A DNA stretch of 64,000 bases, taken from Whalleya microplaca. Lineage: Eukaryota > Ascomycota > Sordariomycetes > Xylariales > Xylariaceae. The notes beneath the pieces were generated by a model. The model ran no database searches, was not told the origin of the DNA, and worked only from the letters and a program-made list of their open reading frames with translations. The stretch spans positions 124,001 to 188,000 of the forward strand of contig MU385716.1 of NCBI GenBank assembly GCA_022497155.1, given 5' to 3'. Below, in pieces: positions 1-64,000 of this stretch (position 1 is its first letter; the number at the start of each line of letters is the position of its first letter). The position numbers were made by a program, and so were the translations under genes.

Positions 1-1875
1 TCAGACCTGTCAGCCTGTGCGTGCCGTGCCGTTTTCTGACCCCAACTCAAATATCGCCGACTTATGATATGGCTTACGTCGCCTGCACAACGAATCCCGC
101 CTATGAGGTTCCTCGGGCCCTGTGGGGTTCCCCGTATCGTTGCAGAATACGAACGGGGGCGGAGCGCCACACTCTTCTGAGGTCGGTTTTGGGATGGTGC
201 AAGCGCGACATACTATGAATGGGATTGTGTCGTCTGATTAGGGCCTTTCGGAATTATTCCCGCGTAGCACCGCTAGATGGGCGCTATGTATGTACGACCC
301 GGGCCGACCCCAATATGGCCTGGCCTGTCTTCAGGTCGACTATAGGTAGGTATTATCCGAGCTATATATATATATCCTCAGCTGTCCGATTCTCGCTCTC
401 CAGTCCGCTCTGCGCAGTATTGGGACCCCATCTCTCTTCGCTACTCGTCTCTCAGCAGCGAATCTTTTTCGCCTCTGGTTAGATGCTCGTGTAACGGTAA
501 AAGGATCCATTGGCTTACTACGCTGGCCAATAACTATTTTTAAGGGTTATGATGGACGGTCCAGATGGCGCCATCACTAAACAAGTCCATCACGCCGAAG
601 GGCCAGATCTAGCGAAGAAGCCTCGGAATCCTTCTCGCAGACACTTACACAATTTAGAGAATCCGCCTCCTCGCGACAGCAAAAGGATCGTGATCTTTCT
701 GAGATAGGTAGCTCGGTGTGTAAAGCTTATTCTACCTAGGTATCCCAACGTACGGACCACCAGTTCACTCCTTCAGGTGGTTTCAGGGCATGTATGCAAT
801 CATCTGGCACGGCACCCTCTTTGTCTCCGGTGTGCGCTCACTACTTCGGGCCGCTGGAAGGGTAGAATTGACGTGTGAAACGAGCGACGCGGCCCGACCA
901 ACAGGCGACCATCTTACTTACGTGCCGTGCCTGGCCTGGTACCGGAGATTAGACTGTGAGGCTCTTTACGGCACGTACAGGACATATTCGCGGCGCGCGC
1001 AATCAATCTGCGATAGGTAACGTGAGCGCCGTTGCGGCGCCGCACGCGACGGGCACGTGGTATAATCTAGATGCGTTTGAAACAAAGGCGCGGCTCCCAC
1101 GAGAGTCTAGTCCGTCCTGGAGATGGGAGAAATATAGATGCTGGGCCGCTGGGCCGCCCAGTAAGGCAGGTAAAGAAAGCCCAGACTCGCTGGTTGGCTT
1201 CAACCTGTCTAAGACAATCCAGCCTGCTGGGTCTATCAACTCGATATGATAGGCTTGACTGTGGTGGGCGGAACAAGGCTAGCTGAATCTCAGATGATCG
1301 GGAACGAGGCGTGCTGGGAGCCACCACCATCCTAATTTTCTTAACATCATGTGATACAAAAGCTTTCTCTACTGAGCCGCGTAGGCAATATATCTGGGAC
1401 TCTGGTTGCGTGGCTGAGATGGTCCTCGGGGATATTAGCAGGGCTAGACTTCTCGCAAATAGGGTCATAATAATATATATTCATTAATCCATCTCGTAAT
1501 CTTAGAATAATAGTTTATTTATGTCATCATAAGTTCCTCCGACTCCATCACTTTTCGTTATCCCTTTCCCCATACTCATCATATCATCATGAACATCCTC
1601 CCAAAGGGATATGCATCGCTAAATAATATCCAAGCCCATGAACGTGTCATTATGGAAGAGAAAAGGGCAGAATTCTAAGAAAAGTAGGAACCTAAATCAT
1701 AACACATAGAATCCATATCCTCCCTCTGCCTCCGACTTTCTAAAGTAGATGAGACTAGATACTACGTACTATATATATAGATAGGTATTAGGCACAGATA
1801 CGAGACATTAAACCCGCTGGAAATGGAAATAGTGCTGATCAAGCGAGCACGAGGTCTAATTTAGAGCGTAGGCGT
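1..1875. other. Left-edge region without a supported gene
   Basis: Only short overlapping frames (up to about 130 codons) occur on both strands. None has a recognisable domain or splice-linked continuation. Right of about 1450 the sequence becomes AT-rich, which looks like the 3' flank of the convergent oxidase gene. A TA-rich run lies near 365-375. I see no transposon ends. Confidence 0.6.
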
Positions 1876-4554
1876 CTACATTCCGGGTGGGGTGAAGCCG
1901 GATCCCTGAGGCCAGTTACCCAGCTCACCGGGGTCGCCCCCGATACGGACAAAGACGCCGACGGCAGGAATACCGTCATCAAGCACGAACATCTGGTACC
2001 AGCCGGGAGGAGCAATATGGACGCGCGGGGGTGCAACGACGGTGCAACTCGTACCCGTGCACGAGACCGCAGGGAAGAGCGTGCGCGCACCCATGGAGTT
2101 GCCATGGGTACTCGACACGGCGCCGAGAAGCGAGACCTGGAGCTTGCCCGCGGGGGCGGCGCCGAGCGTGAACGTCACACTGTCGCCATATCCCCAATCC
2201 TTGTTCTCGACGGTGAACGACGGGCGCGGCTTGGTGCTGTACAGGTAGGGCGGGGTGAAGACCTCGACGCGGATCTCCTGCGGGTGCTTGCCGTCCTCGG
2301 GGTCGGAGCCGGTGATCAGCACGCGCCCGTCCAGCAGCGTGATGGCCTCGCTGTGGTACAGGCGTGCGACCGTCGTGTTCGCCATGACGGAGACGCGGCT
2401 CCCCACCGGCTGGAACGGGTCGTACAGCAGCGCGTTGTAGTTCGGGTCGTCGGCCAGCCCGAAGCCCGCGATGCCCTCGTGCGCGCCGTTCGCGATCAGG
2501 TACGTGCCGTCGGGGAGCGGCGCCATGCAGCTCATCACGCGCTTCGAGGGCATGCGCTCGAGCGTCCAGGTCGGGTTCTCGGCTTCCGGGTAGATGGACA
2601 CACAGTTGTCGAGGGCCGAGTGCGCGGTGCTGGAGCCGCCACACATCAGGACGCCGAGGGGATCGGTGTATGGGGCCATCTGCGGTAAGAGGACGGATGC
2701 GCCCTCGAGGGGGTAGGTGCGGCCACCGAGAGCGTCGTTGACGGCACCGGGCATGTTAGGGAGGGTTTTCGTCGTGGCAAAAGTGGCCTCGTCTAGGATC
2801 CTGGCCTCGTTCCAGTAGGCAACAAAGATGCCACCGCCAGGAAGGACGGCCAAGAACGGGTATAAGTTGTTGGGGTCGGTACGCTCAAGCCAGTCCATGT
2901 AAAGAGCCGGGCCGACGTAAGGGAGAAGTTCGAGGGTAGGTTCGGGCTTGTCATTGGAACCTATCTCACCTCCTACGACGAGAATGGATCCGTTCGTCAT
3001 GACCATAGCGCTCGGGTACCACCGACCCTTTTGGAGTTTGAGCGTGGTGACATCCTCTTCCCAATCGTTCGTTCCCTTAACGCCATTTGAACCATCCGGC
3101 GTGTACAGACGAATACCATAGGTCGAGTCAAGAGACCAACCGCCGACAGTGAGCTGTCGCGCGGCTTTGTCGGGAAGAATGAGACCGGCAGAGCAGAAGA
3201 TATCAGTCTTGACATGCATGGTCCTCCAGGCGGCGTCGAAGTCGCCAAGCTGACTTAGGTCTAGCTCGTAGGCGCCAGTGCTGTTCGCCGCGCCGGTTCC
3301 CCATTTCTCCAAGAAGGTGACCTTACCAGTGATCGACTGCATCGTCATCAAGGGCGTAACAACACCACCAACAAGGTTGGAATAAGTGCCGGCATTGTTA
3401 CCCTGGGGGTACTTGAATACGTACAGGGGAGTTTCTCCAGTCCAGTAGTACAACGAAAGTCTGGAACCACCACCGCAGTATGCTGAAGAGTTACCAGCGC
3501 ATACGACATTGCATTCGCTGTCATCTTGCTTCGTGGAACCTGCTGTAGTGACGTCTATTGGATCACCACAGTAGCATTCATCGCCATATTCCAAGCCGGC
3601 AGCGGCATAGCCAAACTGAGAACACTGCCATAAGCACTGGGTAGGTGTCATTGTGCCGGGGAACGTTAGCTGCCAGAAAAGAGTTCGCGAGTTGTTAAGA
3701 TTGTCCTCGTAGCAACCCTGGTATGTCCAAGTGCCGTTTAGGCCGTCGGTCTGGGGAGCAGGAGCCTGGTCTACCGCCGGTGTGCCTCTCGACACGACGG
3801 TCAGGTATCCAGGCCCTCCGCACATCTGCGTGTTATCGCCGCCACAGGGGCTGTTGCAATTGGTATTGTCTTTATCTGCAACTCCACCGTTATGGATGGA
3901 ATTATCGCAGAAGCATTGCGTGTAGTACTCACTTCCCGAGATGGTATAACCATTGCTATCGCAGAGTTCTGCGCATTTTTGTAGGGTCAACTGGGCGTCA
4001 TCCGGAGCTTGGTATGTTGGCAAGATTCGGCCATTGGGACCGTCCTGCCAACAGCCCTGGTTAGACCAACCCTCAGGGAAGCCAGTTGCCGTGGGTCCGG
4101 CCGGGTCGCTCGACGTCGGTGCAGTACCGCCAGGCTCACTGGAAGTGCTTGAGGGAAGTGCAGTTCCGTTCTTGACATAGACAGAGAGCCGATTACCGGC
4201 TCCGCAATATTCGGAGGCATTCCCAGAGCAGGCCATCGAACAGTCGGTTGCAGGAGCGCTGACGGAACCAGTGCCGAAGTCATTACCACAATAGCATTCG
4301 CGCGCATACTCGAGGCCGAAGTATGATGTTCCTTTACCGCTACAGAAAACCTGGCAAGACTCCAATGACATAGCATCGTCGGCATAGGTGTACAAGCTCA
4401 GTGCTCGTGTAGAGGTAGCCTCAGTCTGGCAGCCGTACCAAATGTAGTTGGCCACGGCAGTAGGTTGCGAAGGCGTATCCTGAGCTGAAGACAGGCAAAC
4501 TGAGGACAGGATGCAGAGAGAAGAGACAACTATGCTCGCCCGTGTGGCCGTCAT
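1876..4554 (-). CDS. Secreted glyoxal/galactose-oxidase-like copper radical oxidase with three WSC domains
   Basis: Intronless 892-residue protein, read from the ATG at 4554 because that codon is followed at once by a signal peptide (MTATRASIVV... to about residue 24); an ATG 21 codons upstream would bury it. Three cysteine-rich WSC carbohydrate-binding modules lie at about 36-128, 163-255 and 276-370, followed by a glyoxal oxidase beta-propeller and a C-terminal Ig-like domain. The expected copper and radical-cofactor residues are visible: Cys454 (DIFCSAG) and Tyr614 (GGRTYPLEG) as the cross-linked pair, Tyr733-His734 (RLYHSEA), and His817 (SSTHGNSMG). Family knowledge: these enzymes oxidise aldehydes or alcohols with O2 to give H2O2 outside the cell, often in wall remodelling or plant-material attack. 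The WSC modules suggest cell-wall or polysaccharide targeting. The substrate cannot be read from sequence. Confidence 0.92.
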   Translation of the reverse strand: MTATRASIVVSSLCILSSVCLSSAQDTPSQPTAVANYIWYGCQTEATSTRALSLYTYADDAMSLESCQVFCSGKGTSYFGLEYARECYCGNDFGTGSVSAPATDCSMACSGNASEYCGAGNRLSVYVKNGTALPSSTSSEPGGTAPTSSDPAGPTATGFPEGWSNQGCWQDGPNGRILPTYQAPDDAQLTLQKCAELCDSNGYTISGSEYYTQCFCDNSIHNGGVADKDNTNCNSPCGGDNTQMCGGPGYLTVVSRGTPAVDQAPAPQTDGLNGTWTYQGCYEDNLNNSRTLFWQLTFPGTMTPTQCLWQCSQFGYAAAGLEYGDECYCGDPIDVTTAGSTKQDDSECNVVCAGNSSAYCGGGSRLSLYYWTGETPLYVFKYPQGNNAGTYSNLVGGVVTPLMTMQSITGKVTFLEKWGTGAANSTGAYELDLSQLGDFDAAWRTMHVKTDIFCSAGLILPDKAARQLTVGGWSLDSTYGIRLYTPDGSNGVKGTNDWEEDVTTLKLQKGRWYPSAMVMTNGSILVVGGEIGSNDKPEPTLELLPYVGPALYMDWLERTDPNNLYPFLAVLPGGGIFVAYWNEARILDEATFATTKTLPNMPGAVNDALGGRTYPLEGASVLLPQMAPYTDPLGVLMCGGSSTAHSALDNCVSIYPEAENPTWTLERMPSKRVMSCMAPLPDGTYLIANGAHEGIAGFGLADDPNYNALLYDPFQPVGSRVSVMANTTVARLYHSEAITLLDGRVLITGSDPEDGKHPQEIRVEVFTPPYLYSTKPRPSFTVENKDWGYGDSVTFTLGAAPAGKLQVSLLGAVSSTHGNSMGARTLFPAVSCTGTSCTVVAPPRVHIAPPGWYQMFVLDDGIPAVGVFVRIGGDPGELGNWPQGSGFTPPGM

Positions 4555-7500
4555 GGTGAATAGCTTCGCCTTGAGCGGCTCAACACGATGATGCAAATAA
4601 CGAAAGTATAGAATCAAGGAGACTCGAAAAAATCCTACCTGAAAACACTCGATGGGGGCGAGTTATGTGGGCTCTATATATGATCCCATAGAGGATTCAT
4701 TAAGATTAAGCCCTTGACGATGATATGCATGGATCGCCACCAGTACCATATCTACCTACCTGAGTAACAAGATACTAGCGTAATAATTCCCCATGGTATT
4801 GGATCAGACTGGTTCCTACTGCAACCCACTTCACGGTGTAGCATGACTAGGGGTCTGTGGAATGATTCCAAGCGAGTGACAACCAGTAGCGGCGCTGGCC
4901 TCTAGCATTTGTTCTTTTGTCTTCGACGCCGTTGTGGCAGCCGTGGCTGTAAATAGTCTGAACGCTTAGGTTGAAAAGGTGTATAAAAATCGCGGGGAAC
5001 GGGGACAGGCTTGGGGTAGATAACTGACCTGTTACAACTGAAAGGTATCTAGGACGAGGATGTTCATTTTTTTGTCCCTTTTCAAAGCAAATCTGACGAT
5101 GACGTGCCCGAATTAAGAAAGTGACAGCAGCGATGACTAGGGCTTCGGGAAAAGAGATTAAAGCTGGTAGGATATACGTAGTAACAGCATGCACGCATGC
5201 CGAGGACTATTCGTCTGTTCGAATCTGGCGGTTCGCGAGCATCTCGGAGACCAACCGACGGTGGAGTCGATACGAGTTCAGGGGCAGGGGTAAAAATGTG
5301 GAATCCTGACAAGGGTTGTTGGGTCGTCGCCCGTGGCTCCAAGGCCCACCTCACCAGCTCGTCTGCACTCCAAACTGGCCGCCAACACATCGGTATCTAA
5401 AATAGTAGCCCCATGAGCTTGGAATATGGAATGTGAGATGTAAAAATTCAACCGGCTATCATAGAAAAAGGAGGGTGTTTGAACATGATTGCAACTATGC
5501 GTCACCAGTTCACCTCGTTTCGAACATCAACGTTGTTGGGAATTGTTATAGGTTAGAGGTACGTCAGCCGCGAGAAGCCATGCAAGCCACTTAATATATT
5601 CGAAGGTGTTGCTCTGTCAGATGCTCCCAAGGCTGCCGGCAACGAATGAAAATCCTTATTTCCGAACTCGCAGATGAAACAAATATATTTCCATTTGATG
5701 ACGTTGTGTTCTGGCCTCAGTCGATAAACGTCCGACAACCTACCCAATAAGGTAGAATTGAAGAGAATGCTGGTGTTTAGTAGGTCAATATGCTGCTGGA
5801 TTACCAATGTCGAAGAGAGAATGCAGTAATAAACCGAACTTTTTAATGTTGGATCCGGATATTTGGTATCGTGCTAATTTTAGAGATCTGATAAGTCTGG
5901 AGTAGCCTAAAGCTAGATTCGCTAAATTTCGAGAACTATCAGACCTAGGTATCCAGGGTCATATTTGACCATGGTCTAATGTAGGCAAGTGGATAGGGCG
6001 AACCGGCTGGGAGCGGGAAGTAAAAAAAGATTTTGTCTTAGGAGAAAGGGCAAGCCGTACTACGGCTATTCTTCGTGGCGTCGCGAGAAGACGATATAGT
6101 AGGCGTCGACAACTCTGGTCATATGTTGCTACTAGTAGCATACGAGGTTGACTGCATGCTACTCAATTGTCGATCCATTTCCTATCGCGACATAGCCAAT
6201 CGTGATACAAGCTTTGATTTTCAGATGATCTTGTGGATCCTGTGAAAGCGGGATAACCCTATCTGAAGACCTGGGCATGCCCTGGCCCACGGGTACATAT
6301 CTCTCTAGATCTAGACGTGTATTGTGAGTACGAGTACATGCAACCTGAGCTGACATTCTGGCCAACACATGCATCACTTATAAAGCCAAGACGCATAAGC
6401 CCTAGAGTCGGGGCGAAGAGGTACTATATGCGAGCGCTAGACCCAGAGGAAGTAGTGAAATAGACTGCGAGAAAAGAAACCATGGCCTCCTTCGCCCGAG
6501 GTTTGTATATTCGTCCGCGCGCGTAATCGTGACTTGCATACCCAACATTCCCTTTCAAGAATGCAGCCCTGCCGATCAACGGCTGCTTCGCTTTGGCGTC
6601 CATGTGACATAGATTACCTAGACGCGGGATAAAAAAGAAGCCAAGTCTTATTGGCCCCAGAAGCGCTAGCCATGTCTCCTAATTATTATCCGAACCGTCC
6701 TAAGAAACCGCCCCATCATTGGGAAATGCCGTAGCTTTCTTGACCTATGAGAATAGTGTAGATGAATCAGGCTTATGTATGTGCATTACGACGTTGTAGA
6801 CTTCGTCAACACCACCCATCGAACGGCGTCAAAAGGGTAGGGTGTGTATACCCAAGCCTCCTCGACGCCCAAAAGCACCGCCATATCAGTAGCACGTGAT
6901 GGACGGCTGGTGCTCGGCGGTATATGCAATGTATGTAAGATGCACATTTCTGCATGCACATTGACTGAGCCTAGTAGTGATGTGACCTTCGTATTCCGAA
7001 AGGCAGAATGGAAGACTATTGTCTGACTAGCATCGTTGCGGTGAGCACCAATAGTATTTGCTTTTTCTGCACAAACCCGTTATGGCTAGATCTAATAAGG
7101 GGACTTGCTTGGAGTTGGCTGCCCTGATTGTAGAAGTACGTTCTAGGCATACCAAGACGAGTTGAAGTATAGCACTGCCACACTCATATATCGAAGGAAG
7201 GATAGACATCATCGTAGTGCGAGCATCAACATTAGAACACCCATAGTATACGCGCTGCTGGAGGTAGCCAACCCTCCCATGTTTCGGTCTGAGGATTTAT
7301 TAATCTGTACAGCGTCAACCGGCAATAGATCAAAGGCTTCGGTTACGCTGAACTGCTGGACATTCTTGTTTTCTAGGCATAGTTCAAGCTCTGAAGGGTA
7401 GCACAATAGTGGCGTGCAACCAATATACTAGCTAGGGCTGATTCAAAACAAGGCGTGAGTGTACTGGGAACCTCAAGTTCAAGCCTGGCTGGCAACTGAC

Positions 7501-9163
7501 GAAGCTGGCGTAAAGTGATTGGCTCAGTTGTGTTTTAGTGTCACGCCTGCATGGCAGAACGTGGGATCCCTACACCAGAACCGAGACATACTAAGGGCAA
7601 TTCTTTTCTTCGTAGATATTAAGGTCTTTGCTCGGCTAAAAAGACCCAGCCTGTGAGGTGGCGGTCAACTCCTTATCATAGTCACGATCGCAAGCCTATT
7701 TCGCTATTCACACCACAGCTTGTCACATGGCAGTCTACCTGTCAGCCATTATGGACGATGTGAGGGGACGAAAAAAGAAAGGTCATTCTCGAATGGTCTT
7801 GGAATATCTGCCAGTCAGCTATGATCACAGGTACAGCCGCTTGACTATAGTCATAGAGTGATATTTTATTAGATTTGTCCTGCAAGTATCGGCAATCTTT
7901 GAACTAGGCCGGTCCTTGCTGGTGACTTAAGCATCCACTAGAGTGCTTGCAATATATCCTTATGACCCAGTCTACCGGATGCTTCACACTGAATGGTTGG
8001 GATATGCAGTTGTCACAACCTTAGCGGTAGCCCCTGAGGTCTACAAGTAGGAGAAGCGCACCGTCTTTTATATAGGAGCGAACCTCTTAAGATGAGTCGA
8101 GCACCTCTAATACACGTTGTGCTTCATTGATTTCCCCATATTGAAAATTGAAAACGTCTGGGTAAATAAATCGTGCTTCGTTGGTAGATGTGAAACTGCG
8201 AAATACAACTGCTGAGATGATAGTTGGCAAAAAGCACTCAGTTCGAATGGGCTCAATTTGATTACATATATGTGCACGGGCCATATCCAGCATAAACCAC
8301 ATTGCACCCAAAAAGTTCTGGTTAGATCAATATAACTTATATACTATACGTACATACATGTACTGAACATATATATGTAATTGGCCGGATCGAACCTTAA
8401 AGGGACACGTGCAGGTGAAGAGCCCAACAAGAGTATGTATCTTGCCTTCTCAATTGCTTAGTCTCAACATTCTAGTGATATCTAGAAGAAAGCAAGCCTA
8501 TAAGTATTCTACCAAAATTGCAAGTCGATAATATTCAGGAAAAATTATTTTCACATCTGTAGGGATGGAAATTTGAATTTGTCGAAATAGATGACTCTTA
8601 CGCCGTTGCTAGGTACCTTGGGTGAGGCGATGAAAGTACAATTGCGGGCGGGTTATTGTTTTACCCGACAACCGTTTACAGTAGCGATCCACCCCCACTA
8701 TATTTTTAGGTAGTTTTAACGGGTAGACTCGCGATCTACAGGGCTAACACCCTGCCAAAAGCCTGGGTTTGTTCACTGTAATATCGTCATCGGAGCAATC
8801 TTCCCAGTGTTGGAAGAAGTTTGACTCATCAGCCTTGCAGCAGATACATGTATGGGCTTCGTTGCCACAGATGACTGTACGCTATGTACCCATTTTGACC
8901 CGCCAATCCGCCTTGTTTGATAGACGGTAGACTATGAATGCGTTGCGGATTTCTGTCTTCTGCACACTGATGCTTTTCTTTTGATTTTGTCACACAAAGA
9001 AGCCGCGTAACGACCCTTCACTATATCATTTTCGTTAGATGTTTCAAAGTCGCTATATTTTAGAAAGCGCATCAACAAGATCACCCAATCCCGGCCTGCT
9101 TGTCCAAAAAACCTGGCTCTAGATCACTCTAGTATCTTGGCAGAGACTCCGGATAGGACAATC
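4555..9163. other. 4.6 kb gene-poor stretch
   Basis: No frame longer than about 115 codons and no domain recognised. Base composition is mixed, with AT-rich islands (5800-5960, 8300-8600). TACCTAGGTA-like palindromic motifs recur (for example near 5944 and 8610), a motif also seen in other gaps of this window. The first part is the 5' flank of the oxidase; the last 150 bases are the promoter of the NF-X1-type gene. Confidence 0.55.
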
Positions 9164-12100
9164 ATGGCAACTTCACAGGCCTCAGAAACTCAACCGAGTG
9201 GGCAAACAAGAGCCCGTGGAGGGAGATCAAGAGGACGGGGAAACCGTCATCAGCGGCGGCCACAAGCTGCCGAAAGCAGTGGAGGTTCCACCTCGAATAC
9301 TGCTGACCCATCAGCTGCGTTAGCTCCTGTAGCTGGTACAGTTTCGAACGCAAGCAATCGGAATGGGCGGGGACGAAGAGGCCCTAGAGGCCCTAGAAGG
9401 GGAGGAGGCAACGAACGTCCTCAGAGATCAATACCAGGGACACAGAGAGCTTTTGGCGGCCATCTTACATCTAACTCTGAAGCTGGAGGGCTTGACATTG
9501 CAAGTGCGGCGCGCTTGAACATTGATGCGCCGGAGTTTGTACCTGGCCAATCGGTAGCGACTAACAAGTGAGTTTCTACTCGTTAAAGGCTTCATGGAAT
9601 ATTCTTTACAATGAGAATCTAATATTGATATAGTAACAGACAGCAAGTGAAACAACACGTTAGTAGAAGAGGTTCGAAGTCTACAGCTCCGGACCTTACT
9701 ACCAGAATTCATGAAGACATTAGCAACGGAGAGTACGAGTGTGTTATATGTACAAACGAAGTTCTGCGAAATTCGCGAGTGTGGTATGTACTCTGGAATA
9801 TCCCCCTTTCTCCTCCTTTCCCCTAACCGAACTTGATTATTATGTGCTGCGATTGCTTATTAGGGCATGTCTATTAATTGAACCCCCCAGGAGAGTGTTT
9901 TTAATACTAATTCTAGATCGTGTATAGGTCATGCTCTATATGTTGGACTGTAACGCACATGACTTGTGTCAAGAAGTGGTTTTCAAATCGGGCCAGGAAT
10001 TCTGACCAGCAAGAACAACAGTCCACCTGGAGATGTCCGGGGTGCAATTCGCCCATGACTGACGAGCCGGCGACATATCACTGCTGGTGCGGCAAGGAGA
10101 TCAACCCCAAATCAATACCCGGAATCAGTCCACACAGTTGCGGCCAAACATGTTCGAAACCTAGAGGGACCTGTCCACATCCCTGTCCTCTCGAATGTCA
10201 TGCCGGGCCCTGTCCACCATGTCTTCTTATGGGTCCAAGTCAATCATGTAACTGCGGTAAACACGTGTCGAGTAAACGCTGTGGAGAGACCGATTACTCT
10301 AGGGGATGGAGCTGTCATGAGATCTGTGGGGATTTGCTGCCCTGCGGAGAGCATGAATGCCAAAAAGAGTGTCACCCAGGACTCTGCGGAAGCTGCACTA
10401 TCCCGATCCTCTCACGTTGCTACTGCGGTCGAGAATCCAAAGCAATCCCTTGCGAAGAACGTGGTGATAAGCTACAGTCTTACAATTATGGCCAGCTTAA
10501 GACACTGGACGAGATATTAGAGAGTGACGATGATTTGCCGGAGTCTTTCTACTGGGGTTCTTTCGAATGCAATACTATTTGTGGTAGAGCCTTCGATTGT
10601 GAGAAGCACCACTGTCAGAAAGGCTGCCATCCTCAGGACGAGAATCAAGCACATTGCCCCTTCTCTCCTGATTTAGTTACACACTGCCCATGTGGCAAAA
10701 CACCATTACCGGAAATATTAGACCAACCTCGGTCTAGTTGCGAGGACCCTATTCCTAACTGCAAAGAGATATGCAATAAGCTGCTGTCGTGTGGGCATCT
10801 CTGCCGAGAAACCTGTCATTCCGGGGCGTGTACACCATGTATGCAGAAGATCGAAGTCAGCTGCAGATGTGGTAGAACCAAGACCAGCACAATCTGTCAT
10901 CAAGGCAATATCATTGCCCCTGAATGCATGAAAATCTGCCGGGCCCAGCTCAACTGTGGTAGACACGAACATGGCGAGCATTGCTGTCCCGGGGAGAAGA
11001 GGGCGATGGAACGAGTATCCGCAAAGCGGAAAAACAAAAATGTTAATATCGCCAATGAAGAATTCGAGGCGGAACATATTTGTATCCGTGTCTGCGGACG
11101 GGAGTTAAAATGTGGAAGGCATCGCTGTCAGCAAATGTGCCACCGAGGCCCATGCCCTTCTTGCCCCGAAGCGATATTCGAGGAGATCAGTTGCAATTGC
11201 GGCCGTACAGTCTTCCAACCACCACAACCCTGTGGTACCCAGCCTCCGGAGTGTCGCTTCGACTGTACACGACCACGGCCTTGCGGTCATCCTCAGGTAT
11301 CGCACAATTGTCATCCTGATGAAAAGGCCTGTCCGAAATGCCCGTTTCTTGTCGAGAAGCGTTGTATATGCGGCAAGCAGACACTAAAAAACCAACCATG
11401 CTGGTTTGAGGAGCCACGTTGCGGTTTACCCTGTAACAAAAAGCTCAAGTGCGGCAGCCACGAGTGCCAGAAACAGTGTCACCGCCCAGGTGAATGCGAA
11501 GACGCCGACGTTGTCGGGCCTCGATGCAAGCAACCATGCGGGAAAACGCGGGGTTGTGGACATTTGGACGTTGAGCCGTGCCATTCTCCATATCTATGCA
11601 AAGAGGATAAGCCTTGTCAAGCCAAAACATTCGTAACTTGCGATTGTCAACATAGGAAGCAGGAAGTCAAGTGTACGGCGACGAAAACCAATCCATCACC
11701 TCAACGGATAGCGTTAAAATGCGACGATGAGTGTCTTCGCTTACAGCGGAATGCTCGACTAGCGAATGCCCTCAACATTGACCCACAAACTCACTTAGAC
11801 GACCATGTGCCCTATTCAGATACCACGCTCAAGTATTTCCGGGAACATTCACAATGGGCGCAGACTTACGAAAGAGAGTTCCGTGTTTTCGCTGGGGATC
11901 CAACGGAGAAGCGGCTTCGATTCATGCCAATGAAGTCCTATCAGCGAGCTTTCATCCACTCACTAGCTGAAGATTTTGGGCTCGATAGCGAAAGTAGTGA
12001 TCCAGAACCTCACCGCCATGTTTGCCTTTTCAAGACTCCGCGATTCGTATCAGCACCGATGAAAACCCTTGCCCAGTGCGTGAAGATTCGAGCCGCAGCT

Positions 12101-12661
12101 CAGCAGGCTGCTGCCACCACGCCCTCGGCTCTATACGCCGATGATTCCTCGACCAAATTACCTTATAACGCGCTGCTCTTATCCGCACCGCGCTTTGGAT
12201 TGACGGTCGAGGAGCTCGATACCGCCTTTCAGCGGAACTACGCTTCTCACCCGAACGTGAAGTTCCATACCAGTTTCCTCCCCTCAGACGAAGTCGTCAT
12301 CAAGGGATCTGGCTCATGGACGCCGCAGGTCCTCGAGTCTTCACTATCGTCTCTCAAGCCCGCCATCTTGCAAACTGCAAGGCGTCTGGACCTTGCCAAA
12401 GACGTCACTCTATGCCATGTCGACGACTCGTTGAACGTCTTGCGGCGCGAGCAAGATCCCCGCGCCAAGAGCGAAGGTGGTTGGAGTGCCGTCGTCGGCC
12501 GCTCTGCTGCCAGACCGAGGCCTGCTGCCCCTTCTGCGCTGGCGTCGACGCCGCTGCGCAGCAACTTCGTGGCTCTGAGAAAAGAGCCGAAGAAGAAGCT
12601 TGAAGAACAGCCCGTCGAGGATGATTGGGAGGCTGCGGCGGAGAAACTGGATGAGGAGTGA
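9164..12661 (+). CDS. FAP1: NF-X1-type zinc finger protein, FKBP12-associated protein 1 homologue (RING + R3H)
   Basis: Three exons, 9164-9567, 9634-9783 and 9928-12661, give 1095 residues; both introns are GT-AG and restore one frame. The start is the ATG at 9164; the frame opens slightly earlier only through a TTG. The N-terminus is low-complexity and rich in Gly, Arg and Ser (RGG-like). A RING-type finger spans about 170-225, split by intron 2 (ECVIC... SCSICW... CPGC). A long array of NF-X1 fingers (CxxxC...HxC...CxxC, e.g. LLPCGEHECQKECHPGLC) follows. An R3H nucleic-acid-binding domain lies at about 836-890 (QRAFIHSLAEDFGL), then a C-terminal conserved tail. In yeast, Fap1 binds the FKBP12 prolyl isomerase and affects rapamycin sensitivity; NF-X1 relatives act in transcription or as E3 ligases. 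The function here is inferred from domain order, which matches fully. Confidence 0.93.
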
Positions 12662-13317
12662 AGGTACGGATTCTCTGACATAGGGGTGAGGAGGGATACT
12701 GGGTTATACTAGACGGCATCTAAATGACGCCAGTGGTCTAACCGATCTATTGGCGTGATGTATGCTATGAATGTTATAGCGTTATAAACGGAGACAATTG
12801 TGAGAATGCTTTGCCAACGCTTCATGGGCCTCTCTAAACTAGGCTGAGCGGTCAATATCTAGTCCAGGGACTATTGATCGAATATTAAGATCTATTGGGA
12901 CCTGTGTATTTATTGTAGTCTTTCTATGTGCATGTGTTTGGCTTCTTCCATGTGAATTGAGTACCTAATCATCACGGTAGGAATGAATATAGCGGTTGTT
13001 CATGTAGTTTTCGTTGTGTTTACCACCCACCTTTGAGTCTTCTAAAATGAAGTAACATACCGAGTATTATACATACTTATTCGTCTATAATTCATCAGCG
13101 GAGACACTGTCATGCAAACAGGCTGAATAGGTAGCATGAGAAGATATCTCACACCCTGTGTGTAGCCATATTCACGCCACAATTATACCATATATTGTCC
13201 CCACTGTGGCTGAAGCTCCCCAAAACCAGTCCATTCCGCCACCATTCCTCACCTGCAGGCATTTTAGCCTCGGAATCCCACTCCCTGTTTAGCCAGAGGT
13301 CGTCCCCATCCCTCACA
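12662..13317. other. Intergenic region between FAP1-like and VPS71-like genes
   Basis: About 650 bp of AT-rich sequence with no supported frame. It holds the 3' flank of the NF-X1-type gene and the promoter of the downstream zf-HIT gene, which is transcribed the same way. The 100 bases before the downstream start are CT-rich, as is common upstream of fungal starts. Confidence 0.6.
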
Positions 13318-14208
13318 ATGAATAACTTCGGGGTGATCGAGCTCGCGAGCACGAAGACGACCAACGCGCCGGGCTGGGCCTACGTGCCCGACACGGGCTC
13401 GCACCACCCGGGCGCGGCGGCCGCGCCCCTGCACCCGACGAACCGCAAGCGCGCGCGCAATACGGCGAACCTGAGCTACGCGGACGTCAACGCGCGCCAG
13501 GAGGCCAAGATCCGCAAGGAGATCGAGGTGCTCGACCGCGACGCCGCCGCCGTCGCCATCCCCGTTCCGCCCAAGAAACGGCAGCAGTCCGGCGGCTCCA
13601 CGAAGCACACCCCCAACGTCCGCAAGATCCTCCAGTCCCAGAAGACCTTCGCCAACCACCTCGACGACTTCGAGGCCCTGCTCGCCCACGACCCGAGCGG
13701 TGGTGCGGCTGCGGCTGCGGCGGCCGCCGCGGCGAGTACGGCGACTTCGAAGAGGATACAGCAGCAGCAGAACAGAAAATCCGAGCCTGCGTCCCGCTCG
13801 GCGTCGACGCCCAAGACGACCGTGAAGCAAGAGGATGTCGAGATGGTCGATACTGACGCCCTACCGAGTTCATCACAACCCGGCAGCACTATCCTAACGC
13901 CGTACACGCGCCCGCGGGCCCCCACCAACCCATCCGACTCCGATCCTCTGCTAGCATCACGAGTACCTCCCATCCCTTCGGACGCAGAACTGAAGGCGCT
14001 TCTGGCGGCGCCACCTCTGAGCTACCTGGAGGCACGCGCGGGCTGGGGTACCGCCACAGACGACCGTCAGCGGTACCCGATGCGCGTGTTCTGCGGTGTG
14101 TGCGGGTACTGGGGCCGCGTCAAGTGCATGAAGTGCGGGACGCGGGTGTGCGCGCTCGAGTGTCTGGAGACGCATCGGGAGGAGTGCGTTACGCGGTATG
14201 GGCTGTGA
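13318..14208 (+). CDS. VPS71: HIT-type zinc finger protein, Vps71/Swc6-like SWR1 complex subunit
   Basis: Single-exon gene of 296 residues from the ATG at 13318 (MNNFGVIELAST). The C-terminal zf-HIT finger is complete at about 257-292 (CGVCGYWGRVKCMKCGTRVC, then CLETHREEC), with all eight Cys/His ligands. Before it lies a conserved segment (LKALLAAPPLSYLEARAGW) found in fungal Swc6/Vps71. The middle is low-complexity: a basic nuclear-localisation-like stretch (NRKRARN), a poly-Ala run at about 125-135, and a short Gln run. In yeast this protein belongs to the SWR1 chromatin remodeller, which swaps H2A for H2A.Z, and ZNHIT1 is the animal counterpart. Coding G+C is very high, so long antisense open frames appear on the other strand; these are composition artefacts. 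Confidence 0.88.
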   Translation: MNNFGVIELASTKTTNAPGWAYVPDTGSHHPGAAAAPLHPTNRKRARNTANLSYADVNARQEAKIRKEIEVLDRDAAAVAIPVPPKKRQQSGGSTKHTPNVRKILQSQKTFANHLDDFEALLAHDPSGGAAAAAAAAAASTATSKRIQQQQNRKSEPASRSASTPKTTVKQEDVEMVDTDALPSSSQPGSTILTPYTRPRAPTNPSDSDPLLASRVPPIPSDAELKALLAAPPLSYLEARAGWGTATDDRQRYPMRVFCGVCGYWGRVKCMKCGTRVCALECLETHREECVTRYGL

Positions 14209-14677
14209 TTACGATCACAGATTGATTGTATCTTTGAAGGTGTACGGATAACATGAGATAAGTGAGAGGAATATTATTCGGATCATGAAAAATTGGCATG
14301 GCAGTGGAGTTCTGGCTGGCGTTCTATTTATGGCTGCTCTTCACTTTTGAGTTCGGCAGGTCATTAAGGAGGGCAAAAATGATACCCAAGCAAGGTGATA
14401 GCATGAACACTCTCAGTATTGTGAGTAGAAGCATATATATACAGTGTAAAGTTTTCTCTATCTGTCCAGTTCAGCTGGAAGAATGGGGTTTTTTATACAG
14501 TTGTGTCAACAACAAATGGTGATTCATGGTATCAGAAAAATCAACAGCCGAAAACACCAGAGTCCAGTCCGCCAGGGTGTGTCTCAGACCCATCCATACA
14601 CATCGAAGTTGTCCTCCGCTCTAATCGCAAATAGGAGGTCCCGTACTATTTTCGGTGCTCGCCGCGAAAACCCCGCC
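14209..14677. other. Convergent 3' intergenic region
   Basis: About 470 bp between two genes that converge. AT-rich, no supported frame, presumably both 3' UTRs. Confidence 0.6.
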
Positions 14678-15227
14678 TCATAGCTCGGATGACGACAACG
14701 GTGAGTCGAGGGTGAACTCGACATTGCCCTTCGAAGCACCTCCCATGCATGTCGCCTTCATGCTTCCGGTAGGGCACACTGCTCTCGCAGCTCGGACGCA
14801 CTGCTCCCATCGCTCCTTCGAGATGTTGATAGTGGCACCCGGGGCCGTGGTCTTCAGGGTGAACTGGGCACTTCCAGATTGACCGATTGTGGTCTCTGGT
14901 GCTCCTCTGCACTTGGTGACTGAACCCGAAATGCTACCGCAGATAGCCAGCTCTGCCACGTTCTGATCGTGAAACACGATGTTACTGCGTTGGGGATCAG
15001 TTGAGAGGGCTTAGGTTATTTGATGGAACACTTGTGAGGACTTACACATTGCGGTCGAGACATGTCACGTCTGACACGGCTGCCGAGTTCACTCCCACTG
15101 ACGCTCGCAACGAAAGGACCTCAAAGTGCTCATTGTCCACGGTGTAATGAGGCCAGACCGGGGAGGCGAAGGACAGGCCGGCACTCGCGAGAAGGAGGAG
15201 AGGCTGAACGGCAGCAGTGAAACGCAT
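14678..15227 (-). CDS. Small secreted cysteine-containing protein (effector-like)
   Basis: Two exons, 15227-15046 and 14984-14678, join at a GTAAGT/CAG intron (15045-14985) and give 162 residues. The first about 21 residues form a clear signal peptide (MRFTAAVQPLLLLASAGLSF, cleavage likely after ASP/ASA). The mature part has six cysteines, in TCLDRN, AICGS, TKCRG, EQCVRAARAVCP and KATCMGG, so three disulfides are possible, and many Ser/Thr/Gly residues predicting beta structure. I do not recognise a named family; an Alt a 1-like or similar beta-rich secreted fold is possible but unproven. Size, signal peptide and cysteines fit the general profile of a fungal small secreted protein, either an effector candidate or a wall protein. 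Sure of the exon structure and secretion, unsure of the role. Confidence 0.75.
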
Positions 15228-16644
15228 CTTGACTTGCGGCAACCACGTAGCCGTGAGGTACCTAGCTGTGTAGTGGTGTGGGGTGACAAATATGATTCGT
15301 GCTGGAAGTGCTGAAGGTGGAAGAAGGGTCCAAGTGAAGGAGAGAAAACAGACGTCAAGCCTGCTGCGTGTTTGGAAAAAATGAACGTGGCCTGCACTCT
15401 GCGTTCCCAACAAGAAAGAAAGACCTACGGGGATGCAGTGGGTGAGGTAGGTGTAACCCAGAGGTGAAGTTGCAAATGCAAATGCAGAAGATGAGATGAG
15501 TTAAACTTGGAGGATGGGACGGCAGACAGCGCAGGTGGAATGGGGCCTGGACCTTCCCATAGTACTTAGGGCAACGTAACACAGGAAGGAAGGCAATGTC
15601 CCGAATAGACACCCGTGGACCTTTTGTAGCTACATCCTAGGAGGTATCTCGACCGGGTTTGGGTGCACATGTACTGCGCACGCGGAGAACCCTTGCAGCC
15701 AAGCAGCCCGAAGCTTAGATTTTGGGTCCTTGACCATCAATTCGTGACAATTCCGTTGGTAGTGAGTCAGGTAAGGGACCTCGGGAAATACGTGTATATG
15801 TAGATGGAATACTACTGCTGCTAAACAAACCTGGTTTTGGAACTCACACGGAATCCGATTGGCTCCTGGGAATACATAACATGATAGATCTTATACTCTT
15901 CATTACGCTGAATGACGATCTCCAAGACATCAATTTAGGTCATGTTTCCACCTAATCACTTTGAGCGATTATACACATTATAGAATTGATAGAATTTATA
16001 GGTGCAATTGATATATCGTGATAGACATTTGAGTTCGGTTTTTCTCTGCTGCGTTGGGAAACACAGCAGTAGTACCTCCTAGTTTTGGATAAGCGCTGAA
16101 GATCGTAGATGACTTCGATCCTTGTGTCGCTCCCAAATAGGTACATGTGCCGGCACGAGAAGAGCAGTTCTCCAGGACAGCAGGGCTCAGAGGAAACAGT
16201 GGAAGGGAACGACTGGATGCGGGCGCGAACATGGGAGGGTGACCCTGCAGCCCTAAGTATATATGAAACATAGTGACATGCCTTTTACGCAGGTGCTGGG
16301 GGCCACAGGATCGTACACAGCTAGAAGGAAACATCGGATGTTGGTGGATATGTCGATCGTTTCAATATCTGAAACGTGCAATTATTTCCCGCCTCCCTCT
16401 TCTGGAAGTTACAAATCGGACCACTCAGCCACTGATGGTATGGTCAACTCTATTGGTGGACTTATCTCAATATTGTCACGATGATTTACATAGTAAAAGA
16501 GCTCAGCAGCCTATTAGACAAGGCAAGCTACATACATGTAGACAGACCTGTATATTAATTGATGGTGAACACTTTAGAGTATTGCCCAGCCACCAACCAG
16601 CAATCATCAACGTGCACAGCATTCTTAGGTCAACTTGTCGAGCA
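15228..16644. other. 1.4 kb intergenic region
   Basis: Holds the 5' flank of the small secreted protein gene and the 3' flank of the Wss1-like gene, both on the minus strand. Short frames only, none with a domain. The first 400 bases contain pyrimidine-rich runs typical of fungal promoters when read on the minus strand. Confidence 0.55.
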
Positions 16645-18138
16645 TCAAGAGCCGGGACTTCTTCGCTCACCACAGACTCCACATAGTCCCGAGTCTCCAG
16701 CATTCAAATACCGACTGGCCCGACAAGACGCGCTGTTGCACTTCCAGCAATCTGGCACCTTGTCGGGATCTAGGACATGGGAGCATACACCGCAGATGGT
16801 GACATCAGTACCACTATCAAATGAGCACAGAGGACAAACGCCTGATAATGCCTCCGGGGTTGCCGTGCCGCGAAATGGAATGGGAGAATGGCTTGTTTTG
16901 CCCGAGGACGGGTCCTTCCTGCGAGTTTTGGAACTTCGCGCGTCGTCGCGTTGATTCTCCCGTTGTTCAGTCTTGAGTTTCGTCCCGGCTGCTGTACTTG
17001 GATCACGCTTCTCATGTTTTATGTCCGGAAGCGAAGACTGTAGGAGCTCGCGTAGCTCGTTCCGAGCATCACCATCCTCGGGATTCTCATCCTCGCATAC
17101 CTTGATCAGTGCATGACCTTTGTCGTCAACAAGGCGCCGGCCGTTGATATCTGTCGTAGTTTCGTCTTCGCTGTCGCTCGCGGTCTCGGACCCGCTGTCA
17201 CTTGGCGTCTCATTGTCGTCGATATCATCAGACTTCTTGACTTCTTCCACTTTCTTCTGTTGGCCAAATCGTGCCAGAGCCGCTGCCGCTCTCAATTCTC
17301 GTCCTCTCTTGCTCCCTGCAACTCGAGGCTTCGCCGCAACTCTCTTCCCCTTTTCCAATTCTATCTTAACATCTTCGTCTTCACCAAGCGCGACTCCATT
17401 CACACCGAACTTCTTCTGTATACGGCGCTCTTTTCTCTCCTGGTAAGACAGCTGTTGCTTGGCCTTGCGCTTTCTTCGTCTCGAACGGTAGGTACCACCG
17501 CATAAATGTTCTGGTAGAACTTCATCCGGACGTACCGTATTGTTCTCAAACTCGCCAGTCTTGAGCAAGGCTCCTCGCCCCCACAAGCCCTCGCCAGAGT
17601 ATCTGCGAGACCAGAGGATTCTCATCTGATCGGCATACTGGTTCCGAACAGCCCAGAACGCTCTAGAGTGATTCATCTGCTTGCAGTGCGCCAACCTAGT
17701 AGAAAACATCATGAGTACTGCAGTGCAAACATATTGGCATCATGACGTACTCGTGCATCATAACCATCTGGACATAGTTAAAAGGTAGCCATCTCCCAGT
17801 CGAGGGCGACTTCAGGACTAACTGAACAACTTCGCCGGCATTGAAATTACGACCAACGAATTCCCGATTGGGCTCGTATTCCTCTAGCGACATCACTGAG
17901 AGGTGGTGTTCTCTCATAATGGGCACTGGCGGAAGTTAGCGGATGACTCCCGCTTGGCTTGCTGGCTATGGTTGCTCCATCAATATCGAGAGAATTCAGA
18001 CTTACAGCATTGCGCCGCTACGCGCTCTAAGAAATCCTGCGCGATGGCTTCATCGGGGCCCTTTAGGGGCTTGATGAAAACAATGCGATCATTTGGTTGC
18101 GATTTCTTCGCATTGATCCGCTGGATCCCGATGGGCAT
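16645..18138 (-). CDS. WSS1: Wss1-type DNA-dependent metalloprotease (WLM domain) for DNA-protein crosslink repair
   Basis: Three exons, 18138-18006, 17925-17751 and 17695-16645, give 452 residues. Intron 2 interrupts the active site, and its removal restores HELAHCKQMNH (His102, Glu103, His106, His112), a complete HExxHxxxxxH zinc-metalloprotease motif that neither exon shows alone. The WLM domain covers about 1-170, including the conserved region after the active site (FWAVRNQYADQMR). A basic linker (RSRRRKRKAK), an acidic Ser-rich middle and two C-terminal Cys4 RanBP2-like fingers (CPLCSFDSGTDVTICGVC; CWKCNSASC...CGVC) follow. Family knowledge: Wss1/SPRTN cleave proteins covalently trapped on DNA, with Cdc48 and SUMO links. 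I did not check for SHP or SIM motifs rigorously. Assignment is firm. Confidence 0.93.
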
Positions 18139-19570
18139 GCTGACGAGACAGATACTCGTGCGCGTACGCGTCTATCCACTAACGACCTTAACTGTCTGCT
18201 GTGTCTTTCCTCCCAGGAGCCCAAGAAGACGTGTTTCGATGCCGACTATGTAACTTGAACAGCGCTGGAGAACAGGGCGCTATGTATCGCATGTGTTGTA
18301 CATACATACGGGAAGTTGGTACAGTATGAGATGGAAATGGAGAATGGACAGGAGAGCGTAGCTCTTGGTTGCCTGCATCTCATGGTGGCAAACCCCGGGT
18401 ATAAGCCCACTGTATTTTGGGGCTTCTACCACTGTCTCCAGCAACCAGCGTGTGCCTCCAGAGCCTCAACTGAAAGCCCCACTCCCTCATTCTTTGTCAA
18501 CCTCACTCCTTGAAAGTTGTATCTCACAATTGACCTCAAAGTCTCACATGGTTCTTCCATACCCCTTCTAAAGCTTCAGAACTGATATTTATAATCTCAA
18601 TCTGATAGTCTAGGTTACTCAGTGGGCATTGTTTCAGTCTCAATATCACTTGCTACGTGCTTATTTGGCCGAGTTCTCTCATTCTACCTTCAGTAATACA
18701 ATGAGAAACTCGTCAAACTATTGAGTGATAGTTTATTGGATCTTCAGAACCTAGGTTAGTACTTATGTAACAATAAGTTGATTATGATACGGCAATCAAT
18801 TCACGGTGAATCGAATATTTATCTGAGCGTGAGTTCTGATGAGATCAACCATCGTTTAACTGTCCTTACTGGGTTGGCACAGAACTTCATCGGAAGTAGT
18901 TCCTGGAAATAGTCAGCCTATTAATTCATTCGGCGAGTCCTCAATCTCATCTCTTAACTCACCCCTAAGAAGAGCAAGCGGTTATGAACAACTCTTACAT
19001 ATGAAACGCTGACATAATGCTAACACATTGGAATGAGTGCTTAGTTTGGCTGTATCCTATATATCAATAAGTAAGGATGGGGCATATTAGAGTATAATTC
19101 AAGACAAAAAAACATCGAAAATGTTTCTTCTTACTAAATAGTGTACTCAAGATGGAATAAAACCAAAAGGGTTTGGAATATCCTCAAGATTAATCGAGCT
19201 CATGAGCAAACAGTTCTCACTTCTATCTTGAGACTTGTCTATCGCTTACTGTACATTCATTATATCTTGCGCGGTGGCACGTGGCAACTACAATATAGAA
19301 CATTCTCCTATTCCGTAGCAAGTAAGTCAGGCGCTCGATGGCGATTAGAGATATCATGAGATTTTAGAGAAGAATATAGTACACCTTCAAGTGAACATAA
19401 GCATAATATTTGAGTCACTTGGTAGTAAAAAGTCACTAGCTCACAGTCTAGTATCGACTACATTGAGCTTTAGCACAGGTAAGTGAATTCATACTATGAT
19501 ACCGGTAGTGATATTTTCCCCATCCAATGATGCAAAAATAGCCCTCCGTGATGCAAATGCCATAGGTACA
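18139..19570. other. 1.4 kb intergenic region
   Basis: AT-rich from about 18590, with no supported frame. It contains the Wss1-like promoter on its left and the 3' flank of the Kel3-like gene on its right. Confidence 0.55.
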
Positions 19571-21989
19571 TCAACGCCTCCTACCAGCACCTCCAGCCCC
19601 CGAATCAGCCTTATCAGCCAGGGAGACGACCTCGCCAATCCCCGCCGCTTCCTGCTCGTCCTCGAGGGCCGTGATCTCCTCGCGGCAATCCCACCATTTC
19701 TCCTCGCTGAGCTCAAACGCCTTCGTCTTGATCTCTTTGATGGCCAGGGTTTCCGGCTGGATGCCCTTCCATCGCAGACTCGTCATCAGGATTTCCTGCC
19801 ACTCGTTGGAGGTGCGGGCGAAGAACTCGCGTCGGGATTCAAATGGCTGCGGAGGAGTGTCAGTGTTCTGCAATGAAAAGTGTATGGGGAGTAGAGGAAC
19901 GTACTCGTGGATGTGGCAGCCCGTCATCGATGACGAAGGTTGCTACTGTGTCTGTTTCTGTATCATCCGATGCTAAGGTGTCCACGGTAGATTCCGTATC
20001 GGCTATTGAAATCTCATCTGCCTGCTTCTTCTTGCGTTTGCTTGGTGATACTAGCGATTCAGGTTCATCGGGCATATCGATATCACCTTCCTCATCTTCC
20101 TCATCTTCGTCTTCGTCCTCGTCCTCATCCTCCTCGTCCTCATCTTCTTCGTCGGAGCCCTGAATTATTCATGTTAGTTTACGTACACTCAACTTCATCA
20201 GCCACATAGTGAATATGGAACAGGAATGAGTTAGCAGGGATATTCTTACGACCCAGGTCTCGTCCTCTCTCTTGAATATCTGTTTGCAGCCATCCATCTT
20301 GCCGAGATCGATGGAATAAAGATCGTCAAACGTATACTCCCGGTCTTTCGACTCATAAGTGCCGCCGTAGATATACAAAACATCATCCTGGACAGCGAGC
20401 TGGGCGTTGAACCGAGGATGGGGAAACTCCATCGACACCGGCATCTCGCGCACCGGCTTTTCCGGCTCTTCCGGCTCCTCCCTGTTCTGGAGATCGACAT
20501 CCATCGCATCGGCGTCCTCCACGGACGACCCGGCCTGCAGCGCGGCGAGCTGCTTCAAGAGCTCCTCCTCGTTTGCTTGGGCCCTGCCGCGTCGACCGAC
20601 TCTCTGCTGCTCCGCAGCGGGGGCCTTCTTCTGGGTCCTCGGCTGTCTCAGAGTCATGGGGAAGAACCGGTTCCGCTCGATGTTCCAGGTGTAGAGCTGA
20701 CTGAAGAACTCGCTGTCCATGCCCTCTTCGCTCTGCTCCACGTCGTGGACGCCGCCGAAGAGAATACCGCGGCCTTTATGGTATGTCATTGTCGCACCGG
20801 CACGGGGCGGAACCGGAATGTTTGCTGGCGTCTTTCGCCTCTCCCATCTCACGGCTGGGGGTGTGTTTGGAGCGGAGTCTGCCGGGGGCTGAGCGAGGCG
20901 GAGGAAGAAGCAGTCACTGTGGATCTTGGGCTTAAGAATATTTCTCTGCCCCTGAGCTGCGCCTTTGGCTGACTTGTTTGCGTTTACCGTTGTTTTAACT
21001 CGTGAGTAGCCCCCGAACAACACAGCGCCTTGCTCGTGAGGAAGGAAGGTGAAGGAAGACCTGGCGTCTGGTTTCAATTGTGCTGCTGGTAGCGTAGGAG
21101 TATGCCAGAAGAAGTTCTATATCTCGAGATGAATACGATGGATCTAGTAGGTACGGGTGATATGTGCGACATACCTGGGTGTCATAAATCCATAAGTCGT
21201 TCATATACTTTGTCTGGTTTGAAGTATCCTGGAAGCCTTGAATTGGATATTAGTCTAGGCGGTACACAGGCAAGTAGGGAAGATTGAGTCGTACCACCAA
21301 ACAGGATTATATAATTCTTATAATAAGTCATACGATGGCCACTCCTGGCTGGCGGTGACTTCCCCTTTGTTTCTATTCGAGTCCATTCTCGAGTGCTAGA
21401 GTCAAGGCGCCAGAAGTCATTATAATGATAGAAAGTGCCTTGTTTAGGACTATGATACCGGCACGTCAGTATGGAATGTAGTCTTGATACTAAGACCTAG
21501 CAGAGATATCACAAACCTGCTAAACTCGCCACCAAATAAAAAGATCGAGTCTCTCTGATTACCTGCTCTACACCAGGCATGTCCGGAACGAGGAAGCGGT
21601 GTATTCGGTGAAGTCACGCAATGCCATTCATCTCTATCAGTATAGTAGATATTAAGATCATTGAAGAAGTTCGCCAGAGCTCCATTCCACGTCTCTCCAC
21701 CAAACAACAGCAACTGGTTGCTATTCGAGGGTGAAGCTAGAAAAGTGGCAGACGAGCGAGGCTTGGGGGGAGTGTCCGAGACGGTCTCGGTGATCTTCAC
21801 ATATTCCTCCTGAGCCTTCTTATACTCGGCCAGAACAGCCTCTAGATCTGCATCTTCGGCATCGCTCCCCTCAAGTTTGGAAGACTTGGACTTATCCTTT
21901 TTCTGGGCCTTTTTCTCTTGCTTCTGTTTCTTCTCGGCGGCCTTCTGCTTTTTGCCGTCCGACTTGCCCTTTTTCTTCTCTTTAGCCAT
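19571..21989 (-). CDS. KEL3: Kelch-repeat protein Kel3/KLHDC4-like with DUF4110 C-terminus
   Basis: Six exons on the minus strand, 21989-21517, 21449-21295, 21236-21175, 21116-20250, 20159-19905 and 19867-19571, give 702 residues, and every junction keeps frame. The N-terminus is extremely Lys-rich (MAKEKKKGKSDGKKQK). Kelch blades follow, with signatures such as LLLFGGETWNG, IFLFGGEF, RSGHRMTYYKNYIILFGG, AVLFGGYSRV and ILFGGVHD. Exon 5 opens with an acidic run of about 25 Asp/Glu residues, and the last exon carries the DUF4110-like region (RREFFARTSNEWQEIL). Kelch plus DUF4110 is the typical build of yeast Kel3 and animal KLHDC4. The molecular role is poorly known; a beta-propeller scaffold in the cytoplasm or nucleus is the inference. 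Confidence 0.92.
20090..20157. repeat. CTC/TTC-rich trinucleotide tract coding the Kel3 acidic run
   Basis: Imperfect pyrimidine trinucleotide repeats on the plus strand read as Glu and Asp codons on the minus strand at the start of exon 5 of the Kel3-like gene. This is a coding microsatellite likely to vary in length between strains. Confidence 0.7.
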
Positions 21990-22948
21990 GTTGCTAAGAT
22001 AATAATACTAAGGTTAAGTAGGCAGGTATGCTAAGTAAGCATTTTATATGAGCAAACGCACAAAGTCGCAACCACTTGTAAGCGCCTCACTACGCTATTA
22101 TGATGTTGCGTATCATACGGTTACAAGCAAAAGTGAAATCTGCCCCTCGTTGCCAGCTGTCCATGCAAACCCCTCCCCCGCACTTACATAGATCCATGGA
22201 TCCATCTGGATTATGTCAGTGCAATCCCGGGCCGCGTTTTACAGGGTAGCAGGGGAGCAAGGGAAAGACCCCTGTCCAGATTGCTCGGCACTGCCTGCAT
22301 AGCCTGCACTGGCTTGCACTGCACAGCGACATCGCTTGGTTGAAAAGAAATTTTCATCCTAAAAGCTTCCAAGCTTCCAAGCTTCCTAACTTCCACATCT
22401 GCCAGGCCGACGGTGCCATTTCACCGAGCGGGACACTTGTTGGGACCTCCACCGTGACACACAATGTCTAGATGTCTATGAAATAGGCGTTCAATTACGT
22501 CCGCTTTTTTTTTTTCATTCTTGGTTTATCCCCCTTGGCAGTATTCGTGATATTCGTGATCTTTCACACGTGGCTACCGAGATGCTCCGATACGCATCAT
22601 CTCCAAGTCGGCATATGCACCCGCTTACAGACAAGCGGCCACTTTAGCATGTAGTAAACCTCCACCAACACCAACCCGATCCACTTCGCCGCAACATAAA
22701 TCGCCGATAGCAAAGTATCGAAATGTTATAGCCTTCCTCTGGCCTGACTTTCCATCGCTCCCGTCTGCTGTCCTGCACAGTTTCAAAGCCCCAGGAGTCT
22801 CTCTCTGGTGGTCACTGGGACAGGACGCACAGCCCACGATCGATCGCCCAGCTTACAGCTTACGAGAGCAACTCAGTTGTGTCTTCCGGTCGCATTCTCT
22901 ACTAAGTACCATCACCTAGGCACTTCACTTGGCGACGTGAATCGAATC
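21990..22948. other. Divergent promoter region between KEL3-like and carrier genes
   Basis: About 960 bp separating two divergently transcribed genes, so it holds both promoters. It includes a triple 8-bp tandem repeat (22363-22386), an 11-base T run near 22505 and a duplicated ATTCGTGAT near 22544-22561. No supported frame. Confidence 0.6.
22363..22386. repeat. Three tandem copies of AAGCTTCC
   Basis: The 8-bp unit AAGCTTCC is repeated exactly three times with no spacer, inside the shared promoter region of two divergent genes. It may be a simple slippage repeat. Confidence 0.85.
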
Positions 22949-23984
22949 ATGGCCACTAAGGTTAAAGAGCTCGAGCCCTTACCAGTGACCATCCGACAGA
23001 AGTCCTCGGCCATGCAAGCCGTCGAGGATATTGTCTATGGATCTGTACGTTTTCTCCCGACGGGAAATTCCCAGAGCCTTCTAACAATCTTAGGTCGCCG
23101 GTATCGTGGGCAAATACATCGAGTATCCTTTCGACACCGTCAAGGTCAGGCTGCAGTCCCAGCCTGACCATCTCCCTCTCCGATACACAGGGCCTCTCGA
23201 TTGTTTTCGTCAATCTATCCGAGCCGATGGTTTCTTGGGATTATATCGTGGGATAACCGCGCCGCTTTTCGGAGCTGCGGCCGAAACTAGTAGCCTATTC
23301 TTCTTCGAGCGCATAGGACGCGAGGTCGTCTACGCATCCGGATACTACTCGCGCGATCGAGTGCTCCCATTGTCGGCATTGTGGTTTACCGGCGCATTCG
23401 CCGGCGCATTCACCTCCTTCGTCCTGACCCCGATTGAACTGGTGAAGTGCAAGATCCAAGTGCCCATAACTGCGGCGGACGGAACCACACCGAAGGCTCC
23501 CAAGATTATGCCGGTTATTCGAGATGTGTACAAGCACGAAGGACTTAAGGGCTTTTGGCATGGCCAAATGGGCACATTCCTCCGCGAGTCTGGTGGCTGC
23601 GCGGCCTGGTTTGGCTCCAAAGAGACCACGACGAAGATATTCTACCTCCTCAACGAACGCGCCGCTACCACGCAAATGGAGAAGGACATATTAGCGACCG
23701 AGGCATTGCCATTATGGCAACAGGCGGTCGCCGGCGCCTCCGCCGGCATGTCTTACAACTTCCTCTTCTTCCCGGCCGACACCGTCAAGTCCCGTATGCA
23801 GACCTCGCCGGTCGGGGGTACCACCCAGCCCAGGACCTTCTGGCAGGAGGGGAAGGCGTTATGGGGCCAGCACGGGCTGCGCGGGCTGTATCGCGGCTGT
23901 GGGATAACGGTCCTTCGGTCTGCACCTAGCTCGGCTTTCATCTTCATTGTTTTTGATGGCCTGAAGCGGCATTTCCCGCTATGA
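22949..23984 (+). CDS. ORT1: Mitochondrial carrier, ornithine/basic amino acid type (Ort1/Arg13-like)
   Basis: Two exons, 22949-23044 and 23094-23984, give 328 residues with a phase-0 intron (GTACGT...TAG). Three mitochondrial-carrier repeats are visible through their PxDxxK-type signatures: [10 protein letters not shown] (from residue 44), [10 protein letters not shown] and [10 protein letters not shown], each followed by a G-rich second helix motif (GLYRG, GFWHG, GLYRG). Length and the six implied membrane spans are normal for the family. The local sequence ([25 protein letters not shown]) resembles fungal ornithine carriers that exchange ornithine across the mitochondrial inner membrane for arginine synthesis. 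The family is certain; the exact substrate is inferred from resemblance. Confidence 0.88.
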
Positions 23985-24556
23985 ATGACACATACATATA
24001 CATGTTAGAAGGTTATATAGACGGTTTTGATGTGGGAGGCATCGGCGTTTGGCGTCCTCGACTCTTGGGGCCGATGATCTTTTGGTTACTGTAAATAAAG
24101 TCGTTTACATGATTTATAAAAGGAAATCTGAAATTATTTCAAAAGTTATTGTTGTTCCAAGTTATAAGGGTTAGGGTTCGGGTTACTGGGTGTTAGCCAG
24201 AGGGAGAAGTTATGGGAGTGCTCTTTGATTGAAAATGATGAGCTGGATGGCAATCTTTCTCGCGAGATTTGTTAGATGATGCAGAGTTCGATAACTTCTG
24301 AATAGATGATTTACCTATAACATACCCATCTATCTATAAGACTTACCAGCGGACGAAAATGAGATAGAAACGGCACACCATCAACCACGAAATGGCTTGA
24401 TGGGGACATTTCCTTGGGTGATCTCGAGCTTTCCCCTGCTTATTTATGTAGTGAGATGAGTCTGCAGAGCCTAGCTATTGACTTTCATATCAATTTTCGA
24501 GATGAACCTGGATCCTATATGAATTCACTGAACCCAAGTCCTCTCCCAGTCCAGGC
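23985..24556. other. Convergent 3' intergenic region
   Basis: About 570 bp with no frame supported. A short telomere-like G-rich run (GGGTTAGGGTTCGGGTT) lies near 24168-24185. Confidence 0.55.
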
Positions 24557-25837
24557 TCACAAATCAATCGCATCCAATGGCGTCTTAAAGATCTTGAAGA
24601 TCCTCGACAGTGTATCTATGATAAGTCTCTGTTGATAGGGGTTAGCGAACAACCACCCAGAGTTGAATACAAAATGCCTTACAGCCTCCTTCGACATCAC
24701 GGTGTCAAACGCGTCGCAGTCCAGATCTCCTTCATTGTCTAAACTCTCGACCGAAGTTATCAAGTCCAGCATCGTGTTTTGCTCGCTTCGTTCCTGTACG
24801 GCGTGGAGCAGGTTCAAAAGAGCCATAAGCCTCACGGTAGGGACACGAAGCCTGGTGAGGTCATACGGTTGAAGCGGAAGCGATGGCAGAACGATGCCGT
24901 AGCTTTCCCGCAGCGGGCTCGCCGTCAACGGATCGACCTCCGGCGGACACTCTGAGAGGATATCCTGGATATCTATCGATCGCTCACTCTCGTCCTCTAC
25001 AACAACGGCCTGCTGGTGGGGATCATCCTCTTCCGAATGATGCTCGCCCTGTCGCGGTTGATACATGAGAAACCTCGGAACCGGAATAATCGTCGTCCCA
25101 GTGCTCGCCCCCGTGCTGTGGGGGACAGCCAGACTTCGGAAAAGCCGTCTGAGGAGGTCGCTGGCGTCTTTACCGCGGCGTGCTACGAGCCAGCCGTCAT
25201 GAGGCCCCCAAGTTCCCGAGCAGAGAGTATATATAAGGGCTGAGAACCCGGGGGAATACGGGGGCGCGGGGTCCCGCATCAGCAGACAGACTGCGCGCAG
25301 GAAAGCCTTTTCATCTATACAGGGTATCCCCGAGTCGGTGTGTGATGCTGGAAAGGGGAAGAACGCATGATAGCTCAGGATATCGAATAGCAGCGTGGCA
25401 CCTTCTGAAGACTCGGCAAGTCCACGCTTAGATAGGTTTTCTGTCATAAGGCGCTTGAACTTGTCTCGTGAGAGATCTATCCAGATTGTTGTCAGTCTCG
25501 TGAACCAAGCGGTGTTTGGGGTGCGGAGATAACCTGCATGCGGTTTCTGGATCACGCAGTTGGTGAAATGCTTGTCTGATGCTCTTCCACTCTGAAGACC
25601 CCTTAGGTCTATTCGTAGTTATAGCCTGCCAGAGGACCTTCGTGTATCTGTGATACACGGCATCTGATGTCTGTTAGAGCGGGTTGATGTGGTTCCTACA
25701 GGTTGAGTCGTACCTTGGTGCATGAGACCGCGGTCCAGAAAGTCTTGGACTCTTTCATTAGACTTCCGGCGCCTGTCGTTGACTCCAAACTTGTCATAGC
25801 TTTCCGAGCTTATGATACAGTCTGCCTCGATATACAT
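24557..25837 (-). CDS. Unrecognised protein, 383 residues (two inferred introns)
   Basis: The long exon 25476-24557 is a solid open frame. My model adds exon 25837-25714 (ATG followed by YIEADCIISSES) and exon 25663-25556; all three combine in frame to 383 residues. The second junction is the weak point. The acceptor at 25477 has a good CTGAC branch point about 16 bases upstream, but the only frame-compatible donor nearby is GTGATC, while a nicer GTTATC site gives a frameshift. The protein is soluble, helix-rich (KFKRLMTENLSKRGLAES; DILSYHAFFPFPA) and has an acidic Asp/Glu-Ser linker in the middle. I recognise no domain. A distant resemblance to N-terminal halves of fungal TLDc proteins crossed my mind but cannot be supported. 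It is probably a lineage-conserved fungal gene. Confidence 0.6.
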
Positions 25838-27001
25838 AGTTGCGGTTAATGTCGAACTAGAGATGATCAAATGGACATTTATCAAATACGAAGAATGACT
25901 GTCACACGGGGATTGGAGCCAAGAGCTGTTAGAAGCTATACGAGATGCAGGTGCCGCAGGAATACATATATTGGATGCTGTTGCCTGTTATTCGATACTG
26001 TTAGAATGTATGACTACCTACCAAAAGGTATGGCAACCTGACAGGGCCCACGTCGGCATTGGGCAACAGACAGGATACATGTACGTACCAGGAATACGTA
26101 CCTACTATTGAAGAAGGCCTATTTGAAGACCTATCGACTCCCATTAGATTTATAACAGCAAGCGCCTATAGGCCATAGAGAAATTATTGGCAAATCGATC
26201 ATTTCCAAGCCCTATTATAGCCCTTGTTACAATGATTAAGGGCAGCAAATCAACGAAAAGGGTACATATGTAATTTGTTATCAGTCATATGACGTCACAC
26301 ACATATATATGGCATTCAAGTATAACAGTTATTCTATCGACAGGAGGGTGTGCGGCTAAATATATATATATATATATATTTGCTATTGGCGTTCAGGTCA
26401 AACTGACGATTGGTGGCAGCTAAACGTTGCCATTTCACTAACCTTCTGACCTCCAGCCTCATGCATTGACAGTAGCAACAGATTTGAACATGCTCCCAGT
26501 AGCGAAACATACTACATAATTTATTGCTGCTAATGATGATGATTGAGGCTTAGAGGTCAAACGATTGTTACGATATACAAGAGAATGCCAGACTAGGGCG
26601 GCGAGGGTGATCATGGATATGTTCATTCAGGGGGCTGATTTGAGCCTTACTCATACTCCCAAGAGTTCATGAATTCCAACCTTTAGTCTCTATTGAATCA
26701 TAGCGAGAATTGCAAGTATTGGTAAGTATTTATTCCCGAGTGATAACGTAAAAAACGAAACTATTCTTGTCTTCTATAACATAGCAATTCGTGCCTCTCG
26801 TGGGCTTTGCCGCCGCGGCAGGTCACATTCTGGACCTTAAACTTGCCTCCGAAAAAGGGGCACCGCTTCAAAAGATATATTATTTCCATCAATTCGAAGT
26901 TTTATTATACTATAATATGTAGGGCGGGTATCTTGAATGAAGATACCCTGATACCCTGCATCCACCCCGGCAGGTGTCCGGCGGCCATCAATCACTTCAA
27001 C
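25838..27001. other. 1.2 kb intergenic region with TA microsatellite
   Basis: AT-rich, no supported frame. It contains the promoter of the unrecognised gene on the left and a perfect TA dinucleotide run at 26360-26380. Confidence 0.55.
26360..26380. repeat. TA dinucleotide microsatellite
   Basis: About ten uninterrupted AT/TA units in a non-coding AT-rich gap. Confidence 0.9.
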
Positions 27002-27696
27002 TTACTCCTTTCTTTTATTTCCCCTCCTCGCCAGCGAAGCCTCTGAGATATCCCACCCATTCAAATACCCAACGCCCGCCGTCAAATACGTCGCGAAGCC
27101 CAACCAGACCAAATACGGCACCTGGCACCAGCCGGCAACACCGCTCCTATCCACGGCGAAGTACACGCGCGTCAGGTACCCATTCACGCCCAACAGCGCG
27201 ACCACATCCGCGAGCGCGAGACGCGGGCGACGCGCCCCGAAGAACAGCGGCATCCACAGCAGGTTCAGCGCCAGCTGGAGCGTGTAGAGACCCCGGATGT
27301 GGAGCTGCAGGGGGTTGGGGGGATTGAGCGGGTGCGATGGCGGGAGCGCGGTTATGGCCCGGTGCGCCGCGTACCCCATCAGCCCGTACAGGAGCGTCCA
27401 GACGGGGCCGAAGACCGCCGGGGGCGGGCGGAGCGGGGGCTGCTTTATGAGGCCGTAGGTTGCTTGCGTTTGCGACGCTGGGTGACGCGGCGGTTAGCTG
27501 GACACAAGTTGTGCCGGTGTGTGGCGACGAGAGGAAAGGGAGAGGGGAAGGGGGAGGAGGGGATGGGATCGGCGGGCTTACGTCGTGTGCTGAAGCCTAT
27601 TGTGGTGCCCAGCGCGATGGGCAGGAGAACCGAGGTGGCGGGGTTCGCGAACACGGCGTAGGGGATCGCGGTTAGATGGGGGAGGGAGGTCGTCAT
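27002..27696 (-). CDS. TspO/MBR translocator family membrane protein
   Basis: Two exons, 27696-27582 and 27477-27002, give 196 residues; the GTAAGC donor and CCCAG acceptor join in phase 1. The family signature is clear: a TYGLIKQPPLRPP segment followed by VFGPVWTLLYGLMGYA, then LQLALNLLWMPLFFG and YLVWLGFATYLTAGVGYLN. Five membrane helices are expected, as in bacterial TspO and the mitochondrial TSPO (peripheral benzodiazepine receptor). Family members bind porphyrins and cholesterol-like ligands and act in outer mitochondrial or other membranes. The physiological role in fungi is unclear. Coding G+C is very high. Confidence 0.92.
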
Positions 27697-30600
27697 TTTG
27701 GCGGTTGATCGACAGAATTGCGACGCTGGTGATGTGTTTTCAAATGATTTGAGTTTGCGGGTAGCAACTGTTCACGATAAGAAATCTACGTGTTTCAACG
27801 TCCGATACATGTATCTGCGGATGGCTGGCATGAAGAACGTTGAAGCTGAGAAGTGATGACGTAGGCTTAGCTTCGTTCGTCGAGTTGTTAGATCGATCTT
27901 CCTGGTAAAGATGTCTTGGACCTGACGCCACACGAACCGTTTAAAGCTAATTCATCTACCTACAACACCAATTGAGGGGCGATTATATTTGTATTGGCCC
28001 AGTGTTGTATGCACAGCTTTATATATGAATATCCAGTTGAGGCTGTCCGTTCAGCTCTTACCCTAGTAAAGGATCGACAAGCCTCATTTGGTAGCTCACG
28101 ACGACGTTGGAATTGATAAATCCTCCATCTCCGCACCTCTTTACTCCGTACCTCCTCTGCTATCGAGATTTCTTGGATATACCCCTAAGCAGGTATATGT
28201 TAGGTATTGAACAATATTCTACTCGGTTCTAGTTAGAAATGGTAAGCATGCATCGGAACGGACTTAATAAACGAGAACATTGAACTAGATCTGATACGTA
28301 CCACAAGATAGTGGCCACAGAAGTTGAGCCACAACCAATAAGCTACGGTGTATTTATTTATCTTCACAACTTGATCGGCCAAAGAAAGATTAGGTTCAAT
28401 GGTTTCTATATAATAATTAATAACTCATATCTTACAGTTGAACTTATCTAATTTTGACGTATGTTAGATAATTGGTGAGAAGAGTATGTGCATGTTGATG
28501 ATCCTTCGCATATCGCTTATATCATATGACCAGCGCTCTGATATATCACGGACCTCCGATAATAACTCCGAACTGATATAACTGTAAGCCAATTGCAATA
28601 TTAACGTCACCGGTATATTTCCATACATGTGTATAACCATCCAATATCCGGCGGATCGAGATGATATATGAATTTTCTTACCAGAGTTCTCGCGTATCGA
28701 AACTTTGTTCCTCGGGTTCTTGATAGATTCGGCCAAACTTCAACTTCGCAAGCGTCCTTGATCGTGACAACAGCACGACAGCTTCCCATTCGTACCCCAT
28801 GATCTCATCCGAAGCCCGTGTGTTCGGCGGTGCTTACTCTTGACATTGATGTTTTGATCTCTGGTCTATAGTCTTGGGTCTGGCATAAACTCAAACTCAA
28901 ACTTGATCGATCGACTGTGTCTTCAGAAGTGCTCGAGAACACGAACCTATATTTATATGCCTACCACATCGCATCTATGGAGGCGTAGTACGGTTATGTT
29001 GACAGAATCAAAGGACAGTCCTAAAACGGAAGGCTTGAACTTTATCTACTATATATGTCTATTACTTACATCGAACGAACGAACGAGCGAGACCAATAAC
29101 TATTGATAATTGTCGTTTATAACTTCAGTAATGGACTACCAACAACCTTCTCCGATTGCCGACCCGGAGTCAGACTCTACTTGGTTCTGGGCTTGGGTCT
29201 CGAATTCGTATCCCAATTGATAGGCATTGGATACCATGTCACAACTATCATGGTACGTCCTGGCCTCGATATTGAGTTATTTTGGGCAAGAACATCCGCT
29301 TTAACTTGGTGTGGTCAAGTCTGAAATAATCGATGAGGACATCGGCTTATCGAATGTTTGATTCACGGTCTGTTCTACTATGGGCGGATATCAATATGGC
29401 GTCTGCTTCTACATATGCATTGGTCTCTGCCTTGGAATCTGTATGGCATTCTGCACACTGTCTACAGCTGGCAGTTAGACATCGCAGGATATAGGACAAT
29501 ATGCAGCAAACATCTCAGAAATCTTAATATGTATACTAATTTCCGAATCAAACTCTCCCTATACCACTTCGTTGCGGGATTTCACAGTAACAGATCGCCG
29601 GTGCAATTGTATGAAGTTGAAAGCGGTGGAATTCAGGGACAACAAGTGCTCTCCCTCCCTTGACCTAGTCTCCGCCAGGGACAGGCTCTTCCCGAAGACG
29701 GGTCAGTTCCTATTTCTCACTAGGACAGCTCTTCCCGCCGCTAGAAGGATCACAGTAGCCTATGGGGCAGCTTCAGGTAGGTGCACGCGACGTTCCCGCC
29801 GCTTTACGCAACGATGCGCGGTGACTACAGCATTTCAGGGTGATTATTGTGTCTTTTATACTTCAATAGCTGAGTAATTAAACTCGAACGCCATCCCGCT
29901 CCTCTAGCCTTGTATTTCGACATTACGCTGTTAAGATTAACTGCCTATTGCCAGCTATCGATCTACTGATATAAAGGATAGTTTTGTACCACTATGATGT
30001 GCGTACCTACTTAGTATGTTGGGCGAGATGTGGTCTCATGGGTGTTACAGTCTAATCGATACTGGATTACAATACAAGAAACCATACATTGATTTTCATC
30101 GATTCCATCTTTATTATGGCACCTACTCATAGCCATAATGTAGGTCCCTTTAAAGCCCTGGGTAGGGAATCCAACGAGTTTCGATAATGGCATGAATAAA
30201 CTTTGTGTCGTCTGACTTATACGACACGGTGATCTCATTTCTCACCATAAACTACGGATGAAGGTTATGGCTGACAGGTTTACTCTAACTCAATCGACTT
30301 GAAGTATTTTGCTGTTGCTTGAAACGCGGTTTTATGTATCTCATGGCGAGAAGTGCGCAACCCTTTATGAAGGTCTGACTGACAGTCACTCAAATCAGAA
30401 TATATATTTAACTTTGAGAATTGTTATTTCCATGTGCTTTCCAGATGCGGTTATATCGCCAATCATCCGACGGATACAGTGGTTATTAACCGTTAGGCCC
30501 CTCCAAACTCCCCTTGTGTTAAGTACGTAAATTCAGCGCATTGCCCCGCGATTCCGGTAATCGGAGCTCTTTCGCACACAAATTTCCTACCCGTATCGCA

Positions 30601-30757
30601 TGTACTCACACGAAGTGACACCATACATCTGCTGACACATTAGTTGCGGATTTTCAGCTTTGTTGATACTTTAAACGGTCTTAGCCAGACTTGAAGCCTC
30701 CATAACTTGCAGACTAAGATATATTGTATATCTAAGCAGCGACTCCCTGGCGCAAAC
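27697..30757. other. 3.1 kb gene-poor stretch
   Basis: AT-rich with many short frames and no domain. Two short frames look slightly protein-like: one from the ATG at about 29130, rich in Pro/Ser then Trp (STWFWAWVSNSYPN), and one at 29380-29478 coding a hydrophobic Cys/Gly-rich 32-residue peptide (GVCFYICIGLCLGICMAF). I could not join them with convincing splice sites, so I do not call a gene. The last 150 bases are the promoter of the aminotransferase. Confidence 0.5.
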
Positions 30758-32093
30758 ATGGCTACATTCCCTCCGCCGCCAGTCAACACCATTGACTGGT
30801 CGAATGTTGGCTTCCGAGTACGTGAGGGTGAGTCTTACCATATGACTTCTGCATAAAATGATGTAGGCGAAAACTGTATACTGATCTTGGTGCCTGCGAC
30901 CTAGTCAATGGCCACATTGAGTCACACTATTCCCACAAGACGGGCAAATGGACGCCGCTCAAGTTTGTGACCGATCCGTACATCCGTATTCATGGCATGG
31001 CACCAGCCCTGAACTACGGCCAACAAGCCTACGAGGGCCTCAAAGCTTTCCGAACCCCGTCTGGAGACATCCAGGTCTTCCGACCCGATCGCAATGCCGT
31101 CCGTATGCAGCATTCCGCCGAGTTCATCTCGGTCCCACCCGTACCCGAAGACCTTTTTGTCGAAGCCGTCAAAGCCGCCGTCTCTCTCAATGCCGAATAC
31201 GTGCCGCCCCATGAGACTGGCGCCGCCATGTATATCCGACCGCAGATCTACGGCTCCAGCGCGCAATTAGGACTGAGCCCGCCCGAAGAGTACATGTTCT
31301 GCGTTTACGTTCTCCCGACCGGCGTATACCACGGCACACACCCGGTGAATGCGCTCATCTTGGACGATTTCGACCGTGCGGCGCCGAACGGGACAGGAAG
31401 CGCAAAGGTGGGAGGCAACTATGCGCCTGTGCTGAGATGGAGCGACAAGGCACGGACGGAGGGGTTCGGCATCACGCTCCACCTTGACAGCGCGACGCAC
31501 TCGGAGGTCGACGAATTCAGCACGAGCGGTTTTATTGGGGCTGTTGTCGATGGTGATGATGTCACACTAGTCGTGCCGGACTCCAAGAACGTGATCCAGA
31601 GCGTGACGGCAGACAGTATCACGGATATTGGCCGCAGCTTTGGGTGGAAGCTAGAGAAACGATCCGTGAGTTCGGCGCTGCCATTGAAGGGTATTTCAAC
31701 CTTGCTGACTCGATCTAGATCAAATACACGGAACTGCCCAAATTCTCCGAGGTTATGGCTGCTGGGACCGCAGCTGCGCTCGTGCCGATACGGTCCATCT
31801 CGCGCCGTGTCGATCCCGCCTCGCCGCAATCTATTTCTTCCGCCGCTGGAAAGCATGCGCGCTTGTCGACAGAGGGTGGCGCTGAGAAAGTCACCTATAT
31901 CGACGCCGCTAACGAGGATGCCGGCCCTATTTGCCTGCGACTATTGAGCCAGCTCAAAGGCATCCAGCTGGGGAAGATAAAGGACGAGTTCAGCTGGTGT
32001 TACCCCGTGTCTCAACAAGACGGCACGAAAGTGGCAGGTGAGACGAATGGAGGAGCGAATGGCAATGCGCAAACAGTCGATCAGTTGGATTGA
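30758..32093 (+). CDS. Branched-chain amino acid aminotransferase (PLP fold type IV)
   Basis: Three exons, 30758-30827, 30905-31665 and 31719-32093, give 401 residues with GT-AG introns and a continuous frame. Family signatures are strong: ALNYGQQAYEGLKAFR near residue 80, YIRPQIYGSSAQLGL, the PLP-lysine region GSAKVGGNYAP with Lys191, and DEFSTSGFIG for the cofactor phosphate loop. Members swap the amino group between Leu, Ile or Val and 2-oxoglutarate. There is no obvious mitochondrial presequence (MATFPPPPVNTIDW), which fits a cytosolic isoform. Fungi carry several paralogues, some tied to secondary metabolism such as TOXF in the HC-toxin locus; nothing in the neighbourhood here supports such a link. 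The last about 20 residues are Gly/Asn-rich and variable. Confidence 0.9.
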
Positions 32094-33427
32094 TCTGGAT
32101 AGTGGCAAATGTCATTGGGCAAGCGACGACTGATGTTGTGAACACCCCTATTCTTGAAGTGGAAAAAAGGCTTATGGCTAAGACAAAATTTGACGGGGAA
32201 AGACAAGACTAAAGCAATTTACGGGGACTCGTTTCTTTGTAATTAAGTTCAGTGTCACTGTCAATTAAAAGAGTCTATTTACTAGAATGCTGCCAGATGG
32301 TTACTTCGTGTAACGGTTGCCCGAGTTGGGTAGCCTCGCATACGCAATGCGACACATCCCTTTCGTGAGGTAGCTTCGGGCTACAGATCGCATCGTTTGT
32401 GGGGACATCAAAGGTGAAGATAGGGCTGTTCGCTGCCTCAATCAGCTACGCTTGTTCAGACCCTGATACTACCCCCCCGAACTTTGCAATAAATCTCGCG
32501 ATTATTTTTTAGGGGACCATTTTAGATGCCATCTTGACAATGAAAGATACCCGATGAAACATTGCCGAAAAATGGCTTCGCATGTGAATGAGCCATTTAA
32601 AAATCTGGCGAGACCCGGAGAGACCAGAATGGACACCACTAATCTCGCTGATATTACGGCTGCTTGTTAGGTACGAATCAAGAGGCTTGCGCCGAGATAA
32701 GAATACGGAGTGTCCTAATTCGACGACGTCTTCGATCTTAGCATGACCCCCAACTTCGATCCGTGGGAGCGGGTCTTGAGTTCTATTGCCGTTGAAAGCC
32801 GTGACATCACCGCCCCAGCCCAGCAAGCTGGAAAGCTACGGTTGCAGTCACTTTAATGACTAGGCTGCAAAGCAAGCTTTTTACGGCTTTTTTTGGCTTT
32901 GCGACAAGCTTTGAGCACAGCCCCTTGACTGGCGAGGTCAGTGGCCAATGGCGACGATGGCGACTAGCCAAGCCCGCAATTCTCCGCGCTGGCTTGCAGA
33001 CTAAACATGGGGGAGCTTCATCAGCAAGACGTGCATATTATAGTCTTAGACAACGGGCTAGCCTCACCTAGGAGTGATATCCCTTTTTTGCGCCGGTCTC
33101 TCGAGTCTTAAACCAGCGACATGCGTTCCAATGGACATTGGCTTGCTCCCACGTGTCAGGTCGACCAGACCAGGGTCCCTGTCCGTCGCCTTTGTTGTTA
33201 GTCGGGAGGGGGAGAGAAAGCAGTTCAATGGAGAAGAGGAGCCTTGTTCAGTCTAAGTTGGTCTGGACCCTTCATACACTATGCTCTCTGGGGGAATTGG
33301 TATTAATTGCCTGCTGCATGAGACCCAAAAACCTCTGATCTTTCCGCCTATGTCTTTGTCGCAAGTTAAAAATCTTACGTACTTGGTTGTGACCTCTCCT
33401 TGCCAATAACGGCATACTCGTCGCATC
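32094..33427. other. 1.3 kb intergenic region
   Basis: No supported frame. It holds the 3' flank of the aminotransferase and the promoter of the potassium transporter, both on the plus strand. Confidence 0.55.
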
Positions 33428-36198
33428 ATGGCGGTTCCTACGATTACCATTGCCGATGATGTTCTCTCCGACAAGAACGATATCCTATCTGACAAGAATG
33501 ACGCAAGCAGCAGTAGTCACCCCGACCTAGACGGCATCTACCACACGCGCAGTTTGTCGCGTAGTCGCCAGCCTGGGCTTCGCCGTACTGTCTCCCGCCC
33601 TTCGCACGAGACACGGAGTGAACACCTTCGTGATGTCGAAGAGGACGAGGACTGGCGCCGTGATGATGGCCCCAAGAAACAAGTTTTCAAGGGAACTACC
33701 TTGCTTTGGTATCGTAGTTCCCGCTCGATTGTAGATTTCTGTGTCTGTGATACCTGATGCTGACCGACTGTCTGAAGGCTGGCGTACCAGTCAGTTGGTG
33801 CCATCTATGGCGATATTGGGACGAGGTGAGTTACTATATACTTACATACTTCTCCAGTGATATCAAGTAGCTGACTATTCATGATCGTAATCTAGCCCCC
33901 TTTACGTCTTTTCGAGTACCTTCACCGATCAGCCTAGCTACAATGATCTACTTCAAGTACTGTCCGTCATCATCTGGTCCTTGACGATCATGGTGACATT
34001 GAAATATGTCCTCATAGTCTTGCGTGCCGACAACCAAGGCGAGGGTGGCACATTCAGCTGCTACTCATTGCTGACTAGATACGTACGTGTATCTCTATAA
34101 TAACCCATGTTGCAGTTGACTAACAAGGGGCCCAGGCCAATATTACGGACCGCGACCCTCGCGAGCAACATCTCGTGAAGATGGAACGGCACCAGACAGA
34201 AGATATGCGCCGTAGCAATCGGACTCTGCGATCGACTATCGAAAAAAGCATGTTTACCCGCGGTCTGTTGAAAACCATTGGAGTTCTCGCCGTGTCTATG
34301 GTAATAGCCGATGGCGTTCTGACGCCTGCTCAATCTGTCCTTGGTGCCGTACAGGGACTCGCGGTTGTGAGCCCGGATATCTCGAGCTCAACGATCGTTG
34401 GCGCTTCGTGCGGAATCCTGGTCCTCCTTTTCGTTATTCAGCCTCTAGGTATCACCAAGCTTGCGTCCGCCTTTGCTCCCATCGTCATCCTCTGGCTGGC
34501 ATTCAATGCGGGCTTTGGCATCTATAATCTGGTCATGTATGACGAGTCGGTATTGAAAGCCTTCTCTCCCTACTTCGCTATCCACTTCTTCATGGAGAAG
34601 AAGACGGCGGCTTGGAGGATGCTCGGTGGCATACTCCTTGCTTTCACCGGTGTCGAGGCGTTGTTTGCCGACTTGGGTGCTTTCAGCATGAGAGCTATTC
34701 AGATCTCTTGGCTATGCTGGTGCTATCCTTGCTTGTTGCTGGCTTACATTGGCCAGGCCGCATACATGAGCGTGCATCCTGAGGCTTACTCAAATCCATT
34801 CTACAACTGTTTGCCCCCAGGAATGCTGTACCCCAGCTTGGTCGTGGCAATCCTGGCGGCCATTGTAGCCTCGCAAGCTATGATTATGGCGGTCTTTCAA
34901 GTTAGTCTTCCCCCTGCTCTATGTCGGGAGACACCCTGCTGACAACACTCATAGCTCATCAGTCAACTTATGAAGCTCTCCTATTGCCCACAGGTAAAAG
35001 TGGTGCATACCTCCACAACGTTCCATGGACAACTATATGTACCTTTCGTTAACTGGATCCTGATGTGTGGAACTATCCTGGTTACTGGCGTTTACTCAAA
35101 TACGACTCGGCTTGGAAACGCATACGGGTAAGACCTACTATCACGAACAACCCCAGCTGAATAGAATTAACATCTGATAGGGTTTGTGTCATGTTCGTAA
35201 CATTTTTTGATACATGCATGGTCACCCTCGCCTCCCTCATTGTCTGGCGTCTGCCTCCCTACGTCGTCTTCATTCCCTGGCTCTTCTTCGCCACAGTCGA
35301 TTGCCTATATCTGTCTTCGGCGCTTACGAAAGTTCCTGACGGCGCTTGGTTCACGATCACGGTCGCTGGGATTCTCGCGTGTATCTTCCTGCTCTGGCGC
35401 TTCGGCAAGGAGAACCAGTGGCTGGCGGAGGCAGAGGATCGCTTCGGGCTCACGCGACTCCTCACCCAGGACGACTCCGGCAAGCTGTCGTTGACGTCGC
35501 GTTGGGGCGCAGGAGACGTCAGCCACATCCGGGGCTTCGGTATCTTCTTCGACAAGACAGGGGTCCTCACACCGACGGTGTTCACGCAGTTCGTTACCAA
35601 GTTCGGCACCGTCCCCGACGCCATGGTCTTCTTCCATCTACATCCAGTCGAGGCACCCTCTGTGCCCTCAGATGAGCGCTACGCTATCTCCCGCCTCGGA
35701 GCTATCCCCGGCTGCTACCGTCTCGTCGTCCGCCACGGCTTCATGGACGAGGTCATCACGCCCGATCTCGCGGCTCTGATCTACGCGCAGGTGCGCGCCT
35801 TCATCGTTCGCCAGGCGGACAGCAACGCCGAAACCAACAACGACGACGCTGGGGTTACTGCCGTCGACCAGGAGAGCAAGGAGCAGGACCAGGCCCAGAC
35901 CACGGGCGCCTCGCTGACTCCTGGCACCGAGGACAGCAAGGGAAAGAAGCGCCAGGCGCTCGAGCTCCGGGACGAGAAGATCAAGACGGAGCTCGGGCTC
36001 CTCGACCGCGCGTACGCGCACAAGGTCATGTACGTGGTCGGCAAGGAGCAGATGCGCATCCGCGGGGGCACCTCGGCCTTCCGGTGCGTCGTGCTCACCA
36101 CGTTCCTGTGGATCCGGGATAACACGCGTGCCAAGATCGCGAATCTTAGGCTGGCTATGGACAGGATTGTCGAGGTGGGCTTTATTAAGGAGATATAG
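33428..36198 (+). CDS. High-affinity potassium transporter, HAK/KUP/KT family
   Basis: Six exons, 33428-33708, 33778-33825, 33896-34082, 34136-34900, 34955-35127 and 35181-36198, give 823 residues in one frame. Exons 2 and 3 together encode the family hallmark VGAIYGDIGTSPLYVFSSTF, which is broken by an intron in the genome. Further matches are GGTFSCYSLLTRYA, ADGVLTPAQSVLGAVQGL, the membrane core, and the C-terminal cytoplasmic part with GFGIFFDK, where fungal HAKs usually continue into a soluble domain. The N-terminus (about 90 residues) is polar and Ser/Arg-rich, with likely phosphorylation sites. About twelve membrane spans are expected. Family knowledge: K+/H+ symport at the plasma membrane, induced in low potassium. 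The last 200 residues contain a Glu/Asp/Lys-rich insert. Confidence 0.93.
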
Positions 36199-37532
36199 GA
36201 TTTACTATAAAGGGGGGCTGACTAAGCCGGTAGTAGTAGGGGGTAGGAGAGACAAGCTAGGTTAGGGGCAATGGTATTTGGTCTTGGCTAGGAGTTAGAC
36301 TGACGGGAATACACTACAATATTATAAATCTGCCTAGATCGGACTGGGTTAAGCGACGGAGTTTGAGATGGATATATATGGGATCGGTTGGATACGTATA
36401 GGCATCTGCGCTTCTATAAAGTATATTTAAATAGGGGTCTTGGAAATGTTAGCTTTGAGGTAGTTTGCACTTAGAAACTACATTCGGCCGAAATTTCGAC
36501 AACCCGTTATCACGTCCTTCATCAAGCAATCTGTTGATGTACTGAAAATTAGTGTCTCTGCACTTGCGTCGAGCACTTGCGTCGAGCACTTCCCATTCCA
36601 ACTCATGCGGCCAAAGAGTTGTGGTATTTGGAGATTAGTCTTACAAGGGCCAGCAACAACCAGCCTCCTAGCACCAACGACCTAGGAATCACATATTTGA
36701 TAAGCCTAAATAGCCATATTATTATGACAAGCTCAGCCTTGTTGTTACAGTAATATCATGTCTATTACAGCTTAGCGTAATTAGGATAATACTTAAAGCA
36801 GACTTGTCATCTTGAGATCAGTTGCAAAATTGACATGATGTGTAATATGTAATTTATAGATATATTTACTACGCAGATACCATCCGATGCTTGCAGCTGA
36901 AAGAAAACCAATCTCAATAGTATAACTCGATGCGAAACAATACCTTCCTTCGTCAGGGAAGCGGCTAAGCTCTACGGTCCGATCCTTTCTTATAGTTACG
37001 TAGTTGGCACATATTTTGGAGATATCCCGAAGCTGTGGAAGTTCAATCTCGTATGATGTATTCTCCTATTATCTACACATAGTCACCAAGAGTTTCCAAC
37101 ACATTTGCTAGCCTAATTACTCAATTAACAAATCCACTTATTTGTATATTTTACAGATGGGTAATACATGCCAGGTTTTAAAATTTAAATTATGCGCGAA
37201 TTTCTTTTTCATTCATATGTACTATGTCCTATGCTGCTATTATCTCGGTATCACTTAAGTGTGGGGGGTTGCTACGACCATGATGGGGAGGTTGTCAGGT
37301 GAGCTCCTCTCCAAGGTCGCCTGTCTCACTTATTAGACATACTGGTAGGGTTGCTCATTAGGACTTGACGGTTTTCTCATGTGGGCCCTCGAGTTTATCG
37401 CTCGATCACTCTTCGCACGCTAGACAGCTTGGTTTGGAGGAATAGGGGCCCGTTAGCCATTATCTCTGCACACAGCCTGAAGTACCATGTTTGTAGTATA
37501 GAGCCATCGTATTACGGAGACTTCCCTCGTCT
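36199..37532. other. 1.3 kb convergent intergenic region
   Basis: AT-rich, with no gene supported. Contains a 13-bp direct tandem repeat (36560-36591). Confidence 0.55.
36560..36591. repeat. Tandem repeat of GCACTTGCGTCGA (2.5 copies)
   Basis: The 13-bp unit GCACTTGCGTCGA occurs twice exactly, followed by a partial third copy (GCACTT). Non-coding. Confidence 0.85.
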
Positions 37533-38270
37533 TTATCGTGAGAGCAAAGTGAACATGGCTTCAATGCTTATAAGGAGGTCTGTCCTCGAGGAAATATCAA
37601 TGGACGTGCGCAAGCGTGGGAACAACTCCCGAAGATGCGCCATGGCGCACCTCATATGGAAAGCTTTGGTATAGAGTGCCCCAGTTGCTTCTGGGAGCTT
37701 TCTAGCAAAGTCAAAGCTGCCACCTTGTTTTATTTTGGCTATCTCGACTTGTATCAGATCTCTTCGCTCTTTAGCGGCGTTGACTGCGGAAACAGATCCT
37801 GCCCAGAGGCCTCTCCAGAAAGTCTCGTCGACACTGTAAACACTTGTAACATATACGAAATACGGCCAAATAGTTTGTAGATCGCGCTCGAGATCAAACA
37901 GCGTAGACGAAATATTTACAAATCGTGACTCGGTCTCTTGAATAAAAACCTCAACCCAGGGTGGGAGCTTTGGCTCCCCGTTGTTGTTAGCCCCTTGGTC
38001 GTTATACTGAGGCCCTGGAAATCCATTATGATATTGTCTGTTTCTGTTTCTGTGATAATCATACTCTTGACGAAGCGCGGGATCTCGCAAGATCTCGTAT
38101 GCATCCTGGACTTTAGCAAAATTTTCGTTGTTTCGAGCTGTATTACCTACCTTATCAGGGTGGGTCTCCATACAGAGCGTTCTGTGAGCCTTCTTAATCT
38201 CATCGGCGCTGGCGCTACTCTTCACTCTGAGCACATCATATAAGTCATAATCGGGAAACCGAGGAGCCAT
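37533..38270 (-). CDS. J-domain (DnaJ-like) co-chaperone
   Basis: Single-exon 245-residue protein. I start at the ATG at 38270 (MAPRFPDYDLYDVLRV), because the upstream 18 codons of open frame do not resemble the family and the J domain begins right after. The J domain covers about 8-72 and keeps the HPD motif at 37-39 (METHPDKVG) that stimulates Hsp70 ATPase. After a short Asn/Gly/Gln linker comes a helical segment without a known domain. No signal peptide, CxxCxGxG zinc repeats or membrane helix, so this is a type III (class C) J protein of unknown client. It lies about 0.8 kb left of the mycosporine-type cluster and I see no functional link. Confidence 0.82.
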   Translation of the reverse strand: MAPRFPDYDLYDVLRVKSSASADEIKKAHRTLCMETHPDKVGNTARNNENFAKVQDAYEILRDPALRQEYDYHRNRNRQYHNGFPGPQYNDQGANNNGEPKLPPWVEVFIQETESRFVNISSTLFDLERDLQTIWPYFVYVTSVYSVDETFWRGLWAGSVSAVNAAKERRDLIQVEIAKIKQGGSFDFARKLPEATGALYTKAFHMRCAMAHLRELFPRLRTSIDISSRTDLLISIEAMFTLLSR

Positions 38271-39079
38271 GACGTTGGTGTAGCTAGTGCAAAAGTTATC
38301 ACCAAGAGAATTGCGGACGATCAAGGTATAATATAACCGTAAATGCTCTCAATCGGGACTGCTCTAGAATACTCTAGGTGTGTGGAAGAGGGATTAGGGA
38401 CTATCGTAGCCCCCGTGAGAGGTATTTAAATGGTTTGCAACAAGTACTAAACAATGTATTGTTCCGGTTCTGACTTGGTGGTTCACAACGACGTTGAACA
38501 AGGACTCAAATAAACAAAGGGCTATTCGGTCCATGTTTCGATTTCAACGGACTATTATCGCGTACGGCAGCACTGGTCTCAAAGCTGTAAGATTCGAAGA
38601 CTCGGCAATCGATGCCGCTGCATGTCATCTACTAATCTAACAGAGCCCGTGTCACCATCTCCAACCGAACATGTTTTTTTCATAGATCTGTTCTTGAGTT
38701 AGATCTTATTCCACTCCAAGGGAATGAATTTGATTGCTACTATTGATATACAGCTGTATGCTAATGACCAAAGTGGCAAACACATCTTAAAGCCTGTAGC
38801 TTGTACCGAGAAATATATAAGGTGTGAAAGGCTAGGTATTATCGTCTGACGCGTCATGTATTATTGATCGCTTAGGGCCAAGTAGACCTTGAACACGACA
38901 TCTCGGTTAAGGTCTATACCTAGATCAACGTTTCGCATTTCTAGAGTTGGAACTAAATTCACCGTGAGCCTTCTGATACAGCATATATCGCGCTATATCG
39001 ATGCAAATATATCCGTAGAACTATTATTCGTTAAACTATACTTCGTGGCATGAGCTGAGTCAAACGAATGACTTGAGTA
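38271..39079. other. Gap left of the biosynthetic cluster
   Basis: About 800 bp, AT-rich, no supported frame. It separates the J-domain gene promoter from the 3' end of the cluster transporter gene, so it is a natural left border for the cluster. Confidence 0.55.
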
Positions 39080-40886
39080 CTATTCGCGCTCCCCTGTCTC
39101 CAAGCATTTGCTCTTACCAATTGAGTTCTTTGCGGATGAAAATGGCAGTGCTGTAGGCGTAACGTCGACCTTGGCTCTCCATGTCTTCCACCAGGGCCGA
39201 TTAAATAATTCCTCCATTTTCTCCATCGGCACCCCCTTTGTCTCAGGTGCCCATAGTCCCAAGAGCACCATGCCGATGGCGCAGATCAATGCCCAAAATA
39301 CGTATGCACCCCAGACGTCCAAACTCACAAACATACTGGGAGTAACTCTGACCACCGCAAACTGGAAAAACCAATGTACCGCCATATTTGTCGCATAACA
39401 GACGGATCTGATCCTGGTTGGGTATATCTCAGTCACGTACAGATATTGCACCGTGCAGAGACCGATCGACCAACCAACAGCGTAGACAAAGACAGACGCA
39501 ATGGCCGCATCGGAAGCGGGCTTGTTCGTGCCATCCGAAAAGAGTGCCATATATATTGCCATGTAGATATGGGTGATACATTGTAGACATAAACCAAGCA
39601 TAAAGCACCGGCGGCGTCCGAATATGTCTACTAGTCCCCACGTGAAGGCCATTGTGAATACAAGTTTGACAATGCCATAAGCGCCGCTGGTAATTAGTGA
39701 GTTGTTGTCACCGACGACTCCGGCATATTGGAAAATTTCAGGAATATAGTAGGTAATGCCGTTACCACCAGACCACTGGGCTACTGTTTGCATGGTTACT
39801 ATACAATGTCAGTTACAGTTTGTTGGGCTATGAGGTTTAGAACACGCATACGTCCAAGTAGAAACCTAGAATGATAAGTCTGGATTGTCACAATCTCCTT
39901 GATGATAGTCCAGGTAGAGGCACCTTCCAGAGCCTGTTGTTTGATCGATACCTGATGTCTCAAATCTCTGTACTCCTCTGCAACGGCCGATTCGTCCCTG
40001 TCCGACCTGCGAAGTCGGGCCAGAACGGCCATCGCGTCCTCAGTTTTGTCCTTTGATGCCAGGAATCTCGGCGTATCGGATAGGAAGAACGAGGCTCCCA
40101 GAGCAAGACCAGTTGGAACTAAAACGATAGATATAACAAGTCGGTATTGCTCTTGGATAGGAGGGAGCCCCCTCTGAGCACCGTAACTGATAAAGAATCC
40201 TATGGATAGAAACGATAAGAGAACGACCATACTGTAGAATCCGTCGTCAATAGTTTTTCTTTCTAGACAAACTGCCGAACTATCGGATGTTCTAAGGTAC
40301 AACTCGTGCTTCTTAAACTCTGAAATCGGATGAAAAAAAAAAAAAAAAGATCATTCACTGAAGATACTACTTACTAAGTACTAACGACCATGCCGCGAGA
40401 CTGGGCTGGGGCGACCTCGGAAAGGTAAAGGGGTGCTACAACAGTCAAGCCGCCTGCGCCCAGTCCTCCCCATATACGAGCAAACAGCATGAGGCCAAGT
40501 ATTCCCGAGGAGAATGTCTGCATAAGGTTTCCTGTCATCCACACAGCCATTGATAGCTGCCAGCAACGAAGTCTTCCGAGCTTATCGTTTAGCGGGATTG
40601 CGACGAGGGAGCCAAATGCTGCGCCAAGGACCCCAAAAGATGATATGTTTGCTTTTCTATCAGCAAGACCGGCAGCATCGCCTTTCCAATGGTCTGTAAT
40701 GAGATCAAAGTCATGCTTGAAAGAGGGAAGTCCAGTCGCCGAACTAAACCCTCCTTCGTCGTAGCCTATGTCTTGTTGGTATTACATTAACACGATCTCG
40801 CGTCACGAGGTCACCATACCTTTTGGAATTGATCCACAGGCTATCACCACAATTGTGAATAGGTAGTATAAGTTATATGTGGGCAT
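39080..40886 (-). CDS. MFS transporter, sugar/quinate-permease type
   Basis: Four exons, 40886-40820, 40765-40375, 40231-39852 and 39798-39080, give 518 residues. The intron between exons 2 and 3 is about 143 bases, long for this locus, and contains a 16-base A run; splicing it restores RGMVV-STYMVVLLSFLSIGFF. Sugar-porter signatures are present: the N-terminal GYDEGGFSS, NDKLGRLRCWQ after the second helix, RIWGGLGAGGLTVVAPLYLSE, DIFGRRRCFMLGL and the C-terminal APETKGVPMEKMEELF. Twelve helices are expected. The last motif and the central loop resemble fungal quinate or hexose permeases more than drug exporters. It sits divergent to the amidohydrolase. It could take up a cyclitol or sugar precursor, or move the product; direction cannot be read. 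Confidence 0.88.
40333..40348. repeat. 16-base poly-A run inside an MFS transporter intron
   Basis: On the coding strand this is a 16-base T run in intron 2 of the transporter. It is worth noting because homopolymer miscounts here would not alter the protein. Confidence 0.85.
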
Positions 40887-41814
40887 TTTATCGATATTAT
40901 AGCTGAAACTATTGGCAACGCTGCATAGGTTGCAGTCGATGAACGCTGGCGAAAAGGGCAAGATGACAGGCCATGTGACTGTATTATTGTAGCGAGGAGC
41001 GCTTACTCATATAAATCATATACACGTATTTATAAGATTAATAGTATAGGAACGTCGACTTGGCAAGGCAGTATCAGTGTGGGGGACTCTGCGGGGCAAT
41101 CGGGGAACCCCTGATGTTTAAGAGAGTCGACATATATAACCAAATATAACCGAACTTAGAATACGCTTGTACGGGTCTCCGTAACAGTAGAATACAGCAT
41201 CGAAGACGACTGGATCAGAGTAGTTCGGACAGCTTATCGTAAGGCCTGAAAAGACCATTCTAAATGACGACGGCTTAACAATGTCTCTGGTTGACGGATG
41301 CGCACTGAGTTGTATATCAGAGATCTTTGGCTGACATCAACACTAAGAGTTCCATTACCCCGCTTCGCTGTCGACTTCCTAGTATTCTGCTCTTAAGCTT
41401 CATACGGCATAATCGGTCAAGAAGTATAGCTCACAAGGACCTCCATCCAGGGTATCTATAATATCTCAGAGAGCCGGTACTGGAAATTGGAGCTCAACAC
41501 GCTTCGGTTTGATCTCACCCGAATTGCCAGCCTCGTATTACTCCTTACCTAAGGACGAGCCGGGAACCCGAATACTAACAGGGAACTAACCCACAATCAC
41601 ACGAAGGCGGAATTTAAGCCTTACATATAACTCCGCCAGCAAAAAGAGAATAGCCTCTCTCTCGTAGCTGTTTGCTCAGCTGACAAGAGCTCCTGTAATG
41701 GTTATGCACAGGCTATCTTGTTGCCCTTGTATGCCATTTCTCGAGTCACTATTTCAACTGCATATGTTTCTTTTCGCCACAGAGTAGCCCATTACGCAAC
41801 GCAATCTTTGAACG
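40887..41814. promoter_or_regulatory. Divergent promoter region, MFS transporter / amidohydrolase
   Basis: 928 bp between two head-to-head start codons inside the cluster. No frame is supported, so it should contain both promoters. No recognised operator could be named by eye. Confidence 0.5.
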
Positions 41815-42882
41815 ATGGAAGGGAAGCAGAGAGCACTGACGGTTTCTGAGAGGATGCCGAGAGATGCCTGGGACTCACACATGCACGTTGTCGACCCAAC
41901 AGCATACCCCTTATCAGCTAATGCATTATACAAACCGAACCAGCATACGTTTGAAGATGCCATGAATTTCGAGAACTCTGTTGGTGTCGAGAACATTGTT
42001 ATCGTCCAACCGTCCATATACGGTTATGACAACAGCTGTATGTTGGACGCAATGCGGACCCTTGGCCCGAAGAGGGCTCGTGGTGTTGTTTCGTTTAACC
42101 CGACAGAGACATCCCTATCCACTCTCCAGGACTGGCACCAGTTAGGTGTCCGAGGAGTTAGGATAAATCTACAATCTGTCGGAAAGATAATGGGACAGGC
42201 AGAACTGGAGACTGTGATGAAGCTATATGCAGAAGCAGTACGTCCGTTGGACTGGGTGATCCAAGTCTACCTTCCTATGCACATGATTCCACTCCTTGAG
42301 CGTATCGTGCCTCAATTGGGTTTACGCAGTGAGTAACATATCGAGTTAATTATTCACCCTTATGGCTTATTTCAGGGGTAATAACTCCTAGTTGAAATAT
42401 ATTTGGAAGTCACCTGCAAGCTCTGGGGACTGGATGTGGAACCTCTCATTGTTCGTTGAATTATACGGAAAAAGAGTATACTGACTTCAGACGCTGAAGT
42501 ATGCATTGACCATATCGGTCGACTCGCTTTCCCCGGACAAGAAGCCTATCAACGAAACAAAGACCCGTACAGCCTTCCGGAGTTTCAGTCTTTGGTAAGA
42601 CTACTAAAAGGAGGACAGACTTTTGTGAAGCTGTCCGCACCTTATAGAATCAGCAAGTCTCAAGATGATTGGGAAGAGCTTCGACCAATCGCCCAAGAAA
42701 TCTTGAAGGTAGCTGGTGAAAGTAGGGTGGTGTTCGCGACAGATTGGCCTCATACGAGGTTCGAAGGCCTGGATATAAGGCCTTGGATTGAATTGCTGCT
42801 TGAATTGTGTGAAAAAAAGGAATATTTGAAGGAGAGATTATTCAGAGGAAATGCTCAAGATTTATGGGGAGTGCAAATATAA
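41815..42882 (+). CDS. Amidohydrolase family 2 (TIM-barrel metal hydrolase)
   Basis: Two exons, 41815-42328 and 42491-42882, give 301 residues with a 162-base intron (GTGAGT...TTCAG). The metal-binding HxH of the amidohydrolase superfamily is His22 and His24 (WDSHMHVVDP). Other matches are GVENIVIVQPSIYGYDNS, GVRGVRINL, the CIDHIGR strand end, and the Asp-bearing FATDWPHTRF near the C-terminus. This pattern fits the group containing 2-pyrone-4,6-dicarboxylate lactonase and similar decarboxylases or lactonases. The length is typical. It is divergent from the transporter and lies two genes from the OMT/cyclase pair, so it may belong to the pathway. It is not part of the known core MAA machinery; amide or lactone hydrolysis, or decarboxylation of an intermediate, are the chemical options. 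The unusually long intron leaves a small chance of a missed exon. Confidence 0.82.
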
Positions 42883-43917
42883 ATGTTATAATTCGATGAT
42901 GATGATCACGATGTCAAGAGCCCTAGGGATTTCGTGGTGATTGCTGAGTGTTAGGGCAAGTAAGGGTTCCCACAAGAGAACGAGGTCTTCAATATCTACT
43001 TTACTCAATGTGCAATTATTTGCACCTGACCAGCCTCCAGGCAGCTGCCTTATCTTTTGAAAAGTCAAGTCTATGTTTCACAAAACTGCCGCATCAATTT
43101 TATCTTAACAGACGTGATAAACACGAATATATGATGGTTTGATTTGGTGCCCATAAAGCTCTCTCATGTTGGGGTTATTGTAACATTTCTTGATGGAAGA
43201 AGCCAATTGTACCGGTAAGTGATGACATCGCAGTTCCATAGTTCCAGCTGGAGGACTTTAACTACAGGAGAAGGGCGATTTGATGTATACAACAAAAGAA
43301 AAGGATACGATGCAATCTTCCTTCGACGTACACGCCAATATCGCGACGCATATTTCGTAGCGAACATGTGTTGCTAGGGTAGTGTAAGCATGTGTCTCCG
43401 CTTTTCAGGGGTCGAAACCATGGTATGTGCAGTAGCACAAGCAACCATAGAGTATTTGTTGACGGACTGCTTAATGTGTCAAGGTTATAAACTATAAAGG
43501 ATGGGGATACGGCTTCGACACACTCGGTTCATACGTCATTCAGAATAGCTACAACAGGTTTTGGAATGGAGACTGTTCATTATGATTCATCATGCACCAA
43601 ATGTCTACAGGGCTTATGCTGTTTGTGCGCAATTCTTCAAAAGATTGTATTACGTAGACAACGTGAAGTCTACGAAAATTGAGGCAGGAGAAATAAGATT
43701 AGGCTTTCATGTTGATATTGTTATTGTTAAATCCCCATACCTGATTATTGAATATTGTAATTATTGATCATGCACGGGAGGCACATCTGTACAGTCGAAC
43801 CTTTGATTATTCGAAGTGTTCACGATATCCAAAGACTTGGCCAAAGCGTGTTATCCTAATACTCGATATCATTCGAATTTATTTATAAGAACGTAGCAGC
43901 CCAGTAGTTATTTCTAA
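42883..43917. other. Convergent intergenic region inside the cluster
   Basis: About 1 kb, AT-rich, between the 3' ends of the amidohydrolase and methyltransferase genes. No supported frame. Confidence 0.55.
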
Positions 43918-44985
43918 CTAAACCTGTAATTCGTTTAATGGAGTGTGTGATTGCACCCCAATGCACCTCGTAATCTCAATTGCATCCTAATCGATATTAA
44001 CTTCGGCTTGACCTACACTGGGCGCACAGTATACTTACGGGAACACCACTAGGTTCCCAGCCCTTGACGAAGTGACTTTCATATATCAGATCGGGATTTC
44101 CTTTGGGGCCAGACTGCTCTGCTCTGGAGAAATTTCGCTTCTTTTGTTCGACCGTACTTCTGACGTATTCAAGATACGGTGGGTTTCCAGGCTTGATGAC
44201 TGTAACGCTTTCAGTGACTACACTCCGAAAATTTGCCTAGTAACTGAACTTACCATTGTCAGCAGCATATACTGAACCTGGTGTTACTATACCAAGATCC
44301 TCGCATAATTTCAAGTCGGGTGTGTAAGCTGGTTTATAATGGTCCAGGAAGAGAAGGTCGATATGTTTCAATTCCTTCGCAGAAAGTCGTCTCAATGAAT
44401 CGGAACTGGTACCAATGATGACTTTAACGATGTCGCTTAGCCCAGCAAGGTCAACAACCATAGCGATTACAGCCCCAAATTCTGGGTTCTTCTCCAAGCT
44501 GTAGTATCGACTCCCGCCAGAATCTTTCAATGCTGCGCCAAAGGCTACAGCTGAGTATCCAACATATCCACCGAGTTCAACCATGGTTTGTGGTTTCTCT
44601 TTGATGATCAGATCTATAACTGTCCTTGCCTTATACTTACCGATATTCACTACCAAAGACAAAGGTCAGCATTTTACCAATGAATTTGTCACATTTGTTG
44701 GTAGAAAGACATCGATGCTAGACCTACTCAGGTATTTTTTCGTTCTCCCATACTCGTCTATAGCATCCAAAACGCGATGGGGTTTTCCGCGCATCTGTTC
44801 AAGATCGGCGTGATTGTAAATGAAATGAAGGAGATCGATTTCTCTTCCATCGTTGAACTACATGGGAAGTACTCTATAAACTCTCATATCTCTGAGAACG
44901 ATACGCGGTTGGATATACTGACATAAATATCCTCTTGAGGTTTATAGGCCTCCCCTTGAAACCCATCGTTTCGAGTCCCATTCAT
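43918..44985 (-). CDS. SAM-dependent O-methyltransferase, catechol-OMT type (predicted 4-deoxygadusol-forming)
   Basis: Five exons, 44985-44923, 44857-44728, 44649-44254, 44199-44039 and 43986-43918, give 272 residues in frame. The SAM-binding motif is VELGGYVGYS (88-97). The three metal ligands of catechol OMTs are all present: Asp167 (FLDHYKPAY), Asp195 and Asn196 (AADN); His168 and Lys170 sit where the catalytic loop is expected. The C-terminus contains GVPDAIEITRC, typical of the family. In MAA pathways an OMT methylates desmethyl-4-deoxygadusol to 4-deoxygadusol. The cyanobacterial MysB need not be close in sequence; here the role is inferred from the divergent pairing with a DDGS-type cyclase across a 967-bp promoter region. 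Exons are short, so a simple ORF search sees only the middle third. Confidence 0.9.
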
Positions 44986-45952
44986 CTTGATAAATAGGTT
45001 GATGAAATTGTGCTAAGGCGTGACACTATTGTATAAAGTAATGAAGACCGTGCTGATTCTATGCTGCACCTGAGAATGTGCTGTGGTACTGTTTCTACGC
45101 GTCAGCCCTAAGTCTTGAAGTCATTGACTTTCCTGTTGGCCGCACAACCAGATGATGTCCAGACATACGTTGCTTACCATTACTAAGCAAATATGTCTCG
45201 ACCCACGCCGTTGTGGGTGTGGGATCTTAAATCCAGATCGCTGAAGTTTGAACGAGATTTCGAGACATTTGACATAAAATTCTTATGGTAACCATGTGAA
45301 CCTCACCCAGTTTTATAATCTATGATTCTTCTACGCACTACAAACTAGAATTAGGTTCAGCGCCTGCACATGTGGAAAAATGAGGGGTTTGCTCTATCAA
45401 TGATGAAACTAGACAACCATGGGTATAATTCTGGATTCTGCCATCACCCTAGAAGCTGTCATCGAAGAAGGGATTCTTAGGGGCCTGCGAGATCTATTGG
45501 CAGCGACTAGCGTGAGATTTCGCCGCATGCAGATCAGGGACCCATGAAGCTAGATTGTTTGAGTAAAAGGCATATGGCTAACACGTAGAGATATCGATGA
45601 TATACGGGGCGCGGAGGCAAGTAAGTCCATTGGTAGCTAGGTTTGAAATGGACATTCTGGGAATATCCAAAGTATCCTGTGATCATTAACCTGAGAGTAA
45701 TGACGAATTGAATCTCAGCCATGTCGCAAAAGCGACGTACAATACCAGTAATGATGCCAAATATACTCTGTGACAAAGTATGATAGCGCCTAGTAGTATG
45801 GAGACTTAACGAAGGTACTTGAACCTCGGTGCTCCTTGTCTTGGGGTGATAAAACTGCAGGCTCTGAGTTTCAACAATCTCTTGCCTTTACTGAAGCAAC
45901 TGAAAAGCGGGTATTCATATATTTGGTCTGCTTTGATACTACTGACCCCAAG
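44986..45952. promoter_or_regulatory. Divergent promoter region, O-methyltransferase / DDGS-type cyclase
   Basis: 967 bp between the two head-to-head starts. The cyclase reading frame stays open for about 117 bases or more upstream of its ATG, but that part does not look like the family and is probably 5' UTR. A natural place for light- or development-responsive elements; none could be named by eye. Confidence 0.5.
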
Positions 45953-47594
45953 ATGTCTGACCTCAAAGCAAATGTACAGGAAACTAAGCATGGCTTCCAC
46001 GTCGAGGGTTATGAGAAGATTGAGTACGATTTCACTTTTGTTGACGGTATTTTCGACATTACCAACTCGAATCTGGCAGATTGTTACAAAAAATGGGGCC
46101 GAGTACTTGCCGTTACAGACAAGAATGTCTTTGGGCTGTATGGGCATAAGATGGAGAAGTACTTCGATCACTACAACCTTCAGCTCAAGGTTCACCAGTG
46201 TTCGATTGGAGAAAAGGCCAAAACTGTCGACACTTTCCTTAATATTGCTGATTCAATGACCGAATTCGGAATTATCAGAAAGGTAGGATTTCTGATTCGA
46301 CCCGAGAACAAGTATTCACGTTCATCACAGGAACCCGTCCTTGTTGTTGGAGGAGGACTTGTTACCGACGTCGCTGGGTAAGATCGCCACACAATTTGAT
46401 TACAATTATCACAAGCTGACTTTATTTTTAAGATTCGCATGTGCTGCCTACCGTAGAAACACTAATTTTATTCGAGTCCCAACTACCGTAATTGGCCTTA
46501 TCGACGCGAGTGTCAGCATCAAGGTAGCAGTCAACTATGGGAGATACAAGAATCGTCTCGGCGCTTACCACGCCCCAGTACACACGTTCCTTGATTTCAC
46601 GTTCCTTCGAACTCTACCAATTGCGCAAATCCGTAATGGCTTTGCAGAATTAATTAAGATCTCATCCTGCTCCCACTTACAGGTCTTCGATCTGCTTGAC
46701 AAATTTTGTGAGCAGCTGATCGCGAGCAAATTCGGCCGAGCCGACGGGTCAAGCAATGAAGTCCGCAAGGCTGCAGATTTCGTAAGATCTCTCCGCGTTG
46801 TGTATCATTGTCTCTATGAGAATTAATGGTTTAAACCAGATTAATCGCGAGGGCATTTACGAAATGCTCAAGCTAGAGACGCCAAACCTGCATGAGATTG
46901 GCCTTGAACGAGTCATCGCATATGGGCATACGTGAGTACTCTGACTTCACAGGGAATTACTATATTATTGCTAATCAAATAAAGATGGTCTCCATTGCAT
47001 GAGCTGATTCCCGAGACACCTTTGCGACACGGACACGCTATTTCGATTGACATGGCTTACTCTGCCACCTTGGCAAACCAACGGGGTTTACTTTCAGACA
47101 AGGAACACCACAGGCTTTTCAACCTCTTCGCGAGAGCTGGACTCTCGATCGACCACCCACAATTTGATGATGATGTGTTGGATAAAGGTACAGCAGCTAT
47201 CCTAAAGACGAGAGATGGCTTGCTTCGATTGGCGGTTCCGAATCCACTAGGATCTTGCACATTTATTAATGATGTTTCTCTAAGGGACCTGAAGTATACC
47301 CTGAAAAAGCATAAGGAAATCTGCAAGACATTCCCACGGGAAGGTGCTGGTATCGAGTCCTACGTTGATAGCAGTGACACTGGGTATGAGGATATCGACG
47401 CTGAAAATCTTGGCGTCGAGCAAGTTGCCAAAGAAGCTGGCATTCTGCCCGAAAGTAAGAGTGTGAGCAGTGGTATCACCGGCGCAGGTAAGGAGGTCAA
47501 CGGTAGTAACAGTCGTGCGTCCAGTGATCTTCTTGGGAAAGTCAAGGCTGCAATTAATGGGTTTCACCCCAATGGCATAAAGGCACAGGCTTGA
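45953..47594 (+). CDS. Sugar-phosphate cyclase, desmethyl-4-deoxygadusol synthase (DDGS) type
   Basis: Five exons, 45953-46282, 46331-46377, 46433-46781, 46840-46931 and 46985-47594, give 475 residues. The start is the ATG before [20 protein letters not shown], where relatives begin. It belongs to the dehydroquinate-synthase superfamily: NAD loop [12 protein letters not shown] (115-126), [21 protein letters not shown] with Lys156 and Asn160, and predicted zinc ligands Glu198 (NGFAELIK), His272 (YGHTWSP) and His288 ([10 protein letters not shown]). Family knowledge: such cyclases convert sedoheptulose 7-phosphate to desmethyl-4-deoxygadusol (DDGS) or to 2-epi-5-epi-valiolone (EEVS); the OMT and ATP-grasp neighbours argue for DDGS. 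The last about 85 residues form a polar, Ser/Gly-rich tail beyond the catalytic fold. Equivalent to MysA in role. Confidence 0.93.
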
Positions 47595-48602
47595 ATCTCG
47601 ATATTGGTGGCTAGTCTTCTACATATGGGACCTCTACATTAGTTAGTTTTGTTAACATACGCCCTATAGGGCTGAGTGGAGGTACGGGCCTATGTATGGC
47701 CGGCCGCCTATACATGTATATAAGGTGGCTACGCCAACTTCCTATAGCTTCGCCTTGCACTACTAATCAAGTCACTATACTCCTCATTACTTTGTCCCAT
47801 ACTGACAATTTTCAATGCTTGTAGTTACTCACTGGTACTATCTCTAGACAGAGTTGCTCATGCCTACTTGCTTCCAATAGGTTAACAGGGTGTCGAGATC
47901 ATGTGTCCAAAACTTTGGTCAATAGGTAATATTTCCGTCATACATACCAAGAAAATAATTCGCACAGCTCTTACCTTGCTCAATAATATCTGTGGACAAT
48001 TAGCTCTTTAATGCCGAAACGAAGGGCTAAATCTTCTTGAGGCTGACATGGTGTATATTATTTACGCACGTGGGAATTTCAACACTCAAACGAGTTTCAG
48101 TGTTCGGTATTAGGATAGAAAGGGCCGCAATACCAGTCACCGGTTCCTACCATCATATGCCTCGGCAAACTACCAATTGAGCACATTCGTCAGTCCAAGA
48201 CATGATGACATCATACATATCTATAATAAGGTTGCATGTAGGTATAAGTTAGACGACGAATTTAATATGGGCAACTGGTTAAAAAGCGCAGACAAAGTGC
48301 CCCATCAAAATGATTCGTAATATACAAGCTATTGTAGTTAGCTATGCTAGTGATGGTAATCTTTTATTAGACTGCTGAGAACATAAGTCTCGAGTAATGG
48401 CATGAAGTGTCACATATTTTCTGGAACAAATGTCGTCCTATGTTGTCGCCATATACCTATTCGTCTTGTCCGATTGATTCGCTATTAAGAAGCGTAAGAC
48501 AGATACAATGTTGCTCAGATGTTAGTCGCTTCCTCGTTGATGGACAAGTTGTCGCCACACCCTCCACCACCAATGTGAAGCATACAAATAGGAGTATAAG
48601 CT
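47595..48602. other. Intergenic region between cyclase and ATP-grasp genes
   Basis: About 1 kb, AT-rich, no supported frame. It contains GGCCGGCCG and TATACATGTATATA near 47699-47721 and the promoter of the ATP-grasp gene. Confidence 0.55.
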
Positions 48603-50147
48603 ATGTTAGGACAGCCAGAAGCATTTGCTATCCGATGCTTCGGTTTGGTTTTCCTCAGTCTGCTACTTTTGCCCTATTCATCCTTGGCGGCGTTCCTCAT
48701 CTTTTCAACTCATCAAATAACTTCGTATTGTAAGGCAAATGAGAAACGCCCCGATAGTCCACGACATGCATTCAGACAACGGACTGTACTTGTCACTGGG
48801 ATTGGAATGGCAAAGGGGCTTTCTTTAGCCCGGTCATTCTATTTATCGGGTCATCGAGTCATCGGTGCAGATTTCGAGACTTTCGGTATCCCATGCTCAG
48901 GTCGATACTCAAAAAGCCTCACAGCCTTCTATCGACTATCAAACCCCAACACGATGGAAGGAAATGAAACGTACACTTCTCGGCTAGTCGAAATTATTAA
49001 GACGGAGGGTGTGGCGCTCTGGGTGCCGTGCTCTGGGGTTGCTAGCGCTGTAGAAGATGCGCAGGCAAAGGAGTTCATAGAACAGCACACGCGCTGCAAA
49101 TGTATTCAGTTCGACATCTCTACAACCTCAGTTCTTCATGAGAAGGACGCATTTATGCGCGAGACCAAGAGTCGAGCTTTACCAGTCCCCGACACTCATG
49201 ACGTCAAGAGCAAGGATGACGTTATTCGCATTCTTTCAGATCATGCAGATTCTACACTACAACATAGATTTATCCTGAAACCCATCGGCGTGGATGACAT
49301 TAATAGGGGTAATATGACACTTTTACCACTATCGACATCGTTGAAGACGAAGGAGTACGTTTCGCGCCTGCCTATCTCTGCTTCGAATCCCTGGATTCTT
49401 CAACAGTTCATTCCAGGAGGTGAAGAGTACTGCACGCATGCCCTCATCGTCCGTGGCGAGATCAAGTGCTTTGTGGCTTGCCCAAGTGCCGAATTATTGA
49501 TGCACTACACGCCATTACCTCGAAATTCTACGCTATGGCAAGCAATGTATGCCTTCACCATCGATTTCGTGAAGCGCTCATCAAACCCGGAATTTATGAC
49601 AGGCCACCTGAGTTTTGACTTCATGGTGTGCGATGGAGCTGTTCATGAAGGCAGATTTGAGAGAAACATATTCGTTATTGAATGCAACCCTCGGACCCAT
49701 ACGGCAGTGGTACTCTTTGGACAGCAAAGCCCAGAGATGGGCGAAATGGTGCAAGCTTACCTTTCAGCTATTGGTGCAGACGAGGAGACAGCATCTTCTG
49801 CATCCAACACATCTGAATTGCCTAATGGCATCGGCCAGCCTTTAGTCATCCCTTCACTCGACGTACGACCTCGATACTGGATAGGGCATGACATAGTCTC
49901 TCTATTTGTGCAGCCTACACTATACCGGAGTATTGGATTGATCGATTCTAGTCATTTATTAACAGATTTTAGTGCATTTGTACTTCACCTCCTTACATGG
50001 AAAGAAGGCACTTTTGAGGCTTGGGACCCGGTACCAGCATTTGTTTTATACCATGTATATTGGCCGATGGCTATTATAACTGCTTGGTGGCATGGGCGTC
50101 GTTGGAGCAGGGTCAATGTTAGCACCACGAAAATGTTTGAGTGTTGA
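48603..50147 (+). CDS. Membrane-anchored ATP-grasp ligase (predicted 4-deoxygadusol:amino acid ligase)
   Basis: Intronless 514-residue protein from the ATG at 48603. A hydrophobic segment at about 11-40 (FGLVFLSLLLLPYSSLAAFLIF) predicts one N-terminal membrane span or anchor. The catalytic part starts with a Rossmann-like TVLVTGIGMAKGLSLARSFY (about 60-80). The ATP-grasp core follows: HEKDAFMRE, FILKPIGVDDINRG for the ATP lysine, WILQQFIPGGEEYC, and the metal-binding FVIECNPRTHTAVVLF near residue 360. This matches carbamoyl-phosphate-synthetase-like ATP-grasp proteins such as MysC, which activates 4-deoxygadusol with ATP and couples it to glycine. The amino acid used here is unknown. A second hydrophobic stretch sits near the C-terminus (FVLYHVYWPMAIITAWW). 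It lies between the cyclase and the NRPS-like gene, all transcribed the same way. Confidence 0.88.
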   Translation: MLGQPEAFAIRCFGLVFLSLLLLPYSSLAAFLIFSTHQITSYCKANEKRPDSPRHAFRQRTVLVTGIGMAKGLSLARSFYLSGHRVIGADFETFGIPCSGRYSKSLTAFYRLSNPNTMEGNETYTSRLVEIIKTEGVALWVPCSGVASAVEDAQAKEFIEQHTRCKCIQFDISTTSVLHEKDAFMRETKSRALPVPDTHDVKSKDDVIRILSDHADSTLQHRFILKPIGVDDINRGNMTLLPLSTSLKTKEYVSRLPISASNPWILQQFIPGGEEYCTHALIVRGEIKCFVACPSAELLMHYTPLPRNSTLWQAMYAFTIDFVKRSSNPEFMTGHLSFDFMVCDGAVHEGRFERNIFVIECNPRTHTAVVLFGQQSPEMGEMVQAYLSAIGADEETASSASNTSELPNGIGQPLVIPSLDVRPRYWIGHDIVSLFVQPTLYRSIGLIDSSHLLTDFSAFVLHLLTWKEGTFEAWDPVPAFVLYHVYWPMAIITAWWHGRRWSRVNVSTTKMFEC

Positions 50148-50444
50148 AGCAGCAGTATCTCAGCGAAGATTACGGAACCTGTTACGCCTTCTATTGAAGA
50201 ATGATGCAGGAGATGTAGAAACAGTAGCCCAGGTATCAATGTTGATAATTTCATGTTTCTGCACAGTAAGTCTACATAACCGCAAGACCCCGGGCCTCGT
50301 TACACTCCTTTCGAGTTAAATGTTACGCATGGCGTATTCAGTAAGCTTTGTTTCCTAGGTGCACTGGTAATAGAAAGCTTTAACGGAAGCTTTTTGCTCA
50401 CAATAATCAGATGTCACGATAATAGGGGTATTAGTTATAGTGCC

Positions 50445-50495
50445 TTAAGCCTATGGATCTCGGAGCAATAATTGCTCCGAGATCCATAGGCTTAA
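50445..50495. repeat. Perfect 25-bp inverted repeat with a one-base centre
   Basis: Left arm 50445-50469 begins TTAAGCCTATGGATCTCGGA; right arm 50471-50495 is its exact reverse complement, around a single A at 50470. Transcribed from either strand it would form a near-loopless hairpin; as DNA it could extrude a cruciform. Such length without mismatch is not expected by chance. It could be a recent inverted duplication, a MITE-like remnant or a functional 3' end structure. Confidence 0.95.
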
Positions 50496-50498
50496 AAG

Positions 50499-50524
50499 AG
50501 ATCTTCTAAGCAACTAGAAGATCT
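50499..50524. repeat. 10-bp inverted repeat with 6-base loop, followed by T run
   Basis: Arms AGATCTTCTA (50499-50508) and TAGAAGATCT (50515-50524) with loop AGCAAC and a short TTTT after the right arm. It starts three bases after the larger palindrome, so the two make a tandem hairpin block. Confidence 0.9.
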
Positions 50525-50900
50525 TTTAGATTTTAGACCTTTACACAATTTTACTAGAGTGATCACGGCAGCACCTAAATGATCATTGCACACACTGTAA
50601 CTGTGATATCAGATTTATAACGAAGTTGGTGAAAGATGCATACTGTGAAGAGGCTCAATATGAATATGGCCAAATATCCTGAAGGTTTCAAATTTAATCA
50701 TTAAATAATTACGTACCCGTCGTGTTCGTGGAACCGACCTGTCCGTATACATCAATACCTTATAGCTGCTCGGTCGATGACCTCATGAATCCGTATATTG
50801 CAGAACAGAACCCAAACAAAAAGGTAACTAATGAATCTAGAGATTTCGTTCAGTTTCGAAAATCCAGTCTTTTCATTGACCTACTCACTACTCACTACTC

Positions 50901-53900
50901 ATGAATCCTGTCAAACAAAACTATTTCACGTGCACCTTAGGGCAGGCCGCACTATTCAAGAAACAGGCACAACAATCAATGAGGTCCTTTGAAACAGTCC
51001 TTGCTCTAATAGAAGACCAAGCCAGCAGTTACCCCGAGTATCATGCTATCGGGTTCGCTAATTTCAAATTGGATGCTTCATCTCAGCGACGTGAGTGACA
51101 ACCCATCCCTAGTCCTAGCCCGTACTAAGTACCATGTAGCCCCCGAACATGTCTCCTTTTTAGAACTCAGGGATCTGTCGAGACTTGCGGCCAGTATTCT
51201 AGATGACCTTTTGAGAAACCAGCGTAGTAGAGAAGACTCCCCAACTATTGGGTTGCTCTTTACTAGCAGCCTAGACTTTATTTTGACATGGCTTGGTCTT
51301 CTGCGTTTAAGGTGTAAAGCATTTCTCCTGGCGTAAGAATCCCTTAGAAATCTTGGCTGCTATTTGTGTATTTACTATACACACAAGCTGACATGTTAGT
51401 CCTCAACTGGAACCTCAAGCAATAGAGCACCTCTGCACTGTGTCAGGGGTGAGGACGATTTTGATCGATGACGGTCAGGGACAGAAAGTTACGCAGCTCC
51501 GTGACAATATCAACATCGTCAAGATCCCAACCTATCAGCGTGACCGTCACACAAACCCCCACGATTACAGTGAAATGTCACTCAGTAGAGAGGCACTTGA
51601 CATAGCCTACCTTCGGCATACCTCAGGTACATCATCCGGGCTACCGAAACCTATCATACAGAGTCAATGGGGAGCGGTGGGCTGTTTGCCATCATTTACG
51701 GATACAGATCAGCCCGGTACCTTCTCGACGACGCCGTTATACCATGGTGGTCTCGCTGACTGCCTCAGAGCTTGGACTAGCGGTGCCATGATATGGTTCT
51801 TTCCAGAGGGCGTTGTGCCGATCACGGGGGCCAATGTTCGGGCCTCGGTGCATTATGCTCGCGAGGTCAGCTCTAGTCCTGTGAAGTATTTCTCGTCCGT
51901 GCCATATGTGCTCCAGATGCTGGCAGAAGACGACGACGGTGTTCACCTTCTCCAGGAAATGGATCTGGTCGGTGTTGGTGGTGCCGCGCTGCCTCCATCT
52001 GTCGGCAACAAGCTAGTTGATTTAAATGTCAATCTCGTCTCACGAATGGGAAGCGCCGAATGCGGATTCGTCATGTCGTCACATCGTGACTATGCTGAGG
52101 ATAAAGAGTGGCAATATCTCAGACCTATCGATGACCCCACATTCTTATCATTCGAGCATAGGGAAGACGGACTATCAGAACTTGTAGTGAAGTCGCAATG
52201 GCCACTTATATCCAAGGTGAACCGTGGTGATGGTTCATACGCTACAGCGGACTTATTCGAAGTTCATCCGTCGATCCCAAACGCCTGGCGATACCACAGT
52301 CGTGCAGACGCGCAGATCACTCTGGCTAATGGCAAAAAGTTTGATCCTTCACCACTCGAAGACTCCATTAGAGCTTCAACTAGCTTATTGAAAGATGTGC
52401 TCATTTTTGGTGCGGGTAAAGACTACGTCGGTGCTCTCCTATTTAAAACTTCGCAGGACTTGTCCGATGAAGGGGCTCTCGAGGCTATTTGGCCACTAGT
52501 ACAAAAGTTGAATTCTGAGACGCAAAGTCATGCCCGGTTGACAAGGTCAATGTTGGTCGTAATTCAAGTAAGAGAAGGAGAAGAGCCACTCCCAAAGAGT
52601 AGTAAGGGGACCATCATGCGTCGTCAGGCTGAAGAAACCTATGCAGATATTATATCTCGCGCCTATTCTGGCAAAGCGACAATTTCTGAAGGCCCATTCG
52701 ATATCACAAACGATAATCCTCACTCTATACTCCTTAATATTTTCTCTCAAGTCCTAGGTTGTCAGGTAGACCCCCAGCGAGATCTGTTTCATCAAGGTGT
52801 CGATTCAATCGCATGCATGCAGATTAAAAAGCTGATCGAGGCGCATTTCATGCCCAAGGGATCACCTCGGTTGCCTATTAACGTCATTTATGACAATGGA
52901 ACCATCGATGCTTTGGCAATAAGCTTGACACAGATATGTCGTGGTAATGATCAACAGAACACACAGAATGATCACGACGAGCTGGATTTGATGCGAGCAC
53001 TCTCTGAGAAGTACAGCCAGTTCAAACCTTTCAAGGCCAATTCGACACACAGAGACGGCATTGTTATTACTCTCACAGGTGCAACTGGCACCTTGGGAGC
53101 ACATATCCTATCTCAATTATGTAGCGACAATAGAGTGTGCAAGGTATACTGTTTGCTGCGTGCCCAAGACAAGTTTGCGGCACACCAACGTATATCCAAG
53201 GCGTTATTAAAGCGATGCCTATCGGGAATCGAGCATTTGAAGGAATCTCATGGTTGCCAGAAAATTTCCTGTCTCCCGTGCAATCTATCTGAACCCAAGC
53301 TAGGCCTTTCGGATGATGATTGGGCACATATCGTGACTGAGTCTACGATCCTCATTCATTCGGCTTGGACGGTCAACTTCAGCCTGCGGCTAGGTTCATT
53401 CGAAAATCACATTGCCGGAACCCGGAACATGATCAATGCAGCCATGTCAGGCGATGCGCAACTCTTCTTCATTAGTTCAACTGCTGCAGTGAGTTCTGAT
53501 CCATCTGCTATTATTCCAGAGAGGATCTCCTCAGATCCATCCCATGCCTCTTCACTTGGATATTCGAGGTCCAAATGGGCCGCCGAACACGTATGCGCAG
53601 CCGCATTTCAAGAATCACTCAAGAGCCCGCCGACTGGCGTTTCTAAGGGTCCAAATCTCTCAATCATACGTGTTGGACAGCTGTGTGGAAACGAGATCGG
53701 CATCTGGAATACAAGCGAGGCATATCCGCTGATGCTGTCGTCTGCCAGTTTGACTGGTTGTTTGCCGGATTTACCAAATGAACCCCTCAATTGGTTGCCT
53801 GTAGATCTAGCTGCCAAAGCGGTCTTGGAGATTGCACTCTCGGACCAATTCATACCGACTATGGCAAGCTCAAGAGACAACTCGCTGCCAGATATTCCCG

Positions 53901-54304
53901 TATACCATGTGCTGAATCCCCACAAGACACCATCATGGTGCGAAATGCTTGATATGATCACCGAGGGATCTGATGGCTCCTTGTTTGAAAAAGCGTCGCC
54001 AGCTGAATGGCTAGAGCGGCTCGAGTCAGCTACCAGTACGTTACCGGGAGGACACCCATCTCAGGCATTACTGGGACTGTGGAAACGCAGATATGCCCAA
54101 TGGGAACCTCGCCAAGGTATAATGGCTGCTTCTCCCACGTTCGGTATCACTTCGTCGTCGCGAGCGTCACAGACGGTAAGAGACGTCAAGCCGTTGAACC
54201 GCGACAGAATAATGAACATGTGGAACTGGATACAAGAGAACATGGGAACCAAAAAGCCTGGACACCTATCAGATGTAGTAAACACTCACCCCCCCCAGAT
54301 GTAA
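50901..54304 (+). CDS. NRPS-like A-T-R protein (adenylation, carrier, terminal reductase); predicted mycosporine carboxyl reductase
   Basis: Three exons, 50901-51090, 51164-51332 and 51400-54304, give 1087 residues. The adenylation domain (about 1-530) shows A3 LRHTSGTSSGLPKPI at 191-205, YHGGLADCLRAW, RMGSAECGF and the A10 lysine Lys522 (PKSSKGT). The carrier domain has its phosphopantetheine serine at Ser589 (FHQGVDSI). The C-terminal part is a thioester reductase: NAD(P) loop GATGTLG at 680-686, Ser812/813 and the catalytic pair Tyr841-Lys845 (GYSRSKW). No condensation or thioesterase domain. A-T-R is the build of carboxylic acid reductases and Lys2, which reduce a tethered acyl group to aldehyde, sometimes to alcohol. 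In cyanobacteria the NRPS-like MysE is A-T-TE and adds serine. The inferred role here is reducing the carboxylate of a mycosporine-amino acid, or of a loaded amino acid, to give an amino-alcohol mycosporine. Confidence 0.93.
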
Positions 54305-54388
54305 TAAATAGATAAATTAACACGAGTGAATTCTTACTTCTATGAAGATTCTTCCTACTCTTTAACATGTGTTGTCAGAGCAGTACTA

Positions 54389-55294
54389 TCACAGCTTCGT
54401 TGTTGGCGGGTCCCAGTGAACACCTTCTCCAAATTCCACGTTGGCATCTTCTAATTTGATAGCTAAATGCCACCGTCCTAGCCCAGGCCAAAAGTTTTCC
54501 TGTCTCGCACTAGTTATCAGGTTTCCTTCCTCATCTCTCTGAGTCAAATCGGCCCATCCCAGCAGGGCTCGTCTTGTGGACTGTAATGGAGCGATCTTGC
54601 ACCAGCGGTCAGTCCCTGGAAGTTCATTCTGACTTCCATGGCCTTCTGGAAGTGGTGGCTGTACTAATGAAGAATCGATCCCAATGTATTTCAACCAAGA
54701 TAATGAAAGTGGGAAAGCCGGCGCCCAACGCAGCGGTCGAAATGCGGTCTGGAGAAATGGCTTCTCGCTTGGCTGCATTTCGAACGGGTCACTTGTTGCA
54801 TCGTGCGGGTAGACCTTAACCTGTGTTGAACCGTCAAGGGCATTATTCCATTCGAACCTTGCGAGGTGTTTGGGGATACTCCAATCTAGACTCAAGGCAT
54901 CAGCCATCTTGCACTATGGCGTGGAATTGGTTAGCCACCGACTTTTTCGCCCATTCCAGCATGTCTGTTTCTGTGACACATATATCCTAGTGATTCGGGC
55001 GTTTTTCTCCGTCTCTCTTCTACCATTCTCTTCTACTTCATAAGCGAAGAATCCGGGGCATATGATAAGCTCATCGTATGGACCGACAGGGCTCTCAGAG
55101 TATCGAATGATTTGGATTTGGCTCAGACCACCCAGATGTCGTCCAGAATCAGAGTGAGCATTCAACGACGATCCCTCTAAAGGCGAGTAGGCATAATCTG
55201 GGAGGTTTCCGGCTTCACTCCAAAAGCTCACCATGTATACCGCACCCCTGAGCTTCCATGGAGGTGGAGCTGGCACAATAGGGTCACCTTCCAT
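54389..55294 (-). CDS. Acetoacetate-decarboxylase-like fungal protein
   Basis: Two exons, 55294-54943 and 54885-54389, give 282 residues. The 57-base intron has a GTCGGT donor and CTAG acceptor, and splicing yields CWNGRKNWSIPKHLARFEW, a conserved block that confirms the junction. Other matches to the fungal acetoacetate-decarboxylase-like group are WKLRGAVYMVSFW, LGGLSQIQIIRYSESPVGPYDELI and KNARITRIYVSQKQTC. The fold is a beta-barrel; true decarboxylases use a Schiff-base lysine, which I could not place here with confidence, so activity may differ. It converges on the NRPS-like gene with only 84 bases between stops and ends the cluster on the right. Relatives often sit in fungal secondary-metabolite loci, but the chemistry here is unknown. 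No signal peptide is visible. Confidence 0.8.
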
Positions 55295-56583
55295 TGTGAT
55301 AGCTTCGATTGTACACTAGACAGTACCAGCTTATTTATATGTATGCTGGAATTTCCAGGGTTTATGTATCATCCGTACAGGACGTCGCCCGTGAGACACT
55401 CTTGATTTTGTGGTATTTAATGCTCTCGATCGGACAATGACCTCATATTGCGGCGTTAAGTGGTGTTGGATGTTGTGGAACGTTGGTAGACATCGGGCGG
55501 GTCTTCCTGCTCTGGGCTTCCGCAATTCATGCAGATCGCCACGGAAAAGATCCTTGGCATCTTGGCTCCTAGATTCCCCCTTAACTAGTCAGGAACGCGT
55601 GAAATTGACAGAACAACAGGTGCACTCTTAGGTCTGAGCCGCAAGTAAGAGTTCACACTCTGGGTAGTTCGCAAATGATATCTTAAAATTGATTACCTAG
55701 TGTGTATTCGTATGTCCCTGATTGTTATTCAGTCTTGAATAATTAGATAAATGCCCAATCAATGAGCATTAACCAAAGATCCTTTATAACGCAACATATT
55801 TCACATAACTAAGTACCTAGTACCTAAGTGTATATGCCCTTTATCAAACATTCGAAATTACCGATTACTCAGATACCTGCTAAGACCGACCGCCTACGAC
55901 TTTCCTTTAGTTGCTCGAAGTGCCTGCTTTAACTTCTCTCTTACATGAGCCCGAAACAGAAACCTCGTTCATCCTTTCCCTATACATATAAACATTAACT
56001 TGAAACATCCGTCATATTATATACGATATTTGAACATGCTGTTTTAAATTTATTAAAATCAAATATTTAATCACGTGAAAATCTGTGTATACCTAGATAG
56101 TAATCATCGACGGAAGAAACATATTGCTTGTACGCTTTTCGGAAAGAGATCAATGAAGGCATACCAATTCTATTCTATCTGAAAATTATGACTTGGTATG
56201 GATAGATTATAGTGAAAAGAACACAACTATAGCGGACGTAGTTGTCTGCCTACACGATTCAACCTCTCCGACCCTATTAGGTACCTTGTCTTGTGTTACC
56301 TACTAGGTAGACTTCCACAACAGATATGCACCTACTTGTCACTGCCAACGTAGCACCTTCTTAAGACATCAGTATAAATTTCGCTGGGAAGCAGGGAATG
56401 GCATTGCCCTACGTTGTAAACCAGTACCTATTGGAAGACCCCCCCTCGTCTAGACCGTCGACTTGCCATTATACCCACTGATTTCTCGGCACATTACTTT
56501 TGTTATTCTTTTGATTGCTGGCCGAAATTCGTCATTCTTGTACTAAAACGTTATTTCTAGCATTATTGCAGATATCGGGAGTT
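55295..56583. other. 1.3 kb gap right of the cluster
   Basis: AT-rich, particularly 55680-56100, with no supported frame. Natural right border of the cluster; contains promoters for the flanking divergent genes. Confidence 0.55.
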
Positions 56584-58204
56584 ATGGATGCTATCGAGAA
56601 GTTCTTCAGCGACTTCCCCCCTCCCAAATCCGACAGAGACCGACCTTTCGGCGGCGAAAGCGACGCTTACATTGACGCCATAAAATCCTTCTGTGATTCA
56701 TATCGAGCGAGCGGCCAGTATATATCGACAGACTCGGATCTTCAAACTATAGCAACAATTGCACTCAGGGCCCTTCAAACTACTCGACCTGTACTGGCTT
56801 TCAAAAACCACATTGCTCAATTCGCAATCGAAAACGTACACTACAAGAATGAGTATAGTGCCAAGGCGAAACAACTAAGATACTTCCGCTGGGTCGCTCA
56901 AGGTAGACCACATTTTTTCAAATTCCCCTTTGGAGCGGCTCTGCCTAGCATAATTTCCGAACAACTGTTGGATATCCCAGGGCTCCCAAAAATAATCCCC
57001 TCAGGCGATTCCTTAGCTTACATCCCCAATGTCGCCCTCGAAGACATGACTTGCTCCACTTGTGGCGTGCCTTTTCCGAAATCGCATTGTTCCTCTTGCG
57101 AAGTGTTGCTGAGCGGACGTGCCATTATCAGAACAAGCTACTGTCATGATGTTTGCCAGAAGGAGGATTGGGCCCGCCATCGTAATATATGCGAGTCTCG
57201 AGCTTTGATCTTTCGCGCAGTGACGCTTCTACGTAAGCTATTCTGGATTCTTATAGAATCAACCTGCCTCTCCAATATTCAACATATTGAGGAACGGAAC
57301 GGAATTGCATATATATCTGTAGACTACGACAAGTCTGCCTACTGCGGTAGCTTCATTACGGAGACATTCCCCAGACACCTTGCTGGGGCCGGAAAACTTA
57401 CTCTAGCAGCTATAATGTAGAACCAGACTGATGAGGTTCGGTTCTCAGCAAAACAACTTGTACAGTACATCCTTGATCGTAAGTTTACTGTCTCAATATC
57501 CTGGTTCTTTCCAATAACAGATTCCATCAGCGGTATGCAAGTCCTACGATCAGGTCTACTTCCACACCAAGAACGCGTTTCGTCCGACGTGCAAGATAGA
57601 ACAGGGAAGATATATGAATAACATGTTCGGTAAACACAGTGTGATCCGAGCTACCGTCACATCGGATGAACAATTCGCAGTCGATCTCACAGGAGCACAA
57701 TTTGGGTGGGCAGAGACTCTGGTCCCATGGCAGGTCTATATGCAACATCGTCAGGCTAGTGAAGAGACCCGAGCAGAAGAGCTGACACATCCGGAATTGG
57801 AACCTCCCTTGTCCGATGACCAGAAAGCCCAAAGGTCGCTTCGATATTTGGTAAGCGACATTATAGCAGCTTCAATCAAGACTACGCTTCGGGAACACGG
57901 GCACTCCATGATAGGAATGTTCCAGCTAGAACCCGAGAAACACTTGGAAATGGTATCCAAGATTGTTTCCCTTGCCGAGAAGAATGTCCGAGTATTCCTA
58001 GCGGGGCTCAGTGGTGGCAAGAAGGGCAGATTATATTACGATAATAACTTCAGACTTCGTCTTACTTCAACGATAAACGCTAAAATACTTGAGAGGCTTT
58101 GGCTAACTGAAGAGGAGTATGAGAGCTTTCGTGGAAACAAAGAGTCCTTGAGAAGGGAATGGGAAGCACGCCTAGGACGTGTCAACAAGCTCACAACCGC
58201 ATGA
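56584..58204 (+). pseudogene. MYND zinc-finger protein gene with an in-frame stop codon
   Basis: Reads as a fungal MYND-type protein from the ATG at 56584 (MDAIEKFFSDFPPPKS). The MYND finger lies at about 157-204 (CSTCGVPFPKSHCSSC, SYCHDVCQKEDWARHRNIC) with its Cys and His ligands. The frame meets TAG at 57418-57420 (codon 279), yet continues at once with plausible coding (NQTDEVRFSAKQL), an inferred intron at 57460-57520 (GTACAG donor, AACAG acceptor) and a long exon 57521-58204 carrying the family's AVDLTGAQFGWAETLVPW block. TAG is one base from a Tyr codon. Options are a recent nonsense mutation, readthrough, a sequencing error, or a weak 100-base intron (GTAGAC donor near 57320, acceptor ending 57420) that would skip the stop. 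The rest of the gene is not visibly decayed. Confidence 0.6.
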
Positions 58205-61061
58205 ATGGAGAATAACAGTACTTGACTATGTGGCAAAAAAAACCACGAGCTGTACCCGAGCGCTCATTCATATCAACTATAATCATAGATTATTATCATT
58301 TCCCAAAGAAAAGAAAAAGGCCTCACCTAGTAATAATTTCCCATGATGCTGATTCAAGCTTATAGAATTATATACCTATCATTAGTGTCACAGAGTATCT
58401 AGGCGCTAATATCTGACCCGGTATCAGCGGTACCGCCTATGCCACAGCACAGCAATAGCGGCGACGTTTTTTTGCGATAATTAGATATACACCTCATAGA
58501 CAATACCAAGATAACTTAGATGTTGGCTGAATCAATATGATCCAGCTAGTGATAGGTAAGAGTGGAGTGGTATCCGAGCTGCTCTATAGCAAACTAATAT
58601 CAAAACGTCATAATTTTCCTCTGCATCCCGGTTTATACCATCGCGAGAATTTTTCTGTTTGCTTCTCTGTACGTCGTCTCCTCCCCTCCTCTTCATTATG
58701 AATATTTGTTTCAATGGTTTCAATGGTGTGGTTAAAGTTTACAGAATATTTATATCGATAGGTGAGTATAGTGGTACAGATCCCTTGACACAGCCTAGTA
58801 TGTCTGTGCCCCTATTCTCTATGTTAAGGGTACTATTTGTAAGTACTTCTGGGAACGGCATCTACGGGATGGCCGCCTCCATTGACAGAATCAGTTTATA
58901 CTTGATGATTTCCGAGGCCTGATGGGGTACATGTGTGCGTCACACTACATGTACCTTAATTCATTGCCTAGGCAAGGTAGAAGATATAAAGGGCAGTTAA
59001 CAAGGAGTTCCGAAATTTACGAGTTCTTGGCTTTAATTATTACGTACAGTCAATATTGGGTTGGGTATAATTATCAATGTCTTTGATGCCTTGCTTCCAT
59101 GCAGGGTATATTAAGCATGGATCCTGTTACACCATACCTGTGTATGTTACCCTATGGTTGTCTCTAGAGTTCCAGACTCGGATACCGCATCTCTAGTACC
59201 AGATAAACCCCATTATCCATGCTGGCGAGGACACATATGCTTGTATAAAATACATAGGATTCGGGGCATTACTAAGCCCATTATATAGATCCTTAGAACA
59301 ACATGGGGTATAATCCATTTTCGATGAAACAACACGAGGTCCCCTATTCTGAAAGCAATACTCAACCCCGTGGTACTCCACGTGGATATACTTGAGAAAA
59401 CAGTTACTCCGTTCTGGTACCTAGCTATGAGAACGCTATACGTTGACGTAGTTCAATCTAAGGGCGGTGATGAGTGCATTAGTTGAATCGCGATCTATTC
59501 CCCGCCTTAAGCATAGTTACACAGCGGCCCATTCCTATCTATATGCTTTGGGCATCTTGACTATGAGGGTTTGTGCGAGGTGAATACTTTGACTAGCTGT
59601 GGAACTAGCAAACGTGCCCGATAAGGCACAAATTCACGATCCAAATAGGCCAAAACCTGCTAAAATATATCTACTAAGGATTATCAGCCGTCATTTCTAT
59701 AATAAGACTATCATAGAAGCCTCCCAACCTTCTTTGCAGGCCGGCCGGCAGATGTGATACTACTATGATGTGGACCTATAGGGATGTACCGATATCTCCG
59801 CGTTATGAGATGGGCCAATGGAACCGGGTTACTAAACGGAAAGTCACAAAGATGACAGGACATCGCGAATGGTTGGTTTGCCTATCTTGATAGATCAGCA
59901 CAAACAAAGGAATGTCCCATTTAACGATCCCCAGTCAGCCCCTTGACTATACGTATGATAAGCATGGTCTAGCCGCAGGTGTCAAACGCGCTGGGCTCTA
60001 GGCACTGCCTTTATCTCCGTTATCGGGTGTAGTACCATAAACCGGTCTACACTTGGAGATAACGCCAAAATAGCAACCTCATGAGAATGCCGGCCATAGA
60101 CACAGCTTCACGTATGCGGCGCTCGAGGCGGTCAGGCTCAAATCTTAAGTAATTGTGTAACCTCAATCGTGCCGATGCAACCTCGCTACAGAATTGTGGC
60201 GAGGAGTTTCATGTTGAGAAACGCTCCAATGTGAATTGATGGTGTATAGAATACGTATGTATAATAGTATACGTTTTCCGTATCAGCCAATAAAATGGCG
60301 GGGTTTAGACAACAGAAATGAGTTGGAGTCGGGAGTGCTCACCGAGTCGTGGCTTGCTCCACGAACCGGTATCGCGAAGCTAATGCGCACTGATATTCGG
60401 GATTCGGTTTTCCATCCCCAGCCTGCGCCATATTGCACGTCGCGCGGCTCTGTACCAGGTGGCATCGCATCTGATAGTGTGGATGCCGCTTTAGATAGTT
60501 CCGGTAACGCTACTGTGCCCCTCCACACTCTCCAGGCTGATAATCACTCTGGTCAGTTTGCTCCACGTAACGCGAAGACTCGTTCGTATCGAGATAGAGT
60601 TGAGGACTAGCATTCTCATTGGAGAAGCATCAATACAGCGACGGGTCGACATGTCCTTCGTCGTTGGTCCACCGCGGTGCTGCTTTATCTGTATGCCGAC
60701 ATGCTTGAAGATGGCTTGCCATCATCATGTCTATCTATCGTCACGAGGGCCAATAGCCGAATAGCATCGTTACTGAGGATTCTGGCGATGCAGTTTCCGG
60801 TGGTCCCGTGTCCGCGCTATTGGTGGAAGACAGGGACGTTCCCAGGTAACGGAAGGGACCTCGAGATAAGGTCTTGAAGGATCCCTAGATGGCTTCGTGA
60901 GGATAAATGGTAGCTCAACAGACGTTTTGATATCGTCTGTTTCTACAATCATCACTTGTTGATACACATCCATATGCACTAGCGGCGAGTCAGTCGCTTC
61001 CCTTGCAGAGATAAGCCCTCTTCTTTCTATATTTTGATATACATACTTCATCACATTCGCC
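58205..61061. other. 2.9 kb gene-poor stretch
   Basis: Mixed composition, no recognised domain. The best frame, 60239-60610 (about 123 codons, Pro/Ser/Thr-rich), has no recognisable family and no clear promoter context, so I do not call it. A 9-bp inverted repeat (GGTACATGT/ACATGTACC) is at 58927-58956. Confidence 0.5.
58927..58956. repeat. 9-bp inverted repeat GGTACATGT/ACATGTACC
   Basis: Perfect arms separated by 12 bases, within a non-coding stretch. The core GTACATGTAC-like sequence recurs loosely elsewhere in the gaps. Confidence 0.75.
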
Positions 61062-62321
61062 ATGGCAGCAGCAGCAGTGTTGCCTGCCTCTTCGGCGGTC
61101 AAACCGAGCTGGACTCCCATAATCACGGCATCTCAGAAGGCTAAAGTAGGCAAAGATGACTTTAATCCCTCTCGGCATCTTGCCTTCAAGGAGAAGCCCA
61201 AGGTGTATACCATGAAGGAGCTCGGCCTCCCAGAGGATACGGGCATCTCGCCTGTAGCCGTCTCTGAGCCTTTCCCTCTATTCACGGAAGAGGCTGTCAT
61301 GAGAATGAGGCAAGAAGTACTGAGCCCCGAGGTGCTCAAGAACTGCCAGTACTCTAGCAACTTGGCCCAATGCCAGCTGAGAGGATATGCAAACAAGTAA
61401 GTCATTATCAGCCCGCAATAAGTCGATATATATATAGGTAGATAACTAACCACGAACACTAATAGATACGCACCATTCGTCTATGATGTGTGGAAGAGCC
61501 CAGACACCCTTGCGGTTATCTCCAAGATCGCGGGTATTGACTTGGTCACCGAGATGGACCTTGAGATCGCCCACATCAATATCTCGGGAAAGAGTGAGGA
61601 GGACAAGCAAGAAGAGATCAATGCATTCAACGACCGGGCTCAGTATGAAGCCGACGAGGGTATCGCCGGCTGTCCCTGGGAGGACGATAAGCCCATCGTG
61701 GACTGGCATACAGACAGCTACCCCTTTGTCTGTGTCACTATGCTTAGTGACTGTACAACTATGATCGGCGGCGAGACCGCTCTACGCACCGGTACGGGCG
61801 AGATCATGAAGGTGCGAGGCCCACAGATGGTAAGTTCACATTCCTCTTTACACTCTCATCGAGTCTCATATTAACGAACGCCACAGGGCTGCGCCGTCGT
61901 GCTCCAGGGCCGATATATCGAGCACCAAGCACTCCGAGCGCTGGGGACAGCAGAGCGGATCAGCATGGTGACATCGTTCCGGCCGCGCAGCCACTCGATG
62001 CGCGACGACACGGTTCTGACGACGGTGCGACCGATCTCGAACCTGTCGGAGCTCTACAACCAGTTCAGCGAGTACCGGCTGGAGATCCTGGAGGAGCGGA
62101 TCCGCGCGCAGCTGAAGGAGCTGCGCGACGTCAACGCCGCGGGGCGCAAGGTCACCACCAAGAAGCTCAAGGCCTTCTTCGAGGAGCAGGAGCGCTTCCT
62201 CGCCCACATGAACAAGGAGATGATCGACGACGAGCAGGTCGTCATGGGCGATATCGATGATAGTCATCTCCTGACGCCAAAGGGGAAGGCAAAGTCTAGG
62301 AAACGCCCGAGGCGCTTTTAG
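61062..62321 (+). CDS. 2-oxoglutarate/Fe(II)-dependent oxygenase-like protein
   Basis: Three exons, 61062-61396, 61466-61829 and 61887-62321, give 377 residues in frame from an ATG in good context (CGCCATGG). The central part has the iron triad pattern: His193 and Asp195 (VDWHTDSYPFVCV) and His246 (QGRYIEHQALRAL), followed by MVTSFRPRS whose arginine can bind 2-oxoglutarate. The N-terminal region (KPKVYTMKELGLPEDTGISPVAV) and the long helical C-terminus (RLEILEERIRAQLKELRD...) match a widespread fungal family of unknown substrate. No signal peptide. Coding G+C is high in the last exon. It lies 6 kb from the cluster, beyond a MYND gene, so a pathway role is doubtful but not excluded. Family is fairly sure; function unknown. 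Confidence 0.82.
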
Positions 62322-63001
62322 GGGGATGCGCCGGGTGGTGCATGATGTGATATGAAAAATTCTAAGCTGATGCGTTGACACGACGCGAGATGCCTCTTCT
62401 TCGCTAATTTTCTGTCTATTATTTTACGAGAGAGGTGTTGCGCGTGCCAAGTTGCTATCACAGCTGCGATGCTGTTTTCCCTCATTTAGTTAGCGGTTTA
62501 GCGTTGTAGTAGTCTGCTCAATTTGCAACGTTCTCTTAATACACATAATCACTGAACCTAGATGAGGCCGGGTGCTCAGCTGCATGAATGCGTATCAAGT
62601 TACTAACGTCTGTCTCTCTGAGCATTGGATCTGGGCAGAACTTTCAACAGGCCAAAATAGTCAAATCAAGCCAGTCCATATGACTGTATATATAATATGT
62701 CGAAAGCGCCGACTTGGTACGTCACTCACGTCAGTTTTACATTTGCAGGAACAGCATGGTAAGCTAAGTAATTATCCGTACAAGGGGGTATTCCTAGAGG
62801 TACAGGCGTTGGAATAGGAAAAGAAAGCTTCGCGAATATGAAATGGTATCAAGCGACAAACTTGTATGCCCAATAACAACAATAAGAGCCTGTCGATAAT
62901 CTAGCCGCAGAATGGAAACGTCAAAGAACCACGATGAGTTGTAGCCGAAGCATTGTGACATAGCCAGTTCCCTAGCCGTTACGCTTCGTGTGCTCTCCTG
63001 C
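62322..63001. other. Convergent 3' intergenic region
   Basis: About 680 bp with no supported frame; presumed 3' UTRs of the oxygenase-like gene and of the right-edge gene. Confidence 0.6.
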
Positions 63002-64000
63002 TCAATATGGCGGCGGAGCATCGGCCGGTGTATCATCAGTCCGATTTGCGAAATCTGTCTCTTGGCCACTGCTTATGCGTTCGAATATCTGTTCCCTTAC
63101 TTTTTGCAACTCTTCTCTTGCATTTTTCAGCGAAGAAGCATGGCTATTCATAGTCTCTTCGGCCTCCTGAGCCCTCGACCTCGCCCGAGCTAACTGATCA
63201 CGCAAGCTGTAATGGCATCTTTCGAGCGCTGCTCGTGTATCTTTAATCTTCTCGTGGAATGCCATGTCGGTGAAGATGTTGTCGAAGAAGACGTCGCTCA
63301 TTATACTGCCGTGTGCGACACTGACTCGGGGTAAGTCGTGCACCTCTGGTGACAGTCGTTTTGCATGGCGCATGAGCGACAGCATCTGGCCTACTTGGCC
63401 CTCGGCCTTGTCCAACGCATTGCGCTCCATCATATCCGTGAAAGTACCCCCGCCGAACATATCCATCCGACTGTGTGATAGAGCATCTTCGGTGTACTCT
63501 ATGGCAGCGAGGAGTCGCTGGAGCGCGTCACTCAGGATGCGCGTTACTTGTTGTTCCGTTTCTACCTTAACTCGTGAGTTATGGTATGCTTGCAGAGCGC
63601 TTTCGGAATTACGCTCCAAACTATCCTCCTGCGGAAATCCCTGTGTGGGGCCCTGAAAGATGCTATCGTAGAGGCTATCGAGCTCCTGCTGCGCTGCGTT
63701 GTGACGCTCTACCTGGGTTTTGAGGTCTCTCAGCACACCCAGGGCCTCACTGCGCATACTCTTGAGGCTACCTTGTTGCTCTTTGGCTTGTTGTTCTTCT
63801 TGCAGGACTGCGAAGTATTCCTTCTCTTCCTTTTCAGCTTTCGCCTCGAACTTGTCCGTTTTGCCGCCCACTCGGTACGCGAATCGCCTCATAACCGAGT
63901 CGCGATACTTTTCATGTTCTTTTAGCTCCTTGGCGCGCTTTCTGTCCAGTATACCTATGCGCTTTTGGAGGGCGGAAAGTTCTTTGGTGAGGTCGTCAAT
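63002..64000 (-). CDS. Coiled-coil fungal protein, 3' part only (runs off the right edge)
   Basis: The frame is open from the stop at 63002 to the window edge, 332 codons, so the start lies beyond the window. An internal ATG at 63892 is not the likely start, because the upstream codons (DDLTKELSALQKRIGILDRK) are in the same helical style. The protein is rich in Glu, Lys, Gln and Ala with heptad-like spacing over most of its length (for example KFEAKAEKEEKEYFAVLQEE), with a break near SRMDMFGGGTFTDMMERNAL. It ends in a Pro-rich DAPPPY. I recognise no named family; it appears to be a conserved fungal cytoplasmic coiled-coil protein. No membrane helix or signal seen in the available part. Confidence 0.75.
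   Translation of the reverse strand: MDDLTKELSALQKRIGILDRKRAKELKEHEKYRDSVMRRFAYRVGGKTDKFEAKAEKEEKEYFAVLQEEQQAKEQQGSLKSMRSEALGVLRDLKTQVERHNAAQQELDSLYDSIFQGPTQGFPQEDSLERNSESALQAYHNSRVKVETEQQVTRILSDALQRLLAAIEYTEDALSHSRMDMFGGGTFTDMMERNALDKAEGQVGQMLSLMRHAKRLSPEVHDLPRVSVAHGSIMSDVFFDNIFTDMAFHEKIKDTRAALERCHYSLRDQLARARSRAQEAEETMNSHASSLKNAREELQKVREQIFERISSGQETDFANRTDDTPADAPPPY

What the first reader, a model, noticed from the sequence alone, without database searches (positions are those of the whole stretch)
39080..55294. Compact fungal mycosporine-type cluster with a complete DDGS-OMT-ATP-grasp core and an A-T-R enzyme
Sequence shows seven adjacent intact genes, four of which match the known logic for 4-deoxygadusol-based sunscreens. 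Known: cyanobacteria use MysA, MysB, MysC and then MysD or the NRPS-like MysE. Here the last step is an A-T-R protein and three further genes are added (transporter, amidohydrolase, decarboxylase-like). As a set this looks like a route to a fungal mycosporine that is not simply the cyanobacterial one.
Basis: partly seen in the sequence, partly recalled or inferred. Interest (0 to 1): 0.92.

Follow-up and report, generated by a model that had tools for sequence, protein, structure and literature searches.

The report
Fungal sunscreen genes with a reductase
A fungus carries a compact set of genes for a natural UV sunscreen together with a reductase-type enzyme that may explain why fungal sunscreens often end in an alcohol; the same pairing is seen in a number of related fungi.

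Summary
The seven genes are there and each reads through once GT-AG introns are removed. Proteins 100% identical to three of them are named Whalleya microplaca. Transporter and amidohydrolase were not tested.

Most likely mechanism (step 4 inferred): the first three enzymes make an oxo-mycosporine acid and the A-T-R reduces its carboxyl to the amino alcohol typical of fungal mycosporines. Against it: Phaffia reportedly makes mycosporine-glutaminol without such an enzyme, and similar Fusarium A-T-R proteins have no listed DDGS on their contigs. NRPS-like 'mycosporine' clusters were noted in Hypoxylaceae in 2021. A new variant of a known pathway.

The parts
43918..44985 (-). OMT: catechol-type O-methyltransferase, 5 exons (44923-44985, 44728-44857, 44254-44649, 44039-44199, 43918-43986), 272 aa
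   Evidence: gene model; PF13578 2.2e-12 and PF01596 1.9e-8; best solved relative 5zy5 'Probable catechol O-methyltransferase 1' E 5.3e-42
45953..47594 (+). DDGS: desmethyl-4-deoxygadusol synthase, 5 exons (45953-46282, 46331-46377, 46433-46781, 46840-46931, 46985-47594), 475 aa
   Evidence: 100% identical to P0121; 5tpr 493 bits against 4p53 (ValA) 233 bits; 57% identity to the cyclase of cyanobacterial locus L003
48603..50147 (+). ATPG: ATP-grasp ligase (MysC-like), single exon, 514 aa, hydrophobic N-terminus
   Evidence: 27.5% identity, E 2.5e-43, to an ORF that starts 1.15 kb beyond the cyclase match in L003; AF2 model (pLDDT 61) matches ATP-grasp enzymes at E 1.3e-11 to 2.0e-9, TM-scores to the query only 0.34-0.44; single copy in the genome
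50901..54304 (+). ATR: adenylation-thiolation-reductase protein, 3 exons (50901-51090, 51140-51332, 51400-54304), 1095 aa
   Evidence: AMP-binding, AMP-binding_C_3, PP-binding, NAD_binding_4 (on the 1069-aa version); motif positions; N-terminal F[T/V]CTLG motif present in 80 of 120 listed relatives
39080..40886 (-). MFS sugar-type transporter, 4 exons, 520 aa; membership in the cluster not tested
   Evidence: Sugar_tr PF00083 6.5e-82
41815..42882 (+). Amidohydro_2 protein resembling 2-pyrone-4,6-dicarboxylate hydrolase, 2 exons, 301 aa; membership not tested
   Evidence: PF04909 6e-34; 2ffi E 8.6e-20; no second copy found in the genome
54389..55294 (-). ADC-like protein, 2 exons, 282 aa; neighbour, probably not part of the cluster
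   Evidence: 100% identical to P0241; on a DDGS contig in the query species only; no second copy found in the genome

Best explanation
This is a fungal oxo-mycosporine cluster whose functional unit is OMT-DDGS-ATPG-ATR. DDGS turns sedoheptulose 7-phosphate into desmethyl-4-deoxygadusol; OMT methylates it to 4-deoxygadusol; the ATP-grasp ligase joins an amino acid to it through its amino group, giving a mycosporine that absorbs near 310 nm and still has a free carboxyl (steps assigned by homology). The A-T-R protein then adenylates that carboxyl, holds it as a thioester on its carrier domain and releases it by NAD(P)H reduction as aldehyde or, after a second reduction, as the amino alcohol, i.e. 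a mycosporine-serinol, -glutaminol or -glutamicol (this step is inferred; the amino acid is not known).
For: Core identities: DDGS against EEVS; COMT-type OMT; ATP-grasp ligase homologous to one beside a cyanobacterial cyclase and with an ATP-grasp fold. The divergent OMT/DDGS pair with an ATP-grasp gene beside it resembles the Phaffia cluster, which is proven by deletion and expression (PMC10057719: abstract, sections 2.1 and 2.3 and passages read). A-T-R goes with the core: 38 of 120 listed A-T-R hits share a contig length with one of 120 listed DDGS hits, all Xylariomycetidae by name (Xylariales and Amphisphaeriales; five names checked), contigs down to 36.9 kb; locus tags are 3 apart in Apiospora marii, 4 apart in Pestalotiopsis fici and adjacent in Xylaria curta; four public gene models run ATPG and A-T-R together, which shows that the two genes are neighbours there. 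Domain order A-T-R without thioesterase, with the carrier serine, adenylation lysine and reductase YxxxK motifs in place (motif meanings recalled), fits reductive release. The A4 motif reads PLYHGGLAD where amino-acid-activating domains have an Asp that holds the free amino group (recalled rule), as expected if the amino group is already bound to the ring, though any acid without a free alpha-amino group would fit as well. Fungal mycosporines are described as oxo-type and include glutaminol forms; a glutamicol glucoside appears in a reference title (PMC3083659, passages; PMC10057719).
Against: Phaffia DDGS+OMT+ATPG alone gave a peak called mycosporine-glutaminol in S. cerevisiae (PMC10057719, section 2.3), so an A-T-R is not needed there; that section reports retention time and co-injection, no mass data. 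A Hypocreales-dominated group of 66 relatives (it also holds Parathielavia, Plectosphaerella and unnamed rows) agrees with the 38 DDGS-linked ones at 155 positions conserved to 97% or more in both, yet none of them shares a contig with a listed DDGS and I saw no name that I know as Hypocreales among the 120 listed of 3230 DDGS hits. Three long Fusarium models carry zinc-cluster and/or FAD-oxidoreductase domains (P0071, P0093, P0118), and two more extensions look alike by eye, so the neighbours differ there. The enzyme's substrate may therefore not be a mycosporine. Sequence distances of A-T-R follow ADC (r 0.77) at least as well as DDGS (r 0.71) in 13 species, so co-inheritance is not specific.
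Confidence: 0.5

Rival explanations
1. The A-T-R reduces the free amino acid (Ser, Gln, Glu) to its amino alcohol first, and the ATP-grasp ligase then attaches the amino alcohol to 4-deoxygadusol, as proposed for Phaffia.
For: The Phaffia paper states that the ligase incorporates glutaminol. Linkage of A-T-R to the core fits equally.
Against: The A4 motif lacks the Asp that would hold a free alpha-amino group (motif seen; rule recalled).
Confidence: 0.2
2. The A-T-R keeps an ancestral function shared with Fusarium NRPS11 (reduction of some unrelated acid) and lies beside the mycosporine core for another reason, such as a joint product in which a second acid is reduced and then attached.
For: 155 positions conserved to 97% or more in both 38 linked and 66 unlinked relatives, only 8 diagnostic positions; the unlinked group is a neighbour in the tree (midpoint root); different neighbours in some Fusarium models; product of NRPS11 listed as not known in 2013 (PMC3694855, passage).
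Against: 38 pairings across several families of Xylariomycetidae argue for a shared pathway. The title of a 1987 study on mycosporine glutaminol in Trichothecium roseum (reference list seen), a Hypocreales species, suggests that some Hypocreales do make mycosporines.
Confidence: 0.2
3. The A-T-R acts like MysE and couples a second amino acid to the ring, giving an imino-mycosporine (320-360 nm).
For: Same place in the cluster logic as the cyanobacterial NRPS-like enzyme (PMC3252866, passage).
Against: No thioesterase domain, a reductase instead (that MysE ends in a thioesterase is recalled); fungal mycosporines are described as oxo-type (PMC3083659, PMC10057719).
Confidence: 0.06
4. [quoted passage not shown]
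For: Some homologues carry that name.
Against: 5tpr 493 bits against ValA 233 bits; GHTWSP...HGHAV as in 5tpr, not GHSFSP...HGEAV as in ValA; the Phaffia paper uses a matching stretch to call DDGS. That 5tpr is the Anabaena variabilis DDGS is recalled; the entry is named 3-dehydroquinate synthase. The published 14-residue fingerprint (PMC4426668, passages) was not tested, since its source paper is not held.
Confidence: 0.03

Closest known systems
Phaffia rhodozyma MYC cluster (DDGS-OMT-ATPG), PMC10057719
   Same: Same three core enzymes; DDGS and OMT side by side in opposite directions; ATP-grasp gene next to the pair
   Different: No A-T-R gene named in the Phaffia cluster; there ATPG is beside OMT, here beside DDGS; Phaffia ATPG has six exons, this one a single exon; product in the present fungus unknown
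Cyanobacterial mysA-mysB-mysC with mysD or mysE
   Same: Cyclase 57% and ATP-grasp 27.5% identical to ORFs of one cyanobacterial locus; same order of chemistry
   Different: OMT has no significant BLAST match at that locus, where an ORF that looks by eye like a methyltransferase lies between the two; no MysD domain; A-T-R in place of MysE
NRPS-like 'mycosporine-like' clusters noted in Hypoxylaceae, PMC8403587 (passages)
   Same: Probably the same cluster type: A-T-R hits from Hypoxylon, Daldinia, Annulohypoxylon and Jackrogersella share contigs with DDGS
   Different: That paper gives no mechanism for the NRPS-like enzyme in the passages I read; it reports two network clades of four clusters each and cites an actinobacterial study
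Fusarium NRPS11 (ChNPS12 subfamily; PMC6480918 passage)
   Same: A-T-R architecture, about 50% identity, near-identical adenylation motifs
   Different: No listed DDGS on those contigs; zinc-cluster and FAD-oxidoreductase domains in some fused models; product listed as not known in 2013

Membership tests
Fungal oxo-mycosporine cluster | Cyclase is DDGS rather than DHQS, EEVS or DOIS | tested here: met
   5tpr 493.1 bits, ValA 233.1, other chains named DHQS at most 120.7, DOIS 89.3; the only other match to the DHQS family in the genome is on C44. By sequence only; that 5tpr is a DDGS is recalled
Fungal oxo-mycosporine cluster | SAM-dependent O-methyltransferase beside the cyclase | tested here: met
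   COMT family
Fungal oxo-mycosporine cluster | ATP-grasp ligase | tested here: met
   no Pfam hit, no significant sequence match in the PDB, model confidence only moderate
Fungal oxo-mycosporine cluster | Product absorbing near 310 nm | not testable with these tools
   Needs LC-MS/UV
Cyanobacterial shinorine-type MAA cluster | MysD (D-Ala-D-Ala-ligase-like) or MysE (A-T-TE) | tested here: not met
   No such domains among the seven proteins; the NRPS-like protein ends in NAD_binding_4, no thioesterase. Definition of MysD/MysE partly recalled
A-T-R adenylate-forming reductase | AMP-binding, carrier and NAD_binding_4 domains with catalytic residues | tested here: met
A-T-R adenylate-forming reductase | Reduces a carboxylic acid | not testable with these tools
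   Enzyme assay needed
Fusarium NRPS11 / ChNPS12 subfamily | Groups with NRPS11 against other subfamilies in a tree | tested here: inconclusive
   The tree holds only the 120 best hits (among them the Fusarium poae nrps11 hit) and no other subfamily; subfamily label from PMC6480918
Cluster membership of the ADC-like gene | Travels with DDGS in other species | tested here: not met
Cluster membership of transporter and amidohydrolase | Travel with DDGS in other species | not tested

The most novel reading that the evidence does not exclude
Xylariomycetidae, and perhaps Hypocreales through NRPS11, use a dedicated A-T-R carboxylate reductase that works on a finished mycosporine and turns its amino-acid carboxyl into the amino alcohol that marks fungal mycosporines. 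That would be the missing reductive step of fungal mycosporine biosynthesis and would give a function to a widespread orphan reductase family.
Probability: 0.4. Interest if true: 0.68.

Novelty: new variant of a known kind. Interest (0 to 1): 0.52.

Why it matters
In my paper searches (open-licence papers only, listed rows only) I saw no enzyme assigned to the step that gives fungal mycosporines their amino-alcohol side chains. A reductase that recurs beside the core genes makes the question directly testable, would give chemists a way to choose acid or alcohol sunscreens, and would point to a function for the NRPS11-type reductases of Fusarium.

Tried and rejected
EEVS reading of the cyclase: rejected on sequence. 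True ATPG-A-T-R fusion protein: the public Whalleya model P0001 and three others join the two, but all four lack the F[T/V]CTLG N-terminus that 80 of 120 listed relatives keep, and in the window ATPG ends with its own stop at 50147 and A-T-R has its own start at 50901; I take the fusions for gene-calling artefacts (no transcript data). ADC-like gene as cluster member: rejected. Co-evolution by distance correlation: not specific. First scan of bacterial genomes with one DDGS sequence found nothing; the second, with an alignment, found one cyanobacterial locus. The AF2 model of a relative of the A-T-R (P0002; pLDDT 69, pTM 0.47) was too weak in the adenylation region to read a pocket, and the profile search of solved structures aligned mainly the reductase part, so the claim about the A4 motif rests on the motif alone. 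NCBIfam gave only matches below its cut-offs.

Paper searches (all 10 used). In the rows listed (one search shows 25 of 78) I saw no paper assigning a reductase to fungal mycosporines; most subscription papers are not held. Papers seen: PMC10057719 abstract, sections 2.1 and 2.3 and passages; PMC8403587, PMC4426668, PMC5404775, PMC6480918, PMC3694855, PMC3252866, PMC3083659 passages only; the rest as listings.
Full report
Where it is. The window is part of contig C7 of a 48.1-Mb genome in 114 contigs. Proteins identical to the cyclase, the A-T-R part and the ADC-like gene are named Whalleya microplaca, all with a longest contig of 1,271,413 bp; NCBI places the species in Xylariales. The cluster lies in a more AT-rich stretch (45.1% GC for 36001-60000 against 50.5% to the left and 51.1% to the right), between ordinary genes: a K+ transporter and a DnaJ-domain protein to the left, a MYND-finger protein to the right.

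The genes. All seven read through when GT-AG introns are removed. The A-T-R start was moved upstream to 50901, because the resulting N-terminus (NYFTCTLG) recurs in relatives. Pfam supports every assignment except the ATP-grasp gene (no hit) and the ADC-like gene (below cut-off). The ATP-grasp gene was placed by its match (27.5% identity, E 2.5e-43) to an ORF next to a cyanobacterial DDGS-like gene (57% identical) in a Leptolyngbyaceae contig and by a structure search in which the 50 hits listed are ATP-grasp enzymes such as biotin carboxylase, GAR synthetase and L-amino acid ligases, with modest TM-scores (model pLDDT 61). A sequence search of the PDB with it found nothing significant.

The cyclase. 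It scores 493 bits against 5tpr (annotated 3-dehydroquinate synthase; I recall it as the Anabaena variabilis DDGS) and 233 against 4p53, which PMC4426668 names as ValA, the EEVS. Around the metal site it reads GHTWSP...HGHAV like 5tpr, not GHSFSP...HGEAV like ValA. The stretch used to call DDGS in Phaffia has a close counterpart here ([27 protein letters not shown]).

Which genes belong together. The protein database gives no gene order, but it gives the length of the longest contig for each hit. Using the 120 listed hits of each search (of 847 A-T-R, 3230 DDGS and 532 ADC hits), A-T-R and DDGS share 38 contig lengths, ADC and DDGS one, ADC and A-T-R one, and that one is the query species. The 38 are all Xylariomycetidae by name, most of them Xylariales, with Apiospora, Pestalotiopsis and Truncatella in Amphisphaeriales; 47 A-T-R hits are named Fusarium and none is among them. 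At least two named species with both proteins listed had different lengths (Xylariaceae FL1272; Apiospora arundinis, whose entries stand for several sequences). Locus tags agree: Apiospora marii 009726/009729, Pestalotiopsis fici 12759/12763 (its ADC is 01073), Xylaria curta g784/g783. Lists are cut at 120, so absence is weak evidence. The transporter and the amidohydrolase (2-pyrone-4,6-dicarboxylate hydrolase-like) were not tested.

The A-T-R. In a tree of the 120 hits, DDGS-linked proteins fill most of one clade (31 of 42 rows, Xylaria and Hypoxylon relatives) and parts of two groups with Apiospora and with Pestalotiopsis/Truncatella (7 of 10), and a Hypocreales-dominated group of 66 has none (FastTree, midpoint root, several long branches, so the order of groups is unsure). 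The label needs 12 changes on the tree against a shuffled mean of 32.6. Between the 38 linked and those 66 proteins 155 positions are conserved to 97% or more in both and 8 are diagnostic. So the adenylation domain probably has the same kind of substrate in both groups. The genome has 16 stretches matching PF23562, some of them exons of one gene, so A-T-R-type enzymes are a family here; the match in this window is the only one on C7.

Mechanism. Steps 1-3 (cyclase, methyltransferase, ligase) follow from homology to a pathway proven in Phaffia by deletion and expression. Step 4, reduction of the carboxyl of the mycosporine by the A-T-R, is my inference from domain order, motifs, linkage and the alcohol side chains of known fungal mycosporines. 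Two results stand against it: the yeast result with Phaffia genes (identified by retention and co-injection in the section I read) and the unlinked Fusarium relatives. The title of a 1987 study of mycosporine glutaminol in Trichothecium roseum (seen in a reference list), a Hypocreales species, leaves room for a mycosporine role in Hypocreales.

Prior work. A 2021 survey says that homologues of an NRPS-like mycosporine cluster occur in most Hypoxylaceae genomes (PMC8403587, passages). The cluster type is thus noticed but, in what I could search, not explained. I rate it a new variant of a known kind.

Noticed in passing
window 50445-50495: A perfect palindrome (25+1+25 nt) between ATPG and A-T-R. 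Its 20-nt core is found 191 times in the genome at up to 2 mismatches (92 forward, 99 reverse, reversed control 0), often as back-to-back inverted pairs: a dispersed foldback or MITE-like element.
   Followed up: partly
window 36001-60000: An AT-richer block (45.1% GC) around the cluster, flanked by about 50.5% and 51.1% GC.
   Followed up: partly
public protein P0001 (Whalleya microplaca, 1376 aa): The deposited gene model fuses a truncated ATP-grasp protein to the A-T-R; similar fusions in Daldinia bambusicola, Xylaria curta and Hypoxylon FL1284 look like gene-calling errors.
   Followed up: yes
A-T-R relatives in Fusarium (P0071, P0093, P0118; also P0056, P0081): Public models fuse the NRPS11-type A-T-R to zinc-cluster (PF00172) and/or FAD-oxidoreductase (PF07992) domains (P0071, P0093, P0118); the extensions of P0056 and P0081 look alike by eye. 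A hint at the neighbours of this orphan cluster.
   Followed up: partly
A-T-R against DDGS in the 38 linked pairs: A-T-R sequences lie more than twice as far apart as the DDGS sequences of the same genomes (mean distance 0.48 against 0.21).
   Followed up: no
window 1876-4662 (-): Glyoxal/galactose-oxidase-like protein with WSC domains.
   Followed up: no
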